Source of the DNA: a virus
IMG/VR virus record: IMGVR_UViG_3300021475_000041
Span: 1-31,557 of that record
DNA: 31,557 nucleotides
Strand: one strand, 5' to 3'
In this document: one piece after another, positions 1-31,557 of the stretch
Position numbering within the stretch: the first letter of the stretch is position 1
Layout: the number at the start of each line of letters is the position of its first letter
Notes under the pieces: generated by a model
What the model was told of the DNA's origin: nothing
Databases searched by the model: none
What the model saw: the letters and a program-made list of their open reading frames with translations, nothing else
Position numbers and translations under genes: made by a program

Positions 1-125
1 ATCCACATGCCATAGGCGACCGCGAGCGCGGCGCAGCCGGACGATCCATCGAGCTTCGCGGCTTGCATCAGTTCGGTAAATTTGTAAGCGAGCGAGATAC
101 TATTATCGATATGCTGTGCGGCCAT
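1..125 (-). CDS. partial small early-operon protein (runs off left edge)
   Basis: The 5' part of a minus-strand gene; 41 residues are visible before the window ends. The start at 123-125 reads M-A-A-Q-H-I-D-N and is preceded by AGGGTGG at a suitable distance, a good ribosome binding site. The stop of the upstream gene (128-130) lies 2 bases away, so it belongs to the same leftward operon as the Bet and Gp157 genes. I do not recognise the family; nothing in the visible part points to a function. Confidence 0.5.
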   Translation of the reverse strand, partial: MAAQHIDNSISLAYKFTELMQAAKLDGSSGCAALAVAYGMW

Positions 126-127
126 AA

Positions 128-343
128 TCACCACCCTTCCGATATCGTGCGATTGAGCAACACCCATCCGGTCGCGTCGCTCCACCAAGCGGCGCAGAAC
201 GCGCGGCGTCGATCGCCGATCAGGCGAGTCTCGGCGGCGTCGAGCTTGCGCTGTTGCTGGTGCCTCCGGTCTCGATCGTAAATCTCGGCGACCGAACCCA
301 AGACTAGATCGACCTTAACGGTCGCGATTACCCTGTCCGGCAT
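128..343 (-). CDS. hypothetical protein, 71 aa
   Basis: Short basic protein encoded in the leftward early operon, overlapping the preceding gene by 29 bases in another frame and followed within 2 bases by the next gene. It begins M-P-D-R-V-I-A-T-V and has no recognisable domain, signal peptide or membrane segment. The long overlap is unusual, so the true start may lie further downstream, but the tight spacing to both neighbours supports a real gene. Function unknown; probably an accessory early protein. Confidence 0.45.
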   Translation of the reverse strand: MPDRVIATVKVDLVLGSVAEIYDRDRRHQQQRKLDAAETRLIGDRRRAFCAAWWSDATGWVLLNRTISEGW

Positions 344-539
344 CGCGCTCCCCCTTGAGCTTGTCGCGTATCGCCGCCATGACGTCGATCTGTCGATCAG
401 CGCGGCGGCGGTTCATCGCGCCCTCTCTTACGCGCCGGGTATAGACATCGCGGCGCATATTTAGCTCGCGCTCGACTTCATCGATCATGTCGTCGAGCGT
501 AATCTCGAATGGTAGCTCGCTGCTGCCGCGCCCACTCAT
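315..539 (-). CDS. hypothetical protein, 74 aa, charged helical
   Basis: A start at 537-539 is chosen because it gives an ATGA-type overlap with the stop of the upstream HTH gene (536-538); a longer reading from 587 would intrude on that gene. The protein is strongly charged and looks mostly alpha-helical: an acidic stretch around residues 14-24 (I-T-L-D-D-M-I-D-E-V-E) is followed by an Arg-rich C-terminal half. No domain is recognised. The position in the Bet operon suggests an early function. Confidence 0.55.
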   Translation of the reverse strand: MSGRGSSELPFEITLDDMIDEVERELNMRRDVYTRRVREGAMNRRRADRQIDVMAAIRDKLKGERDAGQGNRDR

Positions 540-787
540 CGCAGGCGCCTGCGCGTTGTTTGTTCGGTCGCTCGCTCGGCGAGCCACCGGTTATATTCGC
601 TCGCGCGCCAGCGTTGCAGATTGCCGAGCATCAGCGGCTTCGGAAACTTGCCGGCGACGATCCAGCGGCGAAGCGCTTCGCCGGAGACGTCGAGCAATTC
701 GCAAAGCGTCTTGCGATCGATGAGCCGTTCAACCCGAACGGTCTCGGTCGGATCGCCGGAGACGTCGCAGGGCTGTGGCTGGTTCAT
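536..787 (-). CDS. AlpA/excisionase-like helix-turn-helix protein
   Basis: The protein has 83 residues. The start at 785-787 overlaps the stop of the preceding gene by four bases (ATGA). Residues 20-70 carry a MerR/AlpA-type winged helix: a segment like L-x-x-L-L-D-V-S-G-E-A-L-R-R-W for the helix-turn-helix, then F-P-K-P for the turn and W-R-A-S-E-Y-N-R-W-L for the last helix. Proteins of this shape are phage excisionases or small transcription regulators. No integrase gene lies in the window, so which role applies cannot be decided. The C-terminus is Arg-rich, suitable for DNA contact. Confidence 0.7.
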   Translation of the reverse strand: MNQPQPCDVSGDPTETVRVERLIDRKTLCELLDVSGEALRRWIVAGKFPKPLMLGNLQRWRASEYNRWLAERATEQTTRRRLR

Positions 788-1014
788 GACGCGACACTCT
801 CGCGATCGGCGCGCGGAAAGATGAGCGGTTGATCGTCGCGCGTATCTTGCTCGATGCCGCCGCCGACGCCGGCGATAACCGGAAGCGAGCCGGCGCGCGC
901 CGAGATGTAGATCATCACGCGGTCGCGCGCGGACGGCTGGAGCGTCGCCAATAGCTGACAAAGTTTTACCATGACCGCCATCTCGTGATCGTGCAGGGCC
1001 GGGGTTCGGCTCAT
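784..1014 (-). CDS. hypothetical protein, 76 aa
   Basis: Small protein joined to both neighbours by four-base ATGA overlaps, with the Bet gene upstream (1011-1014) and the HTH gene downstream (784-787). This implies translational coupling and supports the chosen start. Residues 9-30 form a likely helix (E-M-A-V-M-V-K-L-C-Q-L-L). There is no recognisable domain. Genes of this size between an annealing protein and a small HTH protein are common in phage recombination operons, but no function can be given. Confidence 0.6.
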   Translation of the reverse strand: MSRTPALHDHEMAVMVKLCQLLATLQPSARDRVMIYISARAGSLPVIAGVGGGIEQDTRDDQPLIFPRADRESVAS

Positions 1015-2099
1015 CGCGTGGTTCTCCTGCCGTTCGGATTGTCGAGTAACCGGTCGAGCTTGCCTTCGACCTCCATCGACGCCGCGAGATCGAGCAAGCT
1101 GACGTCATAGAGGCACTGACCGTTCAAGGCGCGTAGCGCGCGCAGATCGTTCGGATCACCCTTGTGCCGCGCGATCAACTGATCCCACTTGGCGAGCCAG
1201 TCGATCGTATTCGCGAAGGCTTGCACGGTTCTTTCGCCTTCCGGTCCCGGTAAGGCGATCCGAAAGCTGCCGACGCCCTCGACGCGCTCCGGCGGTTCGT
1301 CGGGGTGGGAGGGGTCAGCCGAAGCGGATCGGTCCGACCCCTCCCTCAGCTCGCCTGCTGTCGATCCGCCAACAGAGGTCCGCTGATCCTGATCGTCTAT
1401 GTTGTCGCGGGTAGTCGCGGCATCGCGCTCGACGCTGCCCTCGATGGTAAAGCCGCCGCTGTCGATCTCGCGGCCTTCCATTTCTTCGCCGCTCATCTGT
1501 CCGCCGATATCCTCGGGAAAGCCGAGCCGGAGCGACGCCGCGAGCGCGCATTTATGCAACTGACCGCGCGTGCGCTTGCTCCACATATCGTTCGGCAGTT
1601 CGCTACCGAAGCCGAGCCGCGCATATGCCTCCATCCAATAGACCGGCTGGCTGAACGCGCGACGCTCGCCGCCGACGATCCGCCAGACCGTAACCCCGCA
1701 CCAGACCGGGAAGGTTAGCGTGATCTCGAATGGCTGATCGCGGTTGTCGATTTTCTTCATGCCACGGAAAGTCTTGGTCTGCTCCGGTCCCCATCGCGGT
1801 TCATCGACGCCGGCGAAGCCGCCGGAGCGCGACGCGGTTGTGAGCAGTTCGTTGATCCCCGGCCAGACGGTCTCGACTTGCTTACCGAGCGCGGTATTCC
1901 ACATCGGCACGATATGAACCGGCCGCTTCATCGGATCGAGTTTGCGCGCCGCACAATAGGAGACCGCGAGACTAATCGCGTCGGCTGTCCTGGCATTCGG
2001 CCAGATCGCCTCGCAGAGCACGCGCCACTGACCGGGCGTGCCATTGAAATCGGCCGGCGGCTTTAGACGTGGCACGATCGCGACGGCTTGCTGTGCCAT
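1011..2099 (-). CDS. bet: phage recombination protein Bet (RecT-type annealing protein)
   Basis: A single-strand DNA annealing protein of 362 residues that would coat and anneal DNA ends during phage recombination. Residues 1-210 match the Bet family: an N-terminal helical part, then Y-C-A-A-R-K-L-D-P-M-K-R-P-V-H-I-V-P-M-W near residue 50, a conserved W-P-G-I-N-E-L segment, and the R-G-Q-L-H-K-C-A-L-A-A-S-L-R block near 180-195. The C-terminal 150 residues are low-complexity and acidic with a further helical tail, probably a regulatory or SSB-contacting region. GGAGG lies just before the start. No exonuclease partner of the Exo/RecE type is seen downstream in the window; the operon continues past the left edge. 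Confidence 0.88.
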   Translation of the reverse strand: MAQQAVAIVPRLKPPADFNGTPGQWRVLCEAIWPNARTADAISLAVSYCAARKLDPMKRPVHIVPMWNTALGKQVETVWPGINELLTTASRSGGFAGVDEPRWGPEQTKTFRGMKKIDNRDQPFEITLTFPVWCGVTVWRIVGGERRAFSQPVYWMEAYARLGFGSELPNDMWSKRTRGQLHKCALAASLRLGFPEDIGGQMSGEEMEGREIDSGGFTIEGSVERDAATTRDNIDDQDQRTSVGGSTAGELREGSDRSASADPSHPDEPPERVEGVGSFRIALPGPEGERTVQAFANTIDWLAKWDQLIARHKGDPNDLRALRALNGQCLYDVSLLDLAASMEVEGKLDRLLDNPNGRRTTR

Positions 2100-2102
2100 T
2101 AC

Positions 2103-2705
2103 TTAGTCCTCCGTTTCCGGTTGCTCGGCGGGTTGCTCGATATCGTCCGCCGATAGCGAGAGACGCGGCGCGCCGGTTATGACGATGGTCGGCGCGGCGT
2201 TCGATAAGACGGCGCCATCGACCACAACGCCGACCTTGAGATCGGCGAGCAGCAGCCGCTTATCGAGCGTGCGCTCGATGTGGAAATAGCCATCGGGGAT
2301 TTGCGCTTCGTCGGTTACCAGCACGGACTGGCTACCGGTCCGCTTCAGCGTGACCGTGCCGTGCACCGTGATAAACCTCGGATGACCGAGCACGTCCATC
2401 AGGTCATAGATCAACGTCCGGAGCGCTTGCGCGCGGCCGACATATCGCCGCTTGCGCGCCGTCGCGCTCGCGATCAACGCGTCGGCTTCGCCGGCTCTAA
2501 GTTGCGCGAATGTCAACGCGCGCATCGCGCGCCGTATCAATTCGTCGGGGTGGACGACTTGCGGGTCACTACCAATTGCATCGCGGATCGCGTTCTCATC
2601 GGTTGCGAGTTCGGGATCGGTCGCGAGTCGGCTATGCGCCCGTTCCCAGGCGGCGACGGATCGCATAACGGTATCGGGACCGGGGCCGCGCGGTTCATCG
2701 CTCAT
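2103..2705 (-). CDS. Gp157-like phage protein
   Basis: The product has 200 residues. The start at 2703-2705 is preferred to the longer frame because AGGAG sits eight bases before it. The protein fits the siphovirus Gp157 family: an N-terminal helical region with L-R-A-G-E-A-D-A (about residues 65-75), a central R-A-Q-A-L-R-T-L-I-Y-D-L-M segment, and a beta-rich C-terminal half with I-P-D-G-Y-F. Family members sit next to Bet/RecT annealing proteins and have been linked to phage resistance and recombination, without a firm biochemical role. It lies three bases upstream of bet and is the first gene of the leftward operon. Confidence 0.72.
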   Translation of the reverse strand: MSDEPRGPGPDTVMRSVAAWERAHSRLATDPELATDENAIRDAIGSDPQVVHPDELIRRAMRALTFAQLRAGEADALIASATARKRRYVGRAQALRTLIYDLMDVLGHPRFITVHGTVTLKRTGSQSVLVTDEAQIPDGYFHIERTLDKRLLLADLKVGVVVDGAVLSNAAPTIVITGAPRLSLSADDIEQPAEQPETED

Positions 2706-2956
2706 TGGGTTGTCTCCTGTGGGCACAGGCGCACAACCGCGAAGGATGCACAAGATTGCGGTGAATGCAAGTCTTAACCCGTTATGGGCACGTTATACGA
2801 TCGTCAGCATCAGCGTCTCGCGGCGTCCAGAATTTGGCGCTTTCCAGACGCAGAATTTCGGGGCAGGCTCCCGCGCTGATCCGTCCGGCGATTACCCCCG
2901 GCGATCCAATAGCTTCGATTTATCGACCGTTTAACCGGCGATCGACGGGAGGACGA
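2706..2956. other. intergenic stretch upstream of the leftward recombination operon
   Basis: About 250 bases without a credible gene, between the repressor stop and the Gp157 start. It should hold the leftward early promoter. On the minus strand a weak TATAAC-like box is visible near 2793-2800, but I cannot see a convincing -35 partner. No strong hairpin with a T-run is evident. Confidence 0.4.
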
Positions 2957-3418
2957 CTATGCTTTGTCGTTCGAAGATTGAGACTGAATTCGAGACCTCC
3001 GAGCACGACGCTGACGCGGCGTTGCCTGACGTAAAGTGCCTCTTTGCGCTATTCGATCCCGGACGCGGAAGAATGCCGCTTCGGGCTGTAATTCGGGATG
3101 AGCTTTCGCGAGAACGTCGCGGATCGTCGGCATCATCCGTGAAGAAAGCACCCCGAAAAACAGGTAGTTGAAGTCCACTCCGCTCAGATACACGTGGTCG
3201 TGGAGCACTTGAAGGATAGGAAGTTGCTTTCCGCTTTCCCAGCGTGACAAAGACGATGCGGATACTCCAAGTGCGGCCGCCCACTGCGCTTGCGAATGCT
3301 GCAACGGTTCAAGACTTTCGTGAGCTTCCCGCACCCATCGGAGACGCTCGCCGATCTCGGCAAGTAGCTCGACTGATGCCGTCCGCTTGTTAATGACGGA
3401 CCCCCGCTTACGCCCCAT
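2957..3418 (-). CDS. XRE-family phage repressor (cI-like, no protease domain)
   Basis: The protein has 153 residues from the start at 3416-3418. A longer frame to 3532 would cover the candidate operators and starts with unrelated sequence. Residues 18-90 form a Cro/C1-type helix-turn-helix: I-G-E-R-L-R-W-V-R, then Q-A-Q-W-A-A-A-L-G-V-S-A-S-S-L-S-R-W-E-S-G-K, and a tail G-V-D-F-N-Y-L-F-F-G typical of phage and prophage regulators. There is no LexA/S24 peptidase domain, so induction by RecA-stimulated self-cleavage is unlikely. The C-terminus is short and basic. Divergent from the Cro-like gene at 3576, it most likely sets the lysis-lysogeny decision. Confidence 0.8.
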   Translation of the reverse strand: MGRKRGSVINKRTASVELLAEIGERLRWVREAHESLEPLQHSQAQWAAALGVSASSLSRWESGKQLPILQVLHDHVYLSGVDFNYLFFGVLSSRMMPTIRDVLAKAHPELQPEAAFFRVRDRIAQRGTLRQATPRQRRARRSRIQSQSSNDKA

Positions 3419-3425
3419 TTGTGTC

Positions 3426-3493
3426 AACCCCAAGCAACTATTCCCCGCAAGATACGGTAACTGAGAACAATTCTCAAAGCGGTATTTGGGGTT
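3426..3493. promoter_or_regulatory. candidate operator region between repressor and Cro-like gene
   Basis: The 157-base space between the divergent regulators contains a perfect hyphenated palindrome, TGAGAA-CAA-TTCTCA (3462-3476). It is flanked symmetrically by an inverted pair, AACCCCAA at 3426-3433 and TTGGGGTT at 3486-3493. The nested symmetry and location suggest repressor and Cro binding sites. Which element binds which protein is not shown by the sequence, and I could not place -35/-10 boxes with confidence. Confidence 0.5.
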
Positions 3494-3575
3494 ACCACAA
3501 TCTGTCGCTATTACGAAATGTTTGCGATTCATTGCATTGCATTCACCGCAAGAGACGGGCTAGCCTCGATCCGCG

Positions 3576-3836
3576 ATGGATCACGGCACCCTAATCAACC
3601 GGCTTACCGAGCGGCTCGGCGGCAACGAACCGCTCGCCGCCGCGCTCGATCGCGATTTTACAACCGTCTCGCATTGGAAGACGTCAGGCATCCCGGCGCA
3701 TATGTGGCACCGCGTCGCCAAGCTCGCCGCGCGGGAAGGTATCAAGGTTAGCGTCGAGACGCTTGCCAAGACGTCGCCGGTCTATGGCGACGCAAGCCGC
3801 AGCAAACGGACACGGCAAGCCTCGCGGGTATCCTAG
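3576..3836 (+). CDS. Cro-like small regulator (carph-isopro/YdaS-type HTH)
   Basis: An 86-residue protein, the first rightward gene after the switch region. Residues 5-50 read L-I-N-R-L-T-E-R-L-G-G-N-E-P-L-A-A-A-L, then T-T-V-S-H-W-K-T-S-G-I-P, ending M-W-H-R-V-A-K-L-A-A. This is the pattern of small HTH proteins that pair a Gly-Gly turn with a V-x-x-W-K recognition helix and I-P in the following turn. Such proteins act as Cro-type antirepressors or antitoxin-like regulators in alphaproteobacterial prophages. Opposed to the XRE repressor, Cro-like action is the natural reading. The ribosome site is weak. Confidence 0.65.
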   Translation: MDHGTLINRLTERLGGNEPLAAALDRDFTTVSHWKTSGIPAHMWHRVAKLAAREGIKVSVETLAKTSPVYGDASRSKRTRQASRVS

Positions 3837-3838
3837 CC

Positions 3839-4249
3839 GTGGCGAAGCCGTTCCGCCTGACGGCGCCAATCGTCCGTGAACATCCAATCCAGAAGCAGAT
3901 CGCCGACGTCCTCCGCATCGAGATCGCGCCGGCCGGAAAGGTCAGCCGTGCTGGCGTTGTTTGGTGGTCGATCGACCACGCAAATTATGCCGGCGAAGTG
4001 CCAGGGGTCCGGATCGGTCGCGGGATCATCGCCGGCATCCCCGATACCTTCGTGCTCTATCGCGGTATCGCGCACCTGATCGAGATCAAAGCGGAGGACG
4101 GCTCGCTATCCGTCGCGCAGCAATCGGTCGCCGCCGCCGTGCTTGCATCCGGCGGTCGCGTCGGCGTCGCCCGCGATGCGACCGAGACGCTTGCTTGCAT
4201 CGATCAATGGCAGATCCCGCGCAACCGGCGCGTCAGGGAGGCGGCATGA
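3839..4249 (+). CDS. VRR-NUC domain nuclease
   Basis: The protein has 136 residues and a GTG start two bases after the Cro-like stop. It has the signature of the VRR-NUC (PD-(D/E)XK) fold: G-I-P-D near residues 66-69 with the metal-binding Asp69, E-I-K at 82-84 with acidic and Lys catalytic residues, then a Gln pair (94-95) in a S-x-x-Q-Q segment, and a Gly-rich strand with G-R-V-G-V-A. Stand-alone VRR-NUC proteins in phages are structure-selective or nicking nucleases used in replication and recombination. It could serve as the nuclease partner missing from the Bet operon. Confidence 0.78.
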   Translation: MAKPFRLTAPIVREHPIQKQIADVLRIEIAPAGKVSRAGVVWWSIDHANYAGEVPGVRIGRGIIAGIPDTFVLYRGIAHLIEIKAEDGSLSVAQQSVAAAVLASGGRVGVARDATETLACIDQWQIPRNRRVREAA

Positions 4250-4250
4250 G

Positions 4251-4895
4251 ATGAGCGGTATGCGCTGGTCAAAATTCGTCTGGAAGGATTGGACCTCGGA
4301 CGCCGCGCTCCGGTCTTGCTCGCTCGCCGCACGCGGCTTGTGGATGGAGCTATTGTGCCTCTGCCACGAGGGCGAACCGCGCGGCTATCTGACGATCGGC
4401 GGACGCGCGCCGAGCGTCGGCGAGATCGCGAGACTGGTCGGTGCGCACCACCATGTCGTTGCGAAGCTGCTCGACGAACTGGAACGTCGCGGCGTGTTCT
4501 CACGCACCGAGTTAGGTCAGGTTTACTCCCGGCGTATCGTGCGAGACGAAGCGAAGTGGCACGCGAGTAGCGAGTGGGGTCACCGTGGGGGTAATCCGCA
4601 GCTAAAGCGTGGCGGATCAAAGACTAACGGCGCCGCAGGGGTTAACCCCAACGATAAGGCTAGCCTTATTCCAGAATCTAGACTCCAGAATCAGACTCTA
4701 GAATCCCCCTTAAAGTCCCCCAGCGGCGGCAGCGAGCAGGCCCCCTCCCCAACCCCTCACCCCGCAAGCGGGGGAGGGGCTAAGCGCGATCTTATCAACG
4801 CCGTTAAGGGCGCAGCCGACGCGGCCGCACCTGTGCCGCTGGAGGCGGTCCGCTGCCGACCCTTTCGCATCATCGCAGGGAGAGCCGCAGGATGA
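4251..4895 (+). CDS. replication-initiator-like protein with winged-helix N-terminus
   Basis: The product has 214 residues. The start at 4251 lies two bases after the nuclease stop; an earlier frame start would overlap it. The N-terminal 110 residues resemble a widespread alphaproteobacterial phage protein: W-S-K-F-V-W-K-D-W-T-S-D-A-A-L-R, then L-A-A-R-G-L-W-M-E-L-L, G-Y-L-T-I-G-G and a helix-turn-helix with V-A-K-L-L-D-E-L-E-R-R-G-V-F. This arrangement recalls phage replication initiators and helicase loaders. The C-terminal half is disordered and contains a DNA palindrome (4742-4779) read as P-S-P-T-P-H-P-A-S-G-G-G. It overlaps the next gene by four bases. Confidence 0.6.
   Translation: MSGMRWSKFVWKDWTSDAALRSCSLAARGLWMELLCLCHEGEPRGYLTIGGRAPSVGEIARLVGAHHHVVAKLLDELERRGVFSRTELGQVYSRRIVRDEAKWHASSEWGHRGGNPQLKRGGSKTNGAAGVNPNDKASLIPESRLQNQTLESPLKSPSGGSEQAPSPTPHPASGGGAKRDLINAVKGAADAAAPVPLEAVRCRPFRIIAGRAAG
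4742..4779. repeat. REP-like GC palindrome inside a coding region
   Basis: The element has a left arm at 4753-4765 (CCCCTCACCCCGC) and a right arm at 4768-4779 (GCGGGGGAGGGG), separated by AA, and is preceded by a partial copy of the left arm at 4742-4750. It looks like the short palindromic repeats scattered between genes in alphaproteobacterial chromosomes, here sitting in frame near the 3' end of a phage gene. One copy only was seen in this window. Confidence 0.6.
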
Positions 4896-5560
4896 ATCGC
4901 GCCGAATGGATGGCGACGCTCGCGCCGCTGATCCGCCCACGCGCCCCGCTACCCGCCGCCACGCAACTCGGAAAGCTGCTGCCGTTCCTGACCGATCTTC
5001 CTGACCACGCTTTCTGCGAGGCGTCGCTCGCGACCGCCGCGCCGAGACTGCCGCGCTCGCCGTCGCTCGGTCAGATACGCGAAGCGCTGAACGCCTATCT
5101 GCGCACGCTCGACGGACCGCCGGACCGCGCCGGCGCCGATAGCGAGACCATGCGCGAGCGGCAACGGCTCGCCGAGCGCGACGCGTTCCTGGCGCAAAAC
5201 TGGGACGATCCGGCCGGCATCCGCGAGCGCATCCGGACGTGCAACGGACAGCCGGCATTCCTGCGGTTGCTTGCAGCGCTGGTGCACCGGCACGCGCCGC
5301 AACACCTGGGGCTGCTACCGCCGGCCGCGATCGCGTCGGTCGATGAGCCGGCGCCCGAGCCGGGGCGCTTCGTCGCGCCGGCGCCGCGTCCGGCGTATTT
5401 CACGCCGGAGCAGCTGCGAGCCGTGGGAGGGGGAAGATATGGCCGATCGACCGCCGCGCTATCCGCGCCAGGGGCCCAGCCTGTCGATACCGTCGCCGCC
5501 GACGCCGTGGAGACGGACGGCACCGATACCGGCACCGGCGTTTATCCCGAGCGTGACTGA
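4892..5560 (+). CDS. hypothetical phage replication-region protein, 222 aa
   Basis: Starts with an ATGA overlap on the stop of the initiator-like gene, so the two are probably translated together. Residues 1-135 look helical: M-N-R-A-E-W-M-A-T-L, a hydrophobic L-P-F-L-T-D-L-P segment, and S-L-G-Q-I-R-E-A-L-N-A-Y-L. The rest is rich in Pro, Ala and Gly and probably disordered. The pairing with a winged-helix initiator suggests a helicase-loader or replisome-accessory role, by analogy only; I see no Walker motif or other catalytic signature. Confidence 0.5.
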   Translation: MNRAEWMATLAPLIRPRAPLPAATQLGKLLPFLTDLPDHAFCEASLATAAPRLPRSPSLGQIREALNAYLRTLDGPPDRAGADSETMRERQRLAERDAFLAQNWDDPAGIRERIRTCNGQPAFLRLLAALVHRHAPQHLGLLPPAAIASVDEPAPEPGRFVAPAPRPAYFTPEQLRAVGGGRYGRSTAALSAPGAQPVDTVAADAVETDGTDTGTGVYPERD

Positions 5561-5621
5561 CCGCCGCAAGCCCGGGTGTGGAGTCTGCCGGCGCGTCCGC
5601 GCTTGGATCCTCCGGCAATGA
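5553..5621 (+). CDS. possible 22-residue CxxC microprotein
   Basis: A GTG-started frame overlaps the preceding stop by eight bases and ends in an ATGA overlap with the next gene. It encodes V-T-D-R-R-K-P-G-C-G-V-C-R-R-V-R and ends W-I-L-R-Q. Start and stop both mesh with neighbours, and the C-x-x-C pair in a basic peptide is suggestive of metal binding. It may simply bridge translation between neighbours. Confidence 0.3.
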   Translation: MTDRRKPGCGVCRRVRAWILRQ

Positions 5622-5809
5622 GCGCGGCAAACGGTGACCGCGATCCTACTCTCGCGGCGCGGGAGATCGAGCTAGACCGGACGCTCGACGCGATCGCGCG
5701 CGAGCTACCGCCGCTCACCATCCACCAGCGGATCATCCTGGCGCGCGAGATCGACGCATTCGCCGATCGTCTCCGTCGCGGCCGTGGCCGGACAACTGGT
5801 GATGGCTGA
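5618..5809 (+). CDS. hypothetical protein, 63 aa
   Basis: The start at 5618 is preferred over an upstream ATG at 5576 because it overlaps the small CxxC frame by four bases and follows the chain of coupled starts seen throughout this operon. The product is mostly helical and charged: A-A-R-E-I-E-L-D-R-T-L-D-A-I-A and L-A-R-E-I-D-A-F-A-D-R-L. No domain recognised. Its stop overlaps the next start by eight bases. Confidence 0.5.
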   Translation: MSAANGDRDPTLAAREIELDRTLDAIARELPPLTIHQRIILAREIDAFADRLRRGRGRTTGDG

Positions 5810-6356
5810 ACCGTCCGCGCTTTACCGCCAGCACTTCGATGTCGAGCCGCCGCGTGTGGACGCCGGCGCGTTCCGCCAGGGCTGGCGCGTCCGCTCGCGG
5901 CTCGACGTCCTGCTCGATGAGGGGGCGGTCGGAAACGAGGCCTATGAGGCGGCGCGGCTGTTCCGGCGCGCCTGGGAGATCGCGTTCAGCGAGCGGACGC
6001 CGGCCATGCTGATGTCGTTCAGCGCGCGCTCGGTCGGTCGCGCCGGCGCCGGTCCGGTCAACCGGCTTGCGGCGGTCTCGTGGTTGCGGCGGATCGCCGC
6101 CGCGCTCGGTCCGTTCGATTGCCGGCTGCTGGAGCAATGCGTGGTGCTCGATCTCGCCTGGACGGCAATCGCCCGGCAGCATCAGGTCGCGGACACCACG
6201 GCGCGGCGCTGGACGATCGCCGCGCTCCGGCGGCTCGGCGAGCTATCGGCGGCGGATCGGCCGGCGCGCCAGCCGGACGCGGCGCCGGCGCCGGCCGGCG
6301 ACCGGGGCGCGGCAACCGAGCGGCGGACCGCTCGACGCCGCGTAGCGGCTTCCTAG
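5802..6356 (+). CDS. sigma-region-4-like HTH protein, candidate late regulator
   Basis: The protein has 184 residues from the ATG at 5802; a GTG at 5784 would add six residues. The first half is helical (Y-E-A-A-R-L-F-R-R-A-W-E-I-A-F). Near residues 115-150 lies a segment like sigma-70 region 4: V-V-L-D-L-A-W-T-A-I-A-R-Q-H, then T-A-R-R-W-T-I-A-A-L-R-R-L. The C-terminal 35 residues are Arg/Ala/Pro-rich and disordered. Phage genes of this type at the end of an early operon are often activators or antiterminators of late genes; that role is inferred from the fold pattern and position only. Confidence 0.5.
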   Translation: MAEPSALYRQHFDVEPPRVDAGAFRQGWRVRSRLDVLLDEGAVGNEAYEAARLFRRAWEIAFSERTPAMLMSFSARSVGRAGAGPVNRLAAVSWLRRIAAALGPFDCRLLEQCVVLDLAWTAIARQHQVADTTARRWTIAALRRLGELSAADRPARQPDAAPAPAGDRGAATERRTARRRVAAS

Positions 6357-6439
6357 CCGGTTCTAGAGGGGGGTCCAGATCGGGACTGGTAGCGGCGGCG
6401 TGGGGTCAGGCGACGCGCCGGCCGGCTCGGAGGGGTGCC

Positions 6440-6814
6440 ATGCGGCGGCGGCGATACGGCGACGTGACGCTCGATCTCCGCAACGGCTGGCTGATCGCCG
6501 GCGCGGGCCGGGTCAACGTCCGGCCGGCGGTCGCTCGGTTGCTCGACGCGTTGATCGCCGGCAGGGGCCAGACCCAGACCGCCGAGACGCTTCGCGCGGC
6601 GATGCGCAAGTCGCCGCAGCATCCGCCGGTCTCGAAAGAAAATCTGCGGGTGGGCGTGGTTGACTTGCGGGCGGCGCTGGCGAAGGCCGGAGCGATCACC
6701 TGGGTCGAGGGGCGCGTCGGCTACGGCTGGCGGCTCGATACCGGAGCGCAGGCCGGACGCCGGCCAGGGGGAGTCCTGACCGACGCCAGCAACGACGGAG
6801 GGTCCCCCGCGTGA
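6440..6814 (+). CDS. orphan OmpR/PhoB-type winged-helix DNA-binding protein
   Basis: A 124-residue protein started at the ATG after a clear GGAGG (6429-6433). Almost the whole length is one effector domain of the Trans_reg_C type: an N-terminal beta sheet (V-T-L-D-L-R-N-G-W-L-I), L-L-D-A-L-I-A-G-R-G-Q, the recognition-helix region with K-E-N-L-R-V-G-V-V-D-L-R-A-A-L, and the closing hairpin with V-E-G-R-V-G-Y-G-W-R-L. No receiver or sensor domain is attached, so it is not a normal two-component regulator. In a phage it would regulate transcription, perhaps of the operons starting downstream of the terminator at 7087. Confidence 0.72.
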   Translation: MRRRRYGDVTLDLRNGWLIAGAGRVNVRPAVARLLDALIAGRGQTQTAETLRAAMRKSPQHPPVSKENLRVGVVDLRAALAKAGAITWVEGRVGYGWRLDTGAQAGRRPGGVLTDASNDGGSPA

Positions 6815-7110
6815 CCATTCCGTTCGGTCGGTGGACGCGGAAAGCCAATGCACGCGGGGGAGGTGCAACCTCACCCCCAGGGATCTCGGTCGCCGGCGAA
6901 CCGTGCGCCCGATTCGTCCGATTCGCCGAGTCGCGTTTCACGTGGAACACAACGCGAACCCAACTAGCGGTTGCTGCACGCGCCGAGTTGGGTCTATCAA
7001 TTCGTCATCGTCGCGAGCGGTGCGCGCGGTTATCCTCCCGCGTATCGAGCGACGGTGCCTCGGATAAGCGACCGCGACCTCACTTCGGCCGGTCCCAGCC
7101 CCTCGAATAA
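6811..7110 (+). CDS. doubtful ORF over the parS-containing region
   Basis: A GTG frame overlaps the winged-helix stop (GTGA) and has GGAGGG nine bases upstream, so translation is possible. Against it, the 99-residue product is Arg-rich with no domain, it contains the palindromic parS-like site, and its stop codon falls inside the loop of the terminator at 7087-7130. I think the region is mainly regulatory or non-coding, with at most a short coupled peptide. Confidence 0.25.
   Translation: MTIPFGRWTRKANARGGGATSPPGISVAGEPCARFVRFAESRFTWNTTRTQLAVAARAELGLSIRHRRERCARLSSRVSSDGASDKRPRPHFGRSQPLE
6934..6949. promoter_or_regulatory. parS-like ParB-binding site
   Basis: On the minus strand the sixteen bases read TGTTCCACGTGAAACG, which matches the bacterial chromosomal parS sequence TGTTCCACGTGAAACA at fifteen of sixteen positions, including the whole CACGTG core. 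It lies in the gap between the early operon and the accessory block. It could recruit host ParB, or be the target of a phage partition protein; the ParB-like protein at 7482 lacks a visible HTH. Confidence 0.65.
6958..6993. repeat. 8-bp inverted repeat with long loop
   Basis: ACCCAACT (6958-6965) and AGTTGGGT (6986-6993) form a perfect stem around a 20-base loop just downstream of the parS-like site. There is no T-run after it, so it is not a terminator. It may be a protein site or RNA structure; function unknown. Confidence 0.4.
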
Positions 7111-7130
7111 CGTGGGCCGGCCGGTTTTTT
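7087..7130 (+). terminator. intrinsic terminator after the early operon
   Basis: GGCCGG-T-CCCA (7087-7097) pairs with TGGGCCGGCC (7113-7122) with one bulged T, followed by GG and six T residues (7125-7130). This closes the rightward early transcript before the gene at 7144. Confidence 0.75.
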
Positions 7131-7143
7131 CTTATCGGGAGCA

Positions 7144-7491
7144 ATGCCGGACCAACTGACGCGCGGCGCCGTGGTGCACTACGCCGAGCAATCGCTCATC
7201 GTCTGGACGCACAAGCCTGACGGCATTGCGCTCGGTATAGCGATCAGACCGCAGACCGGTCCGCGTCATCGTTCGCACGTTCCCATTTCCCCGACTGCTT
7301 GCCTGCCGCTCGGCTTGCGTCCGCGCGCCTCGATCGTCGCGACCGCCGAGCCGATGATCGCGATCCACCAGCCGCCGCGCGTGCTCGGTCTCGCGCCGGC
7401 AACGCTCCTGGCAGAGATCGCCGATACGATCCGCCGCGCGCACATCGCGAACCGCTTCGAGGTTGCGATGACCGGAGCGATATGGGCGTGA
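7144..7491 (+). CDS. hypothetical protein, 115 aa
   Basis: First gene after the terminator, with GGGAG six bases before the ATG. It starts M-P-D-Q-L-T-R-G-A-V-V-H-Y and looks like a small beta-rich N-terminal half followed by helices (A-T-L-L-A-E-I-A-D-T-I-R-R-A-H-I-A). The end overlaps the ParB-like gene by ten bases, so the two are likely co-translated. I do not recognise the family; the early R-G-A-V-V-H segment recalls SH3-like small proteins but is not enough to assign one. Confidence 0.5.
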   Translation: MPDQLTRGAVVHYAEQSLIVWTHKPDGIALGIAIRPQTGPRHRSHVPISPTACLPLGLRPRASIVATAEPMIAIHQPPRVLGLAPATLLAEIADTIRRAHIANRFEVAMTGAIWA

Positions 7492-8075
7492 CCGCTCGGC
7501 GAGCGGCGAAGACATCGCCGGCGCCGACGATCCAGTGGCCGGCCGATCGCGTCGAGCGCTGGTCGATCGAACGATTGATCCCGTATGCGCGCAACGCGCG
7601 GACCCACTCGGATGCGCAGATCGCGCAGATCGCCGCGTCGATCCGCGAATGGGGCTGGACCATGCCGGTGCTGGTCGATGGCGACGGCACGTTGATCGCC
7701 GGCCACGGTCGCGTGCTCGCGGCGCGGCAACTCGGTATCGCCGAGATTCCGACGATGACCGCGCGCGGCTGGAGCGAGTCGCAGATCAAGGCATACCGGC
7801 TCGCCGACAATCAACTCGCGACGCTCTCGGGTTGGGACGATCAGCTACTCGGCGTCGAGCTTGCCGAGCTTCGCGCGGTCGGCGCCAACCTCGAACTGAT
7901 CGGCTTCGCGACCGGCGACGTCGATAAGCTCATCAACGGACCGCAGGCGCCGAGTCAGTTTGGCGCCTATGACGAGTCGATCCCGGTCGAGCACACCTGT
8001 CCTAAGTGCGGATTCCGCTGGTCGGGCGGATCGAGCGGACCGGCGGGCGAAGGCGGCGATGATCCGTCCGAATAG
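7482..8075 (+). CDS. ParB/Srx-fold N-terminal domain protein with zinc ribbon
   Basis: The protein has 197 residues, with its start at 7482 inside the upstream gene's end. Residues 25-95 are a ParB N-terminal domain: L-I-P-Y-A-R-N-A-R-T-H-S, I-R-E-W-G-W-T-M-P-V-L-V-D, and A-G-H-G-R-V-L-A-A-R-Q-L-G, the position of the nucleotide-binding G-E-R-R-x-x-A motif. No ParB-type helix-turn-helix follows; instead a C-x-x-C pair (H-T-C-P-K-C-G-F-R-W) near residues 171-177 suggests a half zinc ribbon. In phages such proteins often lie beside DNA methyltransferases and act in DNA modification or nicking rather than partition. It overlaps the methyltransferase by 17 bases. Confidence 0.78.
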   Translation: MGVTARRAAKTSPAPTIQWPADRVERWSIERLIPYARNARTHSDAQIAQIAASIREWGWTMPVLVDGDGTLIAGHGRVLAARQLGIAEIPTMTARGWSESQIKAYRLADNQLATLSGWDDQLLGVELAELRAVGANLELIGFATGDVDKLINGPQAPSQFGAYDESIPVEHTCPKCGFRWSGGSSGPAGEGGDDPSE

Positions 8076-9342
8076 CAAGCCGCCGTATTGCATACCGTCG
8101 ATGGTCGAGATCGCGGCGATTCCGTTCAACGGATTGCGCGCGGTCTCGACGTTCTCCGGTTGCGGCGGTTCGTCGCTCGGCTATCGCATGGCAGGCTTCA
8201 AGGTCGCCTGGGCGAACGAATTCATCCCGGCCGCGCGCGATACCTACCGCGCTAACTTCCCCGATACGCGGATCGATGAGCGCGACATCCGGCAAGTCGA
8301 GCCTGCGGAGATACTCGACGCGGCCGGCGTGCTCGCCGGCGAGCTTGATCTATTGGACGGCTCGCCGCCGTGCGCGAGCTTTTCGATGGCCGGCAAACGG
8401 CAGCGCCATTGGGGACAGGTCAAGCGCTACTCGGATGGCAAGCAGCGCACTGACGATCTATTCTTCCAGTTCGTGCGGCTGCTGCGCGGTCTCCAGCCGC
8501 GCGTGTTCGTCGCTGAGAACGTCGCCGGTCTCGTTAAGGGCGTGGGCAAAGGGTTCTTTCTCGATATCCTGGCGGCGTTGAAAGACTGCGGCTACCGCGT
8601 CGAGGCGCGGCTACTCGATGCGCAATGGCTCGGCGTTCCGCAAGCGCGGCAACGGCTGTTCTTTGTCGGGACGCGGCTCGATCTCGCGATCGCTCCGGCG
8701 TTTCCGACGCCGCTCGCATACCGCTACAGCGTCCGCGACGCGCTGCCGTGGATCGGCGCGATCGAGCACGCTAACGGGTTCAACGGTCACGCTATGGAGC
8801 CGGTCGGCGTGCCGGCGCGAACCGTCCAGGCGGGCCGCTCGCTCAAGGTCCGCGTCAGCACCGCGCATCGGTCGCGCTCGATCGACGAACCGGCGCCGAC
8901 CGTGCAGACGCACAATAACCGGCACACCCGGAGCGAGATGGCGATCGAGACCGAAGCGGATATGTCGCGCTATGCGGTCGGTCGCGAGCTAGACAAGCTC
9001 GGACAGGGCCAGCAATCGGCGCGATACTTTCAGCTTACGCGCGCGTCGCTCGACGCGCCGGCCGGGACGATTACCGCAGAGGGCGGCAATCCGAGCCTCG
9101 CGTCGGTCGCGCATCCGACCGAGTGCCGCAAGTTTTCGATTGCCGAGCTACGCGCGATCTGCGGCTTTCCGGCAGACTTCGTGCTGACCGGAACCTACGC
9201 GCAGCAATGGGAACGGCTCGGTCGCGCGGTGCCGCCGCCGATGATGGCGGCGATCGCGGCGACGATCCGCGATCGCGTGCTAGACCCCAAACGCGAAAAG
9301 GGCGCGGATCGCTCCGCGCCCCTTCGTCGAGCAGCCGCGTGA
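8059..9342 (+). CDS. C5-cytosine DNA methyltransferase with Arg in motif X; candidate DNA carboxymethyltransferase
   Basis: The protein has 427 residues. The catalytic core is complete: motif I T-F-S-G-C-G-G-S-S-L-G (31-41), motif II with Glu54, motif IV G-S-P-P-C-A-S-F-S with nucleophile Cys105, motif VI E-N-V (153-155), and motif VIII Q-A-R-Q-R (195-199). The target-recognition region follows (about 250-345). Motif X, normally Q-x-G-N-x-V, reads R-L-G-R-A-V, with Arg389 (codon 9223-9225) in place of the Asn that contacts the cofactor. Changing this Asn to a basic residue in M.MpeI is reported to let the enzyme use carboxy-SAM and form 5-carboxymethylcytosine. With CmoA-like and AsnB-like genes nearby, the same activity is proposed here; ordinary 5-methylation is the alternative. 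Confidence 0.85.
   Translation: MIRPNSKPPYCIPSMVEIAAIPFNGLRAVSTFSGCGGSSLGYRMAGFKVAWANEFIPAARDTYRANFPDTRIDERDIRQVEPAEILDAAGVLAGELDLLDGSPPCASFSMAGKRQRHWGQVKRYSDGKQRTDDLFFQFVRLLRGLQPRVFVAENVAGLVKGVGKGFFLDILAALKDCGYRVEARLLDAQWLGVPQARQRLFFVGTRLDLAIAPAFPTPLAYRYSVRDALPWIGAIEHANGFNGHAMEPVGVPARTVQAGRSLKVRVSTAHRSRSIDEPAPTVQTHNNRHTRSEMAIETEADMSRYAVGRELDKLGQGQQSARYFQLTRASLDAPAGTITAEGGNPSLASVAHPTECRKFSIAELRAICGFPADFVLTGTYAQQWERLGRAVPPPMMAAIAATIRDRVLDPKREKGADRSAPLRRAAA
9300..9321 (-). terminator. intrinsic terminator for the minus-strand lipoprotein gene
   Basis: A perfect nine-base stem GGGCGCGGA/TCCGCGCCC with loop TCGC. Read on the minus strand it is followed by TTTTC. It sits within the last codons of the methyltransferase gene, so one sequence serves both the protein's basic tail and the terminator of the converging gene. 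Confidence 0.7.
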
Positions 9343-9350
9343 TGGTCGGC

Positions 9351-9689
9351 TTACCAGCAGCCGAACCGGCAGACGACAACCGGATAGACCGGCGTCACAT
9401 AGACCGGATGGCTCGCCGCGTAGCCGGCGGCAGCGCCCGCCGCCGCCGCGCCGAGCACCGCGAGAAAGCCGGTCGCGACTTCGGCGGCTTGCTGGTTATG
9501 CTCGGCGTTCACCTGGGCCTGGAGCGGCGCGACTTGCTCGCAAGCCGCTTGAATACCCTTCGCGCAGCCGGCGCGAACGCCGTCGAGATACGGCTGAGAC
9601 GGCGCCGCGCAGGCGGTTACGGCGAGCAGCGTCGCGAGCGTCGCCAATTTGAGCGAGCGCGCGCGGTTGGATAGGATCGAGATTGTCAT
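9351..9689 (-). CDS. putative outer-membrane or periplasmic lipoprotein (moron)
   Basis: A 112-residue minus-strand gene with AAGGA nine bases before its start. Residues 1-28 are a lipoprotein signal: a basic N-region (R-A-R-S-L-K), a hydrophobic stretch L-A-T-L-L-A-V, and a lipobox ending T-A-C at Cys27. The mature part has four further Cys and a Gly/Ala-rich segment (A-A-A-G-A-A-A-G-Y) near residues 81-90 that may insert in a membrane. It runs against its neighbours and ends three bases before its own terminator region. Possible roles are lysogenic conversion, surface exclusion or a lysis lipoprotein; none can be chosen from sequence. Confidence 0.65.
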   Translation of the reverse strand: MTISILSNRARSLKLATLATLLAVTACAAPSQPYLDGVRAGCAKGIQAACEQVAPLQAQVNAEHNQQAAEVATGFLAVLGAAAAGAAAGYAASHPVYVTPVYPVVVCRFGCW

Positions 9690-9722
9690 CGGGCGGGGTC
9701 CTTCCGCTTGGGTGATAGAGGG

Positions 9723-9754
9723 ACGGCGCCGACCGTTCGCGCGGTCGGCGCCGT
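9723..9754. terminator. 13-bp perfect hairpin between two minus-strand genes
   Basis: ACGGCGCCGACCG (9723-9735) pairs exactly with CGGTCGGCGCCGT (9742-9754) around loop TTCGCG. There is no T-run on either side, so termination would be imperfect. It may separate the DUF3489 gene from the lipoprotein gene or stabilise an RNA end. Confidence 0.5.
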
Positions 9755-9770
9755 TATTCGCTTTCGTCGA

Positions 9771-10406
9771 TCAAGCGGCGATATACCGCGTCTTGCCGTC
9801 CTCCCCCTTCGTCTTGGTGACCGAGCCGGCCGGCAGCAGCTTGATGACCCGCGAGATCGTCGCGCCGGCGGCTTGCCAGCCGAGTTTCTTGCAGACCTCC
9901 GCCTCGGTCGCGCCGTTCGGCCGGCGCATCATGTCGGCGATCGTCGCCTTGCTACCGGTCATCGGCTTCGTCTCGGCTTGCTTGCTCGCCTTCGCCGGCT
10001 TCGCCGCCTTCGGCGCCTTCGGCAACGCGGCGAGCGTCGCCTCTAGCTCGCGCCGCGCCTTGGCGAGCTTGTTCCGCTCGGACTGGAGTCCCGTCGCCCT
10101 CCCCTTCGCGCGCAGCGCTTCGATTTGGGCCTTGAGATCGTCCGCCTTGGCGGCGGCGGCGCCGAGCGTCGCGGGAGACGGTCCGCTCGCCGGCTTCGCC
10201 TTCGCGGCTTCCTTCCGCGCGGCTTCGTTCATCGGAAAGAGCTTCGCCAGTCCAGCCGGACCGGCCTTGCCCGTGCGAGCCGTCTTGGCGGCGCGCTTGG
10301 CTTCGTTCTTCGCGATGTTCTTGTCCATCGCCTTGCGGACAGCCGCCGTCTTGGCAGACATGCCATTGACCTTGCGGGCGGCGGACTTCAGTGTCTTGGT
10401 TGCCAT
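9771..10406 (-). CDS. Lys/Ala-rich DUF3489 protein
   Basis: A 211-residue minus-strand gene. Residues 1-140 are very rich in Lys and Ala, with a likely coiled coil at about 85-130 (D-D-L-K-A-Q-I-E-A-L-R and L-A-K-A-R-R-E-L-E-A-T-L). The C-terminal 65 residues match DUF3489, a small winged-helix-like domain: I-A-D-M-M-R-R-P-N-G-A-T-E-A-E-V, then L-G-W-Q-A-A-G-A-T-I-S-R-V, ending with K-T-R-Y. Such proteins occur widely in alphaproteobacteria and their phages and probably bind DNA, in a histone-like or regulatory role. It lies opposite to the modification genes on each side. Confidence 0.7.
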   Translation of the reverse strand: MATKTLKSAARKVNGMSAKTAAVRKAMDKNIAKNEAKRAAKTARTGKAGPAGLAKLFPMNEAARKEAAKAKPASGPSPATLGAAAAKADDLKAQIEALRAKGRATGLQSERNKLAKARRELEATLAALPKAPKAAKPAKASKQAETKPMTGSKATIADMMRRPNGATEAEVCKKLGWQAAGATISRVIKLLPAGSVTKTKGEDGKTRYIAA

Positions 10407-10435
10407 TGCTTTAGTCTCCAGTGGGTTACGGTTCC

Positions 10436-10470
10436 GAGGCGCCGCGTCAACGGCGCCTCAATCGTTTTTT
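10436..10470 (+). terminator. intrinsic terminator upstream of the AsnB-like gene
   Basis: GAGGCGCCG (10436-10444) pairs perfectly with CGGCGCCTC (10451-10459), then AATCG and six T residues. It reads in the plus direction and would block transcripts coming through the minus-strand morons, which implies a separate promoter for 10512 onward within about 40 bases, or regulated read-through. Confidence 0.65.
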
Positions 10471-10511
10471 CGCGGGTATCCGCACCAACCTCCAGCGCAA
10501 TCGTGTGCGTT

Positions 10512-11876
10512 ATGTGCGGAATAATCGGCGGTTACGCCGCGTGGAGCTTTGACGTCGCCGCGCGGCTCGACTTGATCCGTCATCGCGGTCCGGACGGTTC
10601 CGGCGTCTGCACAATCGGTCCGGCGACGCACGGCCACGTCCGCCTGTCGCTGCTCGATCTCACGGACGCATCGGCGCAGCCGTTCCGCTACGGCGACGCG
10701 GTGCTGAGCTTCGTCGGCGAGATTTGGAATTACCGCGCGGTGCGCGCCGAGCTTGAAGCGCAGGGCGTCGCGTTCCGCACTACCGGCGATACCGAAGTGC
10801 TCGCCGCCGCGCTCGCGACCTGGGGCGACGCCGCGCTATCTCGGCTCGAAGGCATGTTCGCGTTCGCCTGGAGCACGCCCGATCGGCACATCCTTGTGCG
10901 CGACCGGTTCGGCAAGGTGCCGCTTTACGTCTCGCGGCGCGGCGGCGCGTTCGCCTGGGCCAGCGAGCGCAAGGGGCTGGGCCGTGAGTGGCCCGCAACC
11001 GCGCTGCCGCCAGGAACCCTCCTAGACCTCGCAACGGGGCAGGTCTCGGCGTGGTATGCGCTTCCGCGCACCGTCGCCGACGATCGTCCGTTGATCGAGG
11101 TCCTCGAGGCCGGCGTCCGCGCGCGGCTGGTCGCCGACGCGCCGCTCTGTTGCCTGATCTCCGGCGGTCTCGATAGCAGTCTCGTGCTGATGCTGGCGCG
11201 CCGGCACAAGCCGGATGTGGTCGCCTATACCGCCGTGCTCGATCAAGGATCGCTCGATCTGCGAGCGGCGCGCCGGCTCTGCCGCGAGCAACAGGTCAGA
11301 TTGATCGAGGTCCCGGTCCGCGCGCCCACGTCGCAAAGTCTCGCCGACGCGGCGCGCGTGATCGAGATCAACAGCAAGGCGCAGATCGAGATTGCGGCGC
11401 TGTGCATACCGCTCGCGCGCGCCATCGCCGGCGACGGCTTCAAGGCGTGCCTGTCCGGCGAAGCGGCCGATGAGTTGTTCGGCGGCTACGGCTCGCTGTG
11501 CATCAAGGGTTCCAAGGCCGACGATGCCGGCTGGCGCGCGCTGCGCATCGCGCAACTCGAAAAGATGGCGCGCGGTAACTTCGTCCGCTGCAACAAGGCA
11601 TTCATGGCGGCTGGCGTCGAGTGCCGGTTGCCCTTCATGGAGCGTGCGCTAGTCGAGCGCGTATTGAGTATGCCGAAGCGTGCCTGTCCGCCAGGAAAGC
11701 GCGCGCTAAAGCAAGCCGCCGCCGGCGTGATACCGCCGTGGATCATCAGCCGTCCGAAAGACACCTTCCAGGGCGCGAGCGGTATGGCGGACGCAGCGGC
11801 GCGCGCGGTCGCCTATCCGGCGGCGTTTTACCGCGCCGAGATCATGACGCAGTTCGGATCATCCGCGAGAGACTGA
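10512..11876 (+). CDS. asparagine-synthetase-like glutamine amidotransferase; candidate base-amidating enzyme
   Basis: A 454-residue protein whose ATG is fixed by the required Cys2 after Met removal. Residues 1-185 are a class II glutaminase domain: M-C-G-I-I-G-G, H-R-G-P-D (24-28), R-L-S-L-L-D (44-49), G-E-I-W-N-Y (69-74), G-D-T-E-V (92-96). Residues 195-454 are the ATP-dependent synthetase domain with the pyrophosphatase loop S-G-G-L-D-S-S (217-223) and S-G-E-A-A-D-E-L-F-G-G-Y (315-326). It is about 100 residues shorter than E. coli AsnB. The oxyanion-hole Asn before G-E-I is Val68, so glutamine use may be weakened. Next to the CmoA-like gene it may amidate a carboxymethyl group rather than aspartate. 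Confidence 0.85.
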   Translation: MCGIIGGYAAWSFDVAARLDLIRHRGPDGSGVCTIGPATHGHVRLSLLDLTDASAQPFRYGDAVLSFVGEIWNYRAVRAELEAQGVAFRTTGDTEVLAAALATWGDAALSRLEGMFAFAWSTPDRHILVRDRFGKVPLYVSRRGGAFAWASERKGLGREWPATALPPGTLLDLATGQVSAWYALPRTVADDRPLIEVLEAGVRARLVADAPLCCLISGGLDSSLVLMLARRHKPDVVAYTAVLDQGSLDLRAARRLCREQQVRLIEVPVRAPTSQSLADAARVIEINSKAQIEIAALCIPLARAIAGDGFKACLSGEAADELFGGYGSLCIKGSKADDAGWRALRIAQLEKMARGNFVRCNKAFMAAGVECRLPFMERALVERVLSMPKRACPPGKRALKQAAAGVIPPWIISRPKDTFQGASGMADAAARAVAYPAAFYRAEIMTQFGSSARD

Positions 11877-11878
11877 GC

Positions 11879-12577
11879 ATGGACGCCGCGCCGAGCTTCG
11901 ATATTCCGAGCAATTGGACCTTCGAGGACAAGGGTGTTGCCGATGGCTTCGATCGGCACGTCCGCGAACAGCTACCGTGGTATGAGTTGGCGACCGGCGC
12001 AGTCGCGCACGTCGCGCGGCATTACATTCCGCTCGATGGCGTGGTCTATGATCTCGGCGCGGCGACCGGCAATATCGGGCGCGCGCTCGCGCCGACGCTG
12101 CAAGTGCGCAAAGCGATGCTGATATCGGTCGAGCCGTCCGCCGAGATGGCAGCGGCGTATCGCGGACCGCAGCGCAATAACCTGGAGATCGAGCGCGCCG
12201 AGCGCGTCAAGTTTCAACCGTTCGATGTCGCGGTCGCATTCCTGACGCTGATGTTCGTCCCCGTCGCCGAGCGCGCGCCGTTGCTCGATCGCCTATTCGA
12301 CGCGATGCGTCCCGGCGGCGTGCTGATCGTATTCGATAAGTGCGAGGCGGACAGCGGCTATGCGGGCACTGTGCTGTGGCGCCTGGCGCTAGCAGGAAAG
12401 CTCGCAACCGGCGTCGATCCTGCCGAGATCGTCGCTAAAGAATTGTCGCTGTCCGGCGTGCAGCGTCCGCTATCGCGCGGCGTGTTGCCGGCGCACGCGC
12501 TCGAATTCTTCCGCTTCGGCGAATTCGCCGGCTGGCTGATCGAAAAGGAAATCCCAAGATGTCGCCAGGACCCATGA
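11879..12577 (+). CDS. CmoA-like SAM enzyme; candidate carboxy-SAM synthase
   Basis: The protein has 232 residues and begins two bases after the AsnB-like stop. It follows CmoA along its whole length: W-T-F-E (13-16), V-A-D-G-F-D-R-H-V near 20-28, P-W-Y for P-G-Y, the SAM-binding V-Y-D-L-G-A-A-T-G-N (56-65), F-L-T-L-M-F-V, R-P-G-G-V-L-I-V-F-D-K (144-154), and the CmoA-specific region V-D-P-A-E-I (179-184). CmoA turns SAM plus prephenate into carboxy-SAM. In my by-eye alignment the E. coli Arg199 that binds the carboxylate falls at Glu188, beside Lys187, so cofactor synthesis is not assured. No CmoB partner is present, which argues against the usual tRNA role. Confidence 0.75.
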   Translation: MDAAPSFDIPSNWTFEDKGVADGFDRHVREQLPWYELATGAVAHVARHYIPLDGVVYDLGAATGNIGRALAPTLQVRKAMLISVEPSAEMAAAYRGPQRNNLEIERAERVKFQPFDVAVAFLTLMFVPVAERAPLLDRLFDAMRPGGVLIVFDKCEADSGYAGTVLWRLALAGKLATGVDPAEIVAKELSLSGVQRPLSRGVLPAHALEFFRFGEFAGWLIEKEIPRCRQDP

Positions 12578-13029
12578 CCACCGCCCATCGCGGCGGCGAT
12601 CTCTATGCAACGCGCGCCGGCTCGCCGGCGATCCCGAGCGCACCGCCGCGCGTCGATCCGCCGTTCGTCGCACCGCCGCCGGCGCACCAGGGACGCGGCA
12701 GTGCCGCGCTCGCGCTCGCCGATCGTATCGCCGCGCAGTCTCGCGCCGCGACCGTCGCGCGCGAGGACGTCACGCCCGAGCTTGAACCGGACAACCCATC
12801 GCTCACGACCGAAGAACCCGGCGAGGACTTCACCGACAATGAGGACGTGACCGACGAACTGGAGCCGTTCGATCCGTCGATCGAAAGCGCGCTGCGCGTG
12901 ACCGTAACCGGCGATGAATCGTCCGTGACGATTACCGCCGAGGAAGGCGAGACGATCGTCGGCGTGACCGAGGAAGACGACGGGAACATCGAGGTCCTGG
13001 TCGAAGATACCTCCGACGTGTTGCTGTAG
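12574..13029 (+). CDS. acidic hypothetical protein
   Basis: The product has 151 residues. The start at 12574 is favoured over 12559 because AGGA lies six bases before it and it makes an ATGA overlap with the CmoA-like stop. Residues 1-70 are Ala/Pro/Arg-rich and probably flexible; residues 75-151 are strongly acidic with Glu/Asp clusters (E-E-P-G-E-D-F-T-D-N-E-D) and alternate beta-type segments (V-T-V-T, V-T-I-T). Its coupling to the modification genes and position just before the head genes leave two ideas open: a DNA-mimic or accessory of the modification system, or a head scaffold or decoration component. No family recognised. Confidence 0.55.
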   Translation: MTTAHRGGDLYATRAGSPAIPSAPPRVDPPFVAPPPAHQGRGSAALALADRIAAQSRAATVAREDVTPELEPDNPSLTTEEPGEDFTDNEDVTDELEPFDPSIESALRVTVTGDESSVTITAEEGETIVGVTEEDDGNIEVLVEDTSDVLL

Positions 13030-13040
13030 GAGCGCGCGCC

Positions 13041-13676
13041 ATGCCGTTCGATGCCATGCCACCACGGATCACCAAGCAAGCCGAGATCAGTGCGGTCGAT
13101 GAGAACCGGTCGGCGCGCTTCGTCGCGTCGAGCAATCGGATCGACCGCTACGGCGACATAATCGAGCAGGAATGGGACCTCGCCGACTTCTGGCGCAATC
13201 CGGTGTTCCTGTGGTCGCACAATTCCTGGGGGATGCCGATCGGCTGGGTCCGCGAATTCGAGCCGGACCGAGACCGGACCGAGACCGTCGCGCGCGTCGA
13301 GTTCGCGCCCGAGGGCCACGATGAGTTCGTCGATAAGCTCGTGCGCGCCGTCAATCTGCGGCTGATCCGCGCGGTCTCGGTCGGCTTCGTGCCGATCGAG
13401 ATGGAGGACCGGCTCGACGAACGGGGGCGATGGGACGGCTATCGTTTCATGCGCAACCAACTGATCGAGCTATCGCTCTGCACCATTCCAGCCAATCCCG
13501 ACGCGCTCGGTCTCGCGCGCTCGATCGATGGCTCTCCGAAATTCCTTCGGCGCGTATTCGCCGATGGAGTGTTCCGCGCAACCGCCGATTCGCACTCTGC
13601 TCCGAAGCCTGCGAGCAAGTTTGTGGTGCGCGATCAAGCGGTCGCCGATCTCGCGCGGTTCAAGACTACGGCTTGA
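13041..13676 (+). CDS. HK97-family prohead protease
   Basis: A 211-residue serine protease that matures the procapsid by cleaving the scaffold part of the capsid protein. AGGAG precedes the ATG. The N-terminal domain shows R-Y-G-D-I-I-E (36-42), N-P-V-F-L-W-S-H with the likely catalytic His60, then R-A-V-S-V-G-F with the likely nucleophile Ser113, and L-I-E-L-S-L-C-T-I-P-A-N-P (141-153), whose Glu143 is a candidate for the acid. It lies directly before the capsid gene, the normal order. The C-terminal 45 residues are variable and probably self-cleaved. Confidence 0.9.
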   Translation: MPFDAMPPRITKQAEISAVDENRSARFVASSNRIDRYGDIIEQEWDLADFWRNPVFLWSHNSWGMPIGWVREFEPDRDRTETVARVEFAPEGHDEFVDKLVRAVNLRLIRAVSVGFVPIEMEDRLDERGRWDGYRFMRNQLIELSLCTIPANPDALGLARSIDGSPKFLRRVFADGVFRATADSHSAPKPASKFVVRDQAVADLARFKTTA

Positions 13677-13716
13677 AATTGCCCGGTGTCTCGGGTCGCA
13701 CATTGAGGACCAACCC

Positions 13717-15150
13717 ATGACGACTCTCTCGCAGCGCATCGCGGCGTTGCAGACCGAGCGCGGCCAGATGGTTCGCGCTTATGAAACCGCGCTGCAGCCT
13801 GCACTCGACGAAAATCGCGATCTGAACGAAGCAGAGACCGCGACGGTCGGCGAAGCTCGGACGCGGCTCGATACGATTGACCAGCAGCTACGCCACTGGA
13901 CGCAAGCCGAGGCGACGCTCGCGCGCTCGGCTGAGCCGACGCCGGGTTACGTTCCCGGCAACCGTCCCGGCACCGCCGTGACGCTCTCGACGCAGCGCGA
14001 GCGTCCGGTCATTCAGATGGAGCGGCGCGACGCCTATCGAGGCGCCGACTTTACCCGGATGGCGATCGCGGTCGCGTGCGCGGGACAATGGAACGCGGCC
14101 GAGTATGCGCGGATGCGATGGGCCGATGATGAGTTAGGCGATCTCATCCATCGCAGCATGGCGATACAAATGCGTGCAGTGACCCCGCCGATGGCGACCA
14201 ACGACGGCCCAGGCGGTAGCGGCTTCATTACCCGGTTCGAGCGGCTCGCCGATGAGTTTATCGAGATGCTCCGACCGCTGCTGATCGTCGGTCGGATGCC
14301 GTCAATGCGCCGGCTGAATTTCGGTAACAATGGTCAGCTATTGATTCCGCGCCAGACCGCCGGCGTCTCCGGCGGATATGTCGGCGAAGGCAACTCTATC
14401 AGGGTCCAGCGTTTGGCATTCGCCCAGATGATCCTGACGCCGAGCAAGCTCGCGGTCATCGTGCCGCAGACGATGGAATTGCTCCGGCGATCCGATCCAC
14501 CGACCGAGCAATTGATCCGCGACGATATGCTCGCCGGCACGGCTCTGACTATCGATAGCTTTTTCTTTTCGACAACTGCCGCGAACGCCCAAGGTGCCAA
14601 TCCTGCCGGCATCCTGAACGGCGTCACGGTAAACGCGGACGGCGCGATCGTCGCCGATGCAACCGTGACCCAAGTAACCGCAGCGCTCAAGGCGATGATC
14701 CTGGCGCTGCGGATGCAGAACGTGCCGATGACCGCGCCGGTCTGGATCATGAACGCGCGGACCAAAGAATACCTGCGACTGCTGCGCACGGTGGCGACGG
14801 AAATATTCGCATTCAAGGCCGAGATCGATGCCGGCACGTTGCTCGGCTATCCGATCGTGGACTCGACCTCGATCGCGATTCCGTTCCCGCCGGGGACTGG
14901 ATTGAATACCGCCTATGCGTTGATTGACGCGTCGCAACTGATCTGGGCCGACGATATGGGCACGGTGATCGACGCGTCGCAGGAGGCGTCGGTGCAACTC
15001 GACGACGCGCCGGCGACACCACCGGGCGGCACGCCGCCGAATGTCTACAGCGCGTTTCAGAACGACATGGTGTTTATGCGCTTGCGGATGTCCCACTCGT
15101 GGGCGCGCCGGCACGATGTCGCCGTGACCTGGGCGCTGACCGAAGAATGA
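13717..15150 (+). CDS. HK97-family major capsid protein
   Basis: The protein has 477 residues; GAGGA precedes the ATG at 13717. Residues 1-75 form a coiled-coil delta (scaffold) region with heptad-like leucines. The rest has the HK97 fold pattern: G-F-I-T-R-F near 168 for the N-arm end, L-L-I-P-R-Q-T-A-G-V-S-G-G-Y-V-G-E-G for the E-loop and early strands, a long helix region with D-D-M-L-A-G-T-A, N-P-A-G-I-L-N-G, and W-I-M-N-A-R-T. The longer length than HK97 gp5 leaves room for an insertion. A terminator follows at once, as expected for a highly made protein. Confidence 0.92.
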   Translation: MTTLSQRIAALQTERGQMVRAYETALQPALDENRDLNEAETATVGEARTRLDTIDQQLRHWTQAEATLARSAEPTPGYVPGNRPGTAVTLSTQRERPVIQMERRDAYRGADFTRMAIAVACAGQWNAAEYARMRWADDELGDLIHRSMAIQMRAVTPPMATNDGPGGSGFITRFERLADEFIEMLRPLLIVGRMPSMRRLNFGNNGQLLIPRQTAGVSGGYVGEGNSIRVQRLAFAQMILTPSKLAVIVPQTMELLRRSDPPTEQLIRDDMLAGTALTIDSFFFSTTAANAQGANPAGILNGVTVNADGAIVADATVTQVTAALKAMILALRMQNVPMTAPVWIMNARTKEYLRLLRTVATEIFAFKAEIDAGTLLGYPIVDSTSIAIPFPPGTGLNTAYALIDASQLIWADDMGTVIDASQEASVQLDDAPATPPGGTPPNVYSAFQNDMVFMRLRMSHSWARRHDVAVTWALTEE

Positions 15151-15157
15151 GCGCAAC

Positions 15158-15194
15158 GGCGGGAGATCGGCGACGGTCTCTCGCCTTTTCTTTT
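15158..15194 (+). terminator. intrinsic terminator after the capsid gene
   Basis: GGCGGGAGA (15158-15166) pairs with TCTCTCGCC (15177-15185) with one G-T pair and a ten-base loop, followed by TTTTCTTTT. It would leave capsid mRNA more abundant than the portal and fibre transcripts. Confidence 0.75.
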
Positions 15195-15205
15195 GGGGGG
15201 ATGCC

Positions 15206-15487
15206 GTGACCGATTATCGCACCACCTGGGCGTTCCAGTATCGCGGCGAGATCCTCGATCTCGGCACGGTCATCGCGCCGGAGACCGAAGCCGACCACCG
15301 CGAGGTGCAACTCGGCTGGAATATCGGCAGCGTTGTGCCGGTCGATCCCAACGCGCCGATCGATCCGCCGCCGGCGATCGATCCGCCGGAGATCGATCCG
15401 CCAGAGAATGGGGAGAGTCCCGGCCATCCGATCGAGCCGATGACCAGCAACGATGCGCCGGTCCGCAGCGCGAGAGCCAAGCGCTAG
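15206..15487 (+). CDS. small Pro-rich protein with I-D-P-P repeats
   Basis: The product has 93 residues with a GTG start behind a G-rich ribosome site. Residues 1-45 look folded (T-T-W-A-F-Q-Y-R-G-E-I and H-R-E-V-Q-L-G-W-N-I-G). Residues 50-66 repeat I-D-P-P three times, matching a tandem DNA repeat built on GATCGATCCGCC (15358-15405). The tail is basic. Placed between capsid and portal and ending three bases before the portal start, it is probably a minor head component; no family recognised. Confidence 0.55.
   Translation: MTDYRTTWAFQYRGEILDLGTVIAPETEADHREVQLGWNIGSVVPVDPNAPIDPPPAIDPPEIDPPENGESPGHPIEPMTSNDAPVRSARAKR
15358..15405 (+). repeat. three direct repeats of GATCGATCCGCC-type unit
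   Basis: Three in-frame units of 18, 15 and 15 bases encode I-D-P-P-type steps within the small protein at 15206. Such repeats are prone to expansion and contraction by slippage. Confidence 0.6.
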
Positions 15488-15490
15488 ACA

Positions 15491-16939
15491 ATGGCGCTGC
15501 GCGACTTCATCACCCGCGTCGGGATGCGTCTCCGGCTGATTACGCGCAACGCGTGGCTGCCGACCGTGCCGCCGAGGGAATGGGGACATACGTGGTATCA
15601 GTCCGGCTATCCGTCGCCGAACACGATGCCGCCGCTGCTTACGTTCCCGGCGGTCTATACGTCGATCGATACCATCAGCAGCGACATCGCGCGGTTGCCG
15701 GTCAAGCATTACAAGATGGAGCAGGGCCAGCGCATCGAGGTCGAGAATTCCGCGCCGCTACGCGTGCTCGACAAGCCGAACGGCTACCAGACCCGCTTCG
15801 ATATGATGAAGCAATTCGTCGCGGCACAACTCTATCGCGGCAACAGCTACCTGTATGCGAAGCGCAACCGGCGTTATGAGATCGATGAGCTTCACGTGCT
15901 GTTCCCCGATAACGTCTATGCCTATCGCTCCGGCAGCGAAGTCTTCTATGAGGTTGGCGCGCAACCGCTCGCCGAGATCGACGTCCGGAAGATGCTGACG
16001 ACGCGTGAGTGTCTCCACCATCGCATGTTCACGCTCGCCGATCCGTTGATGGGTATCACGCCGCTGATCGCGGCGGCGCTCTCGACGTCGGCGGGGATGG
16101 CGATCATCCGGCAGTCCGAGCGGTTCTTTAACCAAATGGCGCGACCGTCCGGCGTATTGTCCACCGCCGGCCGGCTCGATCCGAAGAAAGCGCAGGACAT
16201 CAAGGATCGCTGGAACGCGGTCTATAAGGGCATCCAGAATAACGCCGGCGATGTCGCGGTCCTCGAGGAAGGGCTCGAATGGAAAGCCCTGACGATGACC
16301 TCGGTCGATGCGCAGTTGATCGAGCAGCTACGCTATACCGTGGAAGACGTCGCGCGGGTCTATCGGTTGCCGATCTTCATGCTCGGCGATCTGACGAAAG
16401 TCTCATACAATTCGTCGGAACAGCTTGTGCGGATTTACTACTCGGGCTGTCTGGTCGCGCACATGGTCGCGCTCGAAGACAGGTTCTCCCAATTCTTCGA
16501 TATGAACGGGCGCACCGAGTGGCTCGAATTCGATACCGATTACCTGTTCCGGACCGAGATGGTCGCGCGCATCGAAGCGCTCGCGAAGTCGGTGCAAGGC
16601 GGTATCCGCACGCCGAATGAGGCGCGCATCATCGAGGGTCTCAATCCGGTCTCCGGCGGCGATGTGATCTTCATGCAGCAACAGATGGCGCCGGTCGAGG
16701 TCCTCGCGACGCGCGCCGATCTAACCAGCAAGCCGCCGAGCGGTCCGGCGCCGACGCCGCAACCGGCCGCGCTACCGGCGCCGGAGCGCACCCCCGTAGC
16801 GGTGCCCTCAGACGCGCTACGCGACGCGTTGATGGGTGCCGTGTTCGCGGACCGGCCGGCGAGCCGGACGCTCCTAGCCCCTGTCGAGCGGCGAGCAACA
16901 AGGCGACTGATCCATGGACGGCGATCTCGCATTGCCTGA
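15491..16939 (+). CDS. HK97-family portal protein
   Basis: The portal protein, 482 residues, forms the dodecameric channel at the head vertex through which DNA is packaged. Family features run in order: V-Y-T-S-I-D-T-I-S-S-D-I-A-R-L-P (54-69), G-N-S-Y-L-Y (116-121), L-F-P-D-N-V near 137, the H-x-x-x-F-T-L-A-D-P-L-M-G-I-T-P-L segment near 178, P-S-G-V-L-S, Q-L-I-E-Q-L-R-Y-T-V-E-D-V-A-R-V-Y-R-L-P, and R-T-P-N-E-A-R near 373. The C-terminal 80 residues are Pro/Ala-rich. It follows capsid instead of preceding protease, the reverse of the common order, and no terminase lies upstream in the window. Confidence 0.92.
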   Translation: MALRDFITRVGMRLRLITRNAWLPTVPPREWGHTWYQSGYPSPNTMPPLLTFPAVYTSIDTISSDIARLPVKHYKMEQGQRIEVENSAPLRVLDKPNGYQTRFDMMKQFVAAQLYRGNSYLYAKRNRRYEIDELHVLFPDNVYAYRSGSEVFYEVGAQPLAEIDVRKMLTTRECLHHRMFTLADPLMGITPLIAAALSTSAGMAIIRQSERFFNQMARPSGVLSTAGRLDPKKAQDIKDRWNAVYKGIQNNAGDVAVLEEGLEWKALTMTSVDAQLIEQLRYTVEDVARVYRLPIFMLGDLTKVSYNSSEQLVRIYYSGCLVAHMVALEDRFSQFFDMNGRTEWLEFDTDYLFRTEMVARIEALAKSVQGGIRTPNEARIIEGLNPVSGGDVIFMQQQMAPVEVLATRADLTSKPPSGPAPTPQPAALPAPERTPVAVPSDALRDALMGAVFADRPASRTLLAPVERRATRRLIHGRRSRIA

Positions 16940-19900
16940 GACGTTCATCGACGCGGTAGTGCGCGCGCTCGCGCCGGTGCTCGTGCGGTTGCGCGAGGAC
17001 GTCCAGGCGCGGCTTGACGCGTTCGAGGTTGCGCTCGCCGAGCGGATGGCCGAGCGGCAACTCCAGACCGGCGAGCTACTCGATGAGAGCCGGCGCCACG
17101 CCGAGGACTCGATCCGGCAAAGTGCCGAAGCGGTCCGCTCGCTCGCCGCGCTGGTGGTCGCCGAGACCCGCGCGATGCCGGACCGGCTTACCCAGCAAGT
17201 CGCGCTGCTGCCGCGTCCGCGCGATGGCCGCGACGGTCACTTGACGATCGCGCACGGCTACGTCGCCGGCCGCGTCTATGATCCTGGCGAGCTTTGCCGG
17301 CATCGCGGCGGAACGTGGCAGGCGATCGACCGGACCGCCGACACGCCGGGACCGGACGCGACGACATGGCGCATCGTCGCGGACGGCTTGCACGAGATCG
17401 ACGGCACGCAGGACGCGGGCGATCCGCGCGCGTTCACGCTCGGCGTCGAGCAAAGCGACGGCTTGCGGCGCGAGCTTGCGGTCCGCTTCCCGATTCCGCT
17501 CCACCGCCGGCAGTTCGCCGGCGATGCGGTCTATGAGATGGGCGATGAGGTTGCGCTCGACGGTAGCACTTGGCGCTGTGTGGTCGAGCGCGCGAACACG
17601 TCGCCGCCGTCGCCGGAATGGGCGCTGGTCTCGCAACGCGGCGGACGCGGCAAGCAGGGCGAGCGCGGACCGCAGGGCGAGCAAGGCGTCTCCGGTGCGC
17701 CAGGACGGCACGGCGAGCCGGGACCTGTTGGCGTAGCGGGGCCAGCCGGTCGCGGCGTCTCCGGCGTCCGTAGCGTTAGCGCTGGGGTGATTCAACTCAT
17801 CTTCACCGATGACGAATTGAGCGAGCCGATCGACGTGACCGCGTTCCGCTATCGCGGCGCCTATAAACCCGGCGAGAGCTATAGCGCGGGCGATGTCGTC
17901 CGGCTCGGCTTCAATCTCTTCATCGCGCTTGCGCGGACCGAGAGCGTGCCGAGCAACGCGTCGAGTGATTGGGCGTTGTTCCTGCCGGGTGTCGAGCCGG
18001 CGTCGGGTAGCGGCATTCCCGGCTCAGAGACGTTTGTCGTGCGAGCCGGCGATAACATGACCGGAGCGCTCGGCTTATTCGGTCCACCGACGCAACCGCT
18101 CCACGCGACAACGAAGGCTTACGTCGATGCGATCGTCGGTGCTCGGGCGACCTATCGCGGTCTCTGGCAGGTCGCGCTAAACGATCCGGATTTGACCGCC
18201 ATCGTCGCCAACCCCGGCGACTATTACACGGCTACCACCGCTGATCCGGCGATGCCCGAGCGGGCGCCTCCGGAGATCGCCGGCATCGGCGGCGAGATCA
18301 TCAGCAATGGCGACTTCGTTATCTGGACCCACGAACGCGACGAATGGGAGCATCTCGGCGGCGGCGGACTGACGCGCATCGAGGCGGACGATCTCTATGT
18401 GTTCAAGGCCGGCGATACGATGACCGGCGTGCTGCGCGTAACCCATCCGAGCGGACCGGGCGCCGAGATCGGTCTATCGACCAGTCTCGGCGACGCCATC
18501 ATTGCATTGGGTGGAACCGAAATCTCGGTTGTGCGATTTGACGCGGACGGACTCCACCGCTGGGCAATCGGCACGACGGGCCTCCAGCTAGGGAATTATG
18601 ATCTCGGCTTCGTCCGCTACGGCGCGACCGGCCAGCCGCTCGACGTGCCGATCCGCTTCGTCTCGGCGGATGGTAGCTTGCAGATCAATAACGAAATATT
18701 CATGCACAAAGCGGGCGACCAGACCGGCAACGCGCCCTCTGTTCGTTGGGCCGACGATAGCGGCAATCTGGCGTGGATTTACGGCTCGCGTTCGGCGTTG
18801 CTCGGCGGTCCGGCCCTGATCTTCCGCGTCGAGAATATCCCGGCGGCGGACGGTAGTCCGCAAGGTGCTGAGACGTTGATGCGCTCGCGTCCGGCCGACG
18901 TGTTGGGCGAGCCACCGCACCTCGAACTGATGATCGACCCGGCCGAGCCGCAAGACGCGGCGACGAAGCGCTATATCGACGATCTGCTCGCGCCGCTGCC
19001 CGGCGAGTATGTGTTGAAAGCCGGCGATACGATGACCGGGCGCCTAACAATCACGGACCCGATTTTCGAGCCGGCAGTCGAGTTGCGCGGCACAGAGCAC
19101 GCCGGGATTCTGTTTAGCGACTCCCGAGATACCGCACCGTTATGGTCGCTTGCTTACAATATCCAAGGCGTCGGTGGGCCGATTGGATTCAACATTAGTC
19201 GATTTAGTCCCGACGGCTTAACTCCGGAAGATATTGGTATCATCTCGATTGACAATAACAGCCTAATTACCGCCAGGACGATCCGCACGCGCGACGGCGA
19301 TCCGGTCAATGACAACGATCTCGCGCGCAAGGCGTATGTCGATACGCTTGCCGACAACTTTGTGCTCAAGGCCGGCGATATGATGACCGGCGATCTCGAA
19401 TTCGACGTGGGATCGCCGGTTCTGCCGATCAATCGTGCGCCCGGTATCGTATGGGAGGCCGAGCGCTTCGGTGTCTTCGTTGCTGACAGTGCCGGAGTGA
19501 CCGGGCTTTGCCTGCAAGCCGATCGTCTCGACCATCTATTCGCGGTCGATGAATTCACGAACCGCGCGGAAATCCTAACCGAGCGAACCGGAATCATGGT
19601 TCGCGGCGGCGATCGTGGCGAGATGACCGGATTCCTGACGCTGCACGCTAATCCGGTCGATGACCTGCACGCCGCGCCGAAGCAATACATCGATGAGCTA
19701 TTCGATCGCGGTCCCGATCTATTCGTCGCGAAGGGCGGCGATACGATGACCGGCAATCTGATGGTGCGCTTTCAAGATACCGGACCGTCATCGTCAGTAT
19801 CGCTCGGCACGGTCGCCGGCTCGCTCGCCGCGCTGCAACTCGACGGGATCGACGGCGAGATATTGCAATTCGCCCGCGAGGGTTCCGGCAAATGGACATT

Positions 19901-22265
19901 CGGCGTCACGCCGATGGTAGGTCTAGCCGAGGATCTCGCGATTATCCGCCACGCCGCAGACGGATCGGTTGCGGATATTCCGCTGCGCATCGCGTTAGGA
20001 TCGGGTCTCATCTCCGTCGTGAATCATATCCGCACGAGCGCGGGCGATCCGGTCGATGACAACGATCTCGTGCGGAAATCCTATATCGACACGCTCGCGA
20101 CGTCGCTGATCCGCTATCAGGGTCTCTGGCAGGTCGCGGCGAACGCTCCGGACCTTATTACGTGGCCTGCGCAATCGGGCGATTACTTCATCGCCGAGAC
20201 CGCCGATCCGCAGATCGCCGAGACCGCGCCGGCCGGCATTCCCGGCATCGGCGGACAAACGATCTTTAATCACGACTGGATTCTCTGGTCGCCGCGATTG
20301 AACGAATGGGAGCGCTTGGTCGGCTCGGGTGGTGGTCTGACGCGGCCGGAGGCGGATGCGCGGTATATCGTCAAGACTGGCGACGATATGCAGGGCTTCC
20401 TGACCCTGTTCGACGATCCGGTTACCGATATGCACGCCGCGAGCAAGCGCTATATCGACCGGCGGATGGTCCGCGATTGGGCGATCGGATTGGAGATCGC
20501 GGCCGGCGAGGTTGTGCGCTGGGATAATATGCTATTCCGGGCGCGCCTCGCGATTCCGTCCGCGCCGGCGACGCCGGACTATTCGACGCTCGATCTCTAC
20601 GGTCAGAATCAGGGCGACTATTGGCAAGGCGCGCCGTCGCTAACGAATTACGCGACCGGCAACTGGATGCAATTGGTCACGTTACCGGCTTACGGCTCAT
20701 TCCGCTTTCATATAGACGTGTATGGTAATACCTGCGACTGTTCGTTCATACTCGACATCACCACCACATTTAACGCCGCGTCGATGTCGCTCTCGATGGC
20801 GCGCAATCCTGCCGGCCTTATGTTCGATCAATTCCGGCTCAGCGATACCGGCGGCGCTACGGTCAAGCGACTAGAAGCGCGCCTCCGGAATGCCGGCACT
20901 ACGCCATCATTCAAAATCCACTGTCTGGGGATGCACCGCGAGGTTAATACCCCTAATCAGGTGATTATCCCGAAGCCGCCGCAGGCACTTGCGGGCGGCG
21001 CCAATCTCGGCGGGACGCAGCGCGTCTTGCTAACCGGTCTCGAAACAGCGGGCGTTACCGCCGCCGACAGCAATATCGCCATAACGAACGGCGGCTTTAT
21101 TCGCTTCGGGCACGCTAACGCGATCGACGTAAACGACGGAAGGATGGGCGCGCGGCTATTCGGTCGCGGACTCAACATCGTTGGCATCCCGACCGAGGCA
21201 GGCAATACCGAGCGGTATATACAACTGTTTGGCATCGTCGAAAACGTGAACCGCAATTTCGTCACGGCCACGGACGGCTACGGCTTAGAGACGATGGCGG
21301 GAGGGCGCTTCTACAAAGCGGTCGGCACCGGTCTCGTTATTCGCTGCCATAGCGGCAACACGCAGCCGCAGATTGAGGATAACAATGGCAGCAACCGCCG
21401 TGCGATTCTTGATACGCGCGGCGGCACCCTGACCGGTGGGCTGAGCTTTGGCAGCGTAGCGCAGGCGAGCGTCACCGACTTGTCGCGGCATCTCGCGCTC
21501 TGGGGCACCACCTTCGGCTTTAGCATTACCGGCGGACGGCTTAACGCCGTCGTGCCCGCCGCGAATTCCTTTGTAATAACGGTCGGCGGCGCCGACGTTG
21601 CATCGTTCTTTAATAACGGAATCAACGCCAACCAGCCGATCAATGTCCGCCAGCCGAACAATACCGTCGCTGTGCGTCTGATGGCCGCGACCAATGCGGC
21701 CGGCGTTATTAGTCCCTGGCTCTTGGGAACCGATAGCACCAACAATGAATTCGGCCGCATCTGGTGGGACGGACCGGGGTGGAATGGCCGGTGGGAAGCG
21801 CGGCTGCACTTCGGCATGAATATGGGCGGCTATGGCTGGACCGAGAATGCGCGCTTTAATACCTATCAAAGCGGCGGCCAGTTTTACGTCATCAACGACT
21901 GTTCCGTTCAGTCGCTAACCCAGCGCAGCGCGCGAGCCGACAAGCGCGACATTCGCGCCGCGCAAGCCGACGAAGTGCAAGCCGCCTGGGACCGGATCAC
22001 GGTGCATCGTTTCCGATGGAACGAACCGCCGCCGCCGGTCGATGACAAGGGCAAGCGGTTGCCGCACCCCGCGCCGTATATCGAACGGCGCATGAAATTC
22101 GGTTTCATCGCCGACGATCTGCCGGAAGACTTGCAAATGTATGCCGCTCCTGGCGTTCCTGATCCGACCAAGGTCGAGGGTTACGATCTCGCGCAAGTGC
22201 TCGCGCTGACCGTCGCCAAGGTCAAAGCGCTCGAAGCCGAGATCGCCGAGCTACGCAATGCCTGA
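16914..22265 (+). CDS. giant collagen-containing fibre protein with C-terminal S74-like chaperone
   Basis: The product has 1783 residues; its start overlaps the portal gene by 26 bases. Order of parts: a helical N-terminus (20-95, likely coiled coil), two carbohydrate-binding-like small beta modules around 120-240, about 40 residues of G-x-y collagen repeats (about 243-284), another small module, then six or more repeats built on A-G-D-T-M-T-G-x-L followed by K-x-Y-V/I-D, known from tail fibres. A G-L-W-Q-V module of about 95 residues occurs twice (near 413 and 1068). The end, from about 1665 (S1672, D1676), resembles the S74 intramolecular chaperone with F-G-F-I-A-D-D and a final coiled coil. 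A receptor-binding fibre is likely; its place in the head module leaves head or neck fibres possible. Confidence 0.8.
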   Translation: MDGDLALPETFIDAVVRALAPVLVRLREDVQARLDAFEVALAERMAERQLQTGELLDESRRHAEDSIRQSAEAVRSLAALVVAETRAMPDRLTQQVALLPRPRDGRDGHLTIAHGYVAGRVYDPGELCRHRGGTWQAIDRTADTPGPDATTWRIVADGLHEIDGTQDAGDPRAFTLGVEQSDGLRRELAVRFPIPLHRRQFAGDAVYEMGDEVALDGSTWRCVVERANTSPPSPEWALVSQRGGRGKQGERGPQGEQGVSGAPGRHGEPGPVGVAGPAGRGVSGVRSVSAGVIQLIFTDDELSEPIDVTAFRYRGAYKPGESYSAGDVVRLGFNLFIALARTESVPSNASSDWALFLPGVEPASGSGIPGSETFVVRAGDNMTGALGLFGPPTQPLHATTKAYVDAIVGARATYRGLWQVALNDPDLTAIVANPGDYYTATTADPAMPERAPPEIAGIGGEIISNGDFVIWTHERDEWEHLGGGGLTRIEADDLYVFKAGDTMTGVLRVTHPSGPGAEIGLSTSLGDAIIALGGTEISVVRFDADGLHRWAIGTTGLQLGNYDLGFVRYGATGQPLDVPIRFVSADGSLQINNEIFMHKAGDQTGNAPSVRWADDSGNLAWIYGSRSALLGGPALIFRVENIPAADGSPQGAETLMRSRPADVLGEPPHLELMIDPAEPQDAATKRYIDDLLAPLPGEYVLKAGDTMTGRLTITDPIFEPAVELRGTEHAGILFSDSRDTAPLWSLAYNIQGVGGPIGFNISRFSPDGLTPEDIGIISIDNNSLITARTIRTRDGDPVNDNDLARKAYVDTLADNFVLKAGDMMTGDLEFDVGSPVLPINRAPGIVWEAERFGVFVADSAGVTGLCLQADRLDHLFAVDEFTNRAEILTERTGIMVRGGDRGEMTGFLTLHANPVDDLHAAPKQYIDELFDRGPDLFVAKGGDTMTGNLMVRFQDTGPSSSVSLGTVAGSLAALQLDGIDGEILQFAREGSGKWTFGVTPMVGLAEDLAIIRHAADGSVADIPLRIALGSGLISVVNHIRTSAGDPVDDNDLVRKSYIDTLATSLIRYQGLWQVAANAPDLITWPAQSGDYFIAETADPQIAETAPAGIPGIGGQTIFNHDWILWSPRLNEWERLVGSGGGLTRPEADARYIVKTGDDMQGFLTLFDDPVTDMHAASKRYIDRRMVRDWAIGLEIAAGEVVRWDNMLFRARLAIPSAPATPDYSTLDLYGQNQGDYWQGAPSLTNYATGNWMQLVTLPAYGSFRFHIDVYGNTCDCSFILDITTTFNAASMSLSMARNPAGLMFDQFRLSDTGGATVKRLEARLRNAGTTPSFKIHCLGMHREVNTPNQVIIPKPPQALAGGANLGGTQRVLLTGLETAGVTAADSNIAITNGGFIRFGHANAIDVNDGRMGARLFGRGLNIVGIPTEAGNTERYIQLFGIVENVNRNFVTATDGYGLETMAGGRFYKAVGTGLVIRCHSGNTQPQIEDNNGSNRRAILDTRGGTLTGGLSFGSVAQASVTDLSRHLALWGTTFGFSITGGRLNAVVPAANSFVITVGGADVASFFNNGINANQPINVRQPNNTVAVRLMAATNAAGVISPWLLGTDSTNNEFGRIWWDGPGWNGRWEARLHFGMNMGGYGWTENARFNTYQSGGQFYVINDCSVQSLTQRSARADKRDIRAAQADEVQAAWDRITVHRFRWNEPPPPVDDKGKRLPHPAPYIERRMKFGFIADDLPEDLQMYAAPGVPDPTKVEGYDLAQVLALTVAKVKALEAEIAELRNA
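17748..17774 (+). repeat. 27-base direct repeat, copy in first fibre gene
   Basis: Identical to 25152-25178 in the third fibre gene; encodes G-R-G-V-S-G-V-R-S directly after the collagen segment. A second exact match of 35 bases follows (17826-17860 with 25230-25264). Confidence 0.85.
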
Positions 22266-24510
22266 CGATCTCGACTTCACCCGGCTTGCTGATGAGGTTG
22301 CGGCGCGCCTGATCGATCAAGCGGGACCGCGCGTTAGCTTCACGCAGCTTGCCCGCGATTGGCAACCCGGCGAAATCCACGAGCAGGGCGCCGTTGTCTC
22401 GCACCAGGGCGGTATCTGGCAGGCGCGCGTGCGCACCGCGTCGCGACCGTCCGCCGAGACCGGCGAGTGGTTGCTCCTGACCAATGGCATCCGGCTCGTG
22501 CGCAGCTATCAGGAGCGCGACGATCCGCGCGTGTTCGGCTTGCTGATCGGGCTGACCGGCGGGAGGACGATCGATCTCCCGTTCCGGCTCGCGCTACCGG
22601 TGCACCGAGGCCAATACCGCGCCGGCGCGCATTACTTCGAAGGCGATGAGGTCGAATTCGGCGGCGCGACGTTCCGCGCGTTGATCGAGGCCCCCGGCGC
22701 GCCGGACGGCGAAGGCTGGATCGTGGTCGCCGCGCGCGGTCGCCAGGGCTTTACCGGCGAGCGCGGACCGCAAGGCGAGATCGGGCCGGCCGGCGAGCGC
22801 GGCGAGCCAGGAGCCGCCGGCCGCGACGGACCGCGCGGCGACGCCGGCGAGCCGGGGCCGCGCGGACCGGGGATCGCCGCGATCGAGCCGGTCGCCGGTA
22901 ACCCCGGCTTTATTCGCGTGGTCCTCGAGGACGGCTCGATCTCGGACCCGATCGAGGTCTCGACGATGCGCTTCGTCGGCATCTATCGACCGGGCGCCGA
23001 GTATGAGCGCGGCAATATCGTCCGGCTCGGCTTCAATCTCTGGATATGCGTCGAATCGACCGGTGACGTTCCGACCGCGACATCCGACAAGTGGACGATC
23101 TTCCTTGTCGCGCCGGAGATGGCTCTCGGTGGCGCGAGTGGCGGCGGCGCTCCCGATCTGCCGACGCTCGATCAGCGCTATGTGAACAAGGCCGGCGGCG
23201 ATTGGATGAATGGACCGCTGCAAATTCGCAGCGATACGATGGCCTTCCCCGGTCTGCAATTCGTCAATACGGCAGGCGACGTGATGATCGGCGGAATTCG
23301 AAGCATCGTCCGGCCGGGCGATGGCGGCGAATTGACGCTTTCGGTGCTGGTCGGCACCGCGCTCTTGGATGCGATAGGCATCTATCCCGGTCTCGATGGC
23401 CTTCCGCACGTCAATGTCTTTACCGAGCCGACCGTCGATAATGACGTCGCGACGAAGCGCTATGTCGATCAGTTCGCCGGCGGCGGCGCTTTCCTTCCGC
23501 TCGCCGGCGGCACGATGACCGGCGTGCTTCTGTTCGCGGCGGGGCAGGGCTTGGGATTCCTGCCGGGATTCTCTGCGGTCTATGAAGACGCCGCTGGGTT
23601 GACGCTCCGGCAGGCGAACGGCGACGCCGGCGTATTCATCGAGGGAAGCGGCGGCACACCCGGTTCGCGGCGTCGCATTCTAGTCGAGGGCGATGCTCTA
23701 ACACAGGGCGACGCCGACAACCGGTATCTGGCAATCATCGGCAGTCAGGTTCACGGAGAACTCACTTTCGTTCGCCCAGATGGCAATCCGGACCTTCCCT
23801 TACAGCCCGGTATTACGTTTAGCGCGCGACTTGCGCGTATCTATTGGGACGTCGCCGGCTTGATTATCCGGCGCGGCACGGCAAACGAGCCGGTGGTAAT
23901 CGAGAACAACAATGGCACGGCGCGTAGTCCGATTATCACGCAGGCAATGGGCGACGCGCGCTATCTGCAACTCGCCGCCGGCGGAATCGTCGCCGGACCG
24001 ATGCAACTCTTGCAGACGCCGATCCTTCCGACCGACGTCGTGACGAAGGGTTACGTCGATACCACCGCGAGCACGCCGATCACGCTCCGCACGCAAGTCT
24101 ATATGCCGGATGAATTCGCTATCGCGGCGCCGTCCACGGCGACGGTGTTCTTCGATCAAGACTTCCAGCTTCCGCCGACCGGTATCCGGATGCTGCTGAT
24201 TACGGTCGATCCGATGTTCGCTTCGGCCGATGCGGCAGGCACGCCCTGGTATGTGGTCTATGGCTGCAACCTCATCGCGATCGAAAGCTCGATGATGGTT
24301 TACAAGATGGACAATACCAGTCCGGCCGGGATGCTCCGGTCCCAGGCGAAGTTTGCTGTTGGCGTCGATGCGACGCCCGGCTTGGTGCGCGTCACACTGA
24401 CCGTGCGCTGCCCGACGGTAGGATCGCCGGTGGTTCAGGTCGGTGTCGGCGGCACGATCGCGCCGACCATGCGCACTCTCGTTACCATTCAGGATTTGGG
24501 ACCGCCGTAA
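22258..24510 (+). CDS. collagen-containing fibre paralogue 2
   Basis: The product has 750 residues; its start overlaps the first fibre gene by eight bases. It repeats the plan of its neighbour on a smaller scale: a short helical N-terminus, a CBM5/12-like module at 33-75 (W-Q-P-G-E-I-H-E-Q-G-A-V-V), a second module with H-Y-F-E-G-D-E-V near 125-140, collagen G-x-y repeats at 161-205, another sugar-binding-like module near 225-270, and several G-G-T-M-T-G/K-G-Y-V-D fibre repeats. The last 130 residues differ from the other two and form a beta-rich tip without an S74 chaperone. It probably trimerises and may bind glycans of the host surface. Confidence 0.78.
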   Translation: MPDDLDFTRLADEVAARLIDQAGPRVSFTQLARDWQPGEIHEQGAVVSHQGGIWQARVRTASRPSAETGEWLLLTNGIRLVRSYQERDDPRVFGLLIGLTGGRTIDLPFRLALPVHRGQYRAGAHYFEGDEVEFGGATFRALIEAPGAPDGEGWIVVAARGRQGFTGERGPQGEIGPAGERGEPGAAGRDGPRGDAGEPGPRGPGIAAIEPVAGNPGFIRVVLEDGSISDPIEVSTMRFVGIYRPGAEYERGNIVRLGFNLWICVESTGDVPTATSDKWTIFLVAPEMALGGASGGGAPDLPTLDQRYVNKAGGDWMNGPLQIRSDTMAFPGLQFVNTAGDVMIGGIRSIVRPGDGGELTLSVLVGTALLDAIGIYPGLDGLPHVNVFTEPTVDNDVATKRYVDQFAGGGAFLPLAGGTMTGVLLFAAGQGLGFLPGFSAVYEDAAGLTLRQANGDAGVFIEGSGGTPGSRRRILVEGDALTQGDADNRYLAIIGSQVHGELTFVRPDGNPDLPLQPGITFSARLARIYWDVAGLIIRRGTANEPVVIENNNGTARSPIITQAMGDARYLQLAAGGIVAGPMQLLQTPILPTDVVTKGYVDTTASTPITLRTQVYMPDEFAIAAPSTATVFFDQDFQLPPTGIRMLLITVDPMFASADAAGTPWYVVYGCNLIAIESSMMVYKMDNTSPAGMLRSQAKFAVGVDATPGLVRVTLTVRCPTVGSPVVQVGVGGTIAPTMRTLVTIQDLGPP

Positions 24511-25847
24511 TGGATGAGATCGCCCTCGCCGAAGCCGTCGCGACGGCTCTCGCTGAACGGCTCGGCGCGCAGCCGGCCGGTCGCCTGATCGGCGTCGCCG
24601 AGCCAGCGATGACCGCGCCCGTCGATTTGACGCAACCGGCGCGCGTCTGGCGCGAGGGCGATATCTATGAACAGGCGGCGGTTGTCTTTCACGCCGGCGG
24701 CTTGTGGCAGTCGCGCCAGCCGACCGCCGCGCGTCCGCCAGGACGGATCGGCGAGTGGCTGTTGATCGCCGATGGCATCCGCTCGGTGCACGCCTATCAG
24801 GAGGGCGTCGATCCGCGCGCGTTCGGCGTGGTGGTAACGCTCGCCTCCGGCAACGTGATCGATCTGCCGGTCCGTCTGCCGCTGCCGTTGCATCGCGGCG
24901 CGCATGATCCGGCAATCGCCTATCACCAGGGCGATGAAGTCGCCTTCGCCGGCGCGACGTATCGCGCGCTCCACGACGCGCCGGGACCGCCGGACGGCGA
25001 CGGCTGGGCGATGGTCTCGGCGTCCGGCCGCGACGGCGAGCGCGGCGAGCAAGGCCCACCGGGCGAACGCGGCGAACCGGGCGCTACCGGCTCGCCGGGC
25101 GTGCCTGGACCCGCTGGCGGGCTTGGCCCGCTTGGTCCCCAAGGCCGACCCGGTCGCGGCGTCTCCGGCGTCCGTAGCCCCGGCGTCGGCATGGTCCAGC
25201 TAATCTTCGACGATGAGGTATTGAGCGATCCGATCGACGTGACCGCGTTCCGCTATCGCGGCGCGTATCAGCCCGGAGCGAGCTACGGCGCCGGCGATGT
25301 CGTCCGGCTCGGCTATAACCTCTGGATCGCGGTTGTCGGCACCGATGGCGTGCCGGGTGCGAGCAATCCGGATTGGGCGCTGTTCCTACCGGGCGTCGAG
25401 CCGTCGAGCGGCGGCGCCGGCGGCGGTAGCGGCGGCGGCTTCACCCAGGCGGACGCCGATCAGCTCTATCTATCGCTCGGCGGCGGCGAGGTCACCGGTC
25501 CGTTGCAGGTGCCGCTTGGCGCGCTCGCCGGACCGGCTCTGCAATTTGGCGCAACCGCGACCGGATTATTTTCAGCCGGTGGGGCGCTAATCGTCGATGT
25601 CGGCGGCACTTTGGTAGCTCAGTTTATGCAGGCCCAGGTGATGATGGTTGTGCCGTTGAATATGGCACTTAACCGGATCACCAATCTGGCGGCGCCAGCC
25701 GCCGCGAGCGATGCCGCACCGCGCAGTTACGTCGATACCACGGACGCGGCAACGCGCAGCTACGTCGATACAACGGACGCGGCAACGCGCGCACTTATTA
25801 CCGCGCTCGATGCGCGCGTCGCCGCATTGGAGGCGGCGGGACCATGA
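24510..25847 (+). CDS. collagen-containing fibre paralogue 3, short form
   Basis: A 445-residue protein whose start shares one base with the preceding stop. Residues 45-170 hold two small beta modules (W-R-E-G-D-I-Y-E-Q-A-A-V-V and Y-H-Q-G-D-E-V-A-F-A-G-A-T-Y), then collagen repeats at 173-218, then R-G-V-S-G-V-R-S and a third module nearly identical in DNA to that of the first fibre gene. A Gly-rich linker and two 11-residue repeats (R-S-Y-V-D-T-T-D-A-A-T) lead to a coiled-coil end (A-R-V-A-A-L-E-A-A). It lacks a receptor-tip domain, so it could be a shaft or adaptor, or a truncated relic. Confidence 0.78.
   Translation: MDEIALAEAVATALAERLGAQPAGRLIGVAEPAMTAPVDLTQPARVWREGDIYEQAAVVFHAGGLWQSRQPTAARPPGRIGEWLLIADGIRSVHAYQEGVDPRAFGVVVTLASGNVIDLPVRLPLPLHRGAHDPAIAYHQGDEVAFAGATYRALHDAPGPPDGDGWAMVSASGRDGERGEQGPPGERGEPGATGSPGVPGPAGGLGPLGPQGRPGRGVSGVRSPGVGMVQLIFDDEVLSDPIDVTAFRYRGAYQPGASYGAGDVVRLGYNLWIAVVGTDGVPGASNPDWALFLPGVEPSSGGAGGGSGGGFTQADADQLYLSLGGGEVTGPLQVPLGALAGPALQFGATATGLFSAGGALIVDVGGTLVAQFMQAQVMMVVPLNMALNRITNLAAPAAASDAAPRSYVDTTDAATRSYVDTTDAATRALITALDARVAALEAAGP
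25152..25178 (+). repeat. 27-base direct repeat, copy in third fibre gene
   Basis: Exact copy of 17748-17774, with 25230-25264 matching 17826-17860. The two tracts lie about 7.4 kb apart in the same frame and orientation, so recombination would fuse fibre 1 to fibre 3 and delete fibre 2. Confidence 0.85.
25722..25787 (+). repeat. two tandem 33-base units near the fibre 3 C-terminus
   Basis: Units 25722-25754 and 25755-25787 differ at only two positions (T/C and C/A) and encode R-S-Y-V-D-T-T-D-A-A-T twice. Recent duplication of a trimerisation-repeat step. Confidence 0.8.
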
Positions 25848-26470
25848 GCCACGCGCGCCGGCGCTGGTCCTGGCATCACCCCGACCTGCACGCGCGCCTG
25901 GTCCGGCTAAAGCTGCCGACCGTTACGCCGCTCGAATTGCCCGAGATCGTCTTGCATCTCCGGCTCGATCCTGGCGCCGATAGCGGTCCCGAGGCGCCGT
26001 TGCTGACCTCGATGCTCGCGTCCGCGATCGGCCATCTGGAGCGCTACTGCTCGGTCGCGATTATGGAACAGGACTGGCGAATAACGCTGCACGAATGGCC
26101 GCCGGCGTATCAGGGCCTCGAATTGCCTCTCCCGCCGTTCGCCGAATTGCTCGCGGTCCGGACCGCCGAGGGGCCGGCCGATATCGCCGACTATCTAATC
26201 GAGCCGGACGATCGCTTTCCGGCCGTGCTCTATCCGGTCTCGCAATTCTGGCCGCAAGTGACGCGCGGACCGCTCGCCATTTCGATTGATTTTCGCGCCG
26301 GCCGCGAGACCGCCGACGAAGTGCCGGCCGATATCAAGCAAGCGCTGCTGCTCGCGATCGCCGCGTGGTATGAGAACCGCGAAGCGCTGACACAATTCAC
26401 GCTTACGCCGATGATCGAGCTTGGCTGGCAAGCGTTGCTCGGTCCGTATCGCCAGGAGGGCTTCGCCTGA
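25844..26470 (+). CDS. head-tail connector protein (gp6/phiE125 gp8-like)
   Basis: A 208-residue protein joined to fibre 3 by an ATGA overlap. It fits the connector family that docks on the portal: residues 25-60 form a helical part with V-L-H-L-R-L-D, then S-M-L-A-S-A-I-G-H-L-E-R-Y-C, a beta region (D-W-R-I-T-L-H-E-W-P, L-P-L-P-P-F), and a closing helix D-I-K-Q-A-L-L-L-A-I-A-A-W-Y-E-N-R-E with the typical W-Y-x-x-R-E end. It forms the first ring of the neck. Confidence 0.85.
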   Translation: MSHARRRWSWHHPDLHARLVRLKLPTVTPLELPEIVLHLRLDPGADSGPEAPLLTSMLASAIGHLERYCSVAIMEQDWRITLHEWPPAYQGLELPLPPFAELLAVRTAEGPADIADYLIEPDDRFPAVLYPVSQFWPQVTRGPLAISIDFRAGRETADEVPADIKQALLLAIAAWYENREALTQFTLTPMIELGWQALLGPYRQEGFA

Positions 26471-26871
26471 TGCCCGAAGGCAAGGCGCCCCCGATCGGCT
26501 ATCTCCGCAATCTCGCCGACGTGTTCGAATGGACCGACGTCCCGCAGATCGGCGGCGCCGGCGTTGTTCCCGGCTATGTGCCGATCGCCAAGTGCTGGTG
26601 CTCGATCAAGATAAAGGCCGGGGAGACGTGGCTGAACGGTGCGCAGACCGGCGAAGCGACCGGACCGCGCGGGACGCATACGATCCGGACGCGGTTCCGC
26701 GAGTATCTAACCACGCGCCACATGCTGGAGATCGCCGGCAAGCGATACCGGATCGTCTCGGTCACCAATGACGATGCGCGCCGCTATACCCAATTGGAGG
26801 CCGAGCTTTACGGCGACGCGGCGATCATCGGCATCGGTCCGCCGATACCGCTTGGCCTGGAGGACGCATGA
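26470..26871 (+). CDS. head closure (head-tail adaptor) protein
   Basis: The product has 133 residues; its start shares a base with the connector stop (TGATG). The small beta-barrel pattern of the head-closure family is visible: P-I-A-K-C-W-C-S-I-K-I-K near 37-48, R-G-T-H-T-I-R-T-R-F near 67-76, L-E-I-A-G-K-R-Y-R-I-V-S-V-T-N-D-D (86-102), and a short C-terminal strand. It would seal the connector after packaging. The order connector, closure, gp10 is the standard HK97-type neck module. Confidence 0.8.
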   Translation: MPEGKAPPIGYLRNLADVFEWTDVPQIGGAGVVPGYVPIAKCWCSIKIKAGETWLNGAQTGEATGPRGTHTIRTRFREYLTTRHMLEIAGKRYRIVSVTNDDARRYTQLEAELYGDAAIIGIGPPIPLGLEDA

Positions 26872-27323
26872 TCGAGATCAAATTCGCCTCGGTTAGCTAT
26901 ACGCAATTTGACCGGAAGGGCGTCCGGTCCGCGATGGGCAAAGCGGCGCGGATCGTCGCGGCGCAGCTTCGCAAGCTGTTGAATACGCGCGGCGGCTCGG
27001 GCCGGGTCTATCGCCGTGGCGGTCGCGCGCATACCGCGTCGGCGTCCGGAAGCCCGCCGGCGCGCTTTACCGGCAATCTCGTGCGCAGCGTGAAGGGTCG
27101 CGCCTCGAGGCGCGGTTACGCGTTCGTAGTCTCGGCGATCGCGCCGCACGCGCATCTGCTCGAAATGGGCACCGAGCGGATGACGTCGCGGCCGGCATTC
27201 GCGCCGATCTTCGGCAAGCAGGCGGGCGCGATCGAGGATCTGCTCCGGACCGCGATCGACAAGGGGATCACGGTAACCGCCGGCTCGCCGGGACAATCGC
27301 CGAAGGGCGTCGAGATCAATTGA
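26868..27323 (+). CDS. HK97 gp10-family neck or tail-completion protein
   Basis: A 151-residue protein starting with an ATGA overlap. Family signs: an N-terminal helix with A-A-R-I-V-A-A-Q-L-R-K-L-L, P-P-A-R-F-T-G-N-L-V-R-S-V-K near 64-77, a basic central part, and A-P-H-A-H-L-L-E-M-G-T-E-R-M-T-S-R-P-A-F, the G-T-x-x-x-x-A/S-R-P-F signature, followed by a helix (A-I-E-D-L-L-R-T-A-I). It connects the neck to the tail. Confidence 0.85.
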   Translation: MIEIKFASVSYTQFDRKGVRSAMGKAARIVAAQLRKLLNTRGGSGRVYRRGGRAHTASASGSPPARFTGNLVRSVKGRASRRGYAFVVSAIAPHAHLLEMGTERMTSRPAFAPIFGKQAGAIEDLLRTAIDKGITVTAGSPGQSPKGVEIN

Positions 27324-27324
27324 G

Positions 27325-27999
27325 ATGCTCGCCGAGATCGCGCTAAAGCTCCGGCGGTCGAGCTTCACCAGTCCGATATTCGGCGATCGCGTGACGTGCG
27401 TCGCCGACGCGTCGCGCGCGATCGAATACACCGCGCTCGCGTATCCGGCCGCGTATGTCTGCTTTATGAGCGAGGACGCCGAAGAACAGTCACCAGGGTC
27501 CAATGCGAACCGCCAGCGCGTCGCGCAGCATTGGGGTGTGATTATCGGTCTCGACGCGACGATGGATATTCGCGGCCAGCAACCGGCGGAAAGCATCGAC
27601 GGCATTCGCCGCGCGGTATTCCACGCAATCTATAACTGGGCGCCGACCAAGGATTACGGCTTGCTTTGGTATGAAAGCTGCAAGTTGCTGGAGATCAGCC
27701 GCGCGAACACGTTCTGGCTGATGACGTTCGGCAGCTACATCTGGGTTTGCGAGGACGACGGCGAGACCCAGGAGCAATTCGATCCGTTGCCGGCGTTCGA
27801 AGGCGCGAACGTCAAGGTCGATTGGTTACAGCCGCACGATCGAGGCGAGCCACCGAGCCAGGAATATGATCCGCGCTTCGGTCCGGCGCCGTGGTCGAGC
27901 GGTCCCGAGGGACGCGTTGAAACCGAGATGAGGATCGATGTGCCATGGCAGACCCGCGAGAGGATCGTCTCTATGTCAAACCGGCGCAGGGGCGGCTAG
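27325..27999 (+). CDS. tail terminator-like protein
   Basis: The product has 224 residues; it begins one base after the gp10 stop. The middle of the protein is alpha/beta, with Y-P-A-A-Y-V-C-F near 40-47, Q-H-W-G-V-I-I-G-L-D-A near 68-78, I-D-G-I-R-R-A-V-F-H-A-I near 91-102, and Y-G-L-L-W-Y-E-S-C-K. This pattern and the gene's position between gp10 and the sheath fit the tail terminator of Mu-type tails (Gp37-like), which caps the tail tube. The acidic and Pro-rich tail from 185 is unusual. Assignment rests mainly on position and fold pattern. Confidence 0.62.
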   Translation: MLAEIALKLRRSSFTSPIFGDRVTCVADASRAIEYTALAYPAAYVCFMSEDAEEQSPGSNANRQRVAQHWGVIIGLDATMDIRGQQPAESIDGIRRAVFHAIYNWAPTKDYGLLWYESCKLLEISRANTFWLMTFGSYIWVCEDDGETQEQFDPLPAFEGANVKVDWLQPHDRGEPPSQEYDPRFGPAPWSSGPEGRVETEMRIDVPWQTRERIVSMSNRRRGG

Positions 28000-28145
28000 T
28001 GCGCCACCCGCGCACGTTCCGGCCGATCGCCGAGCACGGCCAGGACGTGACCAATGAGCGCGGCTATTTTACGCGCCGGCTCGACGCCGGCGACGTCGAG
28101 CGAGTAGCCGCGCCCGCGCGGCGTGCACCGAAAAAGGAGGCCTGA
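27945..28145 (+). CDS. DUF2635 protein (Mu gp38-like)
   Basis: A 66-residue protein overlapping the previous gene by 55 bases in another frame. It shows the compact DUF2635 pattern: L-Y-V-K-P-A-Q-G-R-L-V-R-H-P near 9-22, then H-G-Q-D-V, Y-F-T-R-R-L-D-A-G-D-V. In Mu-like phages this gene lies right before the sheath gene, as here. Its 3' end carries the perfect AAGGAGG site (28134-28140) used by the sheath gene. Role in tail assembly unknown. Confidence 0.75.
   Translation: MADPREDRLYVKPAQGRLVRHPRTFRPIAEHGQDVTNERGYFTRRLDAGDVERVAAPARRAPKKEA
28134..28140 (+). promoter_or_regulatory. consensus ribosome binding site for the sheath gene
   Basis: AAGGAGG eight bases before the sheath ATG at 28149, the strongest such site in the window, in keeping with the high copy number of sheath protein. 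Confidence 0.8.
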
Positions 28146-28148
28146 TCG

Positions 28149-29630
28149 ATGGCAATCAGCTTTAAGAATATTCCGCGCAATCTCCGGGTGCCGCTCGCCT
28201 ATTTCGAGATGGACAACTCGCTCGCCGGCAACGCGACCGCGCTTCAGGTCGCGCTGTTGCTCGGCACGGTTCCGGCGACGGCGGCGCTGCCGGTCAATAC
28301 GCCGACGCTGGTCTCATCCGCCGATGAGGCCCGCTCGCTCTGCGGCGCCGGTTCGGCGTTCGGCCGGCAGGCGCAGCGCTGGTTCGCGAACAACGCCAGC
28401 GTGCCGCTCTATCTGCTCGCCGGCGGACAAACCGGCTTCACCGCTGCGGTCGGTCGCATCGCATGGGCGGGCGATGTGACCGCGAGCGGGACGATCCCGC
28501 TTTATATCGGCTCGCGCCGCTGCCCGGTGCTGGTCGCAACCGGCGATGACGCCGAAGCCGTCGCCCAGGCGGTCGCCGACGCGATCAACGCGGACCCGAC
28601 GCTCGGAATTGTCGCGAGTATTGTCGGCGCGACGCCGGAGGAAACCGTCCTAACCGCCGCGCAGCTTGGCATCCTTGGCCCGCTCGATATCGGCTTCGCC
28701 TATGCCGGCGCGGTCGGCGGCGAAGCGATGCCGGCGGGGATTACCGCGACCGTGACGCCGATGACCGCCGGCACCGGTAGCCCCGATGTCGCGGCGCTGC
28801 TCGGCTCGATCGGCGATGCGCCATTCGACTTCGTGATCTGCCCCTATTGGGCGGCGCCGAACCTCGATGCGCTCGACGAATTCTTTAACGACACAAGCGG
28901 GCGCTGGAGTTGGCAGTCGCAGCTATATGGCCACGGCTTTACCGCGACGCGGCAACCGCTCGGCGCGCTCAGCACGCTCGGGCAATCGCGCAACGGTCAG
29001 CACGTCTCGATTATGGGCTTCGCCGGCTCGCATACGCCGGCGGACGAATGGCTGACCGCGTATGTCGGACAGGCGGCGGGATCGTTGATCGTCGATCCGG
29101 CGCGACCGGTGCAAGCGTTGCCGCTGATCGGCGTTATGGCGCCGGATCGAGGGAGCCGGTTCACCATCTTGGAACGTCAGGTGCTCTATTTCGATGGCAT
29201 AAGCGCTACCTACGTCACCGAGGATGGGACCGTCTATATCGACCGGCTTATTACGACATACAGACAGAACGTGTGGGGCGCGCCGGACGATAGCTACCTT
29301 GATGTCGAGACCATGTTCACGGCGCAATATTTCAACCGGTTTATGAAGAACCGGATTCTGCTGAAATATCCGCGCCACAAGCTCGCCAACGATGGCACCC
29401 GGTTCGGCGTCGGTCAGGCGATCGTCACGCCGGCGATCATCCGCGCCGAGATGGTCGCCGGCTATGGCGAGTTGGAGGAGCTAGGCTTGATGGAGAACCT
29501 CGACGGCTTCGAGGCGGCGTTGATCGTCGAGCGCAACGCGCAGGACCCGAACCGGGTCGATGTGTTGCTGCCGCCCGACTTCGTGAATCAATTGCGTATC
29601 TTCGCCGCGCTGACCCAATTCCGGTTGTGA
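28149..29630 (+). CDS. contractile tail sheath protein (Mu gpL-like)
   Basis: A 493-residue protein that forms the contractile outer tube, marking the phage as a myovirus. Family features: N-terminal I-S-F-K-N-I-P-R-N-L-R-V-P-L, then L-L-G-T-V-P, the S-A-D-E-A-R-S-L-C-G-A-G-S-A-F-G-R-Q segment near 57-74, F-D-F-V-I-C-P-Y-W-A near 226-235, and in the last 150 residues Y-I-D-R-L-I-T-T-Y, D-V-E-T-M-F-T and the closing beta elements (V-D-V-L-L-P-P-D-F-V-N-Q-L-R). Length is normal for the family. Confidence 0.9.
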   Translation: MAISFKNIPRNLRVPLAYFEMDNSLAGNATALQVALLLGTVPATAALPVNTPTLVSSADEARSLCGAGSAFGRQAQRWFANNASVPLYLLAGGQTGFTAAVGRIAWAGDVTASGTIPLYIGSRRCPVLVATGDDAEAVAQAVADAINADPTLGIVASIVGATPEETVLTAAQLGILGPLDIGFAYAGAVGGEAMPAGITATVTPMTAGTGSPDVAALLGSIGDAPFDFVICPYWAAPNLDALDEFFNDTSGRWSWQSQLYGHGFTATRQPLGALSTLGQSRNGQHVSIMGFAGSHTPADEWLTAYVGQAAGSLIVDPARPVQALPLIGVMAPDRGSRFTILERQVLYFDGISATYVTEDGTVYIDRLITTYRQNVWGAPDDSYLDVETMFTAQYFNRFMKNRILLKYPRHKLANDGTRFGVGQAIVTPAIIRAEMVAGYGELEELGLMENLDGFEAALIVERNAQDPNRVDVLLPPDFVNQLRIFAALTQFRL

Positions 29631-29638
29631 GAACGACA

Positions 29639-29815
29639 ATGGATATCGGGTTCATCTTCTGGCTGCTGATGCTCCTGTGGATCATCGGCTGGTTCGGCGG
29701 CAGCTTCGGACCGCCGCCCTACGCGCAACACTGGCAGCGGTGGAACGTGCTCTTTCTTTTCGTTCTGCTGTTCCTGCTCGGCTGGCGCATCTTCGGCTTC
29801 ATTATTCGCGGATAG
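29639..29815 (+). CDS. small two-helix membrane protein
   Basis: The product has 58 residues from the ATG at 29639; an in-frame GTG at 29627 would add four. Two membrane helices are plain: I-F-W-L-L-M-L-L-W-I-I-G-W-F-G-G and V-L-F-L-F-V-L-L-F-L-L-G-W-R-I-F, joined by a Pro-rich, aromatic turn. It sits between sheath and tube genes, where a membrane protein is not expected for assembly. It could be a moron that acts on the host envelope. No family recognised. Confidence 0.6.
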   Translation: MDIGFIFWLLMLLWIIGWFGGSFGPPPYAQHWQRWNVLFLFVLLFLLGWRIFGFIIRG

Positions 29816-29824
29816 GGGGACACA

Positions 29825-30202
29825 ATGGCTAATCAATGCGTCGCCGGCGAGTGCTTCGTCAAAGTCGATAGCCGTCAGTTGTCGGTGCGCGGCACGCTGA
29901 CGATCTCGCCGAACCGACTGACCCGGACCTCGGTCGCCGGTCTCGACGGCATCCACGGTTACCAGTCGGTATTCCGCGCGCCGTATATCGAGATCGAGAT
30001 CACCAATCGTCCGCAGTTTCCGCTAACCGATCTGGAGAAAGTGGTCGATGCGACGGTTACCGCCGAGCTAGAGAACGGCGAGGTGTGGGTATTGCGGAAC
30101 GCATTCCAGACCGGCGACCTCGAACTGAATGCCGCCGATGGCACCTGCACCGTCCGCTTTGACGGTATGGACTGCCGGCGCCAGATGTCGCAGGCCGCGT
30201 GA
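29825..30202 (+). CDS. tail tube protein (Mu gpM-like)
   Basis: A 125-residue protein that forms the inner tube within the sheath. GGGGGA precedes the start. The sequence is beta-rich with family features: G-E-C-F-V-K-V-D-S-R-Q-L near 8-19, L-T-I-S-P-N near 25-30, E-I-E-I-T-N-R-P near 56-63, a V-D-A-T-V-T-A-E-L-E-N-G core, N-A-F-Q-T-G-D-L-E-L, and T-V-R-F-D-G. It follows the sheath, as in Mu and P2. Confidence 0.85.
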   Translation: MANQCVAGECFVKVDSRQLSVRGTLTISPNRLTRTSVAGLDGIHGYQSVFRAPYIEIEITNRPQFPLTDLEKVVDATVTAELENGEVWVLRNAFQTGDLELNAADGTCTVRFDGMDCRRQMSQAA

Positions 30203-30537
30203 TGAGCGACCAGCCGCCGCGCGTCCTGCGCGTTGTCGTGCCGTTGATCGCGCCGATTACCCACGGCGACGAAGTGCTGACCGAGTTAGAGCTAACCGAG
30301 CCGGACCTCGGCGATATGATGAAGCTCGACGAAGCCACCGGCGATATGACCGAGACGCTCTATACGATCTGCGCTTGCGCGAAGCTGCCGCCGTCCGTCA
30401 TCAAGCAACTAAAGCTGCGCGACGTTAAGACGATCGGGGAGGCGGCGGCGAAAATGCTGGGGGAAGCGTCCCTGGCGACTGGCGGGAGGCAGCGGCGTGG
30501 CTCGCCTATCAGTTTAGCTGGTCGCCGAGCGAGCTAA
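30202..30537 (+). CDS. tail assembly chaperone, short form (Mu gp41-like)
   Basis: The product has 111 residues; TGATG overlap with the tube stop. The start with E-L-E-L-T-E-P-D-L-G-D-M-M-K-L-D near 27-42 matches the E-x-x-x-x-x-P-x-x-x-D pattern of the short chaperone. After residue 87 the frame becomes low-quality (Arg/Gly/Ser-rich), while the -1 frame turns into good protein, so this form is the product made when no frameshift happens. It helps the tape measure fold and tube assemble. Confidence 0.8.
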   Translation: MSDQPPRVLRVVVPLIAPITHGDEVLTELELTEPDLGDMMKLDEATGDMTETLYTICACAKLPPSVIKQLKLRDVKTIGEAAAKMLGEASLATGGRQRRGSPISLAGRRAS

Positions 30538-30638
30538 AGCGGATGCGAATGACCGAGCTTATGTGGTGGTCAGAGCGTTGCGCCTATCTCGCGCGAGAAT
30601 TGAACAAGCCGGCGAGAGGTCGCGGTGGCGCGCCGTAG
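30462..30638 (+). CDS. -1 frameshift extension of the tail assembly chaperone (long form)
   Basis: At the run GGGGG (30459-30463, codons CTG-GGG-GAA) a slip of -1 would join residue 87 of the short form to 58 further residues ending at TAG 30636-30638, making 145 residues in total. The extension reads D-W-R-E-A-A-A-W-L-A-Y-Q-F-S-W-S-P-S-E-L, then M-R-M-T-E-L-M-W-W-S-E-R, the usual pattern of the second half of Mu gp41/42 and lambda G-T type fusions. No convincing start codon opens this frame. It overlaps the tape measure start. Confidence 0.75.
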   Translation, partial: GSVPGDWREAAAWLAYQFSWSPSELKRMRMTELMWWSERCAYLARELNKPARGRGGAP

Positions 30639-31557
30639 CGATCCCGGCTTCAAGGTTATTGTCGCACTCACCGACAAATTTACCGGACCGATCAAGGGCG
30701 TTAATCAGCAGATCGCACAATCGACCGCCAAGCTGCGCGGTATGATGGCGGTCCCCGGCGCGATGATGCGCGAGGCCGGTCTCGGCAGGGTCGGCGCGGC
30801 GTTCGGCAATATCGGCACGCAGTTCGGCAAGCTCCGCAGTTCGATTACCGGATTGCTCGGACCGTTCGCGCGGATCGGCGCGCTCATCGGCGGCATCAGC
30901 CTGGGCAAGTTTGTCAGCGACGCGATCACCGCCGGCGGCGAGCTTGTCAAGCTGAGCAAGACAACCGGCGTGTCGGTGGAGGGATTGCAACGGCTCGAAT
31001 ATGCCGCCGTCCAATCGGGACTAGGCGCGGGTGAACTCGGCGGCGCATTGAGCAAGCTGAATAAAACGATCGCCGCCGGTCGCAAGGGCAACAAAGAAAC
31101 CGTTCAGGTGTTCACCGCGCTCGGCATTACGGCGCAGGAATTGAAGACGCTAAACACCGAGCAGATATTCCTGCGCGCGGCGACCGCGATCTCGAACATG
31201 AGCGATCCGATCCACCAAGCCGAGTCGGCGATGAAGCTGTTCGGCAAGAGCGGTGCGGAATTGCTCGCGCTGCTATCCGAGGGCGCCGGGACGATCGCCG
31301 AGCTTGGTCGCGAGCTTGAGGAAACCGGCGCGGTTATGGACCTACAGACCGCGCTCGCGGCGAAAGAATTCGGCGACATCATGACCGTGGTCACGCATCA
31401 GGTTAAGGGCTTGGCCTACTCGGTGCTGAAGGAATTGCTGCCGTCGATGAGCGGCTCGGCAACCGGTATGAAGGAATGGATTAAGGCCAATAAAGAGTGG
31501 ATCACGAATAGCGTTGTCGGCGTTATCCGCGATCTGGTCGAGATGGGCACGGCGTTC
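30625..31557 (+). CDS. tape measure protein, N-terminal part
   Basis: 311 residues are visible before the window ends. The GTG start lies inside the chaperone extension. The N-terminus reads V-A-R-R-S-D-P-G-F-K-V-I-V-A-L-T-D, then long helical stretches. A family segment K-L-S-K-T-T-G-V-S-V-E-G-L-Q-R-L-E-Y-A-A is seen near 111-130, followed by the Gly/Ala-rich turn and L-S-K-L-N-K-T-I. A hydrophobic part near 85-100 (I-G-A-L-I-G-G-I-S-L-G) may be the channel-forming segment. This protein sets tail length. Confidence 0.85.
   Translation, partial: MARRSDPGFKVIVALTDKFTGPIKGVNQQIAQSTAKLRGMMAVPGAMMREAGLGRVGAAFGNIGTQFGKLRSSITGLLGPFARIGALIGGISLGKFVSDAITAGGELVKLSKTTGVSVEGLQRLEYAAVQSGLGAGELGGALSKLNKTIAAGRKGNKETVQVFTALGITAQELKTLNTEQIFLRAATAISNMSDPIHQAESAMKLFGKSGAELLALLSEGAGTIAELGRELEETGAVMDLQTALAAKEFGDIMTVVTHQVKGLAYSVLKELLPSMSGSATGMKEWIKANKEWITNSVVGVIRDLVEMGTAF

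Follow-up and report, generated by a model that had tools for sequence, protein, structure and literature searches.

A predicted CmoX/CmoY/CmoA cytosine hypermodification cassette with a glutaminase-type ligase in a tailed-phage fragment

A methyltransferase, ligase and CmoA-like gene cluster in a tailed phage

Does a cluster of genes for a C5-cytosine DNA methyltransferase, an AsnB-like amide ligase and a CmoA-like protein on a phage genome encode a single route to a hypermodified cytosine, and with which amine would such a route end? The question is raised by the linear IMG/VR virus record IMGVR_UViG_3300021475_000041, the whole of which (31,557 bases) was analysed and is referred to below as the window. 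Genes for RecT, capsid, portal, tail fibre and contractile sheath proteins identify it as a tailed-phage fragment, the capsid protein of which shares <28% identity with those of known phages among the matches listed. The region 7299-12577 encodes, in this order, a ParB-like protein, the C5-cytosine methyltransferase (CmoX), two minus-strand genes, the AsnB-like ligase (CmoY) and the CmoA-like protein (Table 1). A first-pass annotation had placed the genes for CmoX, CmoY and CmoA at 8059, 10512 and 11879 and had assigned them to these families, correctly in all three cases. It had not listed the ParB-like gene located just upstream of CmoX (7299-8075), which belongs to the module; its frame opens with TTG, with an internal ATG at 7482 as a plausible start, and a ParB-like homologue adjoins most CmoX loci.

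Table 1. Positions and predicted functions of genes and key codons in the cassette region of the window.
Feature	Position	Strand	Remarks
ParB-like gene	7299-8075	+	PF02195 weak, E=5.5e-4; PHROG 620 ParB-like, E=9e-50
CmoX, predicted DNA cytosine C5-carboxymethyltransferase	8059-9342	+	C5-methyltransferase with motif X Arg
CmoX catalytic Cys105 codon, SPPC motif	8371-8373	+	
CmoX Arg389 codon (CGC), equivalent to SpCmoX Arg350 and HhaI Asn304	9223-9225	+	
Small predicted lipoprotein, LAVTAC lipobox	9351-9689	-	Without family match
DUF3489 protein, Lys/Ala-rich N-terminus	9771-10406	-	PF11994, E=3.9e-8
CmoY, glutaminase type: predicted AsnB-like ATP-dependent amide ligase	10512-11876	+	
CmoY Val68 codon, site of the Gln-binding Asn (AsnB Asn74) in glutaminases	10713-10715	+	
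CmoY KAQIE motif, in place of the AsnB TTIR region	11376-11390	+	
Predicted CmoA-like carboxy-SAM synthase, divergent subclass	11879-12577	+	KELSLSGVQRP; Asp for Glu164; without Arg199

Relation to the published pathway

The pathway is already published and hence not new (PMC12783734). Yang et al. (Nat Commun, December 2025; PMC12783734) reported that CmoA of Synechococcus phage S-B43 makes carboxy-SAM, that its CmoX (SpCmoX; structure 8YF3) forms 5-carboxymethylcytosine at GC sites with Arg350 of motif X as the key residue, and that its CmoY, a homologue of AsnB, couples glycine to yield 5-glycylcarboxymethylcytosine. Wild-type SpCmoX with its Arg does not accept SAM, and the modification confers resistance to HhaI (PMC12783734). 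The same study recovered 5,615 candidate CmoX from viral sequence, many of them accompanied by CmoA, a ligase and a gene with a ParB domain (PF02195), and several ligase clusters with differing active sites; for the second cluster, which carries glutaminase domains, the authors suggested the use of glutamine-derived ammonia, and the enzyme was insoluble (PMC12783734). In the engineered M.MpeI variant N374K, replacement of the motif X Asn by a basic residue permits the use of carboxy-SAM (cited in PMC12783734); this is a laboratory mutant with Lys that acts at CG sites, whereas the window encodes a natural Arg beside its own CmoA. In the literature found, there was no mention of 5cxmC or phage CmoX outside PMC12783734, no member demonstrated to ligate ammonia to 5-carboxymethylcytosine, and no report of 5-carbamoylmethylcytosine in DNA. 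New in this analysis are the comparison of Arg- and Asn-bearing CmoX loci, a second methyltransferase lineage, and a sister pair of phages with and without the ligase.

S-B43 and the window share the three activities (predicted for the window), a CmoX with the motif X Arg and SPPC, a CmoA without Arg199 and a Glu in the acceptor motif of the ligase. They differ in CmoA subclass, in gene order (CmoA-CmoY-CmoX in S-B43; ParB-CmoX-(minus-strand genes)-CmoY-CmoA in the window) and in CmoY, which comprises 271 aa, lacks a glutaminase domain and uses glycine in S-B43, whereas that of the window comprises 454 aa and includes a glutaminase domain. Streptomyces phage TurkishDelight (NC_073473) encodes ParB, CmoX (55% identity), a glutaminase-type CmoY (40%) and CmoA consecutively as gp121-125, which probably represent the glutaminase cluster of PMC12783734; in contrast to the window, its CmoA is of another subclass (29% identity), its CmoY retains Asn74, and no minus-strand genes lie in between.

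We propose, as a reasonably likely reading, that the window encodes a tailed-phage cassette for cytosine hypermodification by CmoX, CmoY and CmoA, with 5-carbamoylmethylcytosine as the end product. The CmoA-like protein would form carboxy-SAM by carboxylating SAM, presumably by use of prephenate. CmoX would flip out a cytosine within a short motif, Cys105 attacking C6, and would transfer the carboxymethyl group to C5; Arg389 would hold the carboxylate and keep out SAM. CmoY would then adenylate the carboxylate of 5-carboxymethylcytosine and join it to glutamine-released ammonia, and the resulting 5-carbamoylmethylcytosine would protect the DNA from host nucleases. The published S-B43 biochemistry supports the first two steps and the principle of the ligase; by homology, the CmoA and CmoX reactions very likely proceed as in S-B43, and an anti-restriction role is suggested by the HhaI resistance of the published system. 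The first-pass annotation had drawn the same route from carboxy-SAM through 5-carboxymethylcytosine to an amide. Its observation is confirmed and its interpretation supported, both by the S-B43 biochemistry and by hallmarks of all three steps in the window; its amide step is set against a characterised CmoY that adds glycine, and the final amine is one that we infer.

The glutaminase-type ligase and its amine

Window CmoY combines a class II glutaminase domain (Cys directly after Met, R49, G75, D98) with an Asn_synthase domain (SGGLDSS), and its AlphaFold2 model (pLDDT 92) adopts the two-domain fold of AsnB, in agreement with the earlier assignment as an AsnB-like amidotransferase. Its best structural match, E. 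coli AsnB (1CT9), shares this fold together with Cys1, R49, G75, D98, SGGLDS, E348, D351 and K449, whereas window CmoY is ~100 residues shorter and carries KAQIE in place of TTIR, N in place of D384 and V in place of N74. An ordinary asparagine synthetase was rejected, as the acceptor motif TTIR is lost and the score against TIGR01536 (253.8 bits) is under the cut-off of 267.1. In an alignment of 58 glutaminase-type CmoY, which is not fully deduplicated, nearly all sequences read KAQ[I/V]E in the TTIR region, the variable residue being T in one, and the Q and E of this motif are present in 58/58. The acceptor-motif Glu is common to the glutaminase-type CmoY examined and to the glycine-using SpCmoY (KTHFE).

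Because window CmoY carries a glutaminase domain, a plain amide cap, i.e. 5-carbamoylmethylcytosine, is probable, and ammonia as the amine, judged from that domain alone, has a fairly good probability. Two findings speak against this reading: the sole characterised CmoY uses glycine, and the glutaminase site of the window, in which Cys1, R49, G75 and D98 are present, has Val68 in place of N74. Among the 58 aligned CmoY, Val occupies this column only in the window and in three relatives (L007, L093 and L011), which lie dispersed over the CmoY tree; the well-supported branches of this tree require at least two changes. In AsnB, Asn74 hydrogen-bonds Gln (PMC11296641), and its replacement makes the nitrogen source in the window phage less sure.

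CmoX and CmoA might act as described while CmoY joins another amine (glycine, an amino acid or a small amine), the glutaminase domain being vestigial or structural. Glycine addition by SpCmoY, the existence of several ligase clusters that differ in the active site (PMC12783734) and the Val at the Gln-binding position would all fit such an enzyme; however, Cys1, Arg49, Gly75 and Asp98, and indeed the whole glutaminase domain, are conserved in nearly all 58 CmoY, Glu76 is also kept in the window, and SpCmoY, which does use a free amine, lacks any glutaminase domain, all of which makes another amine unlikely. A related possibility, to which we assign a low probability, leaves the amide product unchanged and has window CmoY use free ammonia since Val68 cripples glutamine hydrolysis. 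The scattered recurrence of Val at a residue that contacts Gln in AsnB points in this direction, but the neighbouring Gly75 is intact, Cys1 is retained, and the AsnB-type hydroxyamidotransferase TsnB9 has Ser at the Asn74 position in the printed alignment, so that this position is not fixed. Glutamine-derived ammonia is the amine of the proposed scheme.

Gain and loss of the ligase

On the CmoX tree, window CmoX groups with its nearest relatives (up to 88% identity) in a clade of 14 rows, in which CmoY is found only in the window. No Asn_synthase domain was detected in the records of 22 CmoX/CmoA loci, including that of the sister phage L054, and a search for alternative ligases recovered Amidoligase_2 in 4/50 records, located near CmoA only in L115 and L116. 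In these record sets, another ligase as a substitute in close relatives lacking CmoY was rejected. Along window positions 3847-20483, L054 (34.6 kb) is for the most part collinear, at 76-86% identity, and it encodes a CmoX 87% identical to that of the window, and nothing in it matches the window CmoY gene. Within window positions 9336-11878 just a short DUF3489 stretch aligns with L054, and similarity returns at 11879, the ATG of CmoA. CmoY was gained cleanly in the window relative to L054. The closest relatives of window CmoY occur in L005, L004 and L093 (~70% identity), the CmoA proteins of which are just 51-54% identical to that of the window, and parsimony places ~26 changes in CmoY presence on the CmoX tree, a quick tree on which fragments can hide the gene. 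The ligase is modular.

Many close relatives, L054 among them, have CmoX and CmoA with no Asn_synthase-type gene in their records, which would accord with a CmoY that is inactive or irrelevant and with phage DNA that ends as plain 5-carboxymethylcytosine; yet the CmoY frame is intact, every ATP-site motif is kept, and the cleanly gained gene is followed after 2 bases by CmoA, on the same strand; we consider this outcome quite improbable. For the favoured amidating reading, the window and L054 constitute a natural pair with and without CmoY for testing what the cap does, and the window provides a fresh enzyme set for the predicted amidating branch.

The two minus-strand genes had been described in the first-pass annotation as morons between the methyltransferase and the other two genes. 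Their positions are as described, whereas the DUF3489 gene is a recurrent companion of the cassette: it was found in 33 loci (some representing the same contig), on the minus strand every time and near CmoX or CmoY and CmoA. A random moron was rejected for this gene, as it recurs on the minus strand wherever found. For the small lipoprotein-like gene, a homologue occupies the corresponding position in L055.

Motif X Arg and CmoA go together in two methyltransferase lineages

Window CmoX matches PF00145 (E=4.7e-54) and TIGR00675 (174.9 bits, cut-off 100.65), and the basic residue previously predicted in its cofactor site is Arg389 of motif X (GRAVPP), where Asn is usual. The best solved match is 8YF3 (E=4.6e-66; next match 1e-22), with Arg389 aligned to Arg350; the recognition region is unlike that of SpCmoX. 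Arg occupies the motif X column in 116/116 aligned CmoX rows (a few of them duplicates), which derive from loci fetched by CmoA or CmoY sequence and not by CmoX, and this Arg, the SPPC Cys and the cofactor residues F25/E47/F48/D69 are kept in all or nearly all of these rows.

Loci fetched with the CmoX sequence alone (n=88) served as a natural control, comprising 74 with Arg and 14 with Asn at motif X; as all scans used short exact peptide patterns, the locus sets are samples. The co-occurrence of motif X Arg methyltransferases with CmoA, which the first-pass annotation had put forward as a check, is borne out: CmoA is encoded beside CmoX in 72/74 Arg loci, the remaining two (L147 and L164) having the gene at a contig end, and in 0/14 Asn loci, 13 of which were parsed by script and one (L170) read by eye (Fisher p ~1e-13, a value inflated by relatedness). 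The linkage of the cassette genes is far beyond chance. The Asn rows are found at two places on the CmoX tree, which argues for two or more joint changes of this residue and CmoA.

A second lineage was recovered from CmoA-seeded loci (L117-L119), in which the sole methyltransferase is distant (23-27% identity), contains GSPCQ instead of SPPC, has the motif X Arg and adjoins CmoA. Searching with this SPC-type protein yielded a clade (L198-L211) that carries Arg and is located beside window-type CmoA wherever neighbouring sequence is present; L209 is without CmoA, and its record starts inside the gene. Among distinct, scored rows, CmoA accompanies 12/12 with Arg versus 0/58 Asn/Asp relatives. 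This lineage, which is outside the published SPPC filter, represents, as judged from sequence comparison, a second origin of the Asn-to-Arg solution. There is strong genomic support from both methyltransferase lineages that one residue marks carboxy-SAM users, and the motif X Arg would thus offer an easy criterion by which to find others. We lean slightly towards a scenario in which glutaminase-type CmoY form 5-carbamoylmethylcytosine, CmoX/CmoA phages acquire and lose the ligase as a mobile final step, and carboxymethyltransferases arose at least two times; if true, close relatives among these phages would differ only in the cap.

A divergent CmoA subclass

The CmoA-like protein of the window has TIGR00740 as its best NCBIfam match, with a score (57.1 bits) under the cut-off of 193.3, and the top six PDB fold matches of its AlphaFold2 model (pLDDT 87.5) are CmoA structures (4GEK, 1IM8, 4IWN), which upholds its earlier description as CmoA-like. 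It is homologous to CmoA and functionally linked to the cassette, and falls outside the tRNA-pathway equivalog. In agreement with the first-pass annotation, CmoB (PF08003) is unmatched across the record, a 31.6 kb linear fragment, and tRNA modification via the cmo5U pathway was rejected on this basis.

Tyr39, Asp62, Gly64 and Phe137 are invariant across 126 CmoA rows. In E. coli CmoA, Arg199 forms a salt bridge to the carboxylate, and a role of Glu164 is known from the same work (PMC3663124); in window CmoA, Glu occupies the Arg199 column and Asp replaces Glu164. The low score (57 versus 193 bits) and the missing Arg199 count against the proposed cassette, although SpCmoA, which is biochemically proven, likewise has Glu at this column in the alignment. 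Arg199 therefore does not define the phage enzymes, and its use as a test of carboxy-SAM synthases was dropped. The window subclass is characterized by KELSLxGVQRP and a near-invariant Arg after the helix, which, we speculate, takes over the carboxylate. Window-type CmoA and classical CmoA replace one another next to CmoX, with both together in 0/136 distinct loci, which argues for the same job. Its divergence, missing Arg199 and low score might suggest that the "CmoA" is some other methyltransferase and that CmoX is an ordinary enzyme forming 5-methylcytosine, with unrelated genes as neighbours. This reading is highly improbable given that motif X Arg and CmoA go together in two independent lineages of methyltransferases, that the top fold match is CmoA and that wild-type SpCmoX, which also bears Arg, refuses SAM (PMC12783734).

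Window-type CmoA is also encoded in L115 (IMGVR_UViG_3300007961_000333) and L116 (3300042816_000235), in which a C5-methyltransferase was not found. In L115 and L116 (4462-8690 in the latter), CmoA is located near ParB-like genes, Amidoligase_2 (PF12224) and a GGACT gene (PF06094), and the neighbourhood includes a ParB fused to an unassigned domain with an FGCG motif. These loci possibly represent another carboxy-SAM user with another amide ligase.

Genomic context

Matches to CmoX within bacterial assemblies are distant MAGs. CmoX and CmoA occur together on Verrucomicrobia and Gemmataceae MAG contigs (L128-L131), which would represent either prophages or phage contigs binned with bacteria. 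Downstream of the cassette in the window, a protease-like frame (13041-13676) overlaps the major capsid frame (13528-15150) by ~150 bases when the first start codon is called, and the true start of the major capsid protein is probably located further inside the latter frame.

Follow-up and report, generated by a model that had tools for sequence, protein, structure and literature searches.

A phage gene cassette with a motif X arginine, predicted to make a hypermodified cytosine through carboxy-SAM

The closest described system is the CmoA-CmoX-CmoY pathway of Synechococcus phage S-B43 (Yang et al. 2025, PMC12783734), where CmoA makes carboxy-SAM, CmoX (SpCmoX) makes 5-carboxymethylcytosine and CmoY (SpCmoY) caps this base by ligating glycine. 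Residue Arg350 of SpCmoX, which was equated with Asn304 of M.HhaI, contacts the carboxylate of carboxy-SAM in the crystal; the enzyme uses carboxy-SAM only and its R350N variant is dead, accepting neither cofactor (PMC12783734). The same study listed 5,615 CmoX candidates from sources that include IMG/VR, noted ParBc neighbours of CmoX whose role is unknown, suggested that ammonia is the substrate of one cluster of ligases, which carry a glutamine amidotransferase domain and gave no soluble protein, and reported that a preliminary search gave no CmoA-associated candidates for N6-adenine or N4-cytosine carboxymethyltransferases (PMC12783734). Our literature search found no other paper on natural 5-carboxymethylcytosine. 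Related pockets have also been engineered, as in M.MpeI N374K and in M.HhaI Q82A/N304A, where Q82 and N304, the two conserved residues of motifs IV and X, were exchanged for shorter ones so that bulky groups of the cofactor can fit in (PMC10666283).

The stretch analysed here (the window) comprises 31,557 nucleotides of the IMG/VR record IMGVR_UViG_3300021475_000041, and because it is itself a virus record it may be among the published CmoX candidates. Its cassette is a further member of the CmoX family already described in December 2025, and therefore carboxymethylation by this cassette is no discovery. The parts that inform beyond the published system are a second pocket site that co-varies with the first, a diverged CmoA and an untested type of ligase. 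The genes are arranged in the order ParB, CmoX, CmoY and CmoA (7482-12577), with two unrelated minus-strand genes between CmoX and CmoY (Table 1). Phage genes in the window include those of a major head protein, a portal protein and a tail sheath. We also noticed three consecutive proteins (16914-22265, 22258-24510 and 24510-25847), one of them of 1783 residues, that have a stretch of about 120 residues in common; this stretch is also found in PHROG portal proteins, and tail-fibre-like stretches are present as well.

Table 1. Features of the window cassette and representative loci of the ParB-methyltransferase fusion (locus handles precede the positions where these lie outside the window).
Feature	Position	Strand	Remarks
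ParB-like protein	7482..8075	+	197 aa; PHROG 620 E 4e-50; PF02195 weak, below cut-off
CmoX-type DNA cytosine C5-carboxymethyltransferase, predicted	8059..9342	+	427 aa; PF00145 E 4e-54; best PDB match 8YF3 (SpCmoX) E 4e-66
Catalytic Cys105 (TGC) and Ala106 (GCG)	8371..8376	+	Ala106 at the position of M.HhaI Gln82
Motif X Gly-Arg-Ala-Val	9220..9231	+	Arg389 = CGC at 9223-9225
CmoY-type amide ligase, predicted	10512..11876	+	454 aa; asparagine-synthetase-like with N-terminal glutamine amidotransferase domain; Pfam GATase_6/7 and Asn_synthase; best PDB match 1CT9 (AsnB)
CmoA-like carboxy-SAM synthase, predicted, diverged clade	11879..12577	+	232 aa; best PDB matches 4GEK/1IM8 (CmoA) by sequence and predicted fold
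phrog_5475 fusion	L201:1986-3494	+	CmoA at 3919-4563; also in L195, L207, L244, L266 and L272
phrog_5475 fusion	L279:702-2237		Gordonia phage Evaa; CmoA-family gene adjoining or near, TIGR00740 E 4e-30
phrog_5475 fusion	L280:1032-2624		Aeromonas phage HJ05; CmoA-family gene adjoining or near, TIGR00740 E 7e-35
phrog_5475 fusion	L281:4947-6503		Pseudomonas phage PA_L9; CmoA-family gene adjoining or near, TIGR00740 E 6e-26

The initial annotation had read motif X of the methyltransferase as Gly-Arg-Ala-Val and had considered motifs I, IV, VI and VIII to be intact. Both readings are borne out by the open reading frame, where bases 9220-9231 are GGTCGCGCGGTG (codons GGT CGC GCG GTG) and motifs I (STFSGCGGSS), IV (SPPC, with Cys105), VI (AENV, with Glu153) and VIII (QARQR) were all found in the translation. 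The motif X arginine is residue 389 if the start is placed at 8059 and residue 375 if it is placed at 8101. SpCmoX was the top PDB match in a phmmer search, and the alignment pairs LGRAVPPPMM of the window with VGRMVPPLMM of SpCmoX so that Arg389 falls on the Arg350 column; HaeIII and DNMT1 read GNAVP at this column. The arginine therefore occupies exactly the column of the motif X asparagine, as had been proposed, and a misalignment of motif X is ruled out. The S-B43 record gives residue 350 for the SpCmoX arginine and Cys98 for its nucleophile, in agreement with PMC12783734. The window enzyme and SpCmoX are 36% identical over 400 residues and share the C5-methyltransferase fold, the SPPC nucleophile loop, the motif X arginine and their CmoA and AsnB-like neighbours. 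The target-recognition region, however, is longer in the window enzyme and therefore recognition of GC, as by SpCmoX, should not be taken for granted. Prokaryotic relatives were found in assemblies of Verrucomicrobia, Gemmataceae and Acidobacteria at 49-58% identity.

The residue that follows the catalytic cysteine co-varies with the residue of motif X. It was observed to be alanine or serine in all 80 rows with arginine in motif X; in the rows with asparagine it is glutamine (16/17) or valine (1/17), and glutamine also occupies this site in most of 65 background PF00145 enzymes. Plain 5mC methyltransferases are marked by the asparagine and the glutamine, and the window enzyme has neither, with Arg389 and Ala106 at these positions. 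SpCmoX has a serine where the window enzyme has an alanine, the residue being small in both. The engineered enzymes are changed at the same motif X residue as the window enzyme. M.MpeI N374K has an engineered lysine whereas the arginine of the window enzyme is natural; the M.HhaI variants carry engineered alanines that were chosen for steric reasons only, and the Q82 position is also changed in the window family. Since the Q82 and N304 positions were also picked by chemists for large cofactors, nature and design have met at the same place. The rule is thus sharpened to two sites, alanine or serine after the catalytic cysteine together with arginine in motif X. The main text of PMC12783734 does not mention the site after the cysteine, which the sequence logos there may show.

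Taken from sequence and from analogy with the described enzymes, the cassette very probably makes a hypermodified cytosine, with carboxy-SAM formed by the CmoA-like protein and then used by CmoX for carboxymethylation. The CmoA-like protein would turn SAM into carboxy-SAM, as its phage and E. coli homologues do. The methyltransferase would flip out the cytosine, Cys105 would attack C6 and a carboxymethyl group would be transferred instead of a methyl group. Homology to SpCmoX and the co-variation of the two pocket sites suggest a pairing of Arg389 with the carboxylate of carboxy-SAM, for which Ala106 would make room. In the least certain step, the AsnB-like protein would adenylate the carboxylate on the DNA and then amidate it, and the product may, by analogy, shield the phage DNA from host nucleases.

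The amine used in the amidation step would most likely be ammonia because the ligase has a glutamine amidotransferase domain, and we give about an even chance to the resulting primary amide, 5-carbamoylmethylcytosine, which as far as we know is a base not yet seen in DNA. The ligase, located beside CmoX, has the N-terminal cysteine (MCGIIGG), the SGGxDS PP-loop (LISGGLDSS) and the Asn_synthase domain, and it scores 253.8 bits against NCBIfam TIGR01536, below the asparagine synthetase cut-off of 267.1 bits. The oxyanion-hole asparagine (Asn74 of AsnB), which supports glutaminase activity in AsnB, is replaced by Val68 (10713-10715). Valine is also found here in the relatives L046 and L048, whereas the remaining CmoY proteins with an amidotransferase domain keep the asparagine. 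Val68 may weaken the use of glutamine and therefore ammonia is considered likely but not certain. The same carboxymethylated base could instead receive another amine (glycine, another amino acid or a small amine) if the amidotransferase domain is degenerate, which would fit both the valine and the use of glycine by SpCmoY (PMC12783734). We consider this unlikely, as the domain is full length, scores well in Pfam and keeps Cys2, the arginine of the RLxL motif and the aspartate of GDTEV, and the glycine ligase SpCmoY has no such domain.

What SpCmoY and the window ligase share is the asparagine-synthetase ATP-pyrophosphatase domain with its SGG(L/V)DS loop. The window ligase belongs to the type grouped with A0A7T0Q3R0 in PMC12783734, which could not be assayed there, and this type represents the half of the published pathway that is still to be tested. 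Among the loci collected by their methyltransferase, AsnB-like genes of the CmoY type occur only beside arginine enzymes. No such gene was found in the records of the closest relatives of the cassette, which are fragments. The amidation step is therefore regarded as optional, and the capping resembles a module that is gained and lost. The cultured Streptomyces phage TurkishDelight (NC_073473) has the gene order of the window, with identities of 55% for CmoX, 40% for CmoY and 29% for CmoA. Its CmoY also contains the amidotransferase domain but, unlike that of the window, keeps the oxyanion-hole asparagine, and its CmoA falls outside the clade of the window protein.

The CmoA-like protein of the window was matched to 4GEK in a sequence search of the PDB (E 5e-12), and its AlphaFold model (mean pLDDT 90.5) ranks 1IM8 and 4GEK (CmoA/YecO) first with an E of 1.6e-14 and a TM-score of 0.74-0.75 normalised by the query. 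It is 26% identical to E. coli CmoA and reaches 57.1 bits (E 2e-15) against the NCBIfam model TIGR00740 (CmoA), below the cut-off of 193.3 bits. The fold, the SAM-binding residues Tyr39 and Asp62, and Lys198 are shared with E. coli CmoA (PDB 4GEK, 4IWN). Arg199, which holds the carboxylate by a salt bridge in the E. coli enzyme (PMC3663124), is replaced in the window protein by Glu188, and an invariant arginine, Arg196 (codon 12464-12466), lies eight residues on; the lid ends in KELSLxGxQRP where E. coli has KRxxLExV. All 54 sequences of the window clade, which includes Moraxella phage Mcat8, have glutamate at the Arg199 place, phenylalanine at the Asn132 place and the invariant arginine eight residues on. 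A second phage clade and E. coli CmoA are among the other 23 sequences, and Arg199 was found in 21 of the 23.

These shared replacements could mean that the CmoA of this clade makes another acidic SAM analogue, in which case the modified base would not be 5-carboxymethylcytosine. Such a product is very improbable, since SpCmoA is active and, by sequence comparison, also lacks Arg199. Therefore Arg199 does not define CmoA activity and was dropped as a required feature. Furthermore, the window clade and the clade that keeps Arg199 alternate on the CmoX tree (14 changes by parsimony, with several weakly supported branches). As the two replace each other repeatedly, an exchange of equivalent enzymes with the same product is suggested. 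Our preferred reading remains carboxy-SAM as the product, and we tentatively propose, at slightly less than an even chance, that 5-carbamoylmethylcytosine is carried by the window phage and by those relatives whose CmoY is of the amidotransferase type, TurkishDelight among them, and that the carboxy-SAM comes from the diverged CmoA clade, which would bind the carboxylate through a different arginine.

The initial annotation had taken Arg389, after the example of M.MpeI N374K, as a hint of a switch to carboxy-SAM, and this is supported by the proven homologue SpCmoX and by the co-occurrence of CmoA. Relatives were collected by their methyltransferase (80 viral and 8 genomic) with search patterns that did not include the motif X residue. 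A CmoA-like gene was observed in the available flank of 73 of the 75 arginine enzymes (relatives and window); in the two exceptions the contig breaks off at distances of 184 and 70 bases. None of the 14 asparagine enzymes in this set has a CmoA-like neighbour, and several of their loci have 10 kb available on each side. The association has a Fisher p of 1.6e-14, uncorrected for kinship. Searches of whole genomes, which partly overlap the collected loci, gave five arginine genes that each have a CmoA-like neighbour and three asparagine genes that have none. When loci were collected by CmoA instead, 29 were found to hold a CmoX-type gene and motif X has arginine in all 29. Arginine was present in 76 of 90 aligned close relatives and in none of 65 unrelated PF00145 enzymes, which come almost entirely from two phyla; many plain 5mC enzymes with arginine and no CmoA, which would have spoken against the switch, were thus not what we observed, and arginine as a common neutral variant is ruled out. 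The overall fold and catalytic motifs would also fit a plain 5mC methyltransferase in which the arginine substitution is neutral, but this is hardly credible, as arginine is absent from ordinary enzymes and tracks CmoA, and SpCmoX takes only carboxy-SAM (PMC12783734). A cofactor switch can therefore be predicted from one codon read by eye, and this prediction held up when more than 100 relatives were compared.

The association between the motif X residue and CmoA is perfect in extent but depends on a small number of evolutionary events. Parsimony on the methyltransferase tree requires three or more changes between arginine and asparagine, and a single arginine clade is not rejected by the AU test. 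The correlation therefore cannot count as many independent events, and the claim of several independent switches was dropped. The close relatives with asparagine in motif X (L053, L061, L064, L073-L075 and L086-L089) have glutamine, or valine, after the catalytic cysteine. As both pocket sites differ together in these natural enzymes, they are useful for swapping experiments. No CmoA was found at these loci, yet a ParB gene adjoins the methyltransferase. In the window the ParB-like gene is directly upstream of CmoX and overlaps its start at 8059. Since ParB-like genes occur beside both arginine and asparagine relatives, ParB as a partner specific to carboxymethylation is ruled out. A distant CmoX-like methyltransferase was also noticed in large Erwinia phages; for example, NC_061451 encodes one at 31912-34017 (37% in two pieces) and a CmoA-like gene at 12583-13305, about 19 kb away.

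Collection by CmoA added 66 loci to the set collected by methyltransferase, and a C5-methyltransferase was absent nearby in 35 of them. In 29 of these 35, and in two further loci with an unrelated methyltransferase, a protein of about 503 residues that corresponds to phrog_5475 (function unknown) is encoded upstream of CmoA. In five of the six remaining loci a contig end lies at CmoA or cuts off CmoY; the sixth, L198, is without explanation, its 7.8 kb contig carrying CmoA and an SpCmoY-like ligase and no CmoX. When the 503-residue protein was modelled, residues 1-93 were seen to form a ParB domain at the N-terminus (Z 11.4 to CTP-binding ParB) and residues 220-462 a methyltransferase domain of the class I SAM type (Z 14.0 to METTL6). 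When loci were collected by this fusion protein instead, CmoA was found in 34 and CmoX in none of the 35 viral loci with a clear homologue. The fusion is also linked to CmoA in cultured phages (Table 1), and Pseudomonas phage SM1 likewise has both, no CmoX being seen there or in Evaa and HJ05. The fusion occurs with CmoA and never with CmoX, and therefore these phages combine CmoA with one or the other of two partners that exclude each other. Linkage and predicted fold make the ParB-methyltransferase fusion a candidate user of carboxy-SAM with another chemistry, which would represent a second class of DNA modifier. At L260 the fusion is found without CmoA and is accompanied by a phosphatase-like gene and then a gene similar to the terminase small subunit. 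The pair of fusion and CmoA is present in 12 Pseudomonas phage records.

Follow-up and report, generated by a model that had tools for sequence, protein, structure and literature searches.

The CmoA gene and its neighbours

The window, that is, the whole stretch of 31,557 nucleotides analysed here, comes from an IMG/VR virus record of 31.6 kb. Judged by homology, it carries the previously published cassette for 5-carboxymethylcytosine, which consists of a ParB-like protein, CmoX, a glutaminase-type CmoY and CmoA. The features discussed below are as follows.

7482..8075, + strand: ParB-like protein, 197 aa (PHROG 620 ParB-like, E 6.5e-50)
8059..9342, + strand: CmoX, cytosine C5-carboxymethyltransferase homolog, 427 aa (Pfam C-5 cytosine DNA methylase, E 4.8e-54)
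8362..8373, + strand: SPPC catalytic motif of CmoX (Cys105), aligned to S95-C98 of S-B43 CmoX
9223..9225, + strand: Arg389 of CmoX (GRAVPP), equivalent to S-B43 Arg350; Asn in ordinary C5-methyltransferases
9771-10406, - strand: DUF3489 gene, between CmoX and CmoY
10512..11876, + strand: CmoY, asparagine-synthetase-like amide ligase with N-terminal glutaminase, 454 aa (Pfam GATase_6/GATase_7/Asn_synthase)
11879..12577, + strand: CmoA, Cx-SAM synthase homolog, 232 aa, beginning 2 nt past CmoY
12437..12442, + strand: codons of Lys187-Glu188 of CmoA, aligned to E. coli Lys198-Arg199
12464..12466, + strand: codon of Arg196 of CmoA (E. coli position 207), candidate replacement of Arg199 with a putative role

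It has been reported by Yang et al. (Nat Commun, December 2025; PMC12783734) that CmoA, CmoX and CmoY form a phage pathway, for which LC-MS proof was given. In this pathway, CmoA of the Synechococcus phage S-B43 makes carboxy-SAM (Cx-SAM), as established by mass spectrometry, with a kcat of 2.33/s compared with 0.23/s for the E. coli enzyme; S-B43 CmoX uses Cx-SAM, not SAM, to carboxymethylate cytosine at C5, and its Arg350 touches the Cx-SAM carboxylate at a position where the HhaI methyltransferase has Asn; and S-B43 CmoY ligates glycine to the CmoX product (PMC12783734). Thousands of phage CmoX proteins were reported, often beside CmoA, a ligase and a ParBc protein, together with a second CmoY cluster that has a glutaminase domain and is a predicted ammonia user, for which soluble protein was not obtained (PMC12783734).

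The best PDB match of the window CmoX is 8yf3 (E 4.6e-66), the crystal structure of S-B43 CmoX (PMC12783734). Both the SPPC motif (Cys105) and the Arg at S-B43 position 350 (Arg389) are present in the window CmoX, and by analogy the enzyme would use Cx-SAM, selected via Arg389. The ParB-like gene adjoins CmoX in most related loci. The window CmoY has the asparagine-synthetase fold, the N-terminal Cys glutaminase and the SGGxDS ATP site, and keeps Cys1, Arg49, Gly75, Glu76 and Asp98 of E. coli AsnB; the oxyanion hole is altered, since Val68 (10713-10715) takes the place of Asn74 while Gly75 is kept. Val at this position was found in 4/53 CmoY sequences (the window and loci L041, L170 and L174), and the amine donor of the window CmoY may accordingly differ. 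Two opposite-strand genes lie between CmoX and CmoY, among them the DUF3489 gene. In close relatives of the window, CmoX and CmoA are not separated by a CmoY gene, and none turned up when the rest of 18 related records was searched, without a positive control, for CmoY. A similar lysine/alanine-rich reverse-strand ORF lies between CmoX and CmoA in L001, where CmoY is absent. Further along the window, three long ORFs in tandem (16914-25847) contain Gly-X-Y stretches resembling collagen and probably encode tail fibre proteins.

The CmoA ORF is complete, with an ATG start. A PDB sequence search placed E. coli CmoA (4gek, E 4.5e-12), H. influenzae YecO (1im8) and CmoA (4iwn) at the top, and the same three structures came first when an AlphaFold2 model of the window protein (mean pLDDT 79) was compared with known structures (Foldseek E about 1e-13; VIA Z 20.2 for 4iwn). 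In this model the window protein matches CmoA along nearly its entire length, in agreement with the sequence-only reading, which had described it as tracking CmoA from end to end. The SAM-contact residues Tyr39, Asp62 and Gly64 and the acidic residue 164 of E. coli CmoA are present as Tyr35, Asp58, Gly60 and Asp153. Similarly, the lid segment bearing Lys165, Lys185 and Lys198 is found in the window protein; in homolog alignments the Lys at 198 is invariant and those at 165 and 185 are nearly so. In the TIGR00740 equivalog test, the window CmoA scored 57.1 bits, below the cut-off of 193.3, and S-B43 CmoA, a proven Cx-SAM synthase, likewise fell below it (115.6 bits).

Position 199 and a proposed displaced basic residue

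It has been reported (Byrne et al. 2013, PMC3663124) that in E. coli CmoA the carboxylate of Cx-SAM is bound by Arg199 through a salt bridge of 2.7 A. In both the phmmer and the MAFFT alignments, Lys187 and Glu188 of the window protein pair with E. coli Lys198 and Arg199, as the sequence-only reading had found by eye. It had also allowed that the alignment might be shifted by one residue, and this was ruled out: of 175 homologs, all keep Lys198 and 174 keep Pro208, which lies ten residues further; being invariant and nearly invariant, respectively, these two anchor the segment and fix the register.

The absence of Arg199 is not peculiar to the window. Glu stands at position 199 in 77/83 sequences (73 IMG/VR loci, 9 annotated phages and the window), so that, on the sequences compared, it is the usual state in the window's branch of the CmoA family and no anomaly. 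The S-B43 CmoA sequence, read from its genome region (...EIMDKEKELRDMLKP...), also has Glu at the Arg199 position. Since this enzyme, the only characterised phage Cx-SAM synthase, makes Cx-SAM (PMC12783734), Glu199 is compatible with Cx-SAM synthesis and Arg199 does not define Cx-SAM synthases; the earlier view of Glu188 as the weak point of the carboxy-SAM model thus falls away. Arg199 had been proposed as a mark of carboxy-SAM proteins, and most phage CmoA lack it, so searches demanding Arg199 would overlook phage CmoA. In the CmoA tree, the clade with Arg at position 207, to which the window CmoA belongs, is split from S-B43 and E. coli CmoA by a branch with support 100; the S-B43 assay is therefore no assay of the window's clade, and no published assay of any CmoA of the Glu199/Arg207 clade was found in the literature searched.

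A basic residue is present at position 199, 203 or 207 in 174/175 homologs: at 199 in 33, at 203 in 15 and at 207 only in 126. The set with a basic residue at 199 is the bacterial type, accompanied by Glu203 in 23/23 counted, while S-B43 CmoA has Arg203 and the window CmoA has Arg196, equivalent to position 207. The three positions follow one another at intervals of about one turn, where the Arg199 helix ends and in the loop beyond it. Two further CmoA proteins, with Ser199/Lys203 (L133) and Asn199/Lys203 (L165), each lie in a locus with a homolog of cmoB, a known Cx-SAM user. These residue patterns suggest that the displaced Arg probably stands in for Arg199 as the carboxylate ligand, which makes Arg at 203 or 207 a testable Arg199 replacement. 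The pattern tracks phylogeny and could be a coincidence.

The sequence-only reading had proposed instead that Lys187 takes over, for which no specific support was found. Lys187 adjoins position 199 and is invariant in 175/175, but enzymes with Arg199 also have this Lys without exception, so that it already has a role there; moreover, a Lys187 ligand would leave unexplained why a basic residue occurs at 203 or 207 when 199 is non-basic. Replacement of Arg199 by Lys187 is thus considered unlikely, and the role of carboxylate ligand is better assigned, tentatively, to Arg at 203 or 207. Compensation by Arg212 (E. coli Gln231) was at first attractive, the position being basic in 83/83 sequences of the first alignment; it was rejected once bacterial CmoA were added, as many Arg199 enzymes have Lys or Arg at 231, and also since Verrucomicrobial Glu199 enzymes have Gln there.

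CmoA partners in related loci

Relatives of the window CmoY were searched for independently, and 48 cassettes were examined. Arg is found at the 350 position in every CmoX present in them, as it is in all loci pairing a Glu199/Arg207-type CmoA with a full-scoring CmoX homolog. Glu199/Arg207 CmoA predominates among the 48; however, the bacterial type with Glu203 occurs in L196-L200, L203-L207 and L211, with Lys in place of Arg at 199 in L203, L204 and L207. The gene order in the cassettes with Arg199-type CmoA is CmoX-CmoY-CmoA, except in L211, and three of these CmoA partners tested on TIGR00740 scored 154-165 bits. In the CmoX tree, in which some rows lie on long branches, the Arg199 label changes twice and the Arg203 label twice, both forced by supported branches, and an Arg199 partner appears at two separate places within Glu199-partnered CmoX, an Arg203-type partner at a further two. 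Phages have thus exchanged bacterial-type and phage-type CmoA while the DNA-modifying enzymes CmoX and CmoY beside them stayed the same, from which it follows that both types most likely supply the same cofactor, Cx-SAM.

This exchange bears on the suggestion that the window CmoA makes or uses a novel cofactor. The Glu199/Arg207 clade, which contains most sampled phage CmoA, might make a carboxylated analogue other than Cx-SAM, or make Cx-SAM from some donor that is not prephenate, and bind the carboxylate through another Arg; this is regarded as very unlikely. Slightly less probable still is that the clade makes some other SAM analogue, with an acidic or neutral group, for its own CmoX: the clade is deep and an acidic residue replaces the known ligand Arg199, but the window CmoX retains the carboxylate-contacting Arg of S-B43 CmoX, Arg199-type CmoA substitutes for the Glu199 type beside the same CmoX-CmoY pair, and S-B43 CmoA makes Cx-SAM with Glu at 199. 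A novel cofactor is therefore unlikely, and the system belongs to the published CmoA-CmoX-CmoY kind. The sequence-only reading was right that a carboxy-SAM model was the one to test.

CmoX is missing from the neighbourhood of many CmoA genes of the Glu199/Arg207 type. In several of these CmoX-less loci, the upstream gene encodes a ParB-like domain fused to a class I methyltransferase domain, a protein of PHROG 5475, which carries no functional annotation. When viral contigs were searched for the fusion protein independently of CmoA, with an alignment as query, 80 loci were obtained; within the fetched stretches, a CmoA homolog was found in 77/80 and CmoX in 0/80. The order in four loci read is ParB, ParB-methyltransferase, a protein of about 140 residues that is HAD-like by eye, and CmoA, with terminase further downstream. 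Such cassettes include L214:2965-6174, L117:743-3015, L067:1830-6690, L230 (where the CmoA match is weak), L235, L244 and others, and their CmoA is mostly of the Glu199/Arg207 type. The ParB-methyltransferase fusion is a candidate for a second Cx-SAM-dependent nucleic-acid carboxymethyltransferase, and this second conserved CmoA cassette, which has no C5-methyltransferase, looks newer than the window cassette. A preliminary search in the published work yielded no adenine-N6 or cytosine-N4 candidate (PMC12783734).

Other arrangements were seen in single loci or small groups. In L067:4115-5502, Amidoligase_2 and gamma-glutamyl cyclotransferase-like genes lie upstream of CmoA, with no CmoX in the fetched stretch. 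In L069:6624-7826, L070 and L071, another C5-methyltransferase family (GSPC) stands beside CmoA and has Arg at the 350 position (ALGRSMAVP). Several CmoA copies, mostly CmoX-linked, occur within single Verrucomicrobia MAGs (L097-L113, L116, L118, L126 and L128), perhaps in several prophages. A Polynucleobacter contig (L115:3754-12014) has a Glu199-type CmoA and lacks CmoX; its neighbours, judged by eye, are an asparagine-synthase-like protein and several methyltransferases, possibly in a surface-polysaccharide region.

Proposed pathway and comparison with known systems

That the window CmoA is a conventional SAM-dependent methyltransferase with a small-molecule or tRNA substrate is highly improbable: its Pfam matches are generic methyltransferase domains and its fold is also near the methyltransferase CysG(N-16), but the family profile search puts CmoA structures ahead of CysG(N-16) by about 10 or more orders of magnitude in E-value, the lid Lys residues are kept, and the operon is a Cx-SAM DNA-modification cassette.

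The preferred reading, to which a probability of about 85% is assigned, is that a Cx-SAM synthase of the Glu199/Arg207 clade feeds CmoX and then CmoY. In the proposed pathway, the window CmoA would convert SAM and host prephenate into Cx-SAM, with Arg196, displaced along the Arg199 helix and the loop after it, probably holding the carboxylate; CmoX, in which Arg389 would select the carboxylated cofactor, would then move the carboxymethyl group onto C5 of cytosine in the phage DNA; and CmoY would amidate the carboxylate, most likely with glutamine-derived ammonia, to give 5-carbamoylmethylcytosine. For the window itself, direct observation covers the homology, the residues, the operon and the replacement of CmoA types beside the same CmoX-CmoY pair. 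Cx-SAM synthesis by the window CmoA, as a member of its clade, is very probable. 5-Carbamoylmethylcytosine as the final product is only slightly favoured, because close relatives are without CmoY and Asn74 is Val in the window CmoY.

Compared with bacterial CmoA (E. coli, 4gek/4iwn; Byrne et al. 2013), the window CmoA has in common the fold, the SAM pocket (Tyr39/Asp62/Gly64) and Lys165/185/198, but has Glu where Arg199 stands and a C-terminal part about 8 residues shorter beyond the Lys-Glu segment; it would serve a DNA carboxymethyltransferase, whereas bacterial CmoA serves a tRNA carboxymethyltransferase. The S-B43 system shares with the window all three genes, Glu at CmoA position 199, and the SPPC motif and carboxylate-binding Arg of CmoX. 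However, S-B43 CmoA has Arg203 and lies on a different branch, and S-B43 CmoY lacks a glutaminase domain and adds glycine, while the window CmoY has such a domain. In its domain make-up the window CmoY is like the second CmoY cluster (type A0A7T0Q3R0), which occurs with CmoA and CmoX; the likeness is by domain make-up, and in the window protein the oxyanion Asn74 is replaced by Val. As for CmoX, the engineered M.MpeI N374K, as cited in PMC12783734, indicates that exchanging the motif X Asn for a basic residue enables a C5-methyltransferase to use Cx-SAM; the window CmoX carries such a motif X basic residue naturally, as Arg, whereas M.MpeI N374K acquired it by engineering.

Follow-up and report, generated by a model that had tools for sequence, protein, structure and literature searches.

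Why should three large collagen-containing fibre genes lie between the portal gene and the neck genes of a phage, and where on the virion would their products sit? The window, by which we mean the whole stretch of DNA analyzed, corresponds to a linear virus record 31.6 kb long. Because its 3′ end falls inside the tape measure gene, the baseplate region is absent from it. The neighboring genes, all identified, encode the protease, major capsid protein (MCP), portal, head-tail adaptor Ad1, head closure protein Hc1, Neck1, terminator, sheath, tube, and tape measure, with the three fibre genes FIB1, FIB2, and FIB3 set between portal and Ad1 (Table 1); the contractile sheath gene identifies the phage as a myophage. 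The initial annotation had placed ORFs of 1783, 750, and 445 residues here, and the boundaries it gave are exact to the base. It had also described the fibres as splitting the head module, which they do by parting portal from adaptor rather than capsid from portal, as the MCP gene lies 5′ of the portal gene in this lineage.

Table 1. Position of the portal, fibre, and neck features in the window
Feature	Coordinates	Strand	Basis or remark
Portal protein (482 aa)	15491..16939	+	Pfam PF04860 (Phage_portal) E 3.9e-76; phrog_12 E 9.8e-91
FIB1, giant fibre (1783 aa)	16914..22265	+	26-nt overlap with portal
FIB1 predicted helical N-terminal anchor, about aa 1–95	16914..17198	+	Sequence pattern; unique to FIB1
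FIB1 tandem CBM5/12-like modules	17241..17633	+	Homologous to JLK-2012 gp62 C-terminus and phrog_1289
FIB1 collagen Gly-X-Y run, aa 243–281	17640..17756	+	
FIB1 third CBM-like module	17826..17984	+	Alignment
FIB1 shaft, repeated GDTMTG...KxYVD tail-fibre repeats	18024..20483	+	
FIB1 swapped tip, aa about 1500–1783	21411..22262	+	Identity step versus orthologues
Peptidase_S74-like intramolecular chaperone in FIB1 tip (weak)	21927..22127	+	PF13884 E 0.0018, 19 bits, below gathering cut-off of 22
FIB2, fibre (750 aa)	22258..24510	+	8-nt overlap with FIB1
FIB2 collagen run, aa 161–205	22738..22872	+	
FIB2 tip	24070..24507	+	Same type weakly present at FIB1 end in relatives
FIB3, short fibre (445 aa)	24510..25847	+	1-nt overlap with FIB2
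FIB3 N-terminal helix, aa 3–17, putative docking helix	24516..24560	+	AlphaFold2 pLDDT about 70
FIB3 CBM modules 1 and 2 with linking beta region, aa 44–172	24639..25025	+	AlphaFold2 model, pLDDT about 90
FIB3 collagen run, aa 173–217	25026..25160	+	
FIB3 CBM module 3, aa 250–294	25257..25391	+	AlphaFold2 model, fold comparison
FIB3 C-terminal helix, predicted coiled coil	25770..25835	+	AlphaFold2 model
Head-tail adaptor Ad1	25844..26470	+	phrog_442 E 9.4e-24; 4-nt overlap with FIB3
Head closure Hc1	26470..26871	+	phrog_25
Contractile tail sheath	28149..29630	+	phrog_165 E 1.4e-162

From portal through Ad1, successive genes overlap by 26, 8, 1, and 4 nt, leaving no intergenic gap. Programmed frameshifting from portal into FIB1 was considered and rejected: the 26-nt overlap holds no slippery run, so the two are ordinary overlapping genes. 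A pattern scan found a strong terminator-like stem of 12 pairs with a T tail (15158–15185) directly 3′ of the MCP gene. A scan of the portal-to-Ad1 block for promoters and terminators yielded nothing that stands out, the weaker sites being at the level of shuffled sequence. The portal, fibre, and neck genes may thus form an expression unit below the MCP gene, as far as pattern scans can indicate.

The arrangement recurs in other contigs. Portal orthologues with 61–87% identity lie upstream of FIB1 in all related contigs, and in a first set of ten IMG/VR relatives, found by portal similarity, every contig long enough to show the order has portal followed by FIB1, FIB2, FIB3, and Ad1. A second set comprised 25 loci retrieved by fibre similarity. 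Complete arrays are present in the window and in L118, L119, L120, and L129, of which L118 shares its contig with L010, and many incomplete arrays occur besides; L119 and L120 are near-identical in appearance and are probably one lineage. An independent 4.8-kb contig, L112, is identical across FIB3, Ad1, and Hc1, and its upstream end lies in a FIB2 with the same tip. Repetition of the array in other contigs, L112 included, shows that it is not due to chance. A tree of the tandem CBM region clusters the first, second, and third fibres by position with 3 changes, the minimum (shuffled mean of 16.4, and no shuffle as low), although support for the first group is modest (69/52) and the grouping of the second depends on rooting. 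The clustering by position indicates that the tripling predates the divergence of these contigs and that each copy has been retained. FIB1 varies in length, with 297 residues in L119 and 1783 in the window; the short form (L119, 3825–4718) stops soon after a short collagen run and is intermediate between a single-gene family described below and the long form.

Beyond these contigs, the core region had no megablast match among phage records, and two scans of 84,980 bacterial genomes for a host, one by portal alignment and one by fibre alignment, found no relatives. Elsewhere in the window, a DNA methyltransferase gene (7960–9342; phrog_116, E 2.7e-81) has 87% identity to its counterpart in L005 and no match in L008, L010, or L011. 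An asparagine-synthetase-like gene (10512–11876; Asn_synthase, E 1.9e-39, and GATase), placed just before a methyltransferase gene, looks like an insertion in the window lineage because L005 has the flanking pieces joined without it.

The three fibres had been described as sharing one N-terminal plan. All three do carry a Pfam CBM_5_12 match (E 4.5e-7 to 1.6e-8) together with a collagen stretch of 13–15 Gly-X-Y triplets (39–45 residues), and they are paralogous in their N-terminal regions (37–50% identity by blastp, E 1e-48 to 4e-82), but FIB1 has in addition a helical N-terminus of about 95 residues, which is 64–74% identical in orthologues. Each fibre has three CBM5/12-type folds placed around the collagen stretch, the post-collagen module being a third copy of the same fold. 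In the AlphaFold2 model of FIB3, a short N-terminal helix and a low-confidence linker precede compact modules at residues 44–87, 129–172, and 250–294, all with a chitin-binding-domain fold, and a second helix lies at the C-terminus. The nearest structures to these modules are the chitin-binding domain of Serratia chitinase B and the tail fibre of cyanophage A-1(L) (Z 6.6–7.4, rmsd 1.2–1.6 Å over 44–46 residues); searching solved structures by sequence, with FIB1 and JLK-2012 gp62 as queries, returned nothing. An amphipathic N-terminal stretch is plain in FIB1, FIB2, and gp62, and in several FIB3 and other members it does not rise above shuffled sequences, so that an N-terminal docking helix common to all members is offered as a suggestion.

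Does the chitin-binding fold imply glycan binding, as the initial annotation proposed for the N-terminal modules? The case is weak. An aromatic pair is important for chitin binding, and at its position (KYWT/KWWT; AKYW in 2rts) six aligned window modules have ALHD, ALIE, CVVE, AVVG, ALAR, and CVES. The pair is likewise missing from the JLK and SP-016 copies, and thus from every copy inspected, which makes glycan binding by the CBM modules doubtful, places recognition in the tips, and leaves the beads to be read as structural. The swapped distal tips are more likely to be the recognition parts than the N-terminal modules.

The tips themselves, also described as different among the three proteins, are so for FIB1 and FIB2; FIB3 has no globular tip and ends in a coiled coil. 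FIB1 is mostly 60–90% (about 75%) identical to its orthologues over residues 1–1500, with dips near residues 700–800, and about 25% identical beyond residue 1500. Judged from this step in identity, the FIB1 tip has been replaced. A homologue of the tip, 47–49% identical, forms the fibre end on unrelated contigs (L141/L142), and at least three other FIB1 ends occur among relatives. The FIB2 tip is among the fastest-changing regions of that protein. A conserved trunk with an exchanged tip is the usual pattern of receptor-binding fibres. Among the three fibres, only the FIB1 tip matches PF13884, and that weakly (Table 1). AlphaFold modeled the C-terminal 604 residues of FIB1 with a mean pLDDT of 40.6, only a beta-sandwich at about residues 1233–1374 being moderately modeled, and this low-confidence model was left out of the fold search.

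The fibres have relatives under another name. Among the best matches of FIB1–3 in PHROGs are phrog_1289 and phrog_2271, both called portal protein; phrog_1289 covers the tandem CBM region with E values of 6e-22, 7e-17, and 3e-17 for FIB1, FIB2, and FIB3. We rejected the reading of FIB1–3 as portal proteins: Pfam finds only CBM_5_12 and collagen in them and no Phage_portal (PF04860), and the true portal is the gene directly upstream. Instead, the members of this family share a place. JLK-2012, Salmonella FSL SP-016, Pseudomonas PAJU2, Sinorhizobium RHph_X2_26, and EBPR siphovirus 3 have a second gene between portal and Ad1 that encodes a protein of 334–613 residues, helical and then CBM-like; PAJU2 and RHph_X2_26 are tied to the window less strongly by sequence, their link depending partly on position and on JLK gp62. 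The slot is thus filled by a single gene in siphophages of Escherichia, Salmonella, and, judged by position, Pseudomonas and Sinorhizobium. When relatives of gp62 were fetched by fibre similarity alone, Ad1 lay directly 3′ in 79 of 80 loci and portal 5′ in 73 of 80, the remaining loci being mostly cut by contig ends. Members such as JLK-2012 gp62, PAJU2 ORF007, SP-016 00155, and the fused E. coli portal WP_000267294 resemble FIB1–3 in their tandem CBM region, helical N-terminus, slot between portal and Ad1, and short overlaps. The helical N-terminus of FIB1 ends in RPRDGRDG, as it does in the family, whereas a short helix is all that FIB2 and FIB3 have there; long N-terminal coiled-coil repeats of the form PVPxDGxxxxPDDV vary within the family and are likewise absent from RHph_X2_26. 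The known members differ in being single genes of about 300–600 residues that end at or near the CBM region with little or no collagen, shaft, or tip, whereas the window has three paralogues with collagen, a third CBM, shafts, and tips. By sequence and place, then, FIB1–3 are members of this portal-adjacent family in a new, expanded form. In tblastn searches of 50,697 phage records, FIB2 matched nothing outside the JLK-like group and FIB3 matched nothing at all.

Many E. coli prophages join the two neighbors. Portal and fibre form one in-frame ORF in 21 of 73 loci, in which five consecutive G close to where the portal gene ends have become six; the run is found in L018 (6090–6200), L040, L037, L047, and others. 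E. coli JJ1886 has the fused form as a single 861-residue "phage portal protein," and RefSeq labels the separate-gene version "frameshifted." Of 5426 complete E. coli genomes, 1235 carry the junction, many of them sharing one prophage lineage, and the inspected records annotate the gene that carries it as portal. The name portal protein in PHROGs and RefSeq is therefore explained in part by a G5/G6 indel that joins the fibre in frame to a real portal. The length of the run sets whether portal and fibre are two genes or a single fused ORF, and the run could act as a slippage switch. Such joining shows the fibre to be a close partner of the portal, which is short of proof of attachment. In known portals the C-terminus faces the capsid interior, and for this reason the fusions are hard to reconcile with a fibre on the outside of the virion, unless the fused product is processed, a minor species, or nonfunctional.

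Taken with gene order and homology, these observations make it probable that FIB1–3 are neck, or portal-vertex, fibres acting as ancillary adhesins. That they might be head or neck fibres had been proposed at the outset, and the proposal now has indirect support from the portal–Ad1 slot kept across siphophages and myophages, from the portal fusions, and from ordinary fibres or spikes elsewhere in relatives. FIB1–3 would be produced alongside the portal and neck proteins and attached where head meets tail, at the portal vertex or the neck, as fibres that we infer to be trimeric, besides an ordinary baseplate fibre or spike. Each base would consist of the N-terminal helices and CBM-fold beads and each rod of the collagen stretch with the MTG/YVD repeats, while the exchangeable C-terminal tips would touch the host surface, an ancillary role like that of the lactococcal neck passage structure (NPS), with the A-1(L) neck fibres as a further analogue. 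The further suggestion of alternative receptor-binding sets mounted on one collar, itself putative, agrees with paralogues that separated anciently and tips that vary independently.

It is unlikely, in our estimate, that FIB1–3 are ordinary baseplate-attached tail fibres merely encoded at an unusual site. Tail fibres typically have MTG/YVD repeats, collagen, and an S74-like tip as these do, and the phage structures closest to the CBM modules among those solved belong to baseplate-attached fibres (those of 7-7-1 and Milano and the A-1(L) tail fibre). However, the relative that preserves its tail end has a tail spike of its own. L010 has the longest contig of the relatives, at 57 kb; its tail genes break off at one end and continue from the opposite one (baseplate hub and spike, then W, J, and I homologues), a join read from gene order in a record classed as linear, and there an 802-residue beta-helix (pectate-lyase-like) spike with a YVD repeat follows baseplate gpI (L026, 7160–9568, minus strand). 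The contig of L027 likewise has a separate tail fibre gene after gpI, and JLK-2012, besides gp62, encodes tail fibre J and a side tail fibre. Among relatives open to this comparison, the portal-side fibres are thus additional, and by analogy those of the window would be so too. Moreover, the portal-adjacent slot is kept in siphophages, which have no contractile baseplate.

Attachment to the capsid shell rather than the neck, in the manner of SPP1 gp12 or the phi29 head fibres, is less likely still. FIB1–3 are encoded within the head module, as is the collagen-like, capsid-binding gp12 (PMC6316719), and 7-7-1 bears capsid fibres (PMC12796354), but the conserved flanking genes are portal and Ad1 and not MCP, the terminator-like stem-loop parts MCP from the portal operon, and the fusion partner in E. 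coli is the portal. Very improbable is a role as portal-vertex assembly or completion factors whose fibre-like look reflects a structural scaffold without host contact: JLK-2012 and its relatives do have a portal-adjacent protein that is mostly coiled coil and CBM folds without a distal tip, the aromatic pair is missing, and the A-1(L) neck-fibre CBM did not bind its host (PMC10966104), yet the long shafts and fast-changing, exchanged tips of FIB1 and FIB2 are characteristic of proteins that touch a partner which itself varies.

We put forward more tentatively, as a possibility that falls short of probable, that neck fibres of this kind make up an unrecognized, widespread portal-vertex class, present in HK97-type siphophages and myophages alike and concealed by the label portal protein, with three specialized, separately evolving fibres on one collar in this uncultured myophage clade and, in E. 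coli prophages, a homopolymeric G-run switch that links fibre and portal covalently. If so, neck fibres are what PHROGs and many E. coli genomes list as portal, models of host range restricted to baseplate fibres overlook a second, exchangeable set of adhesins, and the same slot in laboratory siphophages such as PAJU2 becomes a concrete, testable target. We found no earlier report of a three-fibre portal-side array in the openly accessible literature, and we know of none.

Among known systems, three invite comparison. The NPS of the lactococcal 936 and TP901-1 phages, which is expressed with the capsid and proposed to attach to the portal, is also a fibre made with the head genes that has a constant N-terminal part and exchangeable CBM-containing C-terminal parts and is ancillary to the baseplate adhesin; its CBM binds the host weakly (PMC6669499). 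The NPS has one copy on a BppU-like beta-sandwich base, whereas FIB1–3 have helical bases and CBM5/12 beads with collagen, in three copies, in a contractile-tailed phage. Because a BppU-like base was not found in the FIB3 model, the sole fibre N-terminus modeled, we do not claim membership in the NPS family. SPP1 gp12 is likewise a collagen-like trimer encoded in the head module, and it is nonessential, but it is a capsid-binding protein of 64 residues without CBM or tip, and its gene lies between those for scaffold and MCP (PMC6316719). Neck fibres gp80–gp82 of the Anabaena myophage A-1(L) also come from a three-gene operon and have a carbohydrate-binding module, and they are trimeric (PMC10966104), as FIB1–3 would be. 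Those genes lie far from the other structural genes, and their products form one serial bead chain of base, shaft, and tip; by this description FIB1–3, with a base and an end of its own in each protein, are set apart. Since no FIB lacks an N-terminal base, the A-1(L) arrangement of three parts in series is the less likely one here.
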